Assembly: GCA_010093605.1 (NCBI GenBank) | Contig: MU004185.1 | Coordinates: forward strand, 1,447,334-1,511,333 | DNA length: 64,000 nucleotides | Source: Lophium mytilinum | Lineage: Eukaryota > Ascomycota > Dothideomycetes > Mytilinidiales > Mytilinidiaceae | Direction: 5' to 3' | Notes under the pieces: model-generated | What the model saw: only the letters and a program-made list of their open reading frames with translations | Databases searched by the model: none | What the model was told of the DNA's origin: nothing | Shown: positions 1 through 64,000 of the stretch, in pieces | Layout: each line of letters starts with the position of its first letter | Position numbering within the stretch: the stretch's first letter is position 1 | Program-made: the position numbers and the translations under genes

Positions 1-736
1 CTACATTCGCGTTGGACTCATCACAATCTCGATCCTTTGATACACTGACTGATCAGTCATCTGGGACACGGGCACAAAAGGGCATGAGCTTCCAGTCGTC
101 CTACATAAACGCCGAGCTCGATTAGTTCTAGCCTTCCCGGTCGGATCCCGACACAACGCCCTTAATCAAATGAATGAAACACGCACGCGGTGTTTCCAAA
201 CGAAGATCACCTCGCATTCGCAACTATCTCACCTTCTCATTCGACCGTCTCTTGCCAAGCGCTATGTCAATCTTCGAACACGAAGGCGGCTGCGAAAACC
301 ACATCTTTCTCCACTTCATGAGTTTCAAAACTCACCATTCTCGACCTAACCACGCCCACATGCTTTGTCCATATGTTTGTCTGCTCTACTCATCACAAGT
401 TTAACATGGTCTAGGATGCTACCCCGAGTCGCTACCAATGTAGGACCTAGTGTGACATGAGGCTTGCGCTGACCCTGACCCTTCATCGCTACGAGATAAT
501 ATGGAAAATGCGCCTACTTAAACATGCCTTCGCTTTCCCCCACTTGCAACTCCATCTAGTAGTGAGAACGTCTTGAAGACATTTCCACTTCATTCATTCA
601 TTCCTTTTCATCTTCACGTTCATTACATGGCATAGACTGCCAACGCTCTTTTCAAGTCCACTCCCATACCTTCATTACTGTGTCAGCTCAAGACCATTGA
701 ACGCGCCATACACCGACCAAAAGCTTCATATTCATC
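1..736. other. Intergenic, upstream of the AA14-like gene
   Basis: I see no convincing coding sequence here; the one 76-codon open frame has no recognisable features. The last 200 bases before the next gene are C/T-rich with many TTC and CATT runs, as is usual for core promoters of filamentous ascomycetes. No clear TATA box was found. Confidence 0.5.
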
Positions 737-2056
737 ATGCATTTCCAAACTCTCCTTCCATTCGTCCTCGCCGGTCTGGCAACCGCTCACACCGTCCCTT
801 GGGTCAAAGGCATGTACTGCATCAACGGAACGTCCCACGAAGACGCCCCCAACACCAACACGGCGGTCAATCCCCTCTACAACCTCGCAAAAGCCGACTG
901 GTGGTTCCAACACGATCGTGGCTGCGACGCATATCCCCCAGACGAAGGCGACATCCTCGAATTACCTGCCGGCGGTTCCTTCGAAGTCCAATTCGCCCAC
1001 AACCGTGCGCAGACCACTCTCTCTTACGACGGCCAATTCACATCTATCTGGCCCGATGGCAAAGAGCACCCCGAGGACTGGTCCGGACCAGGTAACCCAC
1101 CAGAGTGTATCACGGACGGGACTGGAGCTCTACACACGAACAATCAGACCATGGCCGCCGGCTCCGCGTTCGCTATCTCTTACAACTCTGAGCTCTCTGA
1201 CGTGACAAGCGAGAACCTTGTAGTCTTCACCGTGGCTGCTCACACGCCATGGAAACGTCTAGCTTCATTTGATGTCCCCGCTGCGCTGCCTGCTTGTCCT
1301 CCTGGTGGCTGCCACTGCGCCTGGCTCTGGATCCCGAACGGTTGCGGACAACCGAACATGTATATGGCCGGCTATCGATGCAACGTCACTGGCGCTACGT
1401 CTACCACACCCGTTGCGAAGGGGCAAACTCCCGTATATTGTCCCGATGACGCGAGCAAGTGCGTCAAGGGCGCGAAGCAGATGGTCGTATGGAACCAGGC
1501 GGAGGGGAACAATGTTGAACTTGGAGCTTGGGAGTACCCAACGTACAGCGAGAAGATGGGATGGAGCAATGGCGCGCAGAACGATATTTTTGAGGAAGGT
1601 GCTACAGCGCCTTCGGTTGCTTCTGGTCACACTTCGGCTGCTTCTACTCTTGCAGCTGCAAGCTCGGCGCTGGCCTCTGCGGCTACCACTGTTTTGTCTT
1701 CTTCTAGTCCCGTTGCGTCTTCTTTGCCCGCTTTTACGGTCAGCTCATCGACAGCTTCGCCATACTACCCAGTCCCAAGCAACAGCACAAGCGCAGCCTT
1801 TGGGACGACTGGCTACGGCACCGGCCACGGCACGGCACCTGCTGCGAGCTCGACAGTGATTTCTGCCGTCGAGGTTGCCAGCTCCGCGATTGCCTCCGTT
1901 TCTTCCGTGTCCATATCCACAGTGATCTCGACTATTACCGCACAGGCGCCTACCATTACGCACAACCACCATCACCATGCTTCGACGAACGCTGCGGAAC
2001 TTTGCTCCCAAGAAACCATCACGGTTACGAATGTTCAATACGTGACTATTCGCTAA
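737..2056 (+). CDS. Secreted AA14-like lytic polysaccharide monooxygenase homolog
   Basis: A single-exon gene of 439 residues. Residues 1-17 form a signal peptide ending in LATA, so the mature protein would start with His18, as copper histidine-brace enzymes require. The body resembles the AA14 family of xylan-active LPMOs: a WWF motif near residue 55, YPPDEGD followed by ELPAGG (about 66-80), a second histidine candidate in GALHTNN (His133), and the late block CAWLWIP...MYMAGYRCNVTG (194-219) with many cysteines. From about residue 290 the protein is a Ser/Ala/Thr-rich tail, likely O-glycosylated, with a four-His run near the end and no obvious GPI signal or binding module. It would oxidatively cleave a plant cell-wall polysaccharide outside the cell. 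Family assignment rests on remembered AA14 motifs; activity is inferred. Another secreted copper-binding role is possible. Confidence 0.68.
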   Translation: MHFQTLLPFVLAGLATAHTVPWVKGMYCINGTSHEDAPNTNTAVNPLYNLAKADWWFQHDRGCDAYPPDEGDILELPAGGSFEVQFAHNRAQTTLSYDGQFTSIWPDGKEHPEDWSGPGNPPECITDGTGALHTNNQTMAAGSAFAISYNSELSDVTSENLVVFTVAAHTPWKRLASFDVPAALPACPPGGCHCAWLWIPNGCGQPNMYMAGYRCNVTGATSTTPVAKGQTPVYCPDDASKCVKGAKQMVVWNQAEGNNVELGAWEYPTYSEKMGWSNGAQNDIFEEGATAPSVASGHTSAASTLAAASSALASAATTVLSSSSPVASSLPAFTVSSSTASPYYPVPSNSTSAAFGTTGYGTGHGTAPAASSTVISAVEVASSAIASVSSVSISTVISTITAQAPTITHNHHHHASTNAAELCSQETITVTNVQYVTIR

Positions 2057-2287
2057 AAGCATCGATGTTCATCCATTTTCGTCACGTTCCGTGGTTCTGA
2101 CTTTTTAAAACCTGTATTTTTACTCTACACTAGAGAACTGGGCTTCGAGCATTGACGGCTCTTCACAATTCTTTCGTCTGTATATATATTATATCACACA
2201 TCATATCTTCTGCCAACTCATATGCTTATATCCATCGTGACTTTCATCATCATCATCATCCTCTGCTTCATCCCTTAACATAAACGC

Positions 2288-3623
2288 TCATAAATCATCA
2301 CAGAAGTCATACATATCCCACCTAGCCTTCCCCAGTTCCGAGCTCCTATCCGTATGCCTCGACGACCCCACCGACTCGAGATCTGACCGACCACTCCCTT
2401 CCCGCACCGCGCTTTCCGAAGACTCGCGCGCAAGTTCAGTATCCGACGCCCCGAAAGTCCCAAAACCAAACCCATCACGCGACAGCCTCCTCGTGGTCAC
2501 GATATTGCACCTCGGCGTCTCTCCAGCAGCACTGACATGCATGAAGCGGTACTGATGCCGCGAGCCCTCTTTAACAACACAAGCCAGCGGCTCCTGAACC
2601 CGCTGATCAGAGTGCAACGGACCAGACCGCCACTCCGGCAACGACACCACCGGCCTCCCCTCACTCCCCCCCGAACTCGAACGCGGCGACCCCGTAAGCA
2701 CCCACTGCATCACCGGCCGCAAACTCGGCAAACACGCCGACACCACCGCGACCGAGCACTCGCAGTTCGTCCAGATCGCGACATTCACAAACGCCCACGT
2801 GACATCGAGGTTATCCGTTGAGTCGGCCGCGAGGTACACAAGCCGTAAGATGGCGATGACGACAACGAAGCCGCCGAGCATGAAGATGGCGGTGATGGCG
2901 AGTTTCTGGGAGAGGGGCCGTTGGATGGTGAAGACGTAGGGCAGGGGGAGGCAGAGGATGGCGACGTCGGTGAGGATGTTGGGGATGGCCGAGGCGATGA
3001 AGAAGGCGTTGTAGTTTATGGTGCAGGTGACGGCGGGACCTTGGGGGGTGGACCAGAAGGAGGAGATGGGGGTGCATTGGAAGATTATAGTGAGGATCTG
3101 GGAGGGGGTTAGGTCATGTGGCTAGCTTCAGGTATGTTCGAGAGGTGTCGGAGAGAGAAGAGGAGAGCGGCTGACTTACGGTGGACAGGCCCCAGCACGC
3201 TGTGATGCCAGTGAGGATCCAGATCGGGATGCGAATCGAGGTGTATTGAAAGATGCGCCAGTAAAATGCAAGCACGGAAAATTTGACGACGCTAATAGCG
3301 GCGATGTAGGTGATCCAGCCCATGAATAAGCCCTTGAAGAACTTCTCGTAAACTCCTGGGATGGCTTCGGGTGGGAAACTGGCAACATGCCTGCCCATTC
3401 CAGCATCGGTCCAGTACTTCGTCTCGATGAGGAGGGCGGTCAAGATGGCTAAAGCTCCAAGAACAAGCCAGTCGTCCACCCAGAATGTGAACTTGACTAA
3501 TCGTCGAGCGAGGAATCGGAGAGCTACGCAGACCACAGCCAGGGCGTATGTGACGCCTACCGCGGCCCATATCTGAGGCTGCCGACTCGCTGAAAAGTCG
3601 ATATGGGAAGTATTGGACGCCAT
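2288..3623 (-). CDS. PTH11-like rhodopsin-domain integral membrane protein
   Basis: Two exons, 3623-3180 and 3097-2288, joined across an 82-nt intron (GTAAGT...CAG), give 417 residues. The N-terminal half holds about seven hydrophobic helices beginning IWAAVGVTYALAVVCVALRF. It shows hallmarks of the fungal rhodopsin/SAT4-type domain: the WVDDWLVLGA block after TM2, a Cys in IFQCTPISSFW, and the loop ending in WTNCECSVAVVSACLPSLRPV. The C-terminal 140 residues are a hydrophilic, Ser-rich cytosolic tail. Family members include Pth11 of the rice blast fungus, a putative GPCR sensing surface cues, but most relatives have no known ligand and no CFEM domain is seen here. The ATG at 3623 is preceded by non-coding sequence. 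Receptor function is inferred from family only. Confidence 0.85.
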
Positions 3624-4736
3624 TGAGGAAGCTAGGAGGGCGATCGAGCCGCCTGAAAGCTTAGGAACAAGCCGAATCGTATATCATGACAGTACCTAGG
3701 TCACTTTCGCCAGAAGTAAAGAGATGGAAATTGGAAATCAAGAGGTTTGATGTGTTACGCCAGACCTGACGCGTCTCTGCAGCACATATAACTGAGCGAG
3801 CCCCACGCTGCCACACCTCCTGCATACTCTAGCCATGTGGGAACGGCAAGCTATCGCCCCAAACACGTCCCTCCCTAGCCCTGAGGTGGCAGACGCAAAG
3901 ACGGAGGAGGCTGAAGCCGCGACCAAGAAGCCGGCCGTGTGAGCGATCGTCGCGGGCGCGAACCGGAGCCGCCTCATGCGAGCGATCGAACGCGGGATAT
4001 ACTCCGTCGGCGACGATGAACACAGGGGTTAGCTCATGGAGAACTCCCTCAATATGCATAAGGCTGATGTCAATGCCGATGCAGGGAGAGTGGTAGTTTG
4101 GGGAGAAGAGGCAAAATGCCGTAGAACACGGGACGAGGCCCGCCGGACGGCTTGTAGCGGGAGGAACGGGTGCCTTTGACCTTCCTGTTGTGGCTAGAGG
4201 GTGCTTTTTAGCAACTTTCTAGCTTTTGATTGGGTGGTCTAGCTCCTATTTCCTGGCCAGTGGTGCGGTGCTTCGGCGTTACATGCTGGATTTGTTTCTG
4301 CGACTATGACGATCTGAAGAAAAAGCATGTAGAGGTCGAGACGTTTCTCTTTTGTGGATTGTCAGCCGAGAATGCCTCGAAATCGGAGCATCCTGTGTCG
4401 GGAACTGTATGGAATTCTCGCTAGCTATGTGTCTAACGGCTGTCGGAATTCCCGCGCAGGTTTTCCGGTTGATGCAACCCGAGCCGAACGTAAGGTTTTA
4501 CCTTGAAGGAAGAGGTATCTCATATACCAGGTTTTTAGATGAGAGACAGATTTGTAGATGCTTATGTTAGAGGTCTACGTCTCATTCGTAAATTGGTTGA
4601 AGAATGATTGTGAAGTGAGAAACGAGTGGGGGAGATGTGATCAGCCCAGGAAGCAGCGCTATTGCGGAGCAGAAGTGCGAGAAGGACTTTAACATAGTGT
4701 ATAATCGCTGCAGGTATCATTGAACATACAACTAGC
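3624..4736. other. Intergenic stretch without a supported gene
   Basis: Short open frames overlap on both strands around 3738-4060, including a 35-codon plus-strand frame starting at 3835 that ends in an Ala/Lys-rich stretch. None continues through plausible splice sites into a recognisable protein. This may be a promoter region for the PTH11-like gene plus unassigned sequence. Confidence 0.4.
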
Positions 4737-5239
4737 TCATCTTGAGAAACTGCCAACTCGTTCATACGTTGTTATTTCCATGTTGTCCACCCACTGTGCC
4801 GGGAGCCCTTCTTTCATACTGAGCACGTATGGTTCCCGAAGAAAGGTGTTAATAGCCTCCTGGTTCTTGAAACTTGTACAAATTAGACAGAGTAGTTATA
4901 ACGGAACTAATCGGCAACATCGAAGAGTTTCAACTTACGCCATGTACATAACAAGCTGTTCGCCGTCTTCGTCATACATCAGCTCGGCGCTGAGACAGTC
5001 GGGATATTTCTCGGTCGTTGTATTCATGAACTTCAGAATCTCTTCCTTCACCTGTATTGGTCCGTTAGCGTGTCCTAATCCCCAAGAGACCCAAGCTGGT
5101 TGCTCCTATATCGATCTGGATGCTGGTGCATATCAAGAAGACCCTAGATCCCTGGAAGCGGCAGGGGTGAAGATCTTGGCCTTACAAAATCTATCTTGCC
5201 CTCCTTCGGGGTGATCGTGTTCAGTAAGGAGATGGCCAT
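4737..5239 (-). CDS. Small antibiotic-biosynthesis-monooxygenase (ABM) domain protein
   Basis: Three exons (5239-5186, 5051-4939, 4872-4737) with introns of 134 and 66 nt, both GTAAG...AG, yield exactly 100 residues. The product begins MAISLLNTITPKEGK and continues with a helix (VKEEILKFMN), a central strand containing CLSAELMYDEDGEQLVMYM, and a C-terminal strand ending MEITTYERV. This is the compact ferredoxin-like beta-alpha-beta-beta layout of the ABM/dimeric alpha-beta barrel family, whose members oxidise quinones or anthrones without a cofactor, or degrade heme. Full length matches a stand-alone single-domain member. An in-frame upstream ATG at 5326 would add 29 residues and is less likely. 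Substrate unknown; the neighbouring genes give no pathway clue. The gene is invisible as one frame and is supported by the frame-consistent splicing. Confidence 0.72.
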
Positions 5240-5879
5240 GCTCGACGCTGAGATGATTCGGTTTGTTGGAAATCTTAAAAGTAAGCTCTGTAGGATTTTG
5301 CATCGCGGCATCTTTTGTGAAATCACCCCCTCTTTATTCTACCGGGTTCCCCGCTTGACCCCAGGCGTTCGCTAGGAAAGAGAGCAGATTTTCACTGGGA
5401 TCCCTAATATAATCGAGATCGACCGACTCATCGGAGCAAAACACATCTCTCTCATCTCTTCAACCTCTAATCAAGTTTTCAAGAATAGAAAGAGTCGTTG
5501 CGCCTAGGAGTTGTGCCAGAATGTTAAAAGGTGTAGTCAAGCCACGTTTATCCTGACTCCAGCGCCACAGTCCGCTAAATCCTGTCGCTAAGACCTCCCT
5601 CCTTCAACTCCGAAACCCAACGCACATACAGTGACAGGCCACAAGTCTGGGCACACTAACTCGATACTGCTTGGGGTTCCCCACAGGATTTCGAAGATCC
5701 AAGGGTGAGGTTGAGGTTTAAGCAATGTAAATTGGACTACCTCTTGACTTATTAGCGGCTCAGCAGCCAGGCTATCCACATTAGTGCTGTCGAGTGAGCA
5801 AGTTGGAGCCAAGGTGTAATGATTCTATGTGCCTAGACTTATGGCTTAGTACTGTATTATACTAGTTCCCTACAAACTT
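5240..5879. other. Intergenic, no gene seen
   Basis: Upstream region of the ABM gene. Moderately AT-rich, with several stops in every frame, including a 74-codon minus-strand frame at 5588-5812 that has no recognisable motif. Confidence 0.4.
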
Positions 5880-6830
5880 AATTGACACTCCGTCGACAAT
5901 ACTTGCCCGCAACTGTTCCCGCGCCATTTCAGTCCACTCCACCACTAAGTTGGAAGTTTGACTAGCTTGCTGGCGATCGACGTCTATCGCACGAAGGACT
6001 TCACAGTAGACTCTGATAACTTTTAAGCCAGATAGCTGGCTTAAGGGCGCTAAATCAGGACGATAATAAGGTCGCGATATAGAGGTTGGGTGATGTGAGG
6101 TAAGGTTCAGCTAAAGGCGTTGAAGGACCCGCTTCTGCGCGAGAAGCCGTCGGGATAGCTAAAGCTTCGTGGTACTCCATGTGTTGAAGGAGAACTGATT
6201 TAAAGCGTAGGGCATGTGCCATGACTCATCATATACCCTTCTATAGATTCTCTGTCCGTTTGTAAAGCGCAGTCTACTGACCTTGAACACCCAATTGCGG
6301 AAGTGAAGTCGACCCGTTTCTATTGCTCTAATGTTCCCAACTCTGCAGAAGCTATTGGCGTTGTCTGGATCTGGGTAAACGTAGTGGTATAGTTTGTTAC
6401 CTTTGGTAGCAATAGCGGCATCTTCAGGCAGTTGCAGGTACTGAGGTAGCTTCTTCTGAGCAGGAAACGCCTACGATCCCACTTCTCCTACCAGCTCCGA
6501 GGCTGTAATGTGAATATGGTGTCCACCAAAAGCGAACTTCTATATCAGTATTCGTACTTCCTTTGGTAGCCTTAGCAGTGGCGATTTAACGTTATTCTGC
6601 CTAGCGCTATGGCCCATAGTCAGCAAAAGACTTATGCCGAGTGAAGAGTCATAAGAGGAGGCTTATAGTATTATTTGGTTATCCTTGTCTGGAGTATTTA
6701 GATTTACAAGCCTGTTTCTATGGCGCCTCACGGGTGGAAAGACGACTCTTTGTTGTTCGGGTCTTTTAGGTGCTATTGTTGAATCTGAACTGGTTAGAAG
6801 AGCACTTATGCACTGGTAAGGTACCTATAA
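5880..6830 (-). pseudogene. Decayed tandem copy of the DUF7730-like gene at 7487-8422
   Basis: This stretch aligns, in the same orientation and order, with the intact gene about 1.6 kb to its right. Shared landmarks include GGAGAACTG at about 6188 versus 7787, CTCTGCAGAAGCT at 6341 versus an almost identical string at 7912, a block around 6490-6590 matching 8000-8090, and ACAAGCCTGTT at 6706 versus 8307. Offsets stay between about 1570 and 1600 bases, so both exons of the parent are represented. The copy has no long open frame and is interrupted throughout by stops and small indels. A segmental duplication followed by decay is the simplest reading. Repeat-induced point mutation may have contributed, since many differences look like C-to-T or G-to-A, but I did not count them. 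Confidence 0.7.
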
Positions 6831-7486
6831 AGCGAAGAAAAGGTTTGCTATAAACTAAGCAGATGACTTGTGAGTATGTCAGAAATCTCTGGAGCCCTTC
6901 TAATCATGAAAACCAGCAGCTTTCTTCGCCTTCTTTATCTGTCTAGAGGTTATTTGTTGGCTAGCGTGACTTCCATCAGTCCCTCTGATTCTCCTTCTTT
7001 TGATTTCTATTGTTCGACTTTGGTTTATATGATTACATGTACTACAAGTTATTTAAAGGTTTAGGAAAGCATGGAAGCAGTCTCACCAAGAGTATTAAAA
7101 TTTTGGCAAACTGCTAACCTAGTGGGTGATTGCTATATGAGACTTGGAAATATTGATTAATGGAAGTAAATAGAGATAGTGAAAGAGTGCTAAGCCCAAT
7201 GACTTCGTGCAGTCAGTATTCGCAAGTCAAATCTGAAACTTTTGAAACCCGCCGTAGTTCACGTTGTAGCGTGGTGATGTCTGGGCCGAGAGAAGGTCCG
7301 TAGCATATCTGTGCATGTGTCTTTGAAAGTAGTGAGGGGAAAGGGAAGCTTCCGTGAGAACTGGGCAATCGCAGTCGCTTCGGTTCTATCGAGAAGACGT
7401 CAAATGATAAGGGTCCGTTTCCTAGGCTGCAGACTATCATCGCTTTCTCGGTTTTGAAGGGGCGTTGGAGCAGTGCGTTCAGACTC
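6831..7486. other. Intergenic, AT-rich
   Basis: AT-rich spacer between the decayed and intact copies. One 64-codon plus-strand frame (6870-7064) is hydrophobic and unrecognised. No RNA gene or repeat was noticed. Confidence 0.4.
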
Positions 7487-8422
7487 CTAATTCTCCAAAA
7501 ACTTGATGTCGCAGCCCTTTGGAAGATATTTGTCCAGCACTTCCATGGCCCGGACCGTTTCGCTGTCCAACCACCCATTATATACTCCCTTAGCTTGCCA
7601 GTTTTCATCATCCAAACGAAGGACCTTACAGTAGACCTTCACGACCTTCAGGCCACTGAGCCCTCGTGTCCAGCTCACTGAGAAATGACTGCGATGGAAT
7701 AGATCTAACCAGAGACGTTCAATAGCACACTTCTGGATAGCGCTTCGCTGCTTCAGCCACTCGAAAAGAACCACGGATGAACGGAAGGAGAACTGGTTCA
7801 ACGCATATGGGTAGCTCCAGGTCTCATCGTATATTTGGCGGCAAGTGCGCTGGACGTTAGTGATATGCAGGTTGGTGGCGTAAAACCGGCAGTAATGGCC
7901 CGGTTCTTCAACTCCGCAGAAGCTCTCATGATTCTCCGGGTGAGGGTAGGCAGAGTTGAAGAACTTGATAGAAGTTCCCGGCAAACTCGTCTTGGTGATG
8001 TGTATATGATTTCCACCGCAGGCATACTTCCAGATCATTCCACGAATCTCCATCGGCAAACGCAGCAGTGGGGACTCGACTGAATTCCGCTTGGCACTGA
8101 AGGAAAGGTCAGTCTTGTGAATGAACCCTGAATGGACGTCTCCAAGGCAGCACTTCTGATCGCACATACGATGCATCCGTATGTTCTGGGAACTCATTGA
8201 ATACTAAAGATAGCGGTATATGGTTATGACAGCTGAGACCAACATGAAAAGTGAGATTTCGACTTACATGATCATTCGGGCGTCATTCTTAGGAGCATTG
8301 AGGTTGACAAGCCTGTTCCGGTGAAGCTTCAACGGCGGGAAGACGTTCTTCTGGGCCCTGCCCTTTGCCGCACTAAGCGACGACTCGGGCGCAGGTAACG
8401 GCTTGGGCTGCGAGGGCGCCAT
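7487..8422 (-). CDS. DUF7730/2EXR-like protein of unknown function
   Basis: The main exon (8192-7487 in the two-exon model) contains the motif SPLLRLPMEIRGMIWKYA, the F-box-like opening helix shared by the large fungal 2EXR and DUF7730 families. It is followed by CRQIYDETWSYPYALNQFSF, again typical of that group. An upstream exon (8422-8268) encodes a basic Pro-rich leader starting MAPSQPKPL. Joining them across GTAAGT...GAG keeps the frame and gives 286 residues; alternatively translation starts at the ATG at 8197 inside the main exon, giving 236 residues. The decayed copy to the left also retains sequence matching the leader exon, which supports the longer model. No biochemical role is known for this group; a protein-protein or ubiquitin-ligase adaptor role is only a guess. 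Confidence 0.65.
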
Positions 8423-9195
8423 TGGGAGACTCGGAAGTTGTTGTGAAGGTCTGTAGATAGACTTCCGCGACTGCAAGAGATGCAAGTGTTGAAGGTTGCG
8501 TGGGCGGGGGTGGAACGAGGAGGGTGGCCAGCGTTGGACCTTCCTTAAGGGTGAGGGAGGGTTTAAATACTCTCTCAGAGAATAAAGACTGGGCCCTTCG
8601 AGGATTGAGATGAGGTGAGGAGCTATCCGTGTTCATGGCCTGTCATTGCTTACGACAACGTGGCGAGGTATCAGGATAGTCAGAATGACACAGCTCCGAT
8701 TCTTCAAACCCCAGAAGTAAAGTCGGAATACGTCCCGAAATACTTCGTATTTTGCTGGCGTAAATCAAAACGTGCAGGGCGCGAGAACCACAAACTGCCC
8801 TAGAATGGCCACAAAGTGACAAGAGTGAATTGAGTTGGGAGGGGGGAAAAGAGAGATTGATGAATTTGAGTTGCAAGGGATCAGAATCAACGTGGAGAAA
8901 GGTAGTCTGCGCTAAGCACCACGTGATAGGTTCATTAGGTTATCGTTTTATTAGGATAACTATCACAGGGAAACAGAGTGCATGCACAAGAGGATAATAG
9001 AAGACCGTCATGTATTCCTTAAGAACGTTAAAACCATTGCGACAAGACCGAAGCTGGGAATAGACAACGTCCTTTACATCGTGACCCCCTACTCAAAATT
9101 AACATCCACCGCATACCTTTCCGCACGGATATCAAATCCTCCACATAACTCAAAAGTCTGTAGCTCTAATAAGCAGACGTCACCACACTTCCTCC
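8423..9195. other. Intergenic / 5' region, no gene seen
   Basis: Probable 5' untranslated and promoter sequence of the DUF7730-like gene, then the 3' flank of the transporter. Overlapping frames of 60-90 codons are unrecognised. Confidence 0.4.
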
Positions 9196-10994
9196 CTAGA
9201 CATTAAACTTCCACCGTGGATGCCTGTCCCCACGATGCTTTTCGACATCATTATTCAAGAAACCCGCGGTATTCGGATTCTGCTCCACATGTAGCTCCTT
9301 GGCCTTATTCTGCTTCTTCAGCACAAGCCACAGAATACTCACAACCACAATGTTCAGGCACAAGTACCCCAACGCAAAAGAATGCCCTAGGAGATATCGT
9401 GGCGCGGTGTTAGGGCGATAAAGCTGGGTCCCCAGCACAGCACCTAGGTTGCCGATAGAGATTTGCATGGCGTTGGCAGTTGCGCGCTTTGTTTGACCGG
9501 AGACGTTGTTGGCGGGCCAGGAGAGCGCGAGTGCGACGGAGGGATAGATGCCTGCAGCCGCGAAGAAGACGCCAGTGTAGGATACGCCGGGGCGCTTCGT
9601 AGGGGACTCGTTGGTGATGAGGATGATGTAACCGATAATTGCAAGTGTCGAGGAGGCGATGATCCAGGGGGCTCTGCGGCCGCTCTTTTCGGAAAGAATG
9701 GCCCACGCGATGGTGAGAATTGTAGCGAGAGCGTACGGTGGAATGGTTAGGAGTTGAGAATGGGCAGCGGTGTAGCCCATGTCTTTGATGATTGTGGGCT
9801 GGTAGGTCGTGTTAGGAGGACCCAGAAGCTTGGTGGGAGCGACTTACCAGAAAAAGAGATAGTGTGTAAAGGGGCAAACTCAGCGTATGGAAAGTTAGGC
9901 CATACAGCCAGACCTTCACGTCTTTTACCGCAAGCCACACTTCTGACCAGCGGAACGCTTCATCTTCAGTCGCGTCAGAGTCCGCCTTCAAGCGGGCGTG
10001 AATAAACTTTCTCTCATCATCAGAAAGCCATTTGGTGGTTGACGGATAGTTCGTGATGAAGAAATAGGCACTGGCAGAAACGACAATAGTTAAAAGTCCT
10101 TCCTGAATGGCGTTAGTCTTATGCTGCTGTTCAAACATTTACTAGGCCTACCAAAATGAAGATCCATCTCCAACCTTTGTAGCCGCCGACTCCCCTCATT
10201 TGAGAGATACCATACGCAAGAATGCCTCCGAATGCACCAGCTAGCGAGGCTGCACTAAAGAAGAGGGAGATTCGGTACTGTCTCTCCGTGCGCTTGTACC
10301 ACATGGAGAGATAGAACACGACGCCAGGAAAGAGGCCACTCTCAGCAACACCAAGGCTTTTAAGGTCAGTATATGTCAACTCAAGCGGCCATTAGTATGT
10401 ACATACAAGAATCGCACTGCGAAGAATCCAGATAAGTTCTGTGTGACGCCCATGAGTGTTGCTATAATTCCCCAGACTAGAGTCAGGGTAGGAAGCCAGA
10501 ACCTCGGTGTTGTGCGCTTGAGGACAATGTTGCAAGGTACCTGGGATGATCAATTGGGGACATTAAATGACAATAAAATCAATAACTTACCTCGAAGAGA
10601 ACATAACCAATGAAGTACAGGGTGAGACCAGTGAGATATTGGTTGCCAGCTTGAGAAAGATTAATATTGACGAGGAGTGTTTGGAGGGCGTGAAAGACAT
10701 ACTCATGCCCAGATCTGTCGTCAAGCCCTCCAGCCTCGCGTTGGCAACTGCGCAAAGGTCAGCACGCTAGTGATAAAGGCCTGTCCAAGGAAGCTTACCA
10801 TTACTGCGGTCAAGGAAAGACAGCAAGTACAGAACTGATACCGCAGGAAGCAATCTGATATCGAGCTTCCTCAGAAGTGCCCTCTCATTGACAGTAGCGC
10901 TATGCACACCCTCAATCCCATCGGAATCTGAATAGCCGTCAGAGGCGCCAGGCCTGGGCGTAGTGCCATCTAGCTCAGCCTTTTCCGAGGCCAT
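9196..10994 (-). CDS. MFS transporter, anion:cation symporter (Dal5/TNA1-like) family
   Basis: Seven exons (10994-10799, 10747-10703, 10649-10591, 10540-10407, 10356-10152, 10102-9848, 9798-9196) join in frame to 498 residues. Exon 1 carries an acidic N-terminus, then LLRKLDIRLLPAVSVLYLLSFLDRSN, the diagnostic TM1 start of the allantoate permease (Dal5) group. Later blocks include GVAESGLFPGVVFYLSMWY, FFSAASLAGAFGG and GWRWIFIL, followed by the second six-helix half with SWPANNVSGQTKRATANAM and IGNLGAVLGTQLY. The family imports organic anions such as allantoate, nicotinate, pantothenate or biotin by proton symport. Specificity cannot be read from sequence. The very short exons 2 and 3 (45 and 59 nt) are typical of fungal MFS genes. 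It lies about 24 kb from the nicotinate-like block, so a functional link is not implied. Confidence 0.88.
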
Positions 10995-12491
10995 GGTTCG
11001 TGTGAGATGTCGGAAAATTTAGATGGGATTTAGGCACAACCTATACATATACTAGAAAACGTAGAGAAGGAAGATGAATAATGATGCAATCGAGCCAACG
11101 AAATGATAATCAGCCATTGGGAGCAGATAGAGGGCAGCATTGGACTGGCTCTCGACCCGTTCCGCGTCGGCATTTGATGATGGTGATGCTGGCTTCATCG
11201 CGAATGTGGTGGGCCAAATGTCGTGATCAGAGATCTGCACCGACTTGCTGGTTCGGTACAGATGGGGAAAACAATGCTGTCTCTGATTCGCTTTGTTTAA
11301 CTCCGATCGTACAGGGTATACATTTCATTCGTCAGTCTTTGGTAATATTGGCATGCATCTCCGGTGGGCTACTTTGGACGCCAGAGGCGAGATAGGCGTT
11401 CCAGGAAGGAGACATTCTCACAATGCGGAGAGACAAGCTACTTTTAGCTCGACGCCCGGTGGATATGAGCGCGCGGGGCGAGAGCTCCCCGCGGGCCTGG
11501 GCTGGCGATTTAGATGCGTAGCGGCGATGAGGTGCGATGGACGAAGACTGTGAGGCTACGCGTGGGATGAAGGAGGCTTTGATCACCTGCTTCCCAATAA
11601 TATCAGCACCACAGCACAGAAAGTAAGAAGAGATTGTACGTCATGCACAGTCAAGGCTTCCCATCGTTCACATTTCACACCAAGAAATTGACAGCTCGCC
11701 GCCTTCGATAAGTGTCCTGTTTGATCACGTGACTGGATTCACACGAAAACTTTGGCATTGCTCCAGCCATCCCATCTACACTCCACCCAACCTCCTCAAC
11801 CATCTTGAAAGTCCATATACACAAATTACGCCCAATATCATGGGCCTATTTCCATGTCGCCTGTAGTCTTAGTGTTTCCTGTCCCACAGCTTTAGTCTTG
11901 TTCTTGCAAAGTCGCATTCTACGCCCCTTTTTCTTCCTATCCATGTTCATCGTAAACTCCCCAATCGCAGGCTCATGTTTCCCTTCCTTTGAGCAGGAAT
12001 GTACGCTGCAGAACACTCAAACCGAGTCATGGGATAACAGCGACGATAAGTAGAGCAGCGAGTATATCGGGCGGGTTAGTCCATGGCTGAGGTGAGATTC
12101 GCGACGAAAGTGCCTTGTAAAGCATATTCCACGGACGAGCTCGTCGGGGTCGAGCAAAGCGTTCGTGTTAGGAATATCTAACGAGTAGCTAGAACGACTC
12201 ATATTTGTAATCAGGTTCATTACTTAGGATCTCCAACAGTAAAGTGATGCAGAGAGAGGGAGTTTTCGCAGCTGTTTGCTTAGTCATCTTGATGCTCCTC
12301 TACACCGGCGCACACTATCGCGACATTCCGGCTTTGGTCCCCGACCTCCGACGTCACAGTATGTAAGCCTTTCCGTCAGACGTGGAAAGTAGCGGGATGA
12401 GTCAATCGCCTGAATGGATGTTATATCACTTGTCCAATTCTCGTCAGCTCATAATGTTGCACCATTTTTTCATCCCTAGTAGCCAGTTACT
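10995..12491. other. Long intergenic region, no gene seen
   Basis: About 1.5 kb without a supported gene. Overlapping frames at 11081-11586 are on both strands and unrecognised. Pyrimidine-rich stretches at about 11760-11960 and a TGACGTCA-like string (CCGACGTCACAG near 12350) upstream of the hydrolase could be promoter elements. Confidence 0.4.
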
Positions 12492-13588
12492 ATGCCTCTA
12501 CTATCGAACCTCAAAGCATACCTTTTCGGAATATATGCCTCTTTCACAACTAGCAACAACCCAGTAAACAGCACTCTAGCAACTCCTACAGGCGAGCCGC
12601 CCAAATGCCGTTTCCGGCTCGACAACGACAGCTCCGACACCCTGACCCTCCCCGACGGACGAAAACTCGGTTACGCCCAATACGGCTCGCCAACAGGTCG
12701 GGCCATCCTATACCAACACGGATGGCCAGGCTCTCGTATCGAGGCCGCCGCCTACGACGACCTGGGCCTGCAAATCGGCGCCCGAATCATCGCAGTGGAC
12801 AGGCCTGGAGTAGGCTGGAGCTCGCCACATGCCAATCGAGCGCTCCTTGACCTTCCGAAAGACCTGGAACACCTTGCAGCGCATCTGGAACTTGAAAACT
12901 ATTCCGTACTGGTACGACCAATGCGTCGTCATGCCTGATGCTGTCTGCTAATCGTGTAATCTGGCTTGGATAGGGAGTATCGGGAGGCGGACCATACGCG
13001 CTTGCGTGCGCGGCAGCACTACCGCCCGAGAAGCTCAAGAGCGTTTCCATCGTCTGCGGCATGGGGCCGCCTGACATCGGTATGCGTGGTGCGGATTGGG
13101 CGCATTGGGTTGGATGGCCTTGGGGTATTCGCTACGCCCCTTACTGGCTCGGCCGATGGTGGTTGCGACGACAGCCGGGAGGGCGCTTGGATCTAACCGA
13201 CGAACGCTATCTCGAGCTCATGCTGCAACCTGGATCTGATCTTCAGAAGTCGCATCAGAGGGATCTAGATATCATGACCGATACAGATTTTCTCCGCTTA
13301 AGTGTGAGGAGCGCGCGGGAAACCTATGCGCAGGGGTATGATGCGGTATGGGCTGATGGCAAGTTGATGTGCAGGGATTTTGGGTTCCGGGTACGGGATA
13401 TACGGGCGGATCTGCCGGTACAGCTGTGGTATGGGAAGTATGATACTTTTGTGCCGCTCGTTCATGGGGAGCAGATAGCGGTACGGTTGGGTGGTAGAGC
13501 GCGGTTTAGAGTGAAGGACGAGGCTCATGCAGGCATTCAGGTACACTGGCAAAAGGAGATCGTGGAAGCTTTAATCAGCAGCATGTGA
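12492..13588 (+). CDS. Alpha/beta-hydrolase
   Basis: Two exons, 12492-12911 and 12974-13588, separated by a 62-nt intron (GTACGA...TAG), give 344 residues. The fold is clear: LGYAQYGSPTG then the oxyanion HG motif in YQHGWPGSR (about residue 75), IAVDRPGVGWS, and the nucleophile elbow GVSGGGPYALA, which spans the splice junction. An acid candidate lies in YGKYDTFVPL, and a late histidine in DEAHAGIQVH completes a Ser-Asp-His triad. Length and motifs fit the general serine hydrolase (AB hydrolase-1) group. The N-terminus has a short hydrophobic stretch (LKAYLFGIYASF) that could be a membrane anchor or weak signal. Substrate unknown; esterase, lipase or epoxide-type activities are all possible. 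Confidence 0.85.
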
Positions 13589-15450
13589 GGGCTGTGTTAG
13601 GCTTGTATGATACCAAAGGACTCTCATCTCGATCTTAGCGATTGATTAGTCGGTGCAAGTGTCTGCTCTATATAGCGTTGAGATCAAGTTTCTGCAGGTA
13701 TCTGTGCATTTTTGTCTATTCCGGGAGATCTTATACTCTTCCAACTGCTCTAGTCGTTTCTTCAACATATCAGCTTAATTTGTGCTTCAGGTTCCTCCAG
13801 CTAGTAATTGACCGACGAACGAAGTAAGTCATCCACCCAGAGCCACAGGTTCGGATGGTAAAGAGGCGTAGACAGGTAGGTAGAGGAAAGTTCCCTACAA
13901 CATAATCATGACCCTTTCCTAGTCGTTCCAACCATCGTTGAATGAAAATCCTACATGTACTTCCCGCCTTGCGCACACGCTACCCATCAGACTTGTACCA
14001 ACTCCTCCACACCCCAAGAGCGCTCATTTCAAGCCGACGCTGCACCTCTCCTCTCTATATGCATATCATGACGGTAGCAATCTACGACCAACCATCCAGC
14101 CCAAACTCAGCCCTCTATCCCTCCTTGAACCAGGCCTCTCCCCCTCAGCATATTCCTCCAGTCTTCCCTCCATCATCCCCCCCCCCCTAGTATCCTCAAC
14201 CCCCACTACCCTACCCTCCCCTCCCCCCTCCCACCCCCCTCGTCCGCAGCACCCACTGCTTCCCCAACCCCCCCACACCCCACACCTCCACCTTATACGC
14301 AGGACACTGCACCTCAGCGACTTTCCTTTCGCCCTGGAACGGTGGCGCGGCGAGGAGCAGCCAGTTGACTTGGATGGCGGGCTGGGGTCTTGATTCAGCG
14401 GAAGTGTTCGCAGGTCCTACGCGTTGTGATGGGAAGGGGGGCGAGGGGTGGGGGGCAGGCAGTGGCGTACGTACCGCTGGCATCTGGGAAGCTGGAAGCA
14501 AGAGGGGGAAAGGGCTGAGGCAGAGGAGCTGGTGGGTGTTGGGTTCCGTGAATCGTGGGAGTTAAGGGCGGGGGTTTGTGTCGAGATGCTATCGGTCTGG
14601 TTGTCTGATGCGGGAGGTCTGGGGTGGGTGAGATGCGATGTCTGGTGTTTAAACCTGGGAAGGGTCGAGGTTTCCGAGATTCAAGGAGGGGAGAGGTTTA
14701 GGTTTGTGGATGCTGGGGGATGGAAATGGAGGTTGACGCTGGCCATCTTGGGTGCATATGCGTCTAGTGGTGGCGTGTCGCGCTGCAATTGGGTGGAGGG
14801 GGAAGGTGTTCTGGTTGGCAGGCTGCGCGAAGATGTAAAGCAAGAGGACTATCGAGATGGTATTACTGCGCGCGACTAGTTAGGAGGCGTTGATGCGGTT
14901 GGAAAGGTGGTGAAGCGGGTGTGGTTGAGGCATAGACGTGAAGTAGTGAGATGGCTTCACTGAGTGGTAATTTACCACATTTCAACGCAACTCCATAAAC
15001 TCGATCACCAGAAGGCATAGTAAAGTCAAGTGTTCATGTTGAGGGAATCCCATTGATCCAGCTATTCAAGCTACAGTATCAAGTCCCCCTAGGTCCATCC
15101 AGACCTCCCAAACGCCAAATGACCTCAGTCCAACAAAGCCAATCCCATTTCGTCCGGCGTTCCTCCCAAGATCAACCGTGATGACTGAACCGCAGCAACG
15201 ATTTGCGTTGAGTGCATGCCAATGAGCAGTGCCAGCGCCAGCCAAATGCAGAGATAGGAAGGGAGATGAGGCAAAGGGAAATGGGGTATAGAAAAAGCAA
15301 AAGAGGAAGACAAACCCTTGAAGATCGTTTCAAGCCGTGTGCGTATGCGCAGACATGCGATGAGTTTGATGAGTATGAGAAGTATAAAGAAGCAGTTGTG
15401 TGAGATAGAGGTCGAGCTTCTTGTCGATGTTGCCGATGTGGTTGAGGTGT
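13589..15450. other. Low-complexity intergenic region
   Basis: About 1.9 kb with strong strand asymmetry: 14100-14300 is almost pure C/T on the plus strand, with a run of C near 14178, and 14420-14720 is G-rich. Long frames exist on both strands because of this skew. One minus-strand frame (14501-14211) reads plausibly for about 60 residues but has no recognised motif or clear start. I do not call a gene. The right end is the likely 3' untranslated region of the next gene. Confidence 0.4.
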
Positions 15451-16234
15451 TCAAGCATCCTCCTCTGTCTTGACCTCGTCCTCGTCCTCGCCGTTGACCT
15501 CCTCGTTCTTGACAGTCGTAGCCTCGGTGTCGTTCTCGTCCTTAACAGCAGCGGCGACATCAATGTCTGGGAGCGCAAGTTTGCCGGCTAAAATGTTAGC
15601 CGCTGCTCGAGTGAGTCTGAACTGGATGGTGGACTCACCAGCAGCCTCGGCCTCCTTCTGGGTCTTGGTCTTGCGAACGCGCTTCTTCGGGGTAACCTCT
15701 TCGCCCTCGGCCTCGTCAGAGGACTTGCGCTTGCGTGGAGTGGTAGCCTTCTTGGCCTTGGGAGTCTTGACCTCGGGAGCAGCAACATCGTCGTCAGAGG
15801 CAAGAGCTTCGTCGCGAGCTGCAGCAGAACCAGTGCCCTCTTCGTCGCTGGCCTTGTTGGCAGCAGCCGCCGCCGCCTTGCCGCGAGGCTTGCGAGCAGC
15901 GGGAGTCTTGGGAGTCTTCGGGGTCTTCGGTGGGATAGCAGCGTCTCCAGTGAACAGCTTGATCTTGAGCTTGGCCCAAGCATTGGAGGCAGACTTCGGA
16001 TTGCCCATGCCAGCGAAGCCAGCAAGCTTCTCGTAGTCAATCTGTGGTGGATGGTAAGATCTGTGCGCATTGAAATTGGATGGTGAAAAGATGGGAACAT
16101 ACGTCGGGAGGACCAGACTTGAGAGACTGCATGGCCCATCCGAGCATAGCAAGCTCGCGCTCAGTGAAGACCGACGAGGTCGGTGCGGTAGCGGCCTGGG
16201 GGGTGGTGGCCTTGACGGCAGAGTTGTCGGACAT
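15451..16234 (-). CDS. AT-hook-like, Lys/Ala-rich nuclear protein
   Basis: Three exons (16234-16103, 16041-15639, 15587-15451) give 223 residues. The N-terminal 75 residues form a compact conserved-looking segment (ERELAMLGWAMQSLK, then DYEKLAGFAGMGNPKSASNAWAKLK). This is the layout of a fungal family in which a small helical domain precedes a basic tail. The rest is low complexity: repeats of KTPKTP, an ARKPRGKAA stretch like an AT-hook core, TPRKRKSS, TPKKRVRKTK, and an acidic C-terminus rich in Glu/Asp. A chromatin or DNA-minor-groove role is likely but inferred. The second intron is only 51 nt, a multiple of three with no stop, and carries a GCTAAC branch site; retention would insert 17 residues. 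The long 5' leader (to about 16570) is pyrimidine-rich. Confidence 0.72.
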
Positions 16235-17244
16235 AATGAAGTAGGTTGAGGTGGTAGTTGGTACGAGTACGTTGAAGTGGATGTAGATCGAAGAAGTGCT
16301 TGATGCGTGGAAGATTGATGATTGTGATCGTGGAGAGAATGAACTGAAGATGATGGTAGAGAGGAAGAAAAGGAATGGAGGACGGAGGGCGAGATCTGCT
16401 TAAGTACTGGAAAGTGCGAGGAGCATTAGCGGCTAACCGAATGCGGTATGGCCGGGCGGGAGTGGTGAGGAAAGGTGAAGTGCGTCGTCTAAGTGAAGTG
16501 CTGCCTGGCATGATAACTATGCAGAGAAGCGTCCCAGGCGCCTTGTCTCCAGCTGGGCGTGGAACTCCTTGCATTCTGGCATGACGTCAAGCCACGGCTC
16601 CAGCTGAAGGTGGCTGGGTGTTGGTTTTGAGGCGCCTGTGGTCTTGGACAACGTGGATCTTTGACTGGAGATGCCTCGCACGAGACTCAATTTTTGTAGG
16701 GACCACGAGCGCTATAAAGAGGTCCAGTGCCTGGCCATAGATCTTTTGGTACTCTTGCGCTTGAACCACTGTCATGAGTGTAAACAGATTACATATGAAA
16801 CATTGCTCCCAATGTGAATTAGCGCTTGGGACACTACATGCGGCGACAGAGTGTACGAAGGCTTCTGATATTGAACTGTATGAGAAGGGCCAGAGAGAAG
16901 CAGGCCTTGGATATCAAATTCGGGGAACGGGAATTGAAGGGTATCAAATATAAAAACCTTCTGCGATGCTTCCCACGTCGACTCTGGTTCCGCCCCTCTG
17001 CCGCCGTCTGAGGTGCCCCAGCGCAATATCAAACCCCCCAAGATCACTCACCTCAGCCCTCCAAAATCCATGGCGACGTCTCAAGCCACGACGAAGAAGC
17101 GTAGCACATCTCAGAAAGACAAAAGAACCGATCTCAAACTCACAAAACACCAAAGCTGGAATACCACTCACAGTTCCCATACTCAATCTAATTACCCCAC
17201 GCTAAAAATACGTAAATACAAGAAGTGGCTCCCCTGAACCCCCC
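16235..17244. other. Intergenic between two minus-strand genes
   Basis: Holds the promoter and leader of the AT-hook-like gene and the 3' flank of the large membrane-protein gene. Small overlapping frames only; nothing recognised. Confidence 0.4.
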
Positions 17245-20200
17245 TTAACTCCCCAACCAATTCGCCCACTGACACCCACAGCCCCCCGTGCCTCCATCAA
17301 TCCCCCCGGGGCCTCCATCCTTCGTCGCCACAGGAACATTATCAAACGGCCCACTAGCGGGATTGACGGCAACGCCACCGAAAGAGCGGTCCTCGAGCAC
17401 AAAGGCTTGCGCGTTCTTCTCGATCTTGCCGTTCGTGTCCATGCCGTAGCAGTAGATCATCTTCTTCGACAGGGCCCCGCCGTGTCGATCCAGGGTCACG
17501 GTAACAGGGTACGGGAAGGAGCCCGGGCGCTTCAGATCGGGTGACGGGCTGGCCGTTGAGGTCGGCGACGCAGACGAGGCTGTGGAAGTTGTCGGCGTTC
17601 CTTGCAGAAGCGGCTTGGTGCTGCCAGAGTTTGTCCAAATCTGGACACGGAAGCGCGTTTGAGCCCACGTGCAGCGCATGGTTGCGCTGTCGAAGGTGGA
17701 GCCGCCGTTTGTGTCGGCTGGGACACCGCCGAAGGAGTTGTTTGTTGGCTGGATGGACTTTAGGAAGATAGAGCGGTCGAAGTAGTTGTAAAAGCCGTAG
17801 TGCTCAGTAGGCAGGCCACGGTCGTAAAGCTGCAGCGGCTGCGAGCTGGGGAGAGGGAGGAGGTTAGCTGGTGCCGCAGTGCCGTCGCTGTTGACGGACG
17901 GGGGCGGAATTAGGTCGGAGAGGTTGCCGAAATTGTCGCCTCCCCGTCTGACAAGTCGTGCTGAAGACGATGCCATGGTTGGGTCAACGAAAGAAATAAA
18001 GAACGGCGTTTGTTCGCCTTCGAATGGAACCTTGTTGTCATCAGTCGTGTTTCCTAGGAACCTCTGATCGTCTAAAGAAGGCACCGCTGGCGAAGCTGTA
18101 ATGGCGCGAATCTTTAGAAGCTTTGATCTGATGAACGCTCCAGCGGAAACGGGGTTAAAAACAGCACGAGGAGCAATTTGCGTTTTGGATTTATCCGCAA
18201 TTGTCCCATTATCAAACACGATGTTCAGCTTGAAATTCGGCTGGTCCGGCTTGTTGGGAGCAACAGATGCCTGTTCCTCCTTAGGCAATGCACAACTCCA
18301 TATGGTGGCGGGGGAAACGCATCCACTTTCTTCCTCAATGGCCTCTGGCTGGGCAATAGTCGACATTCCTGTAGGCATGGGCGGATACCCAGTCAAATTC
18401 AACCACTGAGAGGCAGTGGGTATATCGTCCTTTTTGTGATGTTTCTTCGTTAACGTGACCGCAAGTGCCGTAATGATAGCCACAAGTGCAAGAAATATGA
18501 TACAGCACCAGCTGAGCCAGCAGCAGCACCGTGATCTCTTGCTCTTCTGTTGCTTCTTTTCACGTTTCTGCTCGCGTCTCTGCTCACGTCTTTGTTCACG
18601 TGCCTGCTTCTTGGAAATTCGCTGATGGTTATCGGAAGGTGCCATTTGTGGCTGTGGACTCGACCATTGAGTCTCGTGAGTCATTGAAAACTTTGGTGTT
18701 GAGTTTTGAGACGCCTGCTCACGAGACGGGGGCCCCTCAAACGTTGGAGTCCGGAATTGCGAGTTGTTTGAATAAGTAGTCGTGTGCGCCATTTGAGGCG
18801 GTGGAATTGATGTCTGCGGATGTGGGATTGATGTCTGAGGCTGTGGAATTGATGACTGAGGGCCTGGCTCACGGGACTGGAACCCCTCGAACGGTATCAT
18901 CTGGAGTGGTGGATTCGTCAAATGAGCAGGCTCAAGTGCCTTTGGAGAGGTTTGAGTAAGCGGCTCGTGGGTTTGAACCCCCTCGACCCGCCCCATCTGA
19001 GGTTGCGAATTCGACAGACGGGCAGTCTCACGCATTTGGTTCGGGAGCTCGAGGCCAAGAAGTAGTGGAACTTCCCTGTCGTTTGGACTGAAAGCTTTCT
19101 CCGTTGCCGACCATATGTACGTAGACGGTGTCGATGCCGAAACGGGGCTCGCTCCAAACCTCTGAGGCACCATAGGAACATCTGGTGTGGTATCACCGTT
19201 TCCAACCGTCCTTCTTGTCCATAGTGAATTTGAGCGTGACAGTTCAAACGGCGTGGTAATGACATTCCACCATCCACGAGAGAGCCTTGGCGTTGGTGTT
19301 AACGCCGTATCGATGCTTAAATCGAGATGACCTTTATTGGTTTTCTCTCGTGAAGAATGCGGTGTCGCATCTTCTTCGAAGAGCGTTCCTGTCGACGTGA
19401 TTCTGGCTTTGCGTCTGGTGTCCTCATCTTCCTCGAAGGCCGTGACTGCTGAATCGATGGTGCTATCGCGGACGTGGTTCGATTTCTGACTAGTCTCAAA
19501 TTCCTTATCTCGCGCAGGCTGGCTGGGGATTGCTGTGTGCCCTGATCCAACAAGATGAGATGGCACCGTTGGTACAGGTGGAACATACTGATTATTCGTG
19601 TAATCGGAAGGGAAAAAGGTCGCTTGTGAGTAAATGCTAGAAGGTGGTCGGGGCCTGTAGTCTGGCTCACTATCTGGTGACCATACTGACTTCAGCGCTG
19701 CGGGGGTGATGATGATGTTGGGAGTGACTAGCGTCACATCGCTCTCTGAGCGTTGGCGGTTTGTTCGATAGTCCTCGTGTTCTGAGAGACTGTCGGAAGG
19801 AATGGAGAGACCGATGGTGATGGGTCGATCCGCGGGTGAAACCTCCACCGATGCGAATCGTCCTGGTCGTAATGTTCCCCCTGTCTGAGGGCTAGCATAT
19901 GCTCGTTCGTCCGCTGCATCGGATGGTCTAGCGAACATGCCTCTTTGATATGTTTCCTGAGTGGGCGTAACAATGGAGGGCGGTTCTTGATCACGGTTTT
20001 GGGCTCGCATTGTCTTGTTTTTGAACCCGAATCCGTTCGCAGGGCGAGTTTTACTCGGTGAGTCTGTATTCTCGCCCTTGTCGCCCATGTTTCCCTTTGA
20101 CTTTCCAAATTGCCACCACGTACTCTTCTTGCCAGAATCATGATCCTCTGAAAAGTCCGGTAGGTTGACAAATCCAACAATGCCATTTGGCTTCAACAAA

Positions 20201-20631
20201 TCTGATGACTTCTGCGGGAAGAGTTGCCGTGGCGGCTTGGCTTTGTGCCGCGAGACGTTTGTGTCTACTGTGATGCCTGGCCTTGTAAAAGTTGCCTGCT
20301 TCGCTTTCCTCTTTGATTTGGTTCGTGCCGCTTGAGTTATCGAGGCTCGTGACTGTCGTTTCGCTGCCATGGCCTTCCTGGCGGCTACGCGTGAGGCGTC
20401 TGCGTCCCATCTCGCTTGCTCGTAAACATCATGCTGTAATAACCATGTCCCATTTGTATCATGTGCCGGTTGTTGACCATTTGCTGCTGGGTATGCAGGC
20501 GGCGGATTTTGTGTAGTATGGAGATCGTCCATCAAGAAGTCTGCGGCACCCGGAAACCTGGTTATGCGAGTCGTGGATCTCCGTAGTGGTTTTGGTGGTG
20601 ATGAGGATCCGAATGAGGTTACGTCGTTCAT
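17245..20631 (-). CDS. Large single-pass membrane protein with conserved extracellular C-terminal domain
   Basis: An uninterrupted 1128-residue frame; the first ATG in frame is at 20631. The first 700 residues are disordered, rich in Ser/Pro/Thr and basic patches, with three copies of a seven-residue TSIPxPQ repeat. A strongly basic stretch of REQRREQKREKK type precedes a Cys-rich membrane segment (CCCWLSWCCIIFLALVAIIT), so the N-terminus should face the cytosol. The outer part (about residues 740-1128) holds a domain with SIQPTNNSFGGVPADTNGG, a run of hydrophobic strands with paired cysteines (MRCTW, MIYCYGMD), and a Gly/Cys-rich end (GGCGCQWANWL). I recall such proteins under the label DUF7820 or 'glycoprotease family' in ascomycetes; the name is from memory and no protease motif is visible. 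A cell-surface or wall-sensor role is inferred. Confidence 0.75.
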   Translation of the reverse strand: MNDVTSFGSSSPPKPLRRSTTRITRFPGAADFLMDDLHTTQNPPPAYPAANGQQPAHDTNGTWLLQHDVYEQARWDADASRVAARKAMAAKRQSRASITQAARTKSKRKAKQATFTRPGITVDTNVSRHKAKPPRQLFPQKSSDLLKPNGIVGFVNLPDFSEDHDSGKKSTWWQFGKSKGNMGDKGENTDSPSKTRPANGFGFKNKTMRAQNRDQEPPSIVTPTQETYQRGMFARPSDAADERAYASPQTGGTLRPGRFASVEVSPADRPITIGLSIPSDSLSEHEDYRTNRQRSESDVTLVTPNIIITPAALKSVWSPDSEPDYRPRPPSSIYSQATFFPSDYTNNQYVPPVPTVPSHLVGSGHTAIPSQPARDKEFETSQKSNHVRDSTIDSAVTAFEEDEDTRRKARITSTGTLFEEDATPHSSREKTNKGHLDLSIDTALTPTPRLSRGWWNVITTPFELSRSNSLWTRRTVGNGDTTPDVPMVPQRFGASPVSASTPSTYIWSATEKAFSPNDREVPLLLGLELPNQMRETARLSNSQPQMGRVEGVQTHEPLTQTSPKALEPAHLTNPPLQMIPFEGFQSREPGPQSSIPQPQTSIPHPQTSIPPPQMAHTTTYSNNSQFRTPTFEGPPSREQASQNSTPKFSMTHETQWSSPQPQMAPSDNHQRISKKQAREQRREQRREQKREKKQQKSKRSRCCCWLSWCCIIFLALVAIITALAVTLTKKHHKKDDIPTASQWLNLTGYPPMPTGMSTIAQPEAIEEESGCVSPATIWSCALPKEEQASVAPNKPDQPNFKLNIVFDNGTIADKSKTQIAPRAVFNPVSAGAFIRSKLLKIRAITASPAVPSLDDQRFLGNTTDDNKVPFEGEQTPFFISFVDPTMASSSARLVRRGGDNFGNLSDLIPPPSVNSDGTAAPANLLPLPSSQPLQLYDRGLPTEHYGFYNYFDRSIFLKSIQPTNNSFGGVPADTNGGSTFDSATMRCTWAQTRFRVQIWTNSGSTKPLLQGTPTTSTASSASPTSTASPSPDLKRPGSFPYPVTVTLDRHGGALSKKMIYCYGMDTNGKIEKNAQAFVLEDRSFGGVAVNPASGPFDNVPVATKDGGPGGIDGGTGGCGCQWANWLGS
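18795..18857. repeat. Three tandem 21-bp units inside the membrane-protein gene
   Basis: Three near-identical 21-base units lie back to back and encode the repeated TSIPxPQ heptad on the minus strand. Because the unit is a multiple of three, copy-number change would keep the frame, so this is a candidate length polymorphism in the disordered region. Confidence 0.75.
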
Positions 20632-23391
20632 GTCTTCGTAGCTATGCAATGCCTGCGGCGGCGTGCCGACCGTGGTTCGGGACGTTGCTGGTAATATAGG
20701 GTCGCAGGCGGGTGTGAAAGTAGGTTATGAAGTCGGGGGTCGGATCTCGAATTGGTCTATGAAGACGTGCAGATTGGTATTTGGTGATTTCATGAGTAAG
20801 TCATTTTCATGCGGGGCGCGAAGTGAAGCTCAGTTGGGTCTGTCACGAGGATGAAACAAAGGATGTCTGCGATGTTGGTCTATTGTTGGTGGAGGCCAGA
20901 TGAGACCTGATTGGACGGAGAGGCTGCGTTTACAATGCAGCAAAGAGGCGAGAGAACAAGAGAACAAAGACGCTTCAATGGAGGTTACAGAGGAAGTGAA
21001 AGGTGAAGAAGCCGCAGACGAAGTTGAGATGCAAAGACTTTGAGATGGCAAAGAGAAGAAGCAGCTCCACCTCCAGCGCGTTGAAACACGCGCCCCAAAC
21101 CTCTCCCGACGGTGGCCAGGCAGGCCACGCCAACCATGCCATTTCTTGCATAGAGCCTCTCCAGATCCTCCACGAATGCTCCAGCAGAGGTCGCGATTCG
21201 CCGGCGACGGACACACGTAGGCTGCGAACGGCTGGGTGGGAGCGGAGGGCAGTGACTCACGGGAATGATTGGAGCTCGTCGCGCTCTCACGGGCGCACGT
21301 CCGACTTAGCGAGCGCCATGAGCAGGGAGTCGCAGGCTCGTAGCCGCCAGGTATTCGCTGGAGGGACACACGGGAATCAATGCAGCGACGAAACGTAGTC
21401 GCGTGAGAGGGCGCTGGCTGCTGGGTTTGCTGGCGGGAGAGTAGGTGGGCGAAGCATCTGGCCAGTCGTGAGAGGGGACCAGCAGCAGCTAGACGCCGTT
21501 CATTTCCTTAGGTAAGGCGCCAAGGCACTTCTTCTCCGCCCTTGGCAGCAGGGCAGCGAGAGGGGCGAGCGGGATTCTACTGGTCTGAAGAGAGGATGGA
21601 GAGGGGCGGAGAGGGGGTGGAGGGGATGAATGAGGACAGAAGCATGTGGGAGTTGAGCTGACGAGAACCACTACTCCTCTTCGTCACATCACAGATGTGC
21701 CATCGGGCTGGCTCTCAAATCATTACTGTGCGAAACACGAGATACTCGCAAGGTACCGTCTCCATAATCGTGACTTGCAGGGGCGGGTGAGAAGTTTATC
21801 TGTTCAACAGCCGACAAATGAGCACATTGCAGCTGAAAATAGCGAAAAGGACTCCCGTCTTGCCATCTAGAGGTTGAAGCACCCACTTAGAGTTACATTT
21901 GACGCTGTTGACCGTGCCCGTGACAAGTATATTTGACGTTGCTGACCATGCCCGTAGTGAGTACATTTCACATTTGACACTGTTGACTGTCCTCGTGGTA
22001 AGTGAGGCATCCTGAGACTTAACTGTGCACCAGGGGTATTTTGAGACGTCGCTAGAGTCTTCAACACCATCCTGCGGGCTAGCCGCCTCTCTGTATAGGG
22101 AGCAGCCGGGCCAGGCTATTCGTCCAGGCGCCCGACATTCGCGGTTAAGCTTGTTTTTCGCCGCATGGCTCAGGCCCAAAGAGGGGCGCATTGTCCTATC
22201 ACGGTGCTTGGCGGGCCGTGATAGGTGTTACTGCAGCGGGTTCCCTGGAGCGTGCAGCGACGATAATTTCGGCGACATGGCATTTGATATTACCTTCGGT
22301 AGCGGCCCAGCAATTGCCGATCGCTGCATGAGCGGACGGCCGGTTGCTGGCAGTCGAAGTCTGGATAGAAGTGCAGCAGTTTTGTGGCCTGCTATCTTGG
22401 GCATCGCGTCGCGAACCTCTACAGGAGTTGAGCTGCTCAGCTCCCTCGCCGCCAGCACAGCTCATCTGCGGCCCCTGGCCTCACAACCTGGCCAGGAACT
22501 CCACCACAACTTGCACCAGCCGCTAGCGCAGCGCAAGTGGCGGTCGAGGCGGCGTGCAATCGCCGCCAAGGCCCGCAAAATGACGGGCGCGATAGATAGA
22601 GAGGGATGCTCCTGGCCCCTATGCAGATATCGATATGCAGGCACGGCAAAAAATCTGTCCTCATTTCAATTGAAAGCACGCCCAGCCGACCTCAGATTCT
22701 CCCAAGTCTCTTCCCCTAGGACGCCGTTGTCTCTGACATCTGATTACTTCGTCTTCTTCCAAACATAACCCCCTCCCCTGCCACAGCAATTCTCGCGGCC
22801 ACTCACGCTGCCTGTCCAGCTGCATCCCACGCTCGTTACCAGCCTCGCCTCCTCCCAGGGAACGGAACACATAGACCCTTAGCGTATCTCGACCCCGGAC
22901 GTACGCCGAGATCACCTCAACCCTCCCAATCTGGAGCCATATCTGGCTTTGCGCCCTTCTTTTGCGCCGCGAGCTCTTGGCCACCTTGCTTGTCCAGTTC
23001 CACAGCGCCTCGGAGCCCCATCCTCCTTGCACCCTCTGCTTCCGACTACCTGCTTTGACAGCTTGGCTGCTGCTTAGCGTCTTCTGAGCCGCAGGACGAC
23101 GCCGCGTGCAGACTCTAGCAGTCTGTCCTCTTCCTCGAATTCTCCCTCCGCCCCAGACCCACCCTCATTGTGGCGACCTCACCCTCCCTCCAACCTTCCG
23201 TCGCCCATCGCCGGAGGCGCTCGTCTGCCGCGAGGGCCCCTCCGACGTTGCATCTCCAGGAAAGCTCTACATCAAGGGACCGATTTGGCTCTACCTCGGG
23301 CAGCAGTGCCGTAGGCAGTGCTGCAGGAGACCACAGAGACCATCGCGACCACCTAGAAACAATCCCAGGCACGCCCGCCGACTTCACTGGC
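20632..23391. other. Long divergent intergenic region
   Basis: About 2.8 kb between the membrane-protein gene and the mannosyltransferase gene. Long frames (for example 22025-22768 plus and 22661-23032 minus) lack ATG starts or recognisable motifs and look like by-products of high GC. The segment 22690-23390 is C/T-rich and is probably the mannosyltransferase promoter and leader. A degenerate three-unit repeat at 21895-22003 is listed separately. Confidence 0.45.
21895..22003. repeat. Three degenerate tandem units of about 34 bp
   Basis: Three units share the pattern AYATTTGAC-x-(C/T)TG-(T/C)TGAC-x-(A/G)TGCCCGT-x-AGT. Unit 1 is 21895-21928, unit 2 is 21929-21962, both 34 bp. Unit 3 is 21963-22003 and carries a 7-bp internal duplication (CATTT repeated) near its start. 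They lie outside any supported gene. Confidence 0.7.
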
Positions 23392-24884
23392 ATGTCTTCG
23401 AGATCGCCATCGCCTCATCACGGCGGAGGATGGTTGAGTCCGGGGCTGATGACACCGCAAGGCACAAGCGGGAGGTCGAGTCCAACGAGGGGATACGCGA
23501 ATGGCGGAGCGAACAACGTTACATGGGCCGCCGCTCAGGCACGGAGTGCAGAAGTCAAGGGATACGGAGCCTTCGCGCCACGGAACAACAACTTCTTCAA
23601 CAGACACCTGCGGTCCATATCACAAAGTCTGCCCTCTTTCGCGCCCTCATACGCCGAGAAGGAGAAATTTGGCCGGGGCCGGTGGACGAGATTTCAGCGG
23701 ACGCGGTTAGGACAACTTGCAACTAGAGTAGGCAGGAAAATGTGGCGCTGGAGGAAACCGCTTTATGTGGTCGCCGTATTACTTTTCTGCCTCTTGTTGT
23801 TTTATGTCACTCGTAAGTCTTGCATCCGCCTAAATTTTCAATTCTCTAACAGCTACAGCGCTATATCGACTATGGCGCGGAACTTCATTTCTTGGCGGTG
23901 GCAGCAAATTCGTAATCATACTGGCAGCCAACCAAGGGGGAGGTGTGATGGAGTGGAAAGGCCCTCGCGAGTGGGCGATTGAGAGAGATAGTGTAAAGAA
24001 CAAGAAGAAGTACGCCAAAAACTGGGGCTACGAACTGGAGATTGTCGATATGAGCACGAAAAAGCGCTATGCGCACGAATGGCGAGAGAGTTGGGAAAAA
24101 GTGGACACGATCCGCAACACCATGCGCAAATACCCTCACGCAGAATGGTGAGTATCGAGGATAATTTCTACATACGCAATTACTAACAATTCACAGGTTT
24201 TGGTGGTTGGATCTCAACACCTTCATAATGGAGCCGTCCTATTCCCTCCAGTCGCACATCTTCAACAATCTACAAAAAACCACGTACCGAGATATCAATG
24301 ATTACAATCCCCTCAATATCAGCCACCCTCTTACCGGCGAATACCTCGATCCAGAAACCAGGTCGACCGTGGGCGATGGAAAGCCAAGCTCCATCAACCT
24401 GATCGTGCCCCAAGACTGCAGTGGCTTCAACCTCGGATCCTTCTTCGTTCGCCGAAGCGTGTGGACAGACCGCCTACTAGACATCTGGTGGGACCCCGTC
24501 GGCTACGAGCAAAAACACATGGAATGGGAACACAAAGAGCAAGACTCGCTGGAAGCCATGTACCGGAACCAGCCCTGGGTGCGTCCCCACGTCGCCTTCA
24601 TCAAACAGCGTAAAGTCAACAGCTTCCCGCCCGGCGCCTGCGGCGAGCGGGGCGACGACCCAATGATCCACTACAAGGAGAAAGACCGCGACTTCCTCGT
24701 GAACATGGCCGGCTGCGAATGGGGCCGCGACTGCTGGGGCGAGATGTACAGCTACCGCCAGCTGAGCAACCGCCTCAACCGCAATCCGTGGGAGAAGTTC
24801 AAGGACGGCATCAGCGATGGCGTGAAGCGGCTCCGCGAGGGCAGGAAGAAAGACAAGAAGGACGACAAGAAGAAGCAATCGTAA
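23392..24884 (+). CDS. GT34 alpha-1,6-mannosyltransferase subunit (Mnn10/Mnn11 type)
   Basis: Three exons (23392-23812, 23859-24147, 24197-24884) give 465 residues. A Ser/Gly-rich cytosolic leader is followed at about residues 124-141 by one membrane anchor (LYVVAVLLFCLLLFYVT), the type II topology of Golgi glycosyltransferases. The luminal domain has FVIILAANQGGGVMEWKG, YGYELEIVDM-type spacing, and the family-34 signature WFWWLDLNTFIMEPSYSLQ, where DLN takes the place of the metal-binding DxD. It then shows VPQDCSGFNLGSFFVRRS and a late HYKEKDRDFLVNMAGC block. The C-terminus is Lys-rich. In yeast, Mnn10 and Mnn11 act in the M-Pol II complex that elongates the N-glycan outer-chain alpha-1,6 backbone. 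Which of the two this is I cannot decide. The acceptor of intron 1 is the second CAG, chosen because the first leads to an early stop. Confidence 0.88.
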
Positions 24885-25852
24885 TGTTTCTACTATGGCG
24901 AATCCCCACGGCGTTTCCGATAATCTCTTTTCGCTTCCATCTCTCCCTCCTGTTCTCTCAACCCGTGGCATCATAGGCACCACCGGGTCTGCGCGATTCC
25001 CGTTTCTAGAAATTGTTTACTGCCCCGCCTGGGCTTGGATATTGTACGAGCCAATATCAACATTCTTCCTTCTCTCCGCCGCCGCCTGATCAGCAAGCGC
25101 TGTTGATTCCCTCGTTTCTCTTCAACCCACCCCCCTGTACCATATCCTATGTGTTACAACCTTTCTGCATTTGGATCGGAGTGGAGTGCTTTTTTTTTTT
25201 TTTCGCAACGTTCGATTTTCGGGCTGCTGGCTGCTGCTGCTGCCGCTGCTGGGCTAGATATATACTATGATAGGCTACGTACGGTACGGGGGTTCTTTTG
25301 GCACGGCTGATCGCCGTTGGGCCGTATGACTGAAATGTTAGTCCTGTTGCTTTTTTACGCCTTGTTTTGTATATGGGGTTGGGATGGGATGTGATGTGCC
25401 ATGAGTGAGCCTTTGAAGTGTGTTGGACCTTGATGGGGTGCATGAGAGAGTGTGAGTGATGGCGAGGCAAGGCAAGCTGTGTAGTCAAATGTATTAAGTA
25501 TATTGGTTTTGCGTGTTGAACCCTCTCGAGACTGTTATTGAGTAGAGGAGGGTAGGGTATGTGATATAAGCTGTAGTGCCTGAAGGCCTTTCCGCCAGCC
25601 AGCACCGACTAACTCTATGGGCGCTCGACACCGTTATTGGGTGCTATATAAGCTCGAGGATGACATCCCAAGCCAGCGCAGCCACTCTCTCATCCCCATA
25701 CTATTCCACTCGTACAATTACACATCGGGCGCCATGCTGCGCCATCTTCGAAGACAGGCAAATCCCCGTCGCAGCAACCAGTCCGCATTGCCGCCAAATT
25801 GCAAAGCTCAAACCCAAGTCCGAGTCCAAGTCCAACGCTACGCGCAACCCTC
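24885..25852. other. Convergent 3' intergenic region with a poly-T tract
   Basis: Shared 3' flank of the mannosyltransferase (plus) and TAF7 (minus). A run of 14 T lies at about 25190-25203, followed shortly by a CTG-rich run (GCTGCTGCTGCCGCTGCTG). No gene seen; frames are unrecognised. Confidence 0.5.
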
Positions 25853-27451
25853 TCAATCCACCTCCATGCCCAAACTTGTCTTCTTCAGATTCAAATCATT
25901 CGTCAGCGTCTCAATCTTAGATATAATGCGTCTCCTCAGCAGGATGTTCGGCGTCTTCTGCAGCTGCGCGTTCGCATCCGCAATCTCCTTCTCGAGATCT
26001 GCAATCTCCTCCTTCTGCTGTGCGAGCTCCTGCTGCGCTGCCAGCGTATCCGCGTCAATCTCTTCCTCCGAATCTTCCTCTTCCTCGTCGTCGTCGCCTT
26101 CCGAGTTGGTCTCTGCGACGGATGGCGAGTTGGGTGTTGGAGTTTCTGTGGTGGGCACGGCGTCGGTGACGTCGGCGCCGAGCGCGTGCATCGCGACGTC
26201 GTGTGATGTTGCAACTTGGGAGGATTCGGCAACGAGGCCGGTTGCGACTGTGGCTTCGAAAGGATCGGGGGCTTCGGCGAGCTGCTGCTCGAGCAATTGC
26301 TCTAGATCGGGCTCGTCCACGTAGCTCTCGTGTGGAGCGTCTTCTACGGCCATATCCACGTCTGCCTTTTCGTCGTCGCTCTCGTAGTATCCATCGTCTT
26401 CTGAGTCGTCGTCAACGTCGTTGACATCCACCAAGTTATACTCCGTCCCGCCACCCGAGTCCATTGCGGCGCGGTCGAGATCCAGCAGGCGCTCGACCTC
26501 CGCCTCCACCTCCTCGATCTTGCGGAAGTTCTCGCGCTTCCTGAAGCGGCGCTTGCGCACCCAGTGCATCGGGGGTGTCAGCCCGTGCGCGTACTGGTGG
26601 AGGTCCGGGTCGACTTCTTGCGGCAGCATGAAGGCTTTTGCTTCTTCGTCCGTTTTGCACGGCCCCAGCACCAGCAGCATCTGGCAGATGTCGGCGCTCT
26701 TCACCCAGTCCCGCTTGTTCCAGCTCTTCATAGACTCTACGATGCAGGGGAGGTCGACCATCGCGGCCGCGTAGCGCGTGCCGTTGACTACGACGATCGA
26801 GCGGCGTGCCTCTTTGTCGAAGAATCGAAAGTATACTGAAAATCCGCCGTCGCTAGAGGGTTTGCCGATTTTCTTCTCCTCGATGGCTTTTTTCAGCGCC
26901 TCGCAGTCTGGGCCTGGCTGCATGCGCAAAACGAACTGAGATTGGATCGCTGGATCGATCTCTGCGTCCTCGCACTCGCTATCGTAGCCCACGCCCAGCG
27001 GTCGCGGAGGTGGCTTGCCCTGATACTTAAGCTTGAACACCGGCGCAGCGCTTCCAGGCGTGCGCGCCGTGAGCTTCAGCTTCGGTATAATCCTTTGGCT
27101 TTGAGTCGGGGGTATAATCGAGAGCGGGTGCCCAGGGCCTTTGGTTTTCCGCTTTGCCGGGGGCGACACCTCCTCATCGTCCTCATCTCTCGCTCTTTTC
27201 TTGTTGTTCTTGGCGGGGCCCTTCGGTGCTGTGGTGATTGGGTTTCCGTCCGCGTCGAACTTAGGCTTCTTGTTGTACTTGCGCTTCTGGCGGACGGGCG
27301 CTGGGAGGTCGGGGGGGTGTTCGTTGGCGGGAGTGGGTGGTAAAGAGGGGCGCATCTTGAGCTTTATCTTGGGGGTGCCGGATGGTGTATGATGTGAGGT
27401 GCTAGAACCGTCCGCGGGTGTCGACGTCTTGAGCTTCAACTTCAACGACAT
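25853..27451 (-). CDS. TAF7: TFIID subunit TAF7 (TAFII55 family)
   Basis: A single-exon frame; I take the ATG at 27451 (MSLKLKLKTST) over the one at 27472 because it is flush with the basic leader. The product is 532 residues. The TAFII55 N-terminal domain is unmistakable at about residues 170-320: QFVLRMQPGPDCEAL, then a beta region ending VVVNGTRYAAAMVDLPCIVES, then WVKSADICQMLLVLGPC, and finally YAHGLTPPMHWVRKRRFRKR. After this come acidic stretches and a C-terminal coiled coil (AAQQELAQQKEEIADLEKEIADA). TAF7 binds TAF1 within TFIID and checks its activity before transcription starts. The upstream leader is unusually long and basic. A TATATA string lies 108 bases upstream. It is head to head with the TAF3-like gene. 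Confidence 0.93.
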   Translation of the reverse strand: MSLKLKLKTSTPADGSSTSHHTPSGTPKIKLKMRPSLPPTPANEHPPDLPAPVRQKRKYNKKPKFDADGNPITTAPKGPAKNNKKRARDEDDEEVSPPAKRKTKGPGHPLSIIPPTQSQRIIPKLKLTARTPGSAAPVFKLKYQGKPPPRPLGVGYDSECEDAEIDPAIQSQFVLRMQPGPDCEALKKAIEEKKIGKPSSDGGFSVYFRFFDKEARRSIVVVNGTRYAAAMVDLPCIVESMKSWNKRDWVKSADICQMLLVLGPCKTDEEAKAFMLPQEVDPDLHQYAHGLTPPMHWVRKRRFRKRENFRKIEEVEAEVERLLDLDRAAMDSGGGTEYNLVDVNDVDDDSEDDGYYESDDEKADVDMAVEDAPHESYVDEPDLEQLLEQQLAEAPDPFEATVATGLVAESSQVATSHDVAMHALGADVTDAVPTTETPTPNSPSVAETNSEGDDDEEEEDSEEEIDADTLAAQQELAQQKEEIADLEKEIADANAQLQKTPNILLRRRIISKIETLTNDLNLKKTSLGMEVD

Positions 27452-27799
27452 GTCTGCGAGCCACCTATTCAAAGGGTCACGAGGTCGCCGGCGTGGCGCT
27501 GTAGTATCAGACGAGAAGGATCCAGTCGCGGAGATGCAGTGTGAATAGTGGTAGACTGTATATAGGCGCGCTCACGATTTAACGTGTTGTCAGGAATGTA
27601 TGAAGGAGTGAGGTGACGTGAAGGCGGGAGACGGGAGTGGCTTAGTCATGAAGACGGTGAGTCACGTGCGTAAACTTTAGATGAATTGGACTGCCGCTGC
27701 TCTTACAGCCCTTCTTTCCCCCGCTCTACCGGCCATGTCAAGCTACTGTCGATTTCACTCTCCACCGTGACCCGAGAGGAGAGTCACACCGCCTCGAAC
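27452..27799. promoter_or_regulatory. Shared divergent promoter of two TFIID subunit genes
   Basis: Only 348 bases separate the TAF7 and TAF3-like start codons. The interval contains a self-complementary TATATA at 27559-27564, a TGACGTGA-like string near 27612, a GTCACGTG site at about 27661-27668, and a C/T-rich tract next to the TAF3 start. Co-regulation of the pair is inferred from position. Confidence 0.6.
27559..27564. promoter_or_regulatory. TATA-like element between TAF7 and TAF3
   Basis: The palindromic string TATATA lies 108 bases upstream of the TAF7 ATG. Being symmetric it could serve either direction. Confidence 0.4.
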
Positions 27800-28590
27800 A
27801 TGTCCTCCAACACGCTCCACAACGCGCTCCTGCGTCCGGCGATCCTCCACATCCTCCGCGCTGCTGGATTCCACGCCGCGAAGCCCTCCGTCCTCGACAT
27901 TCTCACCGATATCACGTCGCGCTATATTCTTCTCCTCGCGTCCCGCACCGCTGAGAATGCGGTCGCGAACCACAACACCCCGGAGCCTGATATCACCGAC
28001 GTGCGCATGGCCCTACAGGATTGCGGTCTGCTGGTGCCATCCTTAACTCCCGGAGAAGAGGCGTGGAAGGAGATGCTGCGCAAGCCCTTGGAGCAATACC
28101 CAGAGAGAAACGGGCTCCGGGAGAAGGAGCGAATCAAGCGTGACGAGGAAGACACTCAGGATGTCAAGGCGTTCCTGGACTGGATTGAGGGCGAGCAGAA
28201 CCGTGAAATTCAAAGGATCGCGGGACTGGGCGCGCCTCCCGCTCCTGCTATAACAACAACGGCGGACCTAGATGCTAAAGAGATGGAGGATTATCTGACA
28301 TGTATGTGCATCCTTATGGTCTACAATCATGCTGGAGGGTATGAGACTAACGGTTCGTAGCACTCATGAAAAAGCACAGCAAGACCGGCGTGGAATCCCG
28401 CTACCAAGGGACTATTCTCGGTCAGCCATCGGAAATAAAGCCAGTCAAGATTGAGGGAGGTACAATTGAGAGCATTGGAGAGTGGAGGCTGCGTATGCGG
28501 CAGCGAGCCGCAAAACCTGATTCGAATACCGATACGAATAGCAAAGCAGTCGATTCTGTCGAGACAAACGGACATATGATGGAAGAATAA
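27800..28590 (+). CDS. TAF3: TFIID subunit TAF3-like, histone-fold (Bromo_TP) protein
   Basis: Two exons, 27800-28301 and 28361-28590, joined across a 59-nt intron (GTATGT...TAG), give 243 residues. The N-terminal 90 residues are a histone-fold of the bromodomain-associated type: LLRPAILHILRAAGFHAAKPS, VLDILTDITSRYILLLASR, and DITDVRMALQDCGLL. The remainder is charged and ends in a conserved-looking segment (YQGTILGQPSEIKPVKIEGG...WRLRMRQR). There is no PHD finger, as in budding yeast Taf3. TAF3 pairs with TAF10 within TFIID; the related TAF8 has a similar fold, so TAF8 is the main alternative. Its head-to-head position with TAF7 favours a TFIID role. The upstream in-frame ATG at 27686 falls in a C/T-rich leader and was not used. 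Confidence 0.75.
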
Positions 28591-29037
28591 GGGCGCTAGT
28601 AACTTTCCCTCGCCAGCCCAGCAGGGGCAATCATTGTTCGACTTTCACGACAACACTTTTTCCAAGGCAGAATAAGCCTGTGGATACACATCATAGCGAC
28701 GGAGTTTGGCGTTGGATACCTTCTTCAATGGTCATGTCAAGGCGTTTGTTTGATCATTTGGCGTCTCTATGTTGGCATCGTTGCGTTGACAGCGTAACAT
28801 CAGCCTAGGCAGAGGCTGTGGGTATACCAGCATCAATGGTATGATGCAGGCGTTGAACAAAGCACAGACAGAGTACCAATACAGACTCAAGATAGTCTAA
28901 CCTAAGAAGCTTATGGAGGTATAGATACTAATACACAAGGTCAAGTCGAAGTTTGAGTACCATTTCTTCGTAAACCCAACTCTTTTTGTCAGATGAAAGA
29001 AACCCGACTCTTAGACTAAAGTATGCAGATGTTGACC
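28591..29037. other. Convergent 3' flank, no gene seen
   Basis: Space between the TAF3-like stop and the stop of the small hydrophilic gene on the other strand. No frame or structure recognised. Confidence 0.4.
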
Positions 29038-29603
29038 CTAATCCACCGTGCTAGCAGGCCCACCAGACTGACCTAGGATACCGGCAACGTCAAGCTTTTC
29101 CGCCCTATTCTCCTTCAACTCCTCGCGGAGCGGCGCTTGTTCAGCTTTCTTCCTATAAACCCGTCTCGTTAGTCGCCAATGCCTAAAGGCCTCGTTCATG
29201 CCAATGCTGCTCACCTGTCCAAGTCCGAAGCAAGGTCTTCTTGCTCCCCACTCCTCCCCTGGAACGTCGAATCTCCAGCAACAGCATCCCTAATCCTCCC
29301 TTCGCCCGGTGCAGCCATCTGCTCGCCATCAAGCTCATTGTGCCTCCCCATCTGCTCCTCCGTCTTCCCTACTTCGCCTTCTCCACCGCCACGCACCCCG
29401 CGACCAAGCGACGAGAAGGTCCCCTCCTCTTGCGAATGGCCCTGCGACCGAACGTGCTCGACATCATCGGAGTCCGGGTTCGAGCGCGCGTTTTGTGCAG
29501 TCTGGCGATCTTCCGCCGGGTTCTTGCCTGCAGCGTTTCCGGGTGTGGTGTATGCTTGGTCTAGAGTAGGCTGGGAGGAGCCTTGGGGATCGAGGTCGGA
29601 CAT
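29038..29603 (-). CDS. Small hydrophilic protein of unknown function
   Basis: Exons 29603-29215 and 29152-29038 with a 62-nt intron (GTGAGC...TAG) give 167 residues starting MSDLDPQGSSQPTLDQAY. The protein is very rich in Gly, Glu, Asp, Ser and Gln and has no hydrophobic segment, so it is probably largely disordered and cytosolic or nuclear. The C-terminal exon is a short Lys/Glu helix (APLREELKENRAEKLDVAG) followed by ILGQSGGPASTVD. Similar small hydrophilins are widespread in ascomycetes, but I do not recognise a named family. The second ATG in the frame was taken as start because the first opens an unlikely hydrophobic leader. Frame continuity across the intron is the main support. Confidence 0.62.
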
Positions 29604-30591
29604 GATTGAGTTGTTTTCTGGGAGGATAGTTTGTTGTGAGGTTGTGGAAAGATGCAATTGCGCGGTGGGATGGCAATCTTTTAGAGGCGATTCACGATTC
29701 CCATGACGTCTGCGGGGCCGCTGGGGTGGGATTTATGCCAAGAGAAATTCCAAAGGCCGCCTCTCAACCCCTCAACACTATGACCGAACCGATTTAGAAG
29801 CATTCTCTATATGGTTGGATACCTTTGTAGGTTCTGAGGCAGACACTTCAGTTAGCTTCTTTTATTCAAATCTTCCCGCCCACCTTCTTGATCCAGGCTC
29901 TTGCGCAGGGCGACTCTCGACAACTTATCAGGACCTCACAGTTGTTAAACTCATAACAAGGCGTATATAATAGTTGTCTAGGAGTCTAGTTAGTCTATAA
30001 AATAGCAAGATTATATAAACGCGTCTCTAGTCTTCTCCTATGATTAGTAATTTCTTATGCCGGTTCGGAAAGAAGCAAAAGGCTCATTAAACGCGTTCTG
30101 GTGTTGAACCATCAAGTAAAACTATTGGGGCCGTCCTTGCCCCGAATAGAAACCGTGATGGTCGAGATTCGGCACCGAAGACCATGCAAGGAGGTGTACC
30201 TGTGTAACATGGTGAGGACCTACTCCTCTCTCAAGCTCATTTGAGCCCATAGTCATTACTTATATCTCATAGCTTCTACGGCCAAGATCTGCTCGACGCT
30301 CCTACACGCTCCTATCTACCCAAGGCGGGCTCTCCCATCCCTACATCCAGAACACCAGCAATGCAAACGCCTTCCCTTTTCCACTATACAACAGGCTCCT
30401 ATACGTTCCCGCCGCCGTGGAGATTCCAAACACAGTCGCGGCGGGTATCCAGGCTTCGCCAGCCCCAGAGACAGGAGTCGCCCAACTCCTCTTCGGCCTC
30501 AGCGTACATCCTCGCCTTTTGCCGCTCTATCTTTCCAAACGGCACATCCCAATTCCCCAACACCTCCTTAACCTTCTCCTCCACCCCGTCC
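29604..30591. other. Intergenic, partly AT-rich
   Basis: 29940-30060 is AT-rich with TATAA-type strings. 30360-30591 has long frames on both strands, probably 3' untranslated sequence of PEX5 preserved by base composition. No gene supported. Confidence 0.4.
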
Positions 30592-32635
30592 TCAAAACTC
30601 AAACTCCGACCGAAAGCGCTCCACGTCCATCCCCGGCCCCACCAGATCCCCCAGATCCCTCCGCTGCATCTGGCTAAACACCCTCCGCAGCGTATCAAAC
30701 AGATTCGTGCTCTGATTCTGGCTAATCATGCGATCCAACTCCACCTCATTAACCGCATCCCCCACCACCTCCCTTGCACGCTCCCGGCCCTCCTTCTCGA
30801 CGACCTTGTGCATCGCCAGTGCGCCGAGGAGGTGCTGCGCCGCCTCAGCAAAGCAGCCGATATTGATGCACGAGACGCCGAGGTTGTACCGCGCGCGCAC
30901 GAAGTTGGGCCGCAGCGCGAGGGCGCGCTCGTAAGCGTCAATGGCCTCCTCGCTGCGGCCCGAGTTGGCGAGGGTAGCGCCGAGGCGGTTCCAGAGGAGG
31001 TGCAGCTGGTTCTGCTGGTTCGTCGTGCCGGACTCTGTCGATGCGAGGGCGGCGCCGAAGCAGTCGACGGCCTTTTCGTACTCCTCGGCGCCGTAGAAGA
31101 GAACACCCAGGCCGACTTGGACGTCGGGGTCCATTTGCTCGCCGGAGGGTGAGAGTTGCGCGGCTTCGATGAAAAGGTTTGTTACCTTTTCGTGCAGCAT
31201 TTGGCGGTCTGTGAAGCCGATGTCGGCGCCGGAGGAGAGGGGTTCTTTGATGAGGGAGGGGTACTTGGTTGCGAGCCAGCGCTCGAGGGTGCGGTAGGCG
31301 GTGCTGTCGTAGCCTTCGTTGGTATAGGAGACGGCGAGGCCCATGAGGGCTTCGAGGTTAGAGGGGTCAAGCTGGAGGGCTTGCTCGAGAGCGCGGATGG
31401 CGGGTTGCTCCTTTTCGTTCTGTGCTTGCGCGGCGCCGAGCTTCGTCCAAGCCTCGACGTGTTGAGGATCCTTTTGGACGGCGGCTTCGAAGGCGAGGGC
31501 GGCGAGCGAGAGGTTCCCACCTTCATCCATTATCCGGACGCCCTCCTGGAAAGGGTTCGAGACGTCTTTGAACAGGTTTTCGTCTTCAAATAGGTACTCG
31601 CCTAGTTGCGGATCCCGCATCGCACTGTGTGTGTTCAGGCCATCGAAGCCCTCCCACTGGTCGAGATCGCCCATATGCATGCCATCGACGAAGGTCTCCT
31701 CGTCGGCAAGTTGCCTGCCAATCTGGGCCTCAGCTTGGATTCCGCGCCAGACGGACTCGAAATCGCCAAAATTGTCAACTGACCTGTCCATATCGTTCAG
31801 CTCCGCCTCCATAGCCGCGTTGGCCTCCGCATCCAGGTCCTTCGTGTCCGTTGACTCCATCTGCGCGAATTCCGCTTCCCAGTCCTTGTCGTCGAGCTCA
31901 ACCATTCGTCCTTTGCCTTTGCCCTCGGCCTGGATGGGCTGCTGGTACGGTTGCTGCATCATGCCCATCCCACCCATGCCCATACCCATCCCACCCATTC
32001 CCATGCCCATCCCGCCGCCGTACATGGGCCTTTGGTAGCCCATCATACCCGCCTGGGATGCCATGCTCGGACTCGCTGCTCGCGCAGTAGCGTTTATATT
32101 ATTCATGTGCTCATACTTTGCGAACTCTACCGGATTGAACCCCGCCGACCTGGGGCCTTGCATGCCCGGATCCATAGCCGCAGGGCCCTGGACGCCGGGG
32201 TCGAACTCTGCCGCCCATGCCGGCGAGCCCGTCCGCTGGTTTGTACGCTCGAGCTCTCGCCGCATCTGCTCCATCGCGAAGGGGGAGGCGGGATTCGGAC
32301 CTTGGGGGAGCTGGCTCGGGTGGTTTAGGAACTCGTTCATCATCTGCATGAACGTATATTAGCATTATGCTTTGGTGTATTACAAGAAAACATGGTAGTA
32401 GAGGTATAGGGACATCGAGAAAAGCTCATGGCCTTGCTATGCAGCTCAAAAGGCTTGAACCTACGTTGTCTTGCCCTCCGCCCATGGCCTGACTCCGCAT
32501 GCCCTCTTGCAGCCCACCCGGCCCCCTCCCGACCAGGCGGTCTCGTTGTAGCGACTTATCATCCTGGACGTGCTTTGTGAACTGGCTCAGCGGGTTGCCA
32601 GCCGTCGAGCATTCGGCGCCACCCATGAAGGACAT
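30592..32635 (-). CDS. PEX5: PEX5, peroxisomal targeting signal 1 receptor
   Basis: Exons 32635-32465 and 32343-30592, separated by a 121-nt intron, give 640 residues. The extreme N-terminus MSFMGGAECSTAGNPL contains the conserved cysteine (Cys9) whose monoubiquitination allows receptor export from the peroxisome. The disordered N-terminal half has WxxxF/Y-type motifs (WAAEF, WEAEF) that bind Pex13 and Pex14, and a Gly/Met-rich stretch around GMGMGGMGMGMGG. From about residue 330 on, tetratricopeptide repeats follow (for example AWTKLGAAQAQNEKEQPAIRAL, then LWNRLGATLANSGRSEEAID). These cup the C-terminal SKL-type signal of cargo. The end, GPGMDVERFRSEFEF, matches fungal Pex5. It shuttles between cytosol and peroxisome membrane. 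Start and splice are well supported. Confidence 0.95.
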
Positions 32636-33559
32636 CGTGAGAGCTGTGGCGAAGTATGTACAGCAAGCTAGAGTATGCAAGGCTTCAAATCTATAGTGGA
32701 GTATGTAGAGAAAGCGGGGGAGACGAAGTATCAAGGCTCGAGAGGAGAAGGAGAGTCGTAGCAGGCGCGTCGTTGGAGTAGACGTTGGCACTGTTGATGA
32801 TGTGAAATGCAGAACGTGGGGTTGCTTCGAGGTCGGTTCTGTTGGCCCGACGCCGAGGTTCAATCATAGGTGCATAGCTACTTCGTAATCGCCTGCATTC
32901 ACAAGCAGCTCCATGCGCCAAAAGTAAAAAGGCGTACTTAAGGTTCGGCATTTAATCTAGAGGAGCGATGGCGTCCCTGTCTGCAGTAAGATGGAAATAT
33001 ACTTGAACTTAACAAGAACAGCACGAGCGCTAGTTAATCTTCCATTTCAAGCAACAGCAATATCAACCAAACACAATTTGACTGCGTGAACATAGTGAAT
33101 TAGACTTCCTCTTGTTGATTTGGCATTATGAAGAACGCTTAAAGCCGACTACCGCAAGTGATCGAGACCGGATATGTCTGATCACATGTCAAACCTTCAG
33201 TCTTCCGCCTAAAAATCCACCCGCGAAGTCAAAAACCAGGAGCCATCAATATTTGTGACATAAGTTCAATTATTTTCTCTTGTGCGGTAGCCCCTCTACG
33301 ATGCTATCATACCCAAAGAGTGGTGATGTGATGCTGGTCAGCCTTCGACGCTCTACTATTGTACAACCCGATATTATCAAAACAGAATCCACCGCAAAAA
33401 CAGAAGACGCAGGTTAGGAAGTTGTACAAGAAAGTTCCTTTGGGTAGTAGAAAAGACCACAGCCAGGCACCACAGTAACACAAAGATAGAACCGCTCCAG
33501 GTCCCCACCAACCAGGAGAAACATGACCTTCATATACACCCAGACTCCCTATATGCTTC
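32636..33559. other. Intergenic, PEX5 promoter and 3' flank of the RRM gene
   Basis: Nothing coding recognised. The interval between 33300 and 33550 is probably the 3' untranslated region of the RRM gene. Confidence 0.45.
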
Positions 33560-34637
33560 CTACTCATCGGTAGTCTGTCTTTTCTGGCTCGAAGACGCGC
33601 TGAAGTCGACCCGGAGGTTGCGGCCATAGATCTCCTTGCCCTCGAGAATGTCCTTGGCTGCCTGGGCGCTCTTGACGTCGATGAAATCGGCGTGGGCGAA
33701 GCCTCTTGGCTGGCCAGTGCGCCTGTCAATAGCGACGCGGACGTCCATGACGTTGCGAATGTCGCGGAAGAGATCGTTCAGGTCCTTGTCCGACATCTCA
33801 AACGACATGTTGCCGATGAAGAGGGTCTTGGTGGGGGGGTTAGGTTGCCGCGCTGAGTTGAACGTACTGACGGGCCTCTCGCGTTGGATATGATATTGGA
33901 CGTTCATGCGACGGCCCTCAAAAACTTGCTGGTTGAGGTTCTCAATGGCGGCGGTAGCATGGTCGAGCTCTCCGAGGGTGACATAGCCAAATCTGTCAAA
34001 TAAATCAAATTAGCTGAGATATCTTGGTCGTAGAAGCGTCGATTGCATACCCTCTGCTGAGGCCCTTTCCATCTTTCACGAGCCTGACGTCTTCCACCGA
34101 ACCGAAGCGGGAGAAGACTCTCCTCAGTTGATCCTCGGTGACTTCGAAAAAAAGGTTTCCGACATAGAGGACTTTGTTTGGAGTAGCTAGAGGGTTTGTG
34201 TAGCTGCTCCGCTGTGATGATTGCGGCGGTGCTACGGCACTAGCAGCACCTTGGAGACCAAGAGCACCGAGCGCATCGCTTGCCTTTTCCTGTGCGTACT
34301 CCTTAGCAGAACCAAGTGTTGACTGTGGCTCGGTCTCAGAGGTTTCTGCGGCGGGTTCTGTGGCAGTTTCTGTGATGGGTGCCTCTGTCGCGGTCTGCGC
34401 AAACTCCTCTGACTTTTCGGCGTCATCACTGGCGAAACGTCGCTGGAAGGTCAAGACTATCGACGGTTGCTGCCGTAGCCTGAATGACGCAGGTGTGAAT
34501 GTGGTGATTGACCGCGGCTTCGAGAGGAACGAAGTCGAGGGGGTGGACAAGGCCCTCACGGCGGCGCGGCGGAGGAGAAACCTAGAGGTGCCGTGTTAGA
34601 GGCATCTACGATACTGGAGATGGAACTAAACATACAT
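33560..34637 (-). CDS. Mitochondrial two-RRM RNA-binding protein with split start codon
   Basis: The reading frame of the main exon has no upstream ATG; its first candidate is a GTG. An ATG appears if an upstream 54-nt intron (34635-34582, GTATGT...CTAG with a CTAAC branch site) is removed: AT from the first exon joins G of the second. The model is 34637-34636, 34581-34051 and 33992-33560, 321 residues. The resulting start, MFLLRRAAVRALSTPS, is a good mitochondrial presequence (Arg/Ala/Ser-rich, no acids), followed by RRFASDD. A Glu/Thr-rich linker leads to RRM1 (KVLYVGNLFFEV as RNP2, RGFGYVTL as RNP1) and RRM2 (KTLFIGNMSFEM, RGFAHADF). The likely role is organellar mRNA processing or translation. 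It could instead be nucleolar if the presequence is not used. Confidence 0.8.
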
Positions 34638-34976
34638 GGTGAAGATCAGAGAAGGAATTGAAGATGGAGGAGAAGCGGTGGCGGGATTGGCTCTAGGTGC
34701 TTGGATGCAGCTATGCAAGAGAAATCGTGAGGAGAGAAAAAAGTCGAGGAGACATGGATGGATCGCGCTAAAATTGACGAGTCACGGGACATGCCACCCC
34801 GGTCGCCCCTATAAGGAACTTCGATTACCGCTCGACCCGACCGAACTCAGATCATTGAGGATAGATTTAAATATGTGATAGAGTTAAAGTTTGAAACTTC
34901 AGGTCCAGACACATCGGTGCCTTAGAGAGTTTGAACAATGATCGTTATATCCATTACCATCTTATGATCTACTCTT
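34638..34976. other. Short intergenic region
   Basis: Promoter and leader of the RRM gene, then the 3' flank of the first gene of the nicotinate-like block. Nothing else seen. Confidence 0.45.
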
Positions 34977-36545
34977 CTATAACTGCGCCCTTTGCTGTGC
35001 TATATCACTTTTCACGGTTTTCGATGCGCCTTCGGCTTGCCAATGCACCTCGACGTCTTTGTCGCAGTCGTAAGTCAACAACCATTTCCCCACACCTCCC
35101 CACCGCCACGGCAACGGGTCCGTCCCGTCTTTCAGATCCACCGTCGTCGGTGGAACCCCATCGTTCTCCCGCGCCCCAAAAGCACGGAGTAGCTCGTCTC
35201 GTTCTCTCTGCTCCGCTCCATCATGCACATGGTATAGATGCTGTTGGAGGTTCCCTCTTTGCACGATTCTTTCGGTCCGAGCCCGTCGGCATTCTTCATA
35301 GATTGCTAGAGCCTTCTTCTTTTCTGCTGGATCTTTGGAGGTCAGGCGCGCAAGACACAGTCCCAGTACTTGTCCGTCCTCCAAGGACATGCCAGCCCCA
35401 GAAGCGAGGTAGGGAAGGGTTGCATGTACGGCATCGCCAAGAGTCGTGAAGGCTCCCGAGGGATGCGACCAGGTTGGTTCGAGGGTAGGCCTGATGCAGA
35501 GGCGCCACTTGTCTACTGATTGACACAAGCTAAGGAGCTTCGGGATCCTAGGCTAGGTTAGCGACGATACCGTAGGGGGTTTCCAGAATACGAACCTTGG
35601 ATCCCAGTCTTTGAAAAACGCTCTCATTTCATCGACATTGCCAGCTAGAGTTGAGGCACCGGCGGGCATGTCGTCTGGGACTAGCAAAACCATGTTGAAC
35701 AATGCGCCCCCCCTCAGCACGTAGTTTACTGCAATGGTCAATATCATAATGCTGGGCTATTTCAAGGCAATGTGACATACCAGCATGTGCATCGGGCCCC
35801 ATCCAGTAGTTCACCTGCGGATCCTCCACGAATCCCCTCAGTTCCGGATCCTTCATCATGTCCTCCGTCTTGAGCAACAACCTGTACGCCAAATCGCCAG
35901 TCAGAATCGGCGGATCCTCCTTTCCCAACAATATTTCCCTGCACTTCGAGTTTATCCCATCAGCTCCCACCACCAGATCCGCTGTCCTTCTCGTCCCATT
36001 TTGTAGCACCACATCCGCCGTACGCTCATCTTTCGCCGCAACTACATCTACCACCCTCGCGTTCACCTCCAGCACCGCCCCAAGCTCCACTGCCCTGTCC
36101 AGCAGGCATTTATGCAGGTTCGCACGATGGAAGTCCCAGAATGGCGTCCCGCACTCTTTCTCGTACTTGTGGAAGTCCATGTAGGAGATGTGTTTGCCCT
36201 TCCACCCGAGCATATTGGCCTGCTTTGGCTTTGTGGCGTATTTTCCAAGGGTCTGCTCCATGCCCCAACGGATGAGCACACGGGAGCTGTTGGGGAGGAC
36301 TTGGATCCCAGCGCCCACTTCGCCAATTTGAGAGGCACCTTCGAGAATGTGGACAGAGTGGCCGGCGAGGAGAAGGGCGATCGCTGCGCCGAGACCGCCG
36401 AGGCCGGCTCCGACGATTATAATCTAGCATTTTTAGATTCGATCTCGAAGTATGATGTTACTCTATTGAGGGTTTGGTAACTCACGTCAAGCCTGCTAGC
36501 ATCGTCACGTTGCTGCTTCTCCATAACCTTTGGTGGAGGCGCCAT
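34977..36545 (-). CDS. hxnX: FAD monooxygenase, candidate 6-hydroxynicotinate hydroxylase (HxnX-like)
   Basis: Four exons (36545-36486, 36423-35781, 35728-35596, 35547-34977) give 468 residues. The FAD-binding Rossmann motif GAGLGG is at residues 25-30, the DG motif appears as VVGADGINSKCRE, and the second FAD contact as GDAVHATLPYLASGAGMSLEDG. This is the group A flavin monooxygenase (salicylate hydroxylase / NicC) architecture at its usual length. In Aspergillus nidulans HxnX belongs to this class and is assigned to decarboxylating hydroxylation of 6-hydroxynicotinate. I use the symbol because the next three genes match HxnM, HxnN and HxnV. By sequence alone it could be a salicylate or other aromatic hydroxylase. 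It ends in AQL, not a canonical peroxisomal signal. Confidence 0.72.
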
Positions 36546-37035
36546 GTTGAGAAAGAATGATCAAATGCAATACTGAGAAGGAAGAGTCAAAATACTACTC
36601 GAACATATAAGAATGCACAGGCTCATAAGAAGGCCATTGGTGGTGGAAGACGTGTCATTGACTACAAATATGAGAGATACTAAGCAGACTAGGGAGCTGC
36701 TTGCTACGTGCGGGCACATGCCAATGAGAACGCCAAGCTCCATAGCTTATCGAATCAATTGTATGTTAAGATCTAATAGTATCAATGCGCTAGAAGCTGT
36801 GAAGAGGGGGAGGTGGTGAGGTCGGCATTGCAGAAGTGGGGGTTGCAAATGGAGGCGTGAAAGACCCAACATGGGAAGTCGAGTCGATGGCCAAAGCTTC
36901 TCCTCCACCCTTTCTCGGGCTTGAGTTGGGAGTGAACGCGTCTGGAATACATCACTCGACGCGTTTTTTGCGGCTTGCAACCTTTGTTTGCTAACATGTG
37001 CAGGGCACGAATTGTGTTCTATGGATATATCTGCA
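36546..37035. other. Intergenic between two cluster genes on the same strand
   Basis: Promoter region of the monooxygenase gene and 3' flank of the NodB-fold hydrolase gene. No other gene. Confidence 0.45.
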
Positions 37036-38143
37036 TCACGATGTTCCCTCCTTCTGCTTCTTCAGAATCTCTCCAGCAGGTGCCGGCATCAAGGCACCGG
37101 GCGGCGGTGTATTCTTGCTTTTGAAGTCATCGCACATTTGCTCCATGGTAACCCATTCGACTCCCTCATGCTTGTTGATATGTTCGATGATTCTAGAAGT
37201 GTGTCAGATTCGACTTATTCAATGGGGAAGAACACCGGTAAAGTACACACCTCTCGTGCATAAGAATGACATGCGGCCTCCCTGAGACGTCAGGATGAAT
37301 CGTCATCGGGAAAACGAACTCATCGTACTCGCGGTAAAAGTAATCGAAGTGGTCCATCCAGATAGCCTCAACATCTCTAGGATTTACCCAGCCATGGCTG
37401 TTCGCCGAGTTTTTAATGAACATCATCGGCGGCAGATCATCAATATACCACGAGCCAGGAATCTCAACCAAGCCGGTCTCCTGGCCCCTTTCTAGTGGCT
37501 TCATCCACGTCTCGGCTTTCTTGCTGTAGTCGATCTTTGTCCAAGTGTCTCCCGTCCGCAGCCAGTACAGTTTGTGATCCTCGTGGCTCATACTGTGGTC
37601 ATACTCGATACCGTAGCTCAGCAGCAGTTCGGTGCCTTCTCTGCTTGTCTCCCACCACGGTGCCACGCTTCCTCGGGGAGGCTTGCCGCAGAAATCAGTC
37701 AGTAGCTTGTAGGTCTTGTCTAACACGTCCCGTTGCTGCTCAAGGGTCATGTCTTTCGGATTCTCGTGTGTATATCCGTGTAGTCCAATTTCGTGTCCAG
37801 CATCGCGAACCGCCGCGCAGTCTTCGGGAAACGTCTCTAAGGAGTGGCCTTCGAAGGTGTCAATTATAGCTCCTAAGTTCTCGCGGAGAGCTCATACCAG
37901 GAATGAACCAAGTCGCCTTGATCTTGTACTTGTCGAACAGCTTCAGCAATCGCTGCGTGCCTACGGTTCCAGCCCAAAGACCTATATTTCTCAATTAGAA
38001 CTTCCAATGTCTCTAAACATGTCCTTATCGGCCTCACCTCTGCTGATATCGCTGGTTGAATCCTCGCCTCCATAGGATCCCAACCATCCAGAAACCGCAT
38101 CAATGTCAACACCGTAGCTGACGAGAACTCTCTTCTTGCCCAT
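37036..38143 (-). CDS. hxnM: NodB-fold hydrolase, candidate cyclic imidase (HxnM-like)
   Basis: Four exons (38143-38038, 37981-37898, 37848-37251, 37192-37036) give 314 residues. The carbohydrate-esterase-4/PuuE-type fold is seen in motif 1 [15 protein letters not shown] (metal Asp) and [22 protein letters not shown]. The metal histidines are in [14 protein letters not shown] (H-x3-H), and the central motif is [11 protein letters not shown]. The C-terminal part holds [12 protein letters not shown] and VILMHERIIEHI. The set, with no signal peptide or chitin-binding domain, fits the cytosolic branch that includes bacterial and fungal cyclic-imide hydrolases rather than wall chitin deacetylases. 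HxnM opens alpha-hydroxyglutarimide in nicotinate catabolism of A. nidulans. The flanking amidase and two flavin hydroxylases support that reading; allantoinase-like or other imide activity is the alternative. Confidence 0.75.
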
Positions 38144-39891
38144 TGTTGCAGTATGTGTGACGTAGGATGGGTGTTTTGGGTGCAATCGAAACGAACTCAG
38201 GATGAGGAATTTCCGCAGCTCGAAGCTCCATGCGCAACGCGATAGAGGGGTCCAATTCTAGACCCCGCTCTAACACGCGCAAGGATGGCGGCAAGACAGT
38301 TTGTTCAAGAGTGGGGGAGTACATGACGCCAGGATAGTGGCATAGTGGTTCCCCGATGGACGTTTATCGTGGCGCCGCATTAGATCCCGCATGTTGCAGG
38401 GCTCCCATCCTGGAAGGTGGGACATTTGAAGCTTCATCCACTTCCAACGTTTTCGATCGTAGAAACATTCCATGGGCTCATGCAATCGTAACATGTCATG
38501 GAAATTATCTCCACTTCACAGATGCTCCGAAGTTTCGTAGTGTTTCGATGTTGCTGGAGAGCATTCGCAGCCTCCTTTCGGATCCAGAGTCGGCGCTCCG
38601 CGATCGGAAAGGGGAATTTCCAAATTACACTCGATGTTTCTATTCAGTTTTTGACGGGGTTCGAGAAATTCAACTGGCCCTTTGTGTTGCCCTCTTCGTA
38701 GCTAAACTGGGAAAAATGTTGCAAATACTCTCGAATCTAACCGCGCGAATGCTTTTTTGATAAACGCAGAGGGAAACAGAAGGGACGCGGCGTGTTCCAG
38801 TTCCTCTACAAGACTAAGATCGTTTAGAGCAAGGCTTGATAAGATCTCATTTCTCGAGACGCACGCGGTGTGAAGCGTGATTCTACAACACATCGCCTGG
38901 ACTCGTTACAAAATTCCACCTATTCTACCGCATGAGAACTATTTCGTAGCCGCGGAGGGGCTACGGACGTCCGCTATACGTAGACGTTTGTAGTTCCTTT
39001 TAGTTGCTAAAGTAAGGGGGCAGTAGCTAGGGTAACAGAAGGTAGGCAAAAAGCGATGCAAAAAACAGAAAATGGTCACCTTCCGGTTTGAACTGGAGAC
39101 CTTTCGCGTGTCAGGCGATGGATATAGGTATTCTAGCCAATGCTGCTTTGCTCGTCTTAGCGCCGCGCGAACACCCTCGGCCGAGCAGGCCTTTGACCTT
39201 TTCTTCTCGTGAAGTTCTCTGAGTACACCCCAACGTCAATCGCACATCCGGCCACCCCCGCTGTGAGTCTGTCCACTCAGCACGGTACCCCGATTCACTT
39301 TTCTTCCGTGCCTATATCAATTTTGCGACACTTTCAATCACCTCAGGGCTCTTCTAGACGCAGAGGTTGCAGCTGGACTCCTTCAATACGTGCATGTTAC
39401 AAGACAGCCCTGGTCCCAGACGTCCAGGTACGCAAGAATCAGTTGGTCGCATGACGATACTGCAGCTATCCATTGACTGGCCGATTCGAGTTCCCGAACA
39501 GGGTGAGTGTGATTGTCGCCTTTGTCCAGATCTTTTAGAAGCAGTCCGACCAAGTCCTATATAGGAGTACGCCTGCATTAACTTGCTATTAATCTATCTC
39601 CATGGTTGATCCTTACCATTTCAGTCATCAACTTCACACCGTAAGCTCCGCGGAGAGAGTGCTACGTGAGTGCGTCAAGCTATGCTAACGGTGAGAACAT
39701 AATCACCTTTGCCTTTTGCTTCCTTGTTAGACGCTGCTCTCTTTGCATGTACCGCACCGACACTTTACCAAGATGCGCTCGATTTCCCTAAGCTACGCAA
39801 GGCGTAATTGAGAGCACTGTGAAAGACATTTATTGTAATACAGTCTAATAGCAATGTAAACGCGAAGAAATATAGCATCCAGAGGTCTGAA
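38144..39891. other. Spacer inside the nicotinate-like block
   Basis: About 1.7 kb without a supported gene, longer than other spacers in the block. A 134-codon plus-strand frame at 38356-38760 is unrecognised. A tRNA-like relic lies at about 39072-39145. A 7-bp inverted repeat CGTAGCC...GGCTACG occurs near 38945-38966. Confidence 0.45.
39072..39145 (-). pseudogene. tRNA-like relic
   Basis: On the minus strand the end of this segment reads AGGTCTCCAGTTCAAACCGG, close to the variable loop and B-box (GGTTCAAxCC) of a tRNA. It is preceded by an anticodon-arm-like hairpin TCGC-CTGACAC-GCGA and a D-arm-like TTGGCTAGAATACC. The acceptor strands (AGCAGCA and GGTGACC) do not pair and the T-stem has mismatches, so it is not a functional tRNA. 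It may be a decayed tRNA or a tRNA-derived short interspersed element. Confidence 0.35.
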
Positions 39892-42150
39892 TCATGCATT
39901 CAGTAGTTTCTCAACTACTGCCGCAATCCCTAACACTTTCTCCTCCTCCAGCCTTCGTCCTACAATTTGCACGTTCACTTTCATCCCGTCCATTGCTTCC
40001 ACGTCGTAGAGTGACCAATTCCACTTGTCGATCTCATTTCTCCCCTCGTAAGGCGAAATAGAGTCCATTGACGGATCTAGCTCTTTCGAGACATTGCCAG
40101 CGGCGAGGGAGAGCGCAGTGTAATCAAGGAGGTTCCATACCTTGGTGTATCTGCCATCGACATTTAGCATGCAGATCGATTTATATCGCCGCGTCAACTG
40201 TTTATGCTATTTGGGTAGTAAGAAAAGGCACACATACCCCGGCCATTTGCATCCGCGATGCTTTACCGCAGAATGCGGCATCACTGGTGTCAACAACACG
40301 TCAACGGATCTTCCCGTATCTGGCGACACAGCCGCATTCCACTTATCTAGATATCGTTTTTGGGCCGCGAACTTCCGCTTGTTCAGCTGCCAGTACTCGT
40401 ACACGGAGATTGCTGGTGCTTTGTTCACCAGACCTGCAACGTGCGGGATGTACGGCTCACCGCCTACGAGCATGTCACGACGTATGTCTTCGCCGCCGTC
40501 GGCAGTGTAGTATGCATCCTATTGTAGCAGCGTTAGATGCTTAACTTGCAATACTCCTGAAGTTATGAAGGTTACGTACTACGATGTCGATGCATTCACG
40601 GTGATAGTCACCTGGATGCCACGGAATGATCTCATGGCCGGCTTCTTGGAGTTTTGCGGCTACTGCTTTCAGTATCCGGGCTATTGGAGGATGCACGCGT
40701 ACGACACCGTCGTCCTCCATCAGCCCAATAACCAGAGGCCTGGATTGAACTTCCAGAAATGCGTCATTCCGCCAGGGCAATGGCACACACCTCGGATCCA
40801 GCTTCCAAGGTGCGGCATCAATCACTGCCTTTGTAACTGCCGTAAGAGACTGCAGAGAGCGGCTTAACGGACCAACTACAGACGGCACGTGCTCTTGGCC
40901 ATCGGTAGATACCGGCACGCCGTGGTATGGCAGTCTTGTACTCTGCAAAAGGGTGTCAGAGGAAGGTATTCCTAGCGCAGCGATTACGAGAACCTATAGT
41001 CCAGACTTACACTAGGTTTAAGGCCATAGAGGCCCATCATATGAGTGGGAATGCGAATCGATCCCCCGATGTCCGTACCCCAGCCGACGACAGAGCCGTG
41101 CATGTAGAGCAACGCAGATTCGCCGCCAGTAGATCCTCCGGGAGTGAAGTCGGGGTTCTCCGGATGTGTCGTTAATCCCCAGAGCGGATTTTCTGTTTCA
41201 CACCACTGCACAAATGACATCAACTTCCGATGCAATCCGGAAGATCGGAAAAGGTTGCCGCCGTACCATGATGCTCTGTGGTAGGTTCGTCTTTGCAATG
41301 ACCACGGCTCCGAGCTTCTTCAGCATGGCAACCAGGACGGCATCCTCGCTAGCCGGCTTGAATGCTCGCCCAACATAGCCAATAGTGCTGTCGTAACCTT
41401 TGACATCGAACTGGTCCTTCAGAGTCATGGGAACGCCATGGAGCGGCCCGACGAGTGTCCCATGCGCGTTAAAATAAGAATCAAGCTCCTCGGCCGCTTT
41501 TAGGGCCTCATCGAAGATGATCTCGGTAAGACTGGCAACTGTCAGCAGGCACCACAGTCTTGGTTACCCATGCAAGGGCCACGAGGGACCACGAGGATCG
41601 GAGGGCCTCCGTACCAATTCGTCTGTGCCCGTCAGTCTGCCGAGCCGTTGGGACTTGGGACCGCATGAGACAGGGGTTTCAGAAAATGAAGAAGAAAAAA
41701 ATTCAACAAATGAAGGGGAATTTACACGCTTGTGAGCAGCCACAGCCCTAACATGGTGTGAGCATGGCGTTAGTAGCCTGTGAATATAAAGCACGTGGCT
41801 TGACGCATGCACGGGATCGCACCTTTCTATGTACGCTCTGCAGAGCCGAGTTGCTGTGACCTCTCCGCACTGGATGGCAGCTGTGATCTCGCCCACATGG
41901 TCAATGTCCGTGAAATCCCGCTCAGATCCTGCCTGCGTGGTTGCGGCTCCGAAAGGGGTTGCGCCGGCATGCTGGTGTTTCGATTTGTTAGGATCTATGG
42001 GACCTCGGAAGCGGGCAACGGCGACTCTCGTGGCTCCCTTACCTCGCGTGATGCTACGGATCCATGACGGGAATGCTTTTGGATAGCGTCGGCTTGGATT
42101 TGGCGTTTTCTGTGGACTACGTCCTCCCAGTTCGGGTGGATATCAGCCAT
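39892..42150 (-). CDS. hxnN: Amidase-signature enzyme, candidate HxnN-like amidohydrolase
   Basis: Eight exons (42150-42043, 41971-41823, 41747-41728, 41538-41267, 41205-41011, 40942-40580, 40518-40238, 40150-39892) join in frame to 548 residues. Amidase-signature hallmarks are clear. LHGVPMTLKDQFD carries the catalytic Lys. GGSTGGESALLYMHGS holds the cis-Ser region. GTDIGGSIRIPTHMMGLYGLKP contains the nucleophilic Ser. The start ADIHPNWEDVVHRKR and the segment LTEIIFDEALKAAEELD are typical of fungal acetamidase-type members. Exon 3 is only 20 nt and encodes AVAAHK; intron 3 is the longest, 189 nt. In nicotinate catabolism HxnN hydrolyses alpha-hydroxyglutaramate to release ammonia. Its head-to-head position with the phenol-hydroxylase-type gene and closeness to the imidase support this; a general acetamidase is the alternative. 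Confidence 0.75.
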
Positions 42151-42603
42151 CACAAGGATAATGAAATTTGATGAAACGTTCAACACAGACAATTTACGCA
42201 GGAGCAAGAAGGAAAAGTACCACAACTCTCAACGGCTTTTGCGGATCCAGGCTCGGCATGCCTTAAGGAGCTGCTGCCGTACAAGCTTCCCCGGCTTCCC
42301 GCAGCGCAGTGTCCCCTGGGGTCCAAGGGTGGGGGCTGCCGTGAGGTCCATGCCACCAGAAAAAGTTCCACTCACACATTTGACAACACAGCGATCAACA
42401 CAGGCCCTTTCGAATTTCCAGAAGGTCACCCCTAGCTAACATCACACCACGTTGCGGATCCAAAGTGCTGAGCCTTGCCGCCGAGCCGAGTAGTTTCAGC
42501 CATGTAGCTATCAAAAGCACAATGGGGAGCTCCCAGGAATGGCGTACGAATCGCGACTCCCCGCAGCACCCCCATTTTCGAATCGCGGCCAAAAAGAGCC
42601 ACC
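42151..42603. promoter_or_regulatory. Divergent promoter of the amidase and phenol-hydroxylase-type genes
   Basis: 453 bases separate the two start codons. A GATAA near the amidase start (about 42157) and a TGATAG on the minus strand near 42510 are weak matches to GATA-factor sites, as expected for nitrogen-regulated genes. No binding site for a specific regulator could be identified. Co-induction is inferred from arrangement. Confidence 0.45.
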
Positions 42604-44822
42604 ATGACGGCCACCATTTGGGATATCATGAAGCGTAAACCTTCTTCGCAAAGGTCGCACTCTTCGTCTCCGTCGCCCAAGATGTCCCCCGGCTTGAAGA
42701 CTGAGTCGCTGAGATCTGTTAGCACCGCTGCCAGCTCCATGGAGGTTACGCCTTCGAATGGCCAACCCGAACGACCGAGTTTCAGCGATGTCGTGGTGGT
42801 CGGGGCTGGGCCTGCGGGGCTGATGCTTGCGTATGTGTTTCTGTGGTGTTCTGGTGCAAGGGATTGGGCTAACCAGAAGTCGTGTATAGGGATAACTTGG
42901 TGCGTTTTGGTATCAAGACCGAAGTTGTAGACAACAGGCCTGAGATGACCCTCACGGGAAGGGCAGATGGTCTACAACCCAAGACTGTGGAGACTCTGAG
43001 GCAGATGAAGTTGGCAGAACCTCTGCTACGGAAGGGTGTGAAAGTGTATGACATTGCTTTCTGGGTATGTTCATGTTAGAATCCAGCCTGAAAGTATATG
43101 TTTACTGATCTTGAATGCACAGAGATCAACATTAAAGACCAAGTTGCAACGCACTGGACGCGAAATCCACTATCCTCCATTCGTCGACCTCCTCGATCCC
43201 TACATTTTGCTTGTTCACCAAGGCATGATCGAAAAGCTCTTCATAGACGATATGGCCGAAAGAGGAGTTTCGATCCGGCGAAATATCGCGTTCTCGGATT
43301 ATCATTATACCCCGGAGAAGTCAATGCCTCTAGAGGCTGTCTGCAAAGAGAATGTCGATCAAACAAGGAAAACCTTCGGGACGAAGTACATTGTTGGATG
43401 CGACGGTGCCCATTCCATGGTGCGAAAATGTCTCCCAGATTCGAGGCCTGAGGGCTCTTCTCATGATGCTATCTGGGGTGTGTTGGACGGCCAGATTGAC
43501 ACTGATTTCCCGGATCTCTGGAGCAAGGCGGTCATCTCGTCTGAGGAACGTGGTTCTGTCCTCATGATTCCGCGAGAACGGAATCTGACGCGGCTTTACA
43601 TCGAACTTAAATCAGATGCTCGGGAAGGTACCCCGCGAGAGGAACTATCTCAAGACTACGTGATGAAGAGAGCGCAAGAAATTGTGGCCCCATTCTACCT
43701 TAAGTGGAAGAGTGTCGGTAAGTTTTACTACATATTTGTCCTATCCGAGTAACATTCTGACAAGGACAGAATGGTTCAGTCGCTATCAGATCGGTCAGCG
43801 AGTGGCTTCGCGTTTCACAGATGATGTGGACAGAGTCTTCATTGCCGGCGATGTAAGTGTTTACACCCAGTACTGAAGTGCCGCGCTAACTCATTCAGGC
43901 GAGTCATACACATTCTCCCAAGGCAGCCCAAGGGATGAATACCTCGATGCACGATACCTGGAACTTAGCGTGGAAATTAAACTTTGCCGTCCGTGGTCTT
44001 GCAAAACCTTCTCTGCTTGCCACCTACGAGCAAGAGAGGAGGAAGATCGCCCAGGATCTTATCAACTTCGACTACGAGCACGCGAACGCATTTGCCAACG
44101 GAGACTCAAAGGCCCTGGCAGAGAACTTCCGCAAGAACGTAGCTTTCATCTCCGGCTTCGGTACCACCTACGACTACAACATCCTCAATATCCCCTCCAA
44201 AGGTCTCATCCACGGCAGCCTAACACCAGGCTGTCTCCCTCCCCCCGCAAAAGTCACTAGATTCATGGATGCAAATCCAGTCGACATCCAAAACGATATC
44301 CCGGCCTTAGGCCAATTCCGTATATACTTCTTCACACATAACGTCCACGACGCCAAACCGTTTCTAGACACCGTTTGCGCTAGTCACGTATCTCACTCCT
44401 CCAGTGTTGGCAAAATCACATCTGCCGGTAATGCATCATACACTATTCAACCTCCTCTCGACGCACCACATGACGGATTCGTCTGCCCAGAGCGCTACAC
44501 TCCTGTGAGCACCATATTCACGTATTCGCTCGTTACCGACATGTCGCGCAACGACGTCGAGATTGCAGACCTACCGCAGGTCCTTCGCGATAGCAGGTGG
44601 ACGTTCTATCTTGACGACGTTCCTGACATGGACACACGCAAGCAGACTTGTATCGACAAGTGGCTTGGTGGCCTGGACACTCATGAGGTCGCCGTCGTGA
44701 ATGTGAGGCCGGATGGGTATGTCGGTGCATTCCGGAGCTGGCCGGTAGGCACACGGGAGAGCGGGTTGAGCGCTATAGAATGGATGGATAGGTATTATGA
44801 GGGTTTCATGAAAGGGCATTAA
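42604..44822 (+). CDS. hxnV: Phenol-2-monooxygenase-type FAD hydroxylase (HxnV-like)
   Basis: Five exons (42604-42830, 42890-43064, 43123-43717, 43770-43852, 43899-44822) give 667 residues. A Ser-rich leader of about 60 residues precedes the FAD motif [14 protein letters not shown]. Then come [16 protein letters not shown], a hallmark of phenol hydroxylases, the [12 protein letters not shown] motif, and [19 protein letters not shown]. The last 190 residues form the thioredoxin-like dimerisation domain of this subfamily. HxnV of A. nidulans is of this type and acts on a hydroxylated pyridine-derived intermediate. The whole enzyme is about the usual length and intact. Alternative: a phenol or other aromatic hydroxylase. 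Context (imidase, amidase, second flavin hydroxylase, carrier) is the reason for the symbol. Several in-frame ATGs in the leader make the true start uncertain. Confidence 0.75.
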
Positions 44823-45707
44823 GAGGATCATTGGGCACATGTTGCATATGGGTGGAGTATATAGACTACTAGAAGTAGATCCGGCGGACGTATAGATCTT
44901 GGTTGTAATGAATTAGAACATCTTCATTCTTTTTTCGCGAGTATCAAATCTTAAGGCAAGGTTTCGCTGAACCCTAGGTTAAATCGAGGTAAGTTACGCC
45001 AACCCAAGAACGTAGAAGCTGCAAGGCATGGTGGCGTCTTGCAACGCCGCCAACATGGTAACGAATCTCAACTCCACGTTTGAGAGCCCTGAAGCAGGTC
45101 CTTGAGCCTTCTTGCACTCATCCACTTCCTCGGTATCCGATCCGCAACTCGAATCAGCATCCCAAAGACGCGTCCAAGCGCTCGCACCTAGCAGGTTCCC
45201 CATTCTCGCATCGCGCGTTAGTCATGACACCCGTCGGATTCGTTAAATCCGCCCTACTGTTCTTTCGGCAGCAAGGAGCCGCTGATCTTCAACCATCACG
45301 TTTAGGGGTACTCACGACTGGCAAACTCCCCCACTCTCGCTGTATCGTATCAACTATCGCGCTCTATCAACAATGGTCGCCTACACAGCAGCGCCCTATG
45401 TAGGGAGCGCCTCCCAAGTAGACTACAGTAGTACGTCCTTGGCTGGGTTCTACAGCATCAAAAGTTAATCTATCGCACCACTGTGGCACCTTATCGCATC
45501 GGTCAGGAACCGGTGGCGCTTTTGGAACCAATCGCCCGGTAGGATAGCTGAGCTGCAAGGGGTGGGTGTTCTGCATAGAATAACGTCTTGGCTATATAAA
45601 AGTCTAGTCTGCCAACCCTTTTCGTCGATCTCATCTTCATCTTGTTCCGATTCAAGAGTCTTGGCTTCTTGTCTTCCACCGAAAGACACTTGAGAGGTAC
45701 CGCGACA
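44823..45707. other. Intergenic, promoter of the cluster transporter
   Basis: About 0.9 kb between two plus-strand cluster genes; no coding sequence recognised. A TATA box lies at 45593-45600. Confidence 0.5.
45593..45600 (+). promoter_or_regulatory. TATA box of the cluster transporter gene
   Basis: The string TATATAAA lies 108 bases upstream of the transporter ATG, within the range usual for inducible fungal genes. Neighbouring cluster genes lack such a clear match. Confidence 0.55.
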
Positions 45708-47467
45708 ATGTTCGGCTCATCAGAGAAGGCCACCTTCGATGGCGACAGCAAGCAGGTCTCGCCTCCAGCAACGGAAGCAGACCACGATATGGGGAGCTCA
45801 GTGGCTTATATCGACAAGGCGGCAGAGAAATCATATGGTAAGCCACTTCCATAGTATAGCTACATCTCTATTCTAACATTGCTGCTTCCAGTCCGCAAAC
45901 TAGACTTCTACCTGCTACCTTTTCTCTCATTAGTAAGTTCACATGAACGACCCTATGAGGCAGCATAAATGCTAACGAAGCCTCTAGATGTACTTCTTCA
46001 ACTCCGTCGACCGTAGCAATCTCGGCAACGCAAAAACCGACGGCATGGATATAGACCTCCATTTCATCGGCGAAGAGTACTCGCTTTTGATCTTGCTGTT
46101 CTATATCCCCAATGGACTTTGCGATCTGCCGCTAAACATGTTGACGAAGAAGTGGTCGGGAAAGATCATGCTTCCAGGACGTAAGACCGCCTTCTACCAC
46201 TCACTGTCCTCAATGATTGATGCTAATTCCTGGTTGCAGTCATGGTCAGCTGGGGTGCCTGTGCACTCCTCCAATGTGCCGCCTACAATTTCGCGGGAAT
46301 GGTAGTGCTTCGTTTGTTCCTTGGGTATGTGTTTCAGCCAACATATGTTACATTGGAGTTGCTGACAGTCTCTATAGTGCCTTCGAAGCCGGCTTCTTCG
46401 CTGGAACGGTCTTCTACCTCACCCTCTTCTACACCCGCGGCGAACTCGGCTTCCGTATCGCCATCTTCTTCGGCAGCGCCCTACTTGCCGCTGCCTTCAG
46501 CGGTCTAATCTCGTACGGCGTTTTCCAGATCGACTCGGATGTTCCGGGATGGAAATTTTTGTTCATTATCGAAGGTCCGTCTCCTTTCCCCTTCCCCTTA
46601 AATCACCAATTAACATCTCCAGGCGCCATGACCGTCCTCATCGGCACCGCCGCCTTCTGGTGGCTCCCCGCCACCCCAGCTACGGCCTGGTTCCTAACCC
46701 CCGCCGAACGCGCCGCCGCGCGCGCCCGCTCCCTCCGCGACTCCTCCAGCTCCACCGGCGTCGAATTCAGCGTCCGCGAGTGCTTCCAGCACTGGAAGAC
46801 GTGGAAGTTCTTTCCATGGATGGTGATCAGCTTCACCTACCCGGTCGCCTTCTCCACGACCGCCAACTTCCTGCCGCAGATCGTCGCGCGGCTAGGCTTC
46901 TCAGTCGTCAAAACGAACCTCTGGACCGTCGCGCCGAACGCCGTCGGCTTCGTGTTTCTGCTGCTCGTGACTTACAGCAGCGACCGCTTCAGGGAGCGCA
47001 CGTTCCACATCGTCTTCGCGCTGCTGGTGAGCGGCGTGGGCATGGTCATCCTCGCGACTATCGACGTTCTTGAGCATAAAGGTGTGGCGTATTTCGCGTG
47101 CTTTATGATGGCGTGCGGTTCGTATATCCCGAGTTGTCTGGTGCATAGCTGGCACAATAACAACAACCTCAACGAGAATTCGCGCGCTGCGACGACGGGG
47201 TTGCTAGTGGGGCTGGGGAATCTGGGGGGGATTTTGTCGGCGGGGACGTTCAGGAAGCAGTATGCTCCGAAGTATGTGCCGACGCTGATTGCGACGTGCT
47301 GCTGTAATTTGGTGTGTATTGTGTTTACGTTGTGGTTGGGTGGGTGGATGAAGATGGAGAATCGGAGGCGGGATCGGGAGATGGGGGAGGTGATTAGGCC
47401 GGAGGATATTGATACGGATGAATTGGCGGATGGCGAGAAGAGTGCGAAGTGGAGGTATTTTACTTGA
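45708..47467 (+). CDS. MFS transporter, TNA1/Dal5 family, candidate nicotinate carrier
   Basis: Six exons (45708-45837, 45892-45932, 45988-46180, 46240-46324, 46378-46574, 46623-47467) give 496 residues. The start of the transport domain, RKLDFYLLPFLSLMYFFNSVDRSNLGNAKTDG, is the strong signature of the anion:cation symporter group that includes yeast TNA1 and Dal5. It is followed by LRLFLGAFEAGFFAGTVFYLTLFY, a central cytosolic loop rich in Ala/Arg/Ser, and a second six-helix half with GLLVGLGNLGGILS. Twelve membrane segments are expected in the plasma membrane. Nicotinate uptake fits the flanking catabolic genes; A. nidulans has two MFS genes in its hxn set (hxnP and hxnZ) and I cannot tell which this resembles. 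The ATG at 45708 was chosen because the apparent upstream start is a TTG. Confidence 0.85.
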
Positions 47468-47950
47468 GGGGAGCTAGGTGCGCAAAGAGGATAAAGGTTG
47501 TGTTAGTCAATAATACAGGTAGGGAGTATGATTCTGAGATCTTGGCCAAGATGTAGTTGGTATTGGAATCGAGAATTCTCCGCCAATCTGAAACCTCTTG
47601 AAGTCACTGCTGCTATCGTGTTCATTTCTTTTTTCCCGCTCTATTTTGTTCTAATCCCATGTACAACTGACTTTGGAGACATTGGACTGGTCAAAAGGCC
47701 GTTCCCTCGTAAGTTTCCGGTTCATGTTGTGGCTAAGATCACCGTCAAACGTCCCATTCGACTTTTCCAGACAAACACGATCAATGATATAAAAGATAGG
47801 TCTCGACAGGTTGGGTTCGGTTGGATTCGTTGGATAAAATGTATTTGTTATACAAGTTGGAAGCCTACGCGAGCATAGTAGAGTGATCGGGAACCGCAGC
47901 CGTAAGTCAAGGAGGCTTAAGCGGTTAGTGTATGGAAAGAGCTGGAAATG

Positions 47951-48280
47951 TCAATAATTGCTGCAAATCGTAAGTACGGACGAAGCTGTCTCTTCGGACG
48001 GTAAGTATCTTTTGACGAAATCTACCACAACTCCGCGCTCACGACTGTATAAGACTTGATAGAGAAAAGAGGGAGCTTCCAGAGTGGTACCCACATCGAG
48101 TAGCCCACCTCGATGTGACACCATCTTCGCCATTCCCCAAACGTCTCTAAAGCAAGAGATCCTCTTGGTCTTCCGAACATTCGTTCGCTGCATCAGCCTC
48201 CAAAGTCCGGAACACGACCGGATTCGCCATTCCCTACCATTAGTCTCCTGATGCCCGCCCGGTAATATCTTCACCACCAT
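47951..48280 (-). CDS. Possible gene remnant, unrecognised
   Basis: A 109-codon frame with an ATG at 48280. The last 50 residues read like real protein (SFLYQVLYSRERGVVVDFVKR, then a hydrophilic end). There is no upstream partner exon I can join with confidence and no motif I recognise. It could be a small gene, the end of a lost gene, or chance. Nothing is known of its role. Confidence 0.2.
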   Translation of the reverse strand: MVVKILPGGHQETNGREWRIRSCSGLWRLMQRTNVRKTKRISCFRDVWGMAKMVSHRGGLLDVGTTLEAPSFLYQVLYSRERGVVVDFVKRYLPSEETASSVLTICSNY

Positions 48281-48357
48281 CACGGAGAATGGTTATCCAA
48301 GAGAGGCAGCTCCGGAGCCCCCGCTAAGTGCTTTTTCTCGGCGGAGCAGTAGCTCAA

Positions 48358-48389
48358 TGGACGATGCGACCGCATACACGGGTCGTCCA
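48358..48389. repeat. Hairpin next to a tRNA A-box-like string
   Basis: A perfect 7-bp inverted repeat, TGGACGA...TCGTCCA, encloses an 18-base loop. Just upstream, AGTAGCTCAATGG looks like a tRNA A box, but no full cloverleaf can be built. Possibly another tRNA-derived relic. Confidence 0.3.
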
Positions 48390-51162
48390 TCAACAGTGCT
48401 GGAATGCTACGATCTTCGCGTCGAAGGAACGGCCGATGTGACGCTCATATATTCATTCGGATATCCTGGGGAGAGCGTGCAAGGCAGCCGTTCTGACACC
48501 TGTAATACATAATACGGTGTGGGTGTAGGTGTGGGACGTTGTATAGACTGTTGCATGAGGAGGATTCTAAGTGCGGAGAAAGGACGGATCAAGACTCATG
48601 CGTTAACATAGGATCCGAGCTGCGCATCGTAGCTATGATTCCGAAAGATGGAGATCATCAAGTTTGGACATATCGGGGTATTGGAGTCCGGAGGATGCGA
48701 AGGTGTGGTGAGTGTTGTCGCTGATCACTTTTGCTGCTGCCAGTTTGGGACCCGCGGGTTCGGAGCTAGCCAACTAACGTACTGCATACTTCGCATTTGG
48801 GGCCATCCGCAAGGCTGTGTAGAAATAAAACATACCCTAGAAGACTTAGAGTTACGAGTCGTATTCCAAGATGATGACTGTGACTGAAACCCAAAGGATT
48901 CTGCCTGCTGGCAATCATACCACCGGTAGGTTTGAACACGACATACTTCTATACTAGCGGTGAGAATCGAATGCTAACGCGCAGCAGTAATATCTGGTGA
49001 CTCTGGTCACACTCATGATGTAGTTATCCCTGAAGGATTCAGTTCTTAAAGTCCTCGAAGTATGAAGTTCATGTAGAGGCATTGCCCTTCCGGCAGATCT
49101 TGGGGCTAGGGTTCCGAATCGAGTGTCATGCCGCGCCAATCCACCTGCCGGCTGACCATTACTTCACAGACGACATGGTAGCTCGCTTTCCTGTCAGGTT
49201 TTAGGGTCCGAGGGATGAGTGATGAAAAAGAGGGAGCCAAGTCTCTTAAATCAATAGAGTTACCTTCCCATAACCAGTGCATCGACGATCTGCTTCCTTC
49301 ATTTGAAAACCCAATCTAGCGAATGACTGTATATTGGCTTTATGCGCACATTGGAGGGTTGCTTAAATCCCATCGACTCACCTCTAGATACCGCAGCAGT
49401 AGACTATTACTATAGGGTAGTAGTATAGCGGACAAAAACCGCAGGAAATGTCAGCTACCCAACGTTTCGGAAGCACGTGAGCGCAAAGTACAGCCAAGTT
49501 GATGTTTAAGGCTGTGTCTTACATTAAAATAGCGACGTGTCGGTGAGACAGTCGGCTCTTCGCGGCTACCTAATGCGAGTTTGCGCGGTCTGCGAGTTTC
49601 GCTCGAAAGATTATTAACCGCGAGTCATAATGTCCAGTTAGAGCAAGAACATAAGATTGCTGAAGTTCGCGAAGCCATTTCAAGAAGAGCTGAGTTTGGA
49701 TCGAAGTATTGGGGTTTGAATATCGCTGACAGGGGAATCTAGAATGAGGAAAATGGGTGCGCCAAGATTTTCGGCAGGCGGAGACTTGCTGAGAGTCGCC
49801 TAGTGATGACACACCCTTCCGGGGTAAGAGCAATGAATCACAGGAGGGATGAAACGCGCCTCGGGCGAGATGCCACAGGAGAGCAGATCGTGGCGATGAA
49901 CTGGTGATTAAAGGAGGGAGGCTGAATGGGGAAGAGTATCGAGAGGTACCACGAAGAATCCTTCAACTCTGGGGGTTAGCGAGTGACCGAATTAGCGAAG
50001 GGAAGGAAGCGGTTCCTCAAGATGCGGCGTCCCTTGATGTCCGCTTTTCCTCGATACAGGCGTCCCATGCCGCGCGCGTCTCCCGAGCAGGAGACCAGGG
50101 GGCAATATCGACAACGCAGTCTTAGCGCGAAGGATTGTATTACGCATCTGACAGTCTCACTGAACATAGCAATCATCAGTAGTGCTGCCGGTAAGGCTGT
50201 GGTATTAGTGTGGTCGTGACGTCCAGAGCAGGCAGAGGAGCAGCAGCAGTCGGGTGGTGGCCAGCTATGAATAGACGTAAGTGTGGCACTTGAGTGAACA
50301 GCCTCAAACCATGCGCCAATCGTACAGGTCAGAGAAAGCTTGGCCCTCAACCTCTCCCAGTCGGCGGCCGGTGGCGCCTCGGATCGTCTCACACTGCCGT
50401 GGGGGCTGCTTTACTCCGATGCGATTGGCGACGCCCCAGCTCTCACGCTTCGTCTCTGTTTCAACCCACCCGCAAAGAACCTGGACACTTGCTCCTGATA
50501 TTTCTTTATATTGACGCTTGATCATCACGCGGGGATATACCTGCCCGCATTCGGAGTATGCGCACCGTAGTAGAGCAGTGGACACGGCACCAAGGTATAG
50601 GTAACGTCGAAACTCCGCGGCGTCCAAGAGAACTTTCATGATCCTTCCGGCTCCGCCGCTGAAACTAGCGACTTCGACTCTAAACTCGGCTTCGACTGCC
50701 CCGACACTAAAGACATGCAGACCTAATGTAAAAGCATGCACGGTGACAAGTGGGCGTCATCGTTGAGTGGTCCACGAGCATGGTGCGCGGGTCAGGCCCC
50801 CAGCCGGGGCAGTGAAGGTCACTAAGTCTCCCCTACTCCTCGCCGACCAACCACCAAGCTTGCATGAAGGGGCTGTCTGTAAACGGCCGCCGAATTGCGG
50901 GCACCGGTCTGACGAAACAAGCAGTGGTCTGAATCGTTTGGGCAAACGGCCGCCCTACAGGGGTAGTGATGCTCCATGCAGAGCCCCAATCCTGGAGTAG
51001 CCGCCAGGCTGTAGGGCTCCTAGTGCCGGAGCTTCATTTCTTGTGGTGGCTCATCAGTGGCATTGCCATTTCCCGTGGGTAGGTTGCACCTCTTTTCCTT
51101 GGCTACCAGGTTAAGGTCTCTCCGTCTGATGGGGGCGGCATTGCGCTTCATTTTGAAGGGGG

Positions 51163-51170
51163 GATATATA
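51163..51170 (+). promoter_or_regulatory. TATA box of the M43 protease gene
   Basis: The string GATATATA lies 110-117 bases upstream of the ATG, followed by a long C/T-rich initiator region. This is the best promoter match in the interval. Confidence 0.5.
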
Positions 51171-51279
51171 CCTGTGCATGTTTCCCCTTCGAGTATCCAC
51201 CCATCACATCATTCCAACGCGTTTCATTTCTTAGTACACTTTCTGTTTTACCATTCGTTCAGCGTCGCATCCATTCACG

Positions 51280-52180
51280 ATGAAGTTCAGCACTACCCTT
51301 TTGAGCCTCGCTTCGGCAGCTCCCCTCGTTCTTGGGTTCTGTGACAATGAAGACTACGACCATGACATCCTCAACATCTCCCCGGAAGAAATGAAGCACA
51401 GTATGGCGAACATGCGCCGGGATACCATCGAGGTCGATCTGTACTACCATCTCCTCGTCACCCAGTGGTCCGACTCCAACAACACCATCCTCGACGGCCT
51501 CTGGAAGCAGATCGACCACATGAATGCCGCATATGGCATCTACGGCATTCACTTCAACACCCAGCCCGTCGACATTATCGTCGATGCGGCATGGGCCAAC
51601 GACATCGATCTCGACAAGGCTGGGAAGGGCGCGCTTCTCCACAAGGGCAACTATAACGCCGTAAACATCTATGCTGGAGAGGGTTTCGGCAGCGGCGTGT
51701 GCTCTCTGCCAAATGGCGTGGACAGCACCGACGGGACGTCGACAATTACTGAGGACACCCTCCTAGGCGATGGCTGCCATCTTCCCCTCAGTGCTGCGGT
51801 CAACCCAATCAGTGGAACTCCTTCCCACGAAGGTAAGTCAAACGAACCCCACCCAACCCTCTTATATCTCAAGCTTACTGATTCGTGATGTAGTCGGCCA
51901 CTGGTTCGGTCTCTACCACACCTTCCAAGGTGGCTGCTCCGAGCCTAACGACTATTGTGACGATACTCCCCAGCAGGCGCAGCCCTCGTACTCGCATGAG
52001 ACCATCACTGGGAACGTCGAGAGCTGCCCGGTGCTGGACACTTGCCCCGCCAATGCTGGCAACGACCCCGTCTGGAACTTCATGGACTACACCGACTGCT
52101 CGCATGAGTTCACGCCTCAACAGGGCGCTCGCATGAACACTGCCTTCAACAAGTACCGTGCCAACAGGCAGGTTGCGTAA
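51280..52180 (+). CDS. Secreted M43 (pappalysin-type) zinc metalloprotease
   Basis: Two exons, 51280-51832 and 51894-52180, give 279 residues. Residues 1-19 are a signal peptide (MKFSTTLLSLASAAPLVLG), followed by a short possible prosegment. The zinc motif HEVGHWFGLYH (HExxHxxGxxH) is created across the intron, with the usual downstream TFQGGC. The Met-turn is in VWNFMDYTDCSHEFTPQQ. Cysteines are spaced as in the family (YCDDTP, ESCPVLDTCP). The mature size of about 26 kDa fits the fungal M43B group, which includes Mep1 of Coccidioides and extracellular proteases of plant pathogens. It should digest extracellular protein; a virulence role is only suggested by relatives. A TATA box and unusually strong splice signals suggest an inducible, highly expressed gene. 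Confidence 0.92.
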
Positions 52181-53046
52181 GCTCCTTCAAAAGTAGGAAG
52201 GAGTATTGTCTTGTCCGTTTGAGCGGCTTTTTGTATATACTTCACGGGCGCGCTTGTTTCTTTGGTTATTTTGATGGGCATTTGGGAGCGGGGTATGTGG
52301 TATGAGTATATCATCAGTTCGTTCTACGTGTATATAGCTTCTCATGGGTATGAGCAGTCTCAATTGAACGGTTGCTCAACTAGCTTATCCTTGTGATCTC
52401 AATTGTGGTCATGTCCGTTTCGGAGCTCGGCACTCCCGAGGGTGTCGTAGGACTTGCAAACGAGTGAAGCGCTTACGATAGAGAGTAGTCAAGAGAAGAT
52501 TTGACCAAGGAGAGCGAAGATAGGAAACTAAACAGTCGACGAGGTGCTGTCTCATTTCCACGGTTGTTAAGTGCAATGAGAGAGTGAGAGCATGGCCACG
52601 TATAAGTAAGTGTACGAGTCATAAGCAGCATACGAGATAACCAAAGAACAAAACGTACCGGCTCTCCCTGGGTGGCGCAAGATCCCCCGTGCCGCAAGGA
52701 GAAGAATTTTTAGGCATCTCGCTCTCTCCCTTGCAATTCAAATAAGTTGTAATTAGTCTATTGTCATTCTTTGGACATCTCTCACTACGAAGCCAGTGCG
52801 CAGCTTAAAAAACCCTTCTTGATTATGCCGTTACCTATTCCATGTAGAGCATCTGGAGTGGCATTAGCTTCACACGCCTTGCTGTTCTTTAATCCGTATC
52901 AGATTAAATTGGTGTTGCGGAAGCTAGTAAGCTATGCTGTCATCTAGTCTTTCTTACCCAGTTATCTACCCGCGCGTTGTTATTCTCGTCCGTGTCCAGT
53001 AAATAAACAGCGCTAGAGCCGCTTACTGGCCTCGTCACTACTGCGC
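52181..53046. other. Convergent 3' intergenic region
   Basis: Between the M43 protease stop and the effector-like gene stop. AT-rich towards 52740-53040. No gene seen. Confidence 0.45.
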
Positions 53047-53988
53047 CTACCAACGCAAGTCCTTGAAATCCAGATTCTTGATGACTCCCGCAGCAGCAAA
53101 ACTCCTGTTGTCTGCAGTGACATTCGAAATATCTTGATTGATCCTCAATTCTTCTCCAGAAGTATTGATGAAACCCGCCAGAGCCGAACTATTCTGCGAT
53201 GCCTTGATACCCTTGATCTTCTGCCCTGTACGTTCATACACCATTTGTGACAGTGCTTCCTCGCACATGTCTCGCAAGACAGCTTTAGCAGCTTGTTGTC
53301 TCTCAATCTCTCGGAGAAGCTCTTGTTTGCTTCGCTCTGATTCGTCATCCGGCTCGGTGTTTCCACCAAGAGCGAGTTGTTCTCGACTTTGCTCAAGTTC
53401 CACCATTTCATTGTCTGCTCTAGTGAGCTCTTGCCGAAGACTGGCTTCATTTGCTCTCAGTATGCTGTCCTTCTGTTCTTTCGATAGGTCGTTTTGGTTG
53501 GTTGCTACTAGACTGCTTTTTGGTCAGCTATTGGCAGGCTAAACTTTCACCCAGAGTGAAACATACAGAGCCGCTGTGGACAGTGCGACACTGAGAGTGC
53601 TTTTGCAGTCGCTGAGCTGCCCTTTGAACGTCTTGATCCTCTCTGGCCCAAACAGCCCAATCTTCCATCGAGATATCCAGAATATCTTGTCCTTTTTGGA
53701 ATGCTTCATCCAGCTCTCGATTTGCAACTGAAATGCTTTGCATGCTCTGTCACAATTCTCGACAGCAGGCCCAATTTGGTTACTCTGGATGACTTGTAGG
53801 GAGTCGCCTTGTATTGCCACATTCAGATCCTGCAACACAGACTCAACTGCCCTGAGGTCGGCACTAATATCTCTGACAGTACCTGCGGCGCCTCTAATAT
53901 TGTCGATGGTCTTGGCGAGGAACTGAGTGCCTTGGAGAGCGGTAGTTGTAACTGCTATTACAGAGGCGGTAACACTGAGAGGGTCCAT
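53047..53988 (-). CDS. Helo-like/STAND N-terminal-domain protein, putative partner of the adjacent NOD-like receptor
   Basis: Exons 53988-53567 and 53512-53047 with a 54-nt intron give 295 residues. The start MDPLSVTASVIAVTTTALQ, the helix SADLRAVESVLQDLNVAI and a Trp/Lys-rich middle fit the fungal N-terminal helical domain (Helo-like, PigL_N/SesA group). That domain is found at the N-terminus of NOD-like receptors or as stand-alone proteins. Residues 150-235 are charged coiled-coil-like. The C-terminus (about 240-290) has two related units: ASQNSSALAGFIN at about 245-257, and ADNRSFAAAGVIK at about 274-286. Such doubled short motifs at the end of a Helo-type protein are the plan of amyloid-forming cell-death effectors like HET-S. 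It is head to head with the receptor gene, 304 bases apart. Effector function is inferred. Confidence 0.7.
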
Positions 53989-54292
53989 TGCAATAAGGAG
54001 ATCACTTAAGAAAAGTTGAAGGTAAAGACCAAAGTAAGGAAAATATGGCTGTCCAAATAGGCAACGAGCTGATATTTGGGGGCTGTGCTTTGGCTGAGGC
54101 GAAGCTGAGGGGTTGTGGGCAGCCACTCATTGCGTGTGTCTTGGCGCGGCCTCGAGGCTGAGATTTTGCGTATGAACGTTGTCGCTCCAGCCTGACGATG
54201 CAATTGAGCATCTCTTATACACCTCGTGAAGATCACTGCGTTGCAGTAAGATTCCTCCGCGGAGCATTGCGTCGCACCGGGCCCTTGTCGCG
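53989..54292. promoter_or_regulatory. Shared promoter of the effector-receptor pair
   Basis: Only 304 bases separate the start codons of the two divergently transcribed genes. No distinct TATA box; the interval is mixed in composition. Co-expression of the pair is inferred from this arrangement. Confidence 0.5.
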
Positions 54293-57200
54293 ATGGCTAG
54301 CAGCTCTTTGCCCGACCACCTCGCTATCCACAACACGTCCGCAACAGAAGGCAGTCAGACCTTTGCTGGAATCAACCTTGGTACCATAGCTTATGCTCCC
54401 AGCGAGACCCCACTACGTAAGAACTTTAGCTCCAAAATCTTTTGTACTAACAGATTAATTGAAAGTATAGAACTCAACGATTTACTTCAGAAGACCCTAC
54501 CCGTTTCTGTCGACGCGTCGTTCAGCGCACGCAAGCGGGAGCGCGAACCAAAATGTCTCGCGGGAACCCGTACCGATCTCCTTAACGACATATACAATTG
54601 GGTGGATGGTGGCTCACAGAGCATCTTCTGGCTTTGTGGTCTGGCCGGCACGGGCAAGTCTACAATAGCTCAGACTGTGGCCGCCACCTACTCTACACAG
54701 AACACCCTCGGAGCTAGCTTCTTCTTCTCGCGGGGCGGCGGTGATGTTGGACATGCTGAAAGATTTGTTACAACCGTTGCATTTCAGCTTGCAAACATCA
54801 TACCGGGTCTGAAGCGCCAAGTCTGGGACGCTGTATCAGAGCGCAGCGATATCGCCACCCAGTCTCTCCGCGATCAGTGGCAGGACCTCGTACTCGGTCC
54901 TTTGTCTAACATTCCGATTGGAAAAGACTGCAAATCGAGATATGTCCTTGTCATTGATGCTCTCGATGAGTGTGAAGATCAGAGTGACATTCAGATCATT
55001 CTACAACTTCTAGCTGAAGTTCGGTCGCTAAAGGTTGTCCGGTTACGGGTGCTAGTGACGAGCAGACCTGACATTTCGGTCCGATACCCCCTTAACCAAA
55101 TAAACAGAGATGAGCACCAGGACTTTGCACTTCATGACATTGAGCGGTCGATTGTGGATCATGACATCACTATTTTTCTGAGAGTCAACCTCGGACGTAT
55201 CAGACAGAATAATGAGCTCCAGGCTGACTGGCCGGAGGAGAGTGCGATTTCAGCTTTAGTCCGGAGCTCCAATGGACTATTCATCTGGGCCGCGACAGCC
55301 TGTCGATTCATCGAACAAGACGGCCGGCTTGCACGGGACCGTTTATCTCTACTCTTACAAGAACCCAACAACACGACTGAACCAGCACGCAAGCTTGACG
55401 AAATATACACCACCGTTCTGACCAACACTGTCCGAGGAGAATATGACGAAGAAGAAACTCTGCGGTTGCGCGACCTATTTCGTCAGGTTGTTGGACCAAT
55501 CATCGTTTCTCCAGAGCCTCTATCCGTGTCAAGCCTTGTCGGTTTACTTGGAAAAGATGCCGAGGGTTTTAGACCAACTTTATCCAACTTGCATTCTGTT
55601 CTCCATGTGCCAGAGGCCGAGTCGACTACCGTTCAGTTGCTCCACCCATCATTCCGCGACTTTCTCCTTAGTAGGAAGCGATGCTCGAATCCTCAATTTT
55701 TCATTGACGAGAAATTGGTCCATCACGACATGTACAAGAACTGTCTTCGAGTCATGTCACGACACTTACGGCGCGACATTTGCAGCCTAGGACGTCCAGG
55801 AGCCGACAAAACTAGCCTGAGCAGAGGTGAAGTGGACGCACATATTCAACCACATGTTCAGTATGCATGCCGGTTCTGGGTTCATCATTACATACGAAGC
55901 GATGTAGACACTGAAGACCATAACAAGCTTGAAAGCTTCTTCCGAATACACTTTCTACATTGGCTTGAAGCGCTAGCACTATTAGGATGTGCCTCTGACG
56001 CTGTAGGCATGATTCATATGCTGAATTCCGGATTCTCAGTAAGAAACTTTAGTTCCACAATACCCCTTAATTAGCTAACCTATCAGGGCAAGCGAGAGAA
56101 GCTACTTCGGATACCAACCAGAATTCGTGGCAAGCTTAAATCGATGTTTGCATTCAGCGATGCACCTACAATCGATACAAATCCGGAAGATCCCAAGAAT
56201 GTAGCACAGCCAAAATTACAGGCGCTGATACATGATGCGGTACGATTTATTCTCACGTTCCGACCCGTCATGGACGTGGCACCGCTTCAAGTGTATTGCG
56301 CTGGTCTGGTTTTCAGCCCAACTGCGAGCATCATCAAGAAGAATTTCTCAAATGAATTTCCCGCCTGGCTTCCGCGCACGCCTATGGTGTCAGAAAACTG
56401 GACTCCCTGTTTGCAGACGCTCAGGAGACTTACTCGCTTCAACCATATGGCATTCTATGTCGCCTGCTCGCCGGACGGCAAGACGCTGGCGTCAGCGTGG
56501 GATAGCAAGACATTCAAGCTGTGGGACGCTGGCTCGGGAAAGGCGCTTCTAACGCTTGAACACGATTCGCGTTATGTTCATGACGCGACCTTCTCGCCGG
56601 ACAGCAAGACGCTGGCGACCATAGGGGACAAGACGGTTAGGCTGTGGGACACCGGTTCGGGGAAGGCGCTCCTAACGCTTGAACACGATTCAGATAAGTC
56701 TCATGTCGCGACATTCTCGCCGGACAGCAAGACGCTGGCGTTGACAGACAACAAGACGGTCAAGCTATGGGACATTAGCTCGGGGAAGGCGCTGCTAACG
56801 CTTAAAGGCTATTTAAATTTGATTTCAGCTTTAACCTTCTCGCCGGACGGCAAGACGATAGCGTCGGCATCAAAAGGAACGGTCACGGTGTGGGACACCC
56901 GCTCCGGGAAGGCACTGCAGACGTGCAACCACGCTCACTGGGTCCGCGCCATAACCTTCTCGCCGGATGGCAAGACGATGGCGTCAGCAGAAGACACGGA
57001 AATAGTCGAGTTATGGGATATTAGCTTAGGGAAGACGCTGCGGTCGCTCAACGGCTTTTATGGAGTAGCCTTCTCGCCGAATAGCAAGACGATAGCGTTG
57101 AGATCAATGGACGAGACAATTGAGCTGCGGGACGTCGGTTCAGGAAAGACGCTGTCAACACTCAAAGGCCATTCGGAAGTCGTCTGTGCCGTGGCCTTTT

Positions 57201-58216
57201 CGCCGGATGGTCAGACGCTGGCATCGGCATCGGATGACAAGACAGTCAAGCTATGGGAAGCTGGCTCAGGAAAGGTGCTGCAAACATTCAAAGGCCATCT
57301 GCGTGCACTCAAGACCGTGGCCTTCTCACCAGATGGCGAGACGCTAGTATCGGCGTCAAATGACAACACAGTCAAGGTATGGGACGCTGGCTTCAGGGAG
57401 GGACTGCGAACTATCAAAGCCCATTCGGGTCCGGTCAGGGCCGTGGCTTTTTCTCTGGATAATAAGATGGTGGCGACGGCGGCATCGGATGATAAGACAA
57501 TTAAGCTATGGGATACCACCGGCTCGGGGAAGGCGCTGCAGACACTTAAAGGCCATTCTGGTCTGGTCAGGGGCGTGGCCTTTTCACCGGATAACAAGAT
57601 GCTAGCGTCGGCATCGGATGATAAGACGGTCAAGCTGTGGGACGCCACCGGCTCGGGGCAGGCGCCACGGACGCTCAAGGGCGATTGGGGTATGGTTAGG
57701 GCCGTGGCCTTCTCGTCGGATGGTAAGACGCTGGCATCGGCATCTGTTGGGACAGTTGCACTGTGGGGTACCGGTCCGTGGAAGGCGCTGCAGCAGCTTA
57801 GAACAGATGAAATCCTTATCGAGCACGTGGCCTTGGCCTTCTCACCGGACGGCAAGACGCTGGCGTGGGCAATGGGCAGGACAGTCAGACTGTGGGACAT
57901 CGTTTCAAAGACGGTGCTGCGGGAATTTGAAGCTAGTTACGATCTGCAAAGTCTTTCGTTCCTTGATACAGGTTTCTCTCTTTTGACAGATAGAGAAGTG
58001 CTACTTCTCTCAGATGCTCCTGATGAAAACGAAGTCATTCATCAACCAGCTCCTCCGCAATCAATGTCTGTACATGAAGATTGGACGTATTCTAATGGTG
58101 AAAGAATTCTTTGGCTTCCTTCCGAATATCGCCCTCAGTTCGTCGCTATTCATGGTAGTATTGTTGTATTTGGGTACTCTTCTGGTCAAGTGTTAATTGC
58201 AAACTTTGTCTTCTGA
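54293..58216 (+). CDS. NACHT-WD40 NOD-like receptor (STAND protein)
   Basis: Exons 54293-56038 and 56087-58216 give 1291 residues. The first 40 residues hold a short motif ATEGSQTFAGINLGTI (17-32) instead of a folded effector domain. Next come CLAGTRTDLLNDIYNW, the P-loop GLAGTGKST (116-124), Walker B VLVIDALDECED, a VTSRPD sensor motif and a helical arm with LLHPSFRDFLLS. These are standard for fungal NACHT receptors. After a linker, twelve WD40 repeats run from about residue 700 to 1200, several nearly identical. In-frame sequence 54417-54470 has a perfect TACTAAC branch site and GTAAGA/ATAG ends, so it may be a further 54-nt intron (1273 residues). Receptors of this class sense non-self and trigger regulated cell death by templating amyloid in a partner, here probably the divergent gene. 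Both frames are open; it looks functional. Confidence 0.88.
56440..57930 (+). repeat. Array of twelve WD40-coding repeats of about 126 bp
   Basis: Twelve units share the core FSPDGKTLASAS-x-DKTVKLWDAGSGKALQTLKGH. Units 7, 9 and 10 (about 57180-57670) are the most alike at DNA level, whereas units 1-6 and 11-12 are more diverged. High identity among internal units suggests recent exchange, as reported for the het-d/het-e family. Unit boundaries are approximate. Confidence 0.8.
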
Positions 58217-58961
58217 TATTACTTAACCTGTCCGTCCACAAACATGTAAATAATGTTTCTTTAGACTCTTAGCGTATGTAGTGATAGCCTAGAAATCATG
58301 CATGATTATATCTCTGGAGACTTTCAAAGCAAAGCACAAATTAATGGGCCTTTTAAGAAATAGGGTTCTAAGATTTATCTGATACATCACGTACACGGTC
58401 TACGGTTCCTTGTTCCGTAATATTTTGCGTGTAATAGCAGCTCTAAGGCGAACAACAGCTTCCTATTATAGTAGTAAGGTTCTCAGGCGTAAATAGGGCC
58501 CTTTTGTAGGGACAAGAAGTAGTAAAGGGTCAAAATAGTGCTGAATGAAAGAAATCATATGACGCTGTAGAGACGAGGCTCTCCGCAGATTAGGCGCGAT
58601 AACTTAACTGTGATTTTCTTGGAGGAGCTATTCTAAGTACTTAGAAGTAGCTATAGTACACCTCTGATATAGGACTATTAAGAATATTAATATATAATAG
58701 AAATTAAGATGTTTAAAGTTAATATACGCCTTATATTTTACGGTGACCGTACAGTGGGTTTTGCGCCACCTAGGTACGGACGTTAGGACATACGATACTC
58801 CAACCATGAGGGTATTTTTGCTAACGGAAAAGATAACATAAAGATAGTAAACCTGAGCAGCATCTCAAACCTACCTCGCTATATAAAACCGCTAAAAGAG
58901 AAGAGGCAGTGAACGCCTGCTACCAGCCTACCCTTAACATTGAAAGGCACTTACTCGCCTC
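58217..58961. other. AT-rich intergenic region
   Basis: Strongly AT-rich at 58220-58760, with TATTA and TTATAT runs and no open frame of note. It may be ordinary 3' flank, or old repeat sequence decayed beyond recognition. The 3' end of the SET gene lies at its right side. Confidence 0.5.
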
Positions 58962-59936
58962 TTATACAAAAGTCACTTTGACCGGCCTGCCATCATTCTC
59001 ACTTCGCCGTCGTTTTACCGGTGATCCACTTCGACTTCTTACCCGTGACCCACCTCGACGCGTCCGCTTCACCACACCCTTCGGAGACAAACTTCTCCTC
59101 CTCTCGACAACCCGCGTTGGAAACCTCTTACTCATGCAATTCTTACTCCAACACCGACACCCATACCCAGCCTGCTTAAAATACCCCTCCCCATAATCCG
59201 CCGTAACCTCCGCACCAGCCTCAATCGTCCTCGTCGCCTCTATCACCATCGCAATCTGCTTCCCGACCCTAAAGTACTCATAATGCGTGTTAGCATCACA
59301 GTTATGGTTGATAAACCGCGTCCAATTCCCCTTACTCTCCGCGTCAATCATCGCCTTTGGCCACGTCATATCATGCCGATTTTTCGCGCGCTTCGATGCT
59401 CGCTTTCCAATCGGGATATTCAGGCAATACGCCAGCGACTTCTGCTCATCAGGCACCGGGATCACGCGCCCGGTGTACGCACCCAGTATCTGGCCCCTCT
59501 TCCACTTCGTTTTGGTGAAGGCGGCCACGCCTAGCGGTGTGTCGCGGAGTTCGAAGCGCGATGTCCAGTCGAGGCCGCCGGATAGCCACTCTTGGAACTT
59601 GTGGCCGCAGTTGAGGTTGCCGCGGCCTGCGGAGCACATGTTGTCGTCCCATAGGGATCGGCCGAGACAGTGCAGGTCTTTGCCGTTGTCAGCGGCTAGG
59701 AGCGTTACGAGGCTCTTCGGGGGCCACTTGCCTGCGGGCCAGCCTGCGGGCGGTTCGGCTTTGGGTGGCCATGGTGCTTTTTTCCACTCTGTTTTGGCGA
59801 ACTCGAGGCCGTCGAAGCGGCGGGGTGTGATGGTTGTTCCGTTGGAGGGGGCGTTGCGGACGGTGGCTTTGGTTCCGGCGGATTTTTCGACCCAGTATTC
59901 GAATGTGTCGTTTCTGAGGCCGCCGCGTGCTGGCAT
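58962..59936 (-). CDS. SET-domain protein, copy A
   Basis: A single-exon frame of 324 residues starting MPARGGLRNDTFEYW. A Trp/Pro-rich segment (WKKAPWPPKAEPPAGWP) precedes a pre-SET-like part with Cys and His, ending FQEWLSGGLDWTSRFELRDT. The SET domain follows: GVAAFTKTKWKRGQILGAYTGRV, then the cofactor knot NWTRFINHNCDANTHYEYF, and the Tyr-containing VTADYGEGYF. A post-SET-like CRCWSKNC and a very basic tail rich in Arg/Ser complete it. The canonical NHSCxPN appears here as NHNCDAN. It is probably a lysine methyltransferase of the small fungal SET group; substrate unknown (histone or other). It is a tandem paralog of the gene at 60560-61516. Confidence 0.82.
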   Translation of the reverse strand: MPARGGLRNDTFEYWVEKSAGTKATVRNAPSNGTTITPRRFDGLEFAKTEWKKAPWPPKAEPPAGWPAGKWPPKSLVTLLAADNGKDLHCLGRSLWDDNMCSAGRGNLNCGHKFQEWLSGGLDWTSRFELRDTPLGVAAFTKTKWKRGQILGAYTGRVIPVPDEQKSLAYCLNIPIGKRASKRAKNRHDMTWPKAMIDAESKGNWTRFINHNCDANTHYEYFRVGKQIAMVIEATRTIEAGAEVTADYGEGYFKQAGYGCRCWSKNCMSKRFPTRVVERRRSLSPKGVVKRTRRGGSRVRSRSGSPVKRRRSENDGRPVKVTFV

Positions 59937-60559
59937 TGTGAGTTAGGTTGGAGCGAAGATGCCACTTACACTTGATTGTTCTTGAAAGCTTTCTGGGATC
60001 TGAGGTATGCGAGAATTCAGGGAGCTTTGCAGTTCAGCATGATTCCGAAGGATGATTGTATCATTGACCACCGATCTGTAAGGCGAGAACAATGGTCTTT
60101 GTCGAGAGTCAGCCATCAAGAGGAGTTCTTGCTGGACATTGACATTTGACAACAGAACAAAGCGAAGTAGGACAATAGAACAAGGGAGTACTACCAAGAA
60201 CAAAGAAAACATTCGATACCTGGTCGTCCAGGAAAAGCAACAGTAAAGCGCCGGAGTTGTGATAGAGAAGTCAGGGTAACCAAAAAAGGCAAGAGGCGCC
60301 GAAAAGCTAAGCATATTGTAGTGAGTCTAGCAGGCTGTGGAAATGTGAAGACAGTATTGATATGATGCACAAATTTCTAATCGGCGAAGTTGAAGATGAC
60401 TTTCAACGCATCATACCGAATAAGACTCCACCTTGTCCCGTTATAGCAGAGACTCAAACGATCTAAATACCTAGCGGAGGAAGATTTCATACTGAATGAA
60501 TATTAGGTTATCTCAGGTATCGAGTGTAACATATTTATCTCATAGCTTACCTTCAGATC
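59937..60559. other. Spacer between the two SET genes, with duplicated upstream sequence
   Basis: The upstream flank of copy A (about 60080-60210) resembles that of copy B (about 61650-61780). For example, GACAACAGAACAAAGCGA near 60148 matches GACAATAAAACAAAGCGA near 61713. So the tandem duplication included the 5' region. No separate gene is supported. Confidence 0.55.
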
Positions 60560-61516
60560 TCACCGCCGCCGTCGCGTAGCCGCCTTAGCTACCCTGGATA
60601 CTGCCTTAGCTGCTTTCGCATCTGCGGCGGCCTTGATTACCTTATGCTTTGCTCTATCTTTGCAGTCTTTATGGCCGCAAAGACAAAGGGTCCCCATAGC
60701 GTCGAGGTATTCCTTGCCGTATGCCACAGTAATTTCAGCCCCTACTGGTATCCTTTTCTTAGCTTGGACTACCATTACAAGGTGGTTGCCCACCCTTCTA
60801 GGCACAAACTTAGCGTTCGAATTACAGGAATGATTGGCAAAACGAGTCCAGTTCCCGAACCACTCCGCATCAATATCGGCCTTAGGCCAAGCAGCACTAT
60901 GCCGTACTTGCAACCTTGGGGGCTTCGGACCGATTGCCATTTTCACAATATATTTTGATCCACCGTCCGCTCTGGTAGCAGCCTCACGATCGGAAAATTG
61001 TGGCGGAACAACTGTGCCGGTGTAGCATCCGAGTATATCGTTATTTTCCCAGCGCACTTTGGTCCAGACTCCGATACCTGCTATGGGTGATTCCCTTAAT
61101 TCAAACCGAGACTCCCAATCTATGCCGCCTTGTATCCATTCCCAGAAGGTGTGACGGCAATTCTGGACATCTCCGCAGTCTATCCGCTGCCAGAGTAACG
61201 GGCCAATGCACAGGGGCCGGCTGGGATCACCTTCTGGCGTATCAGCTACGAGAAGATCCGCTACAGTGTTGGGGGGCCATGTTGAGGTTGCACCTGGTGG
61301 GGTTACCGGCCAATTGGTTGGTCTGTTGGCCCTCCATTCTGCTTTCTTAAATCTATAGTAATCCATCTGTGCAGGTGCTTTGGTTGTGGCAGCTTTCTTT
61401 TTGGTTGTCGCACCTTTCTTTTTGGTTGTTTTGACTACCTTCGCAGTTGGAGTGACCGGAAAAGAAGCCTTGGGGTCGTCACCCTTGTGCCATATGACCC
61501 TATTGCCACTCGACAT
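60560..61516 (-). CDS. SET-domain protein, copy B
   Basis: A single-exon frame of 318 residues starting MSSGNRVIWHKGDD, followed by a Lys-rich stretch (TTKKKGATTKKKAATTK) that may be a nuclear signal. The core parallels copy A: TWPPNTVADLLVADT, RHTFWEWIQGGIDWESRFELRES, and GVWTKVRWENNDILGCYTGTVV. Then come NWTRFANHSCNSNAKF, close to the canonical NHSC, ITVAYGKEYL, and a post-SET-like CLCGHKDC. The C-terminus is an Ala/Lys/Arg-rich tail. The aromatic Tyr of the active site is present; the acidic residue usually before it is Ala. A lysine methyltransferase role is inferred. Copies A and B differ widely in both tails, so the duplication is not recent. Confidence 0.82.
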   Translation of the reverse strand: MSSGNRVIWHKGDDPKASFPVTPTAKVVKTTKKKGATTKKKAATTKAPAQMDYYRFKKAEWRANRPTNWPVTPPGATSTWPPNTVADLLVADTPEGDPSRPLCIGPLLWQRIDCGDVQNCRHTFWEWIQGGIDWESRFELRESPIAGIGVWTKVRWENNDILGCYTGTVVPPQFSDREAATRADGGSKYIVKMAIGPKPPRLQVRHSAAWPKADIDAEWFGNWTRFANHSCNSNAKFVPRRVGNHLVMVVQAKKRIPVGAEITVAYGKEYLDAMGTLCLCGHKDCKDRAKHKVIKAAADAKAAKAVSRVAKAATRRRR

Positions 61517-62483
61517 TGTGGTGTGTTTGATTTTTTTCTAGGCCAGATCGGTGGTGATAATAATGATGGTCGAAAATAAGGACTCCAAGTCAGACTTCGA
61601 AGGGGAATTGTACCGTTCATCAGCGATGAAGTGAGGAGTATATACGGAGTACTATTCTCTTTGTCCTGGCCAACAATGGATTCTTGCCAGACTTGAAAGA
61701 GACCCGACGCCTGACAATAAAACAAAGCGAGACATGACCACGGAACAATAAGAAGGCGGCCAAGGAGAAAAATCTCGTAGACGCCTCGCTTTTGCTGCCA
61801 ATAATAGCATTGAGAGGTGTCAAAGTTGCGGCGGAGAGGGTGGGTTATACCAGCCGTTTCTCATAGCCAAAACCCTGAGATCTGTCAAGCTCCGCTACAC
61901 GGAGAAGCTCATAATAGCATGTCGTGCGCGAAGATAGTTCCTTGTGTAAGCAATATTTGGTAACTAGTTTGTCGCGGAGGGTTGATTTCTGATGGAGACA
62001 TGATATTGAAGGCCCAACGCGAGCGAGGAAAGGCCTCATCCTGTCGTTCAGAACGCGCTCTTTTGTGATGGCCATGAAGGATGCTATTCAGCACTACGTT
62101 AGCAGTAAGGCTGCACATAGTTCGTGATGGTGGTGTGCCAGGAGTAGGTAGGACTTCCTGGTCGTTGATTTTGGATGAAAGGTGGTCAAAGCTTGACCCA
62201 CCTTTGCCGCAAGGGATTCTTCCTCCTGAGGTCTTCGTTGGGTCGATCAATCCTTTGCCCCTCTGCGCAATAGGCAACATATAAATGCTACTCTCAAAAG
62301 TGGGAGGTTCAGTTATCCAACGCTGTGGGCTTAGCTTTATGTAAAGCAAATTTAAGATACTCTCTCTACTGCTTTCGCCTGCTCTATTCTAAGCTGACTA
62401 TCTCACACCTGGAGGCGATACGTGCAGAGTCTGCTACTCTTACTGTCTACGTTGATTGTTTTTAGTCCTGCAGGAATGTCAAT
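61517..62483. other. Divergent intergenic region
   Basis: Promoter sequence of SET copy B and the upstream region of the kinase-like gene. A 146-codon minus-strand frame at 61909-62349 is unrecognised. Nothing else seen. Confidence 0.45.
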
Positions 62484-63408
62484 ATGAACCCATACGAAAC
62501 CAACCCAGACAAGATCCCACCATCAGATCGCTACATCAAGGAGCCGCTCTACGGCCGATACTTCCCCCGTCCCGACGACTTCAAACCGGAGCCGACTCAT
62601 ATCAACTCAATCACGCCTGAGTCCCTGAAGTACTGGGCCTCGGTGCTTGGGCATTGTGATGAATCCGTCAGGATCTACGACAACGAGGATGGCGGCCGCG
62701 ATGTGTTTGCACTCGGGAGTGTGATTGTCAAGTCAAGTCAACTCAAGGAAGCTCTCGAAAGAGACTATTCACACGCCGATGCAAATGAGGTCGCAGCGAC
62801 TGATCTGGCTAGAAAAGTACTAGGTGACTGCCAGGTACCGAAGATATACTTTGCGAACAAGGTAATCTCCTGACCTGTAGTCGTTTTCAGTCTTTTCATA
62901 ACTAATGGGTATTGCGAAGATCAAAGGACGCAACGTCTTGGTACAAGAGAGAATTCCTGGAGTTGGTCTGAATGTTGCGTGGCAGTACATTACGCAGGCC
63001 CAGAAAGCCTCATTCAAGCAACAAGCACGAGATGTCTTGCGTCTGCTGGCCTCGATACAGCCGCCTAGTCCGCATGCGAGTCGCTCGTACGTAGTGCCTG
63101 ACGCAGACCCTGTGGAGCACCGAGGCATTCAGGAGCTAGAGAGAGACATAATCTTCTCGGACCATAATAAGGACCTAGATCTCAGTCTTATGCACAACGA
63201 CTTCACAACATCAAACTGCATAGTCCACAATGATAAATTGGCTGGACTCGTCGACTGGGAGATGCCGGGTTTCCTTGGCCGGAAGACAGCTGGGGAGGTT
63301 CACCGAGAGATCCGAACGCCAAAGCGGGAGAACTTTGCGCAATTGAACTTGCCAAAGGAACGGCTAAGCGATATTCTGTTCTGGAATGATTTGTATGAAG
63401 ACAAGTGA
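62484..63408 (+). CDS. Aminoglycoside-phosphotransferase-like (APH) kinase
   Basis: Exons 62484-62861 and 62920-63408 join across a 58-nt intron to 288 residues. The N-lobe has VFALGSVIVKSSQL with a candidate ATP-binding Lys, followed by NEVAATDLARKVLG (Glu helix) and KGRNVLVQERIPGVGL. The C-lobe shows the catalytic loop LSLMHNDFTTSNCIV (HxDxxxxN) and metal-binding LAGLVDWEMPGFLG. This is the choline-kinase/APH fold common in fungi, of unknown substrate. It is a small-molecule or protein kinase, not necessarily antibiotic-related. A GTGAGT starts inside the last codons, so the stop may be spliced out. A continuation at about 63450 would extend the C-terminus by some ten residues. Confidence 0.75.
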
Positions 63409-63732
63409 GTTTGGTTTATCACTGTCCAAATTTCATGCTTGTCGGTAGGACCTCAATTATATGCCATTCTGTTTGGGTTCTTTAGGACTGCGCAAGAGGG
63501 GGGAACCATAGTTAAGCACCAAAATCAAGACTGCTTTGCATGTGAAGGCTTCTCCGTACTTTATATGGGGCCTATCTTCTGACCTGAAGTATTTATTAGC
63601 ACGGACTTGCAGTTTGGGGGAGTTTTATAGAACATTCTCCACCATGACTATCAGGATATACATACTCGGAAACTGGATACTGCTAACAAAAAACCCCAAG
63701 GGTCGTCTTAAACAAACTCTTGGATGGAGGTT
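63409..63732. other. Short intergenic region
   Basis: 3' flank of the kinase-like gene and 3' flank of the partial minus-strand gene. Nothing recognised. Confidence 0.4.
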
Positions 63733-64000
63733 TTACTTCGCTGACATCTTGTGCTTGAGTCCAGGGAGGAGGCTAGACTTCTGCTTCTTCTTTGCACCTC
63801 GCATCGTCCAGTCAATCGTTCCCTCCAGCTTCTTCTCACACTCCTCTGTCTCCTCTCCCTTGCGCATCTTCGCAAAAGCTTGATGAGCAATCTCAATATC
63901 CTTAGCATCTTCTTCCTCTCGCTCCCGCTTCTCCCTAACCTCAGCATCTTCTCCAACCCCATCCTTCCCCACATGCTCCTGCCTCGCATTCCTACTCCGA
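63733..64000 (-). CDS. C-terminal fragment of a charged protein, cut by the window edge
   Basis: The frame is open from the right edge to a stop at 63733, 89 residues or more. It is rich in Lys/Glu/Arg with heptad-like spacing (EVREKREREEEDAKDIEIAH, then AFAKMRKGEETEECEKKLEG), typical of a helical or coiled-coil region. It ends in a basic tail, LLPGLKHKMSAK. The start lies outside the window, so length and family cannot be judged. Confidence 0.5.
   Translation of the reverse strand, partial: RSRNARQEHVGKDGVGEDAEVREKREREEEDAKDIEIAHQAFAKMRKGEETEECEKKLEGTIDWTMRGAKKKQKSSLLPGLKHKMSAK

Follow-up and report, generated by a model that had tools for sequence, protein, structure and literature searches.

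In Aspergillus nidulans, the hxn (nicotinate-utilisation) regulon is carried by three clusters, 1/VI, 2/VI and 3/I (PMC5746545, PMC8478523, PMC9304392), in which hxnX-hxnW-hxnV, hxnM-hxnN and hxnP are found apart from one another. In the A. nidulans route, HxnS performs step 1, HxnX and HxnV the second and third steps, HxnT and HxnW are the middle enzymes, HxnM and HxnN are responsible for the last two steps and HxnR is the regulator. Larger hxn clusters have been described in Cyphellophora europaea (11 genes) and Monascus ruber (10 genes), and clusters devoid of hxnS occur in Penicillium, Talaromyces and Aspergillus section Flavi (PMC8478523). Two divergently transcribed couples are described for hxn clusters: hxnN-hxnV, which is conserved across Pezizomycotina hxn clusters, and hxnM-hxnW, in which hxnW is located upstream of hxnM in many Pezizomycotina, a common and not universal feature.

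We analysed a 64 kb stretch of ascomycete DNA (hereafter, the window), in which positions 34977-47467 (about 12.5 kb) carry five intact intron-bearing genes in the order X(-), M(-), N(-), V(+), P(+). The features of the locus are as follows:

34977..36545, minus strand: X, HxnX-like FAD monooxygenase, predicted 6-hydroxynicotinate 3-monooxygenase; 468 aa, 4 exons (36545-36486, 36423-35781, 35728-35596, 35547-34977)
37036..38143, minus strand: M, HxnM-like predicted cyclic imide hydrolase, NodB/CE4 fold, HpPgdA-like; 314 aa, 4 exons (38143-38038, 37981-37898, 37848-37251, 37192-37036)
38144..39891, no strand: M-N gap, 1.75 kb upstream of M; five GHGGGG sites, no SDR gene or relic
39892..42150, minus strand: N, HxnN-like FAAH-type amidase; 548 aa, 8 exons (42150-42043, 41971-41823, 41747-41728, 41538-41267, 41205-41011, 40942-40580, 40518-40238, 40150-39892)
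42151..42603, no strand: shared N-V intergenic region; GHGGGG at 42329 and 42559, one GATA site
42604..44822, plus strand: V, HxnV-like phenol-hydroxylase-type FAD monooxygenase, predicted 2,5-dihydroxypyridine monooxygenase; 667 aa, 5 exons (42604-42830, 42890-43064, 43123-43717, 43770-43852, 43899-44822)
45708..47467, plus strand: P, HxnP/TNA1-type MFS carrier, ACS family; 496 aa, 6 exons

All five genes splice into open reading frames through GT-AG introns of 46-189 nt, and no frameshift or stop codon is bridged in the gene models, which therefore give no sign of pseudogenes. The five-gene block proposed by the first-pass annotation is thus confirmed, each gene lying within the proposed span, being spliceable and having Pfam matches in line with the family claimed for it. 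Judged from its sequence, the block is very probably a partial hxn cluster. This assignment is well supported because the protein families, the protein lengths, the published active-site residues and a divergent hxnN-hxnV pair all agree with it; orthology to the Hxn proteins is drawn from the published residues rather than from best hits or a tree. The same annotation had described the block as the lower hxn pathway: on these four grounds the hxn assignment stands, whereas the qualifier "lower" does not, X and V corresponding to the second and third steps.

X (FAD_binding_3, E 1.8e-20) is close in length to A. nidulans HxnX (461 aa). The active-site residues published for HxnX are Gln59, Val223, His232, Val234, Tyr236, Val247, Leu248 and Leu249, and pairwise alignments show that all eight are identical in X (Q, V, H, V, Y, V, L, L) with near-identical numbering (His233 and Tyr237 in X compared to His232 and Tyr236). 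When the same positions were inspected in 18 homologues, between none and six of the eight were matched; the NicC score may be overstated by one, since position 47 is Gln in the chain used but His in the paper. The PDB entries 8GSM (4-hydroxybenzoate hydroxylase) and 8X38 (vanillate hydroxylase) each share six of the eight pocket residues, as read from the partial PDB sequences provided by the HMMER alignments. These two entries are also the nearest solved relatives of X (360 bits and 47% identity for 8GSM, 293 bits and 41% for 8X38), ahead of NicC (160 bits, 36%); this greater similarity to 4-hydroxybenzoate- and vanillate-type decarboxylative hydroxylases counts against the hxn reading. X would share the para-hydroxyl decarboxylative chemistry of 8GSM and 8X38. 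A tblastn search of plasmids with X yielded relatives of up to about 36% identity only, too distant to inform orthology. X terminates in ...RAQL, and AQL is a non-canonical PTS1-like tripeptide; A. nidulans HxnX ends in SRL and the PTS1 is reported to be conserved in Pezizomycotina HxnX, so that this difference may also count against the hxn reading.

V contains the FAD_binding_3 and Phe_hydrox_dim domains and is 667 aa long, or 622 aa if translated from Met46, compared to 620 aa for A. nidulans HxnV. The substrate residues conserved between HxnV and MHBH (Asp65, Lys231, Leu243, Ile245 and Tyr255) have their equivalents in V at D102, K269, L281, I283 and Y293, with the spacing from Lys to Tyr unchanged; the comparison covers these five positions, the sixth HxnV position, Ile126, having no unambiguous alignment. 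Phenol hydroxylase 1PN0 retains three of the five.

The nearest PDB entries to X and its non-canonical PTS1 would both suit a cluster dedicated to another hydroxyaromatic or hydroxypyridine, in which X would act as a decarboxylative hydroxylase of the 4-hydroxybenzoate/vanillate type and V as a phenol hydroxylase, with M and N recruited for an imide or amide arising later. Cyclic imidase M paralogues presumed to be unrelated to nicotinate are indeed present in all dikarya. Yet two of the eight pocket positions differ between X and 8GSM whereas none differs between X and the published HxnX, the divergent N-V couple is familiar from hxn clusters, and benzoate substrates contain no ring nitrogen and would therefore leave an imidase and an amidase without a role. 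We consider such a cluster unlikely.

The products of M and N likewise resemble their A. nidulans counterparts. M (Polysacc_deac_1) is comparable in length to HxnM (307 aa) and aligns with HpPgdA (3QBU) with an E-value of 6e-131 and 64% identity over 287 ungapped residues, the DxD and HxxxH motifs being retained; HpPgdA is the solved structure nearest to HxnM (PMC9304392). Bacterial homologues found in a scan of genome contigs are 56-59% identical to M. Inspection by eye indicates that M starts straight at the catalytic domain and has no signal peptide, in keeping with the cytosolic location previously proposed for this hydrolase. N (Amidase, E 1.2e-91) compares with 543 aa for HxnN, and among solved proteins it best matches fatty-acid amide hydrolases, including rat FAAH1 (2VYA), the structure closest to HxnN (PMC9304392). 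The TLKDQF, GGSTGGES and GTDIGGSIR motifs of N fit the Lys-Ser-Ser triad of the amidase signature; it should be noted that N has GGST where FAAH-type relatives carry GGSS, a difference that counts against the hxn reading. No relative of V or N was found in the viral-contig scans.

The starts of N and V are 453 bp apart on opposite strands. The divergent couple is also found in the C. europaea and M. ruber clusters, where M and N are integrated with X and V as they are here. Those clusters keep the hxnM-hxnW couple and hxnR, whereas M lacks a divergent partner: neither the 1.75 kb upstream of its start nor the rest of the window yielded an SDR gene, and an Rfam scan of the M-N gap was empty.

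Because M and N could form an imidase/half-amide hydrolase pair, and since the hxnM-hxnN pair is kept in Lipomyces where the other hxn genes are absent, it might be argued that M, N and P constitute a unit for the utilisation of cyclic imides (succinimide or glutarimide) and that X and V are unrelated neighbours. Such a unit is the weaker account, as the two monooxygenases would go unexplained; X and V match the HxnX and HxnV residues, N and V form the divergent pair seen in hxn clusters, and we regard this alternative as very unlikely.

P (MFS_1) is similar in length to A. nidulans HxnP (491 aa) and matches the ACS-type NCBIfam subfamilies TIGR00893 and HpaX; no solved relative was found in the PDB at an E-value of 0.001. 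A second carrier, related to P, is present at 9.2-11.0 kb of the window, and genes of the X, V, N and P types are members of large fungal families, two observations that would favour five unrelated catabolic genes being neighbours by chance. Against this, the gene families are those brought together in one published pathway, and N and V are oriented like the conserved couple, which makes a fortuitous assembly extremely improbable.

In agreement with the absences listed in the first-pass annotation (hxnS, hxnR, hxnT, hxnY and hxnW), neither these genes nor hxnZ were detected within the window. SDR, OYE, molybdenum hydroxylase and 2OG oxygenase templates gave no match to window open reading frames of at least 25 aa at an E-value of 10, the templates being bacterial and the 2OG oxygenase test weak with its single template. 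The window gave no C2H2 match and hence no hxnR; hxnR is a usual member of hxn clusters and the lack of a nearby copy counts against the hxn reading. The window gave no hit in Rfam or tRNA scans.

The predicted HxnR motif GHGGGG, a consensus that is itself a prediction, occurs 10 times in the four promoter regions compared to 4.5 times in dinucleotide shuffles (P ~0.003), and an excess is also seen in one control intergenic region. Motif sites in the N-V intergenic region alone are not enriched over shuffles. AreA GATA sites in the promoters number 12 for 9.3 expected, an enrichment that is not significant.

Taken together, the locus is comparable to the A. nidulans hxn regulon in its protein families and lengths, in the active-site residues that X and V carry and in the proximity of M to HpPgdA and of N to FAAH1, and in both cases the genes of one pathway appear to be split over more than one place. 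It differs in that X, M, N, V and P lie together, hxnS, R, T, W, Y and Z were not found in the window and X ends in AQL. Like the hxnS-less clusters, it shows no hxnS and is predicted to use 6-hydroxynicotinate in place of nicotinate, but the Penicillium, Talaromyces and section Flavi clusters retain hxnR and most other genes.

The best reading is that this hxn sub-cluster would supply X and V for the conversion of 6-hydroxynicotinate to 2,3,6-trihydroxypyridine, and M and N for imide opening and amide hydrolysis. The carrier P would import a nicotinate derivative such as 6-hydroxynicotinate, in which X would replace the carboxyl by a hydroxyl group, yielding 2,5-dihydroxypyridine, to be hydroxylated by V to 2,3,6-trihydroxypyridine. 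Ring reduction and oxidation would fall to HxnW and to HxnT or a substitute for it, all encoded at other loci, after which M would open the cyclic imide and N would hydrolyse the amide, releasing ammonium as a nitrogen source. We infer these substrates for X, V, M, N and P, co-regulation by HxnR in trans, and a location of hxnS, hxnR, hxnT and hxnW elsewhere in the genome.

A different possibility is that X, V, M and N alone form a shortened eukaryotic route, in which M would convert 2,3,6-trihydroxypyridine directly to alpha-ketoglutaramate and N would free 2-oxoglutarate and ammonium from it. Neither HxnT nor HxnW would be needed in that case, and the species may lack both. M could act directly on 2,3,6-trihydroxypyridine because an imide tautomer exists (3-hydroxyglutaconimide/3-oxoglutarimide), and the stoichiometry closes (C5H5NO3 + H2O -> C5H7NO4). 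Such a route would resemble that of Arthrobacter and Rhodococcus to alpha-ketoglutaramate, which also involves 2,3,6-trihydroxypyridine and C-N ring opening; bacteria achieve this overall conversion with unrelated enzymes, a polyketide-cyclase-like hydrolase and an omega-amidase, and not with HxnM/HxnN-type enzymes (PMC9304392). We hold this shortened route to be distinctly unlikely.

As a partial hxn cluster, the block is largely ordinary, being a reduced version of a known gene cluster of which split and hxnS-less forms have already been described. It adds the arrangement X-M-N-V-P, with no S, R, T, W, Y or Z nearby, to the known hxn clusters of a pathway that serves as a model for the formation and break-up of fungal metabolic clusters. 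A true genome-wide absence of hxnT and hxnW would point to a shorter, four-enzyme route of nicotinate breakdown in eukaryotes.

The region 34977-47467 had been described in the first-pass annotation as a block of five adjacent genes resembling a partial hxn (nicotinate-utilisation) cluster. Manual splicing yielded five intact genes with GT-AG introns throughout and, together with Pfam assignments, confirmed both the gene description and the coordinates. From left to right, the genes and the Pfam families of their products are as follows.

Genes of the block (34977-47467)
X, minus strand: HxnX-like FAD monooxygenase, FAD_binding_3
M, minus strand: HxnM-like cyclic imide hydrolase, Polysacc_deac_1
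N, minus strand: HxnN-like FAAH-type amidase, Amidase
V, plus strand: HxnV-like phenol-hydroxylase-type FAD monooxygenase, FAD_binding_3 and Phe_hydrox_dim
P, plus strand: putative HxnP/TNA1-type carrier, MFS_1

Removal of the third intron of P gave the protein junction LPGLMVSW, and the sequence so spliced was used for the family scan. The start codon of V is ambiguous, as translation may begin at Met1 or at an internal methionine such as Met46.

Published features of the Aspergillus nidulans pathway served as yardsticks that can be applied without fungal sequence databases (PMC8478523, PMC9304392). For HxnX, eight numbered active-site residues are in print, including His232 and Tyr236 (PMC9304392). 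X is identical to HxnX at all eight of them, the key pair being His233/Tyr237 in X. By comparison, each of 18 homologues (bacterial relatives and solved structures) retained at most six of the eight, so that the residue test can be considered calibrated, even though some positions of the HxnX pocket are common to many proteins. Among the 18 are the solved structures closest to X in sequence, namely the decarboxylative 4-hydroxybenzoate and vanillate hydroxylases (8GSM and 8X38, respectively). Similarly, V retains the phenol-ring residues and the lysine of HxnV with the published spacing (PMC9304392), whereas phenol hydroxylase (1PN0) retains three of the five HxnV residues.

M shares 64% identity with HpPgdA (PDB 3QBU) in a gap-free alignment over 287 residues, and HpPgdA is the relative also named for A. 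nidulans HxnM (PMC9304392). A pattern-based scan further returned bacterial homologues of M (L001-L010), mostly from Brevibacterium, with 56-59% identity. N matches FAAH enzymes, as does A. nidulans HxnN (PMC9304392), and carries the motif GGST where FAAH-type relatives have GGSS. P is an MFS carrier of the ACS type. Taken alone, X could suggest hydroxybenzoate metabolism, but the imidase and the amidase would then have no role. Conversely, a pure imide pathway would leave X and V unexplained, and we consider this reading very unlikely.

Among Pezizomycotina classes, hxnN-hxnV forms a conserved divergent couple and hxnM-hxnW another (PMC8478523, PMC9304392). The former is present in the block, with the starts of N and V 453 bp apart, whereas the latter is absent: the 1.75 kb between M and N, upstream of M (38144-39891), where hxnW would be expected, contain no recognised protein or RNA gene. 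When SDR, OYE, molybdenum-hydroxylase and 2OG-oxygenase templates were compared with all ORFs of the window, no match was obtained at E 10; motif scans of the window gave no credible site, and Pfam scans of its other long ORFs revealed no member of these four families. Within the limits of the window and of the templates used, these searches support the earlier proposal that hxnS, hxnT, hxnW and hxnY are not in the window. Likewise, the regulatory gene hxnR had been reported as missing from the window, and no C2H2 pattern match was seen there.

The four promoter regions of the block contain 10 copies of GHGGGG, the predicted HxnR motif, where 4.5 would be expected (P about 0.003). Since the motif is also enriched in one control region and its density at the block promoters amounts to just 1.5-fold the mean for the window, this excess gives weak support for control of the block by HxnR. 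AreA-type GATA sites are not enriched in the promoter regions of the block.

Several other genes were observed in the window.

Other genes of the window
701-2053, plus strand: AA14 lytic polysaccharide monooxygenase
9199-11018, minus strand: an additional relative of P, an MFS carrier with 25-44% identity across its exons, about 24 kb left of the block among unrelated genes
17248-20724, minus strand: open reading frame of 1159 aa without Pfam match
30595-32358, minus strand: TPR protein with a PEX5-like N-terminus (peroxisomal PTS1 receptor), identified by eye
51282-52180, plus strand: secreted M43-type metalloprotease, identified by eye, with a spliced HEVGHWFGLYH motif; no Pfam match for its first exon
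53050-58213: pair of genes, one of them NLR-like (ORFs 54230-56071 and 56075-58213, plus strand), with NPHP3_N/NACHT followed by many WD40 repeats in units of 123-126 bp
53542-54126, minus strand: PigL_N/SesA-type domain gene adjoining the NLR-like gene
58965-59942 and 60563-61537, minus strand: two SET-domain genes side by side

The NLR-like and PigL_N/SesA-type pair at 53050-58213 has the layout of a fungal allorecognition/cell-death locus. HxnX, the A. nidulans counterpart of X, is peroxisomal (PMC9304392), and the location of the PEX5-like gene near X is probably a coincidence.

X and V correspond to early steps of the A. nidulans pathway (PMC9304392), and the name "lower pathway" previously given to the block is therefore inexact. 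Carrying over to Lophium mytilinum the substrate assignments established by A. nidulans genetics (PMC9304392), P would most likely bring in a nicotinate derivative, which X would convert to 2,5-dihydroxypyridine and V to 2,3,6-trihydroxypyridine. HxnT or its known substitute, together with HxnW, both presumably encoded elsewhere, would then yield 3-hydroxypiperidine-2,6-dione, whose ring would be opened by M before N releases ammonium.

Because 2,3,6-trihydroxypyridine can also exist as an imide tautomer, a shortened route was also proposed in which the genes present would suffice and this compound would be opened without HxnT and HxnW. A second ground for it is that bacteria convert 2,3,6-trihydroxypyridine to alpha-ketoglutaramate via other enzymes (PMC9304392). 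The set of genes present is the whole of its sequence support, and hxnT and hxnW may simply be located elsewhere; we regard such a route as very unlikely. As split hxn clusters, clusters devoid of hxnS and hxnM-hxnN pairs have already been described (PMC8478523, PMC9304392), the probable partial hxn cluster of L. mytilinum represents a further example of a known cluster type.
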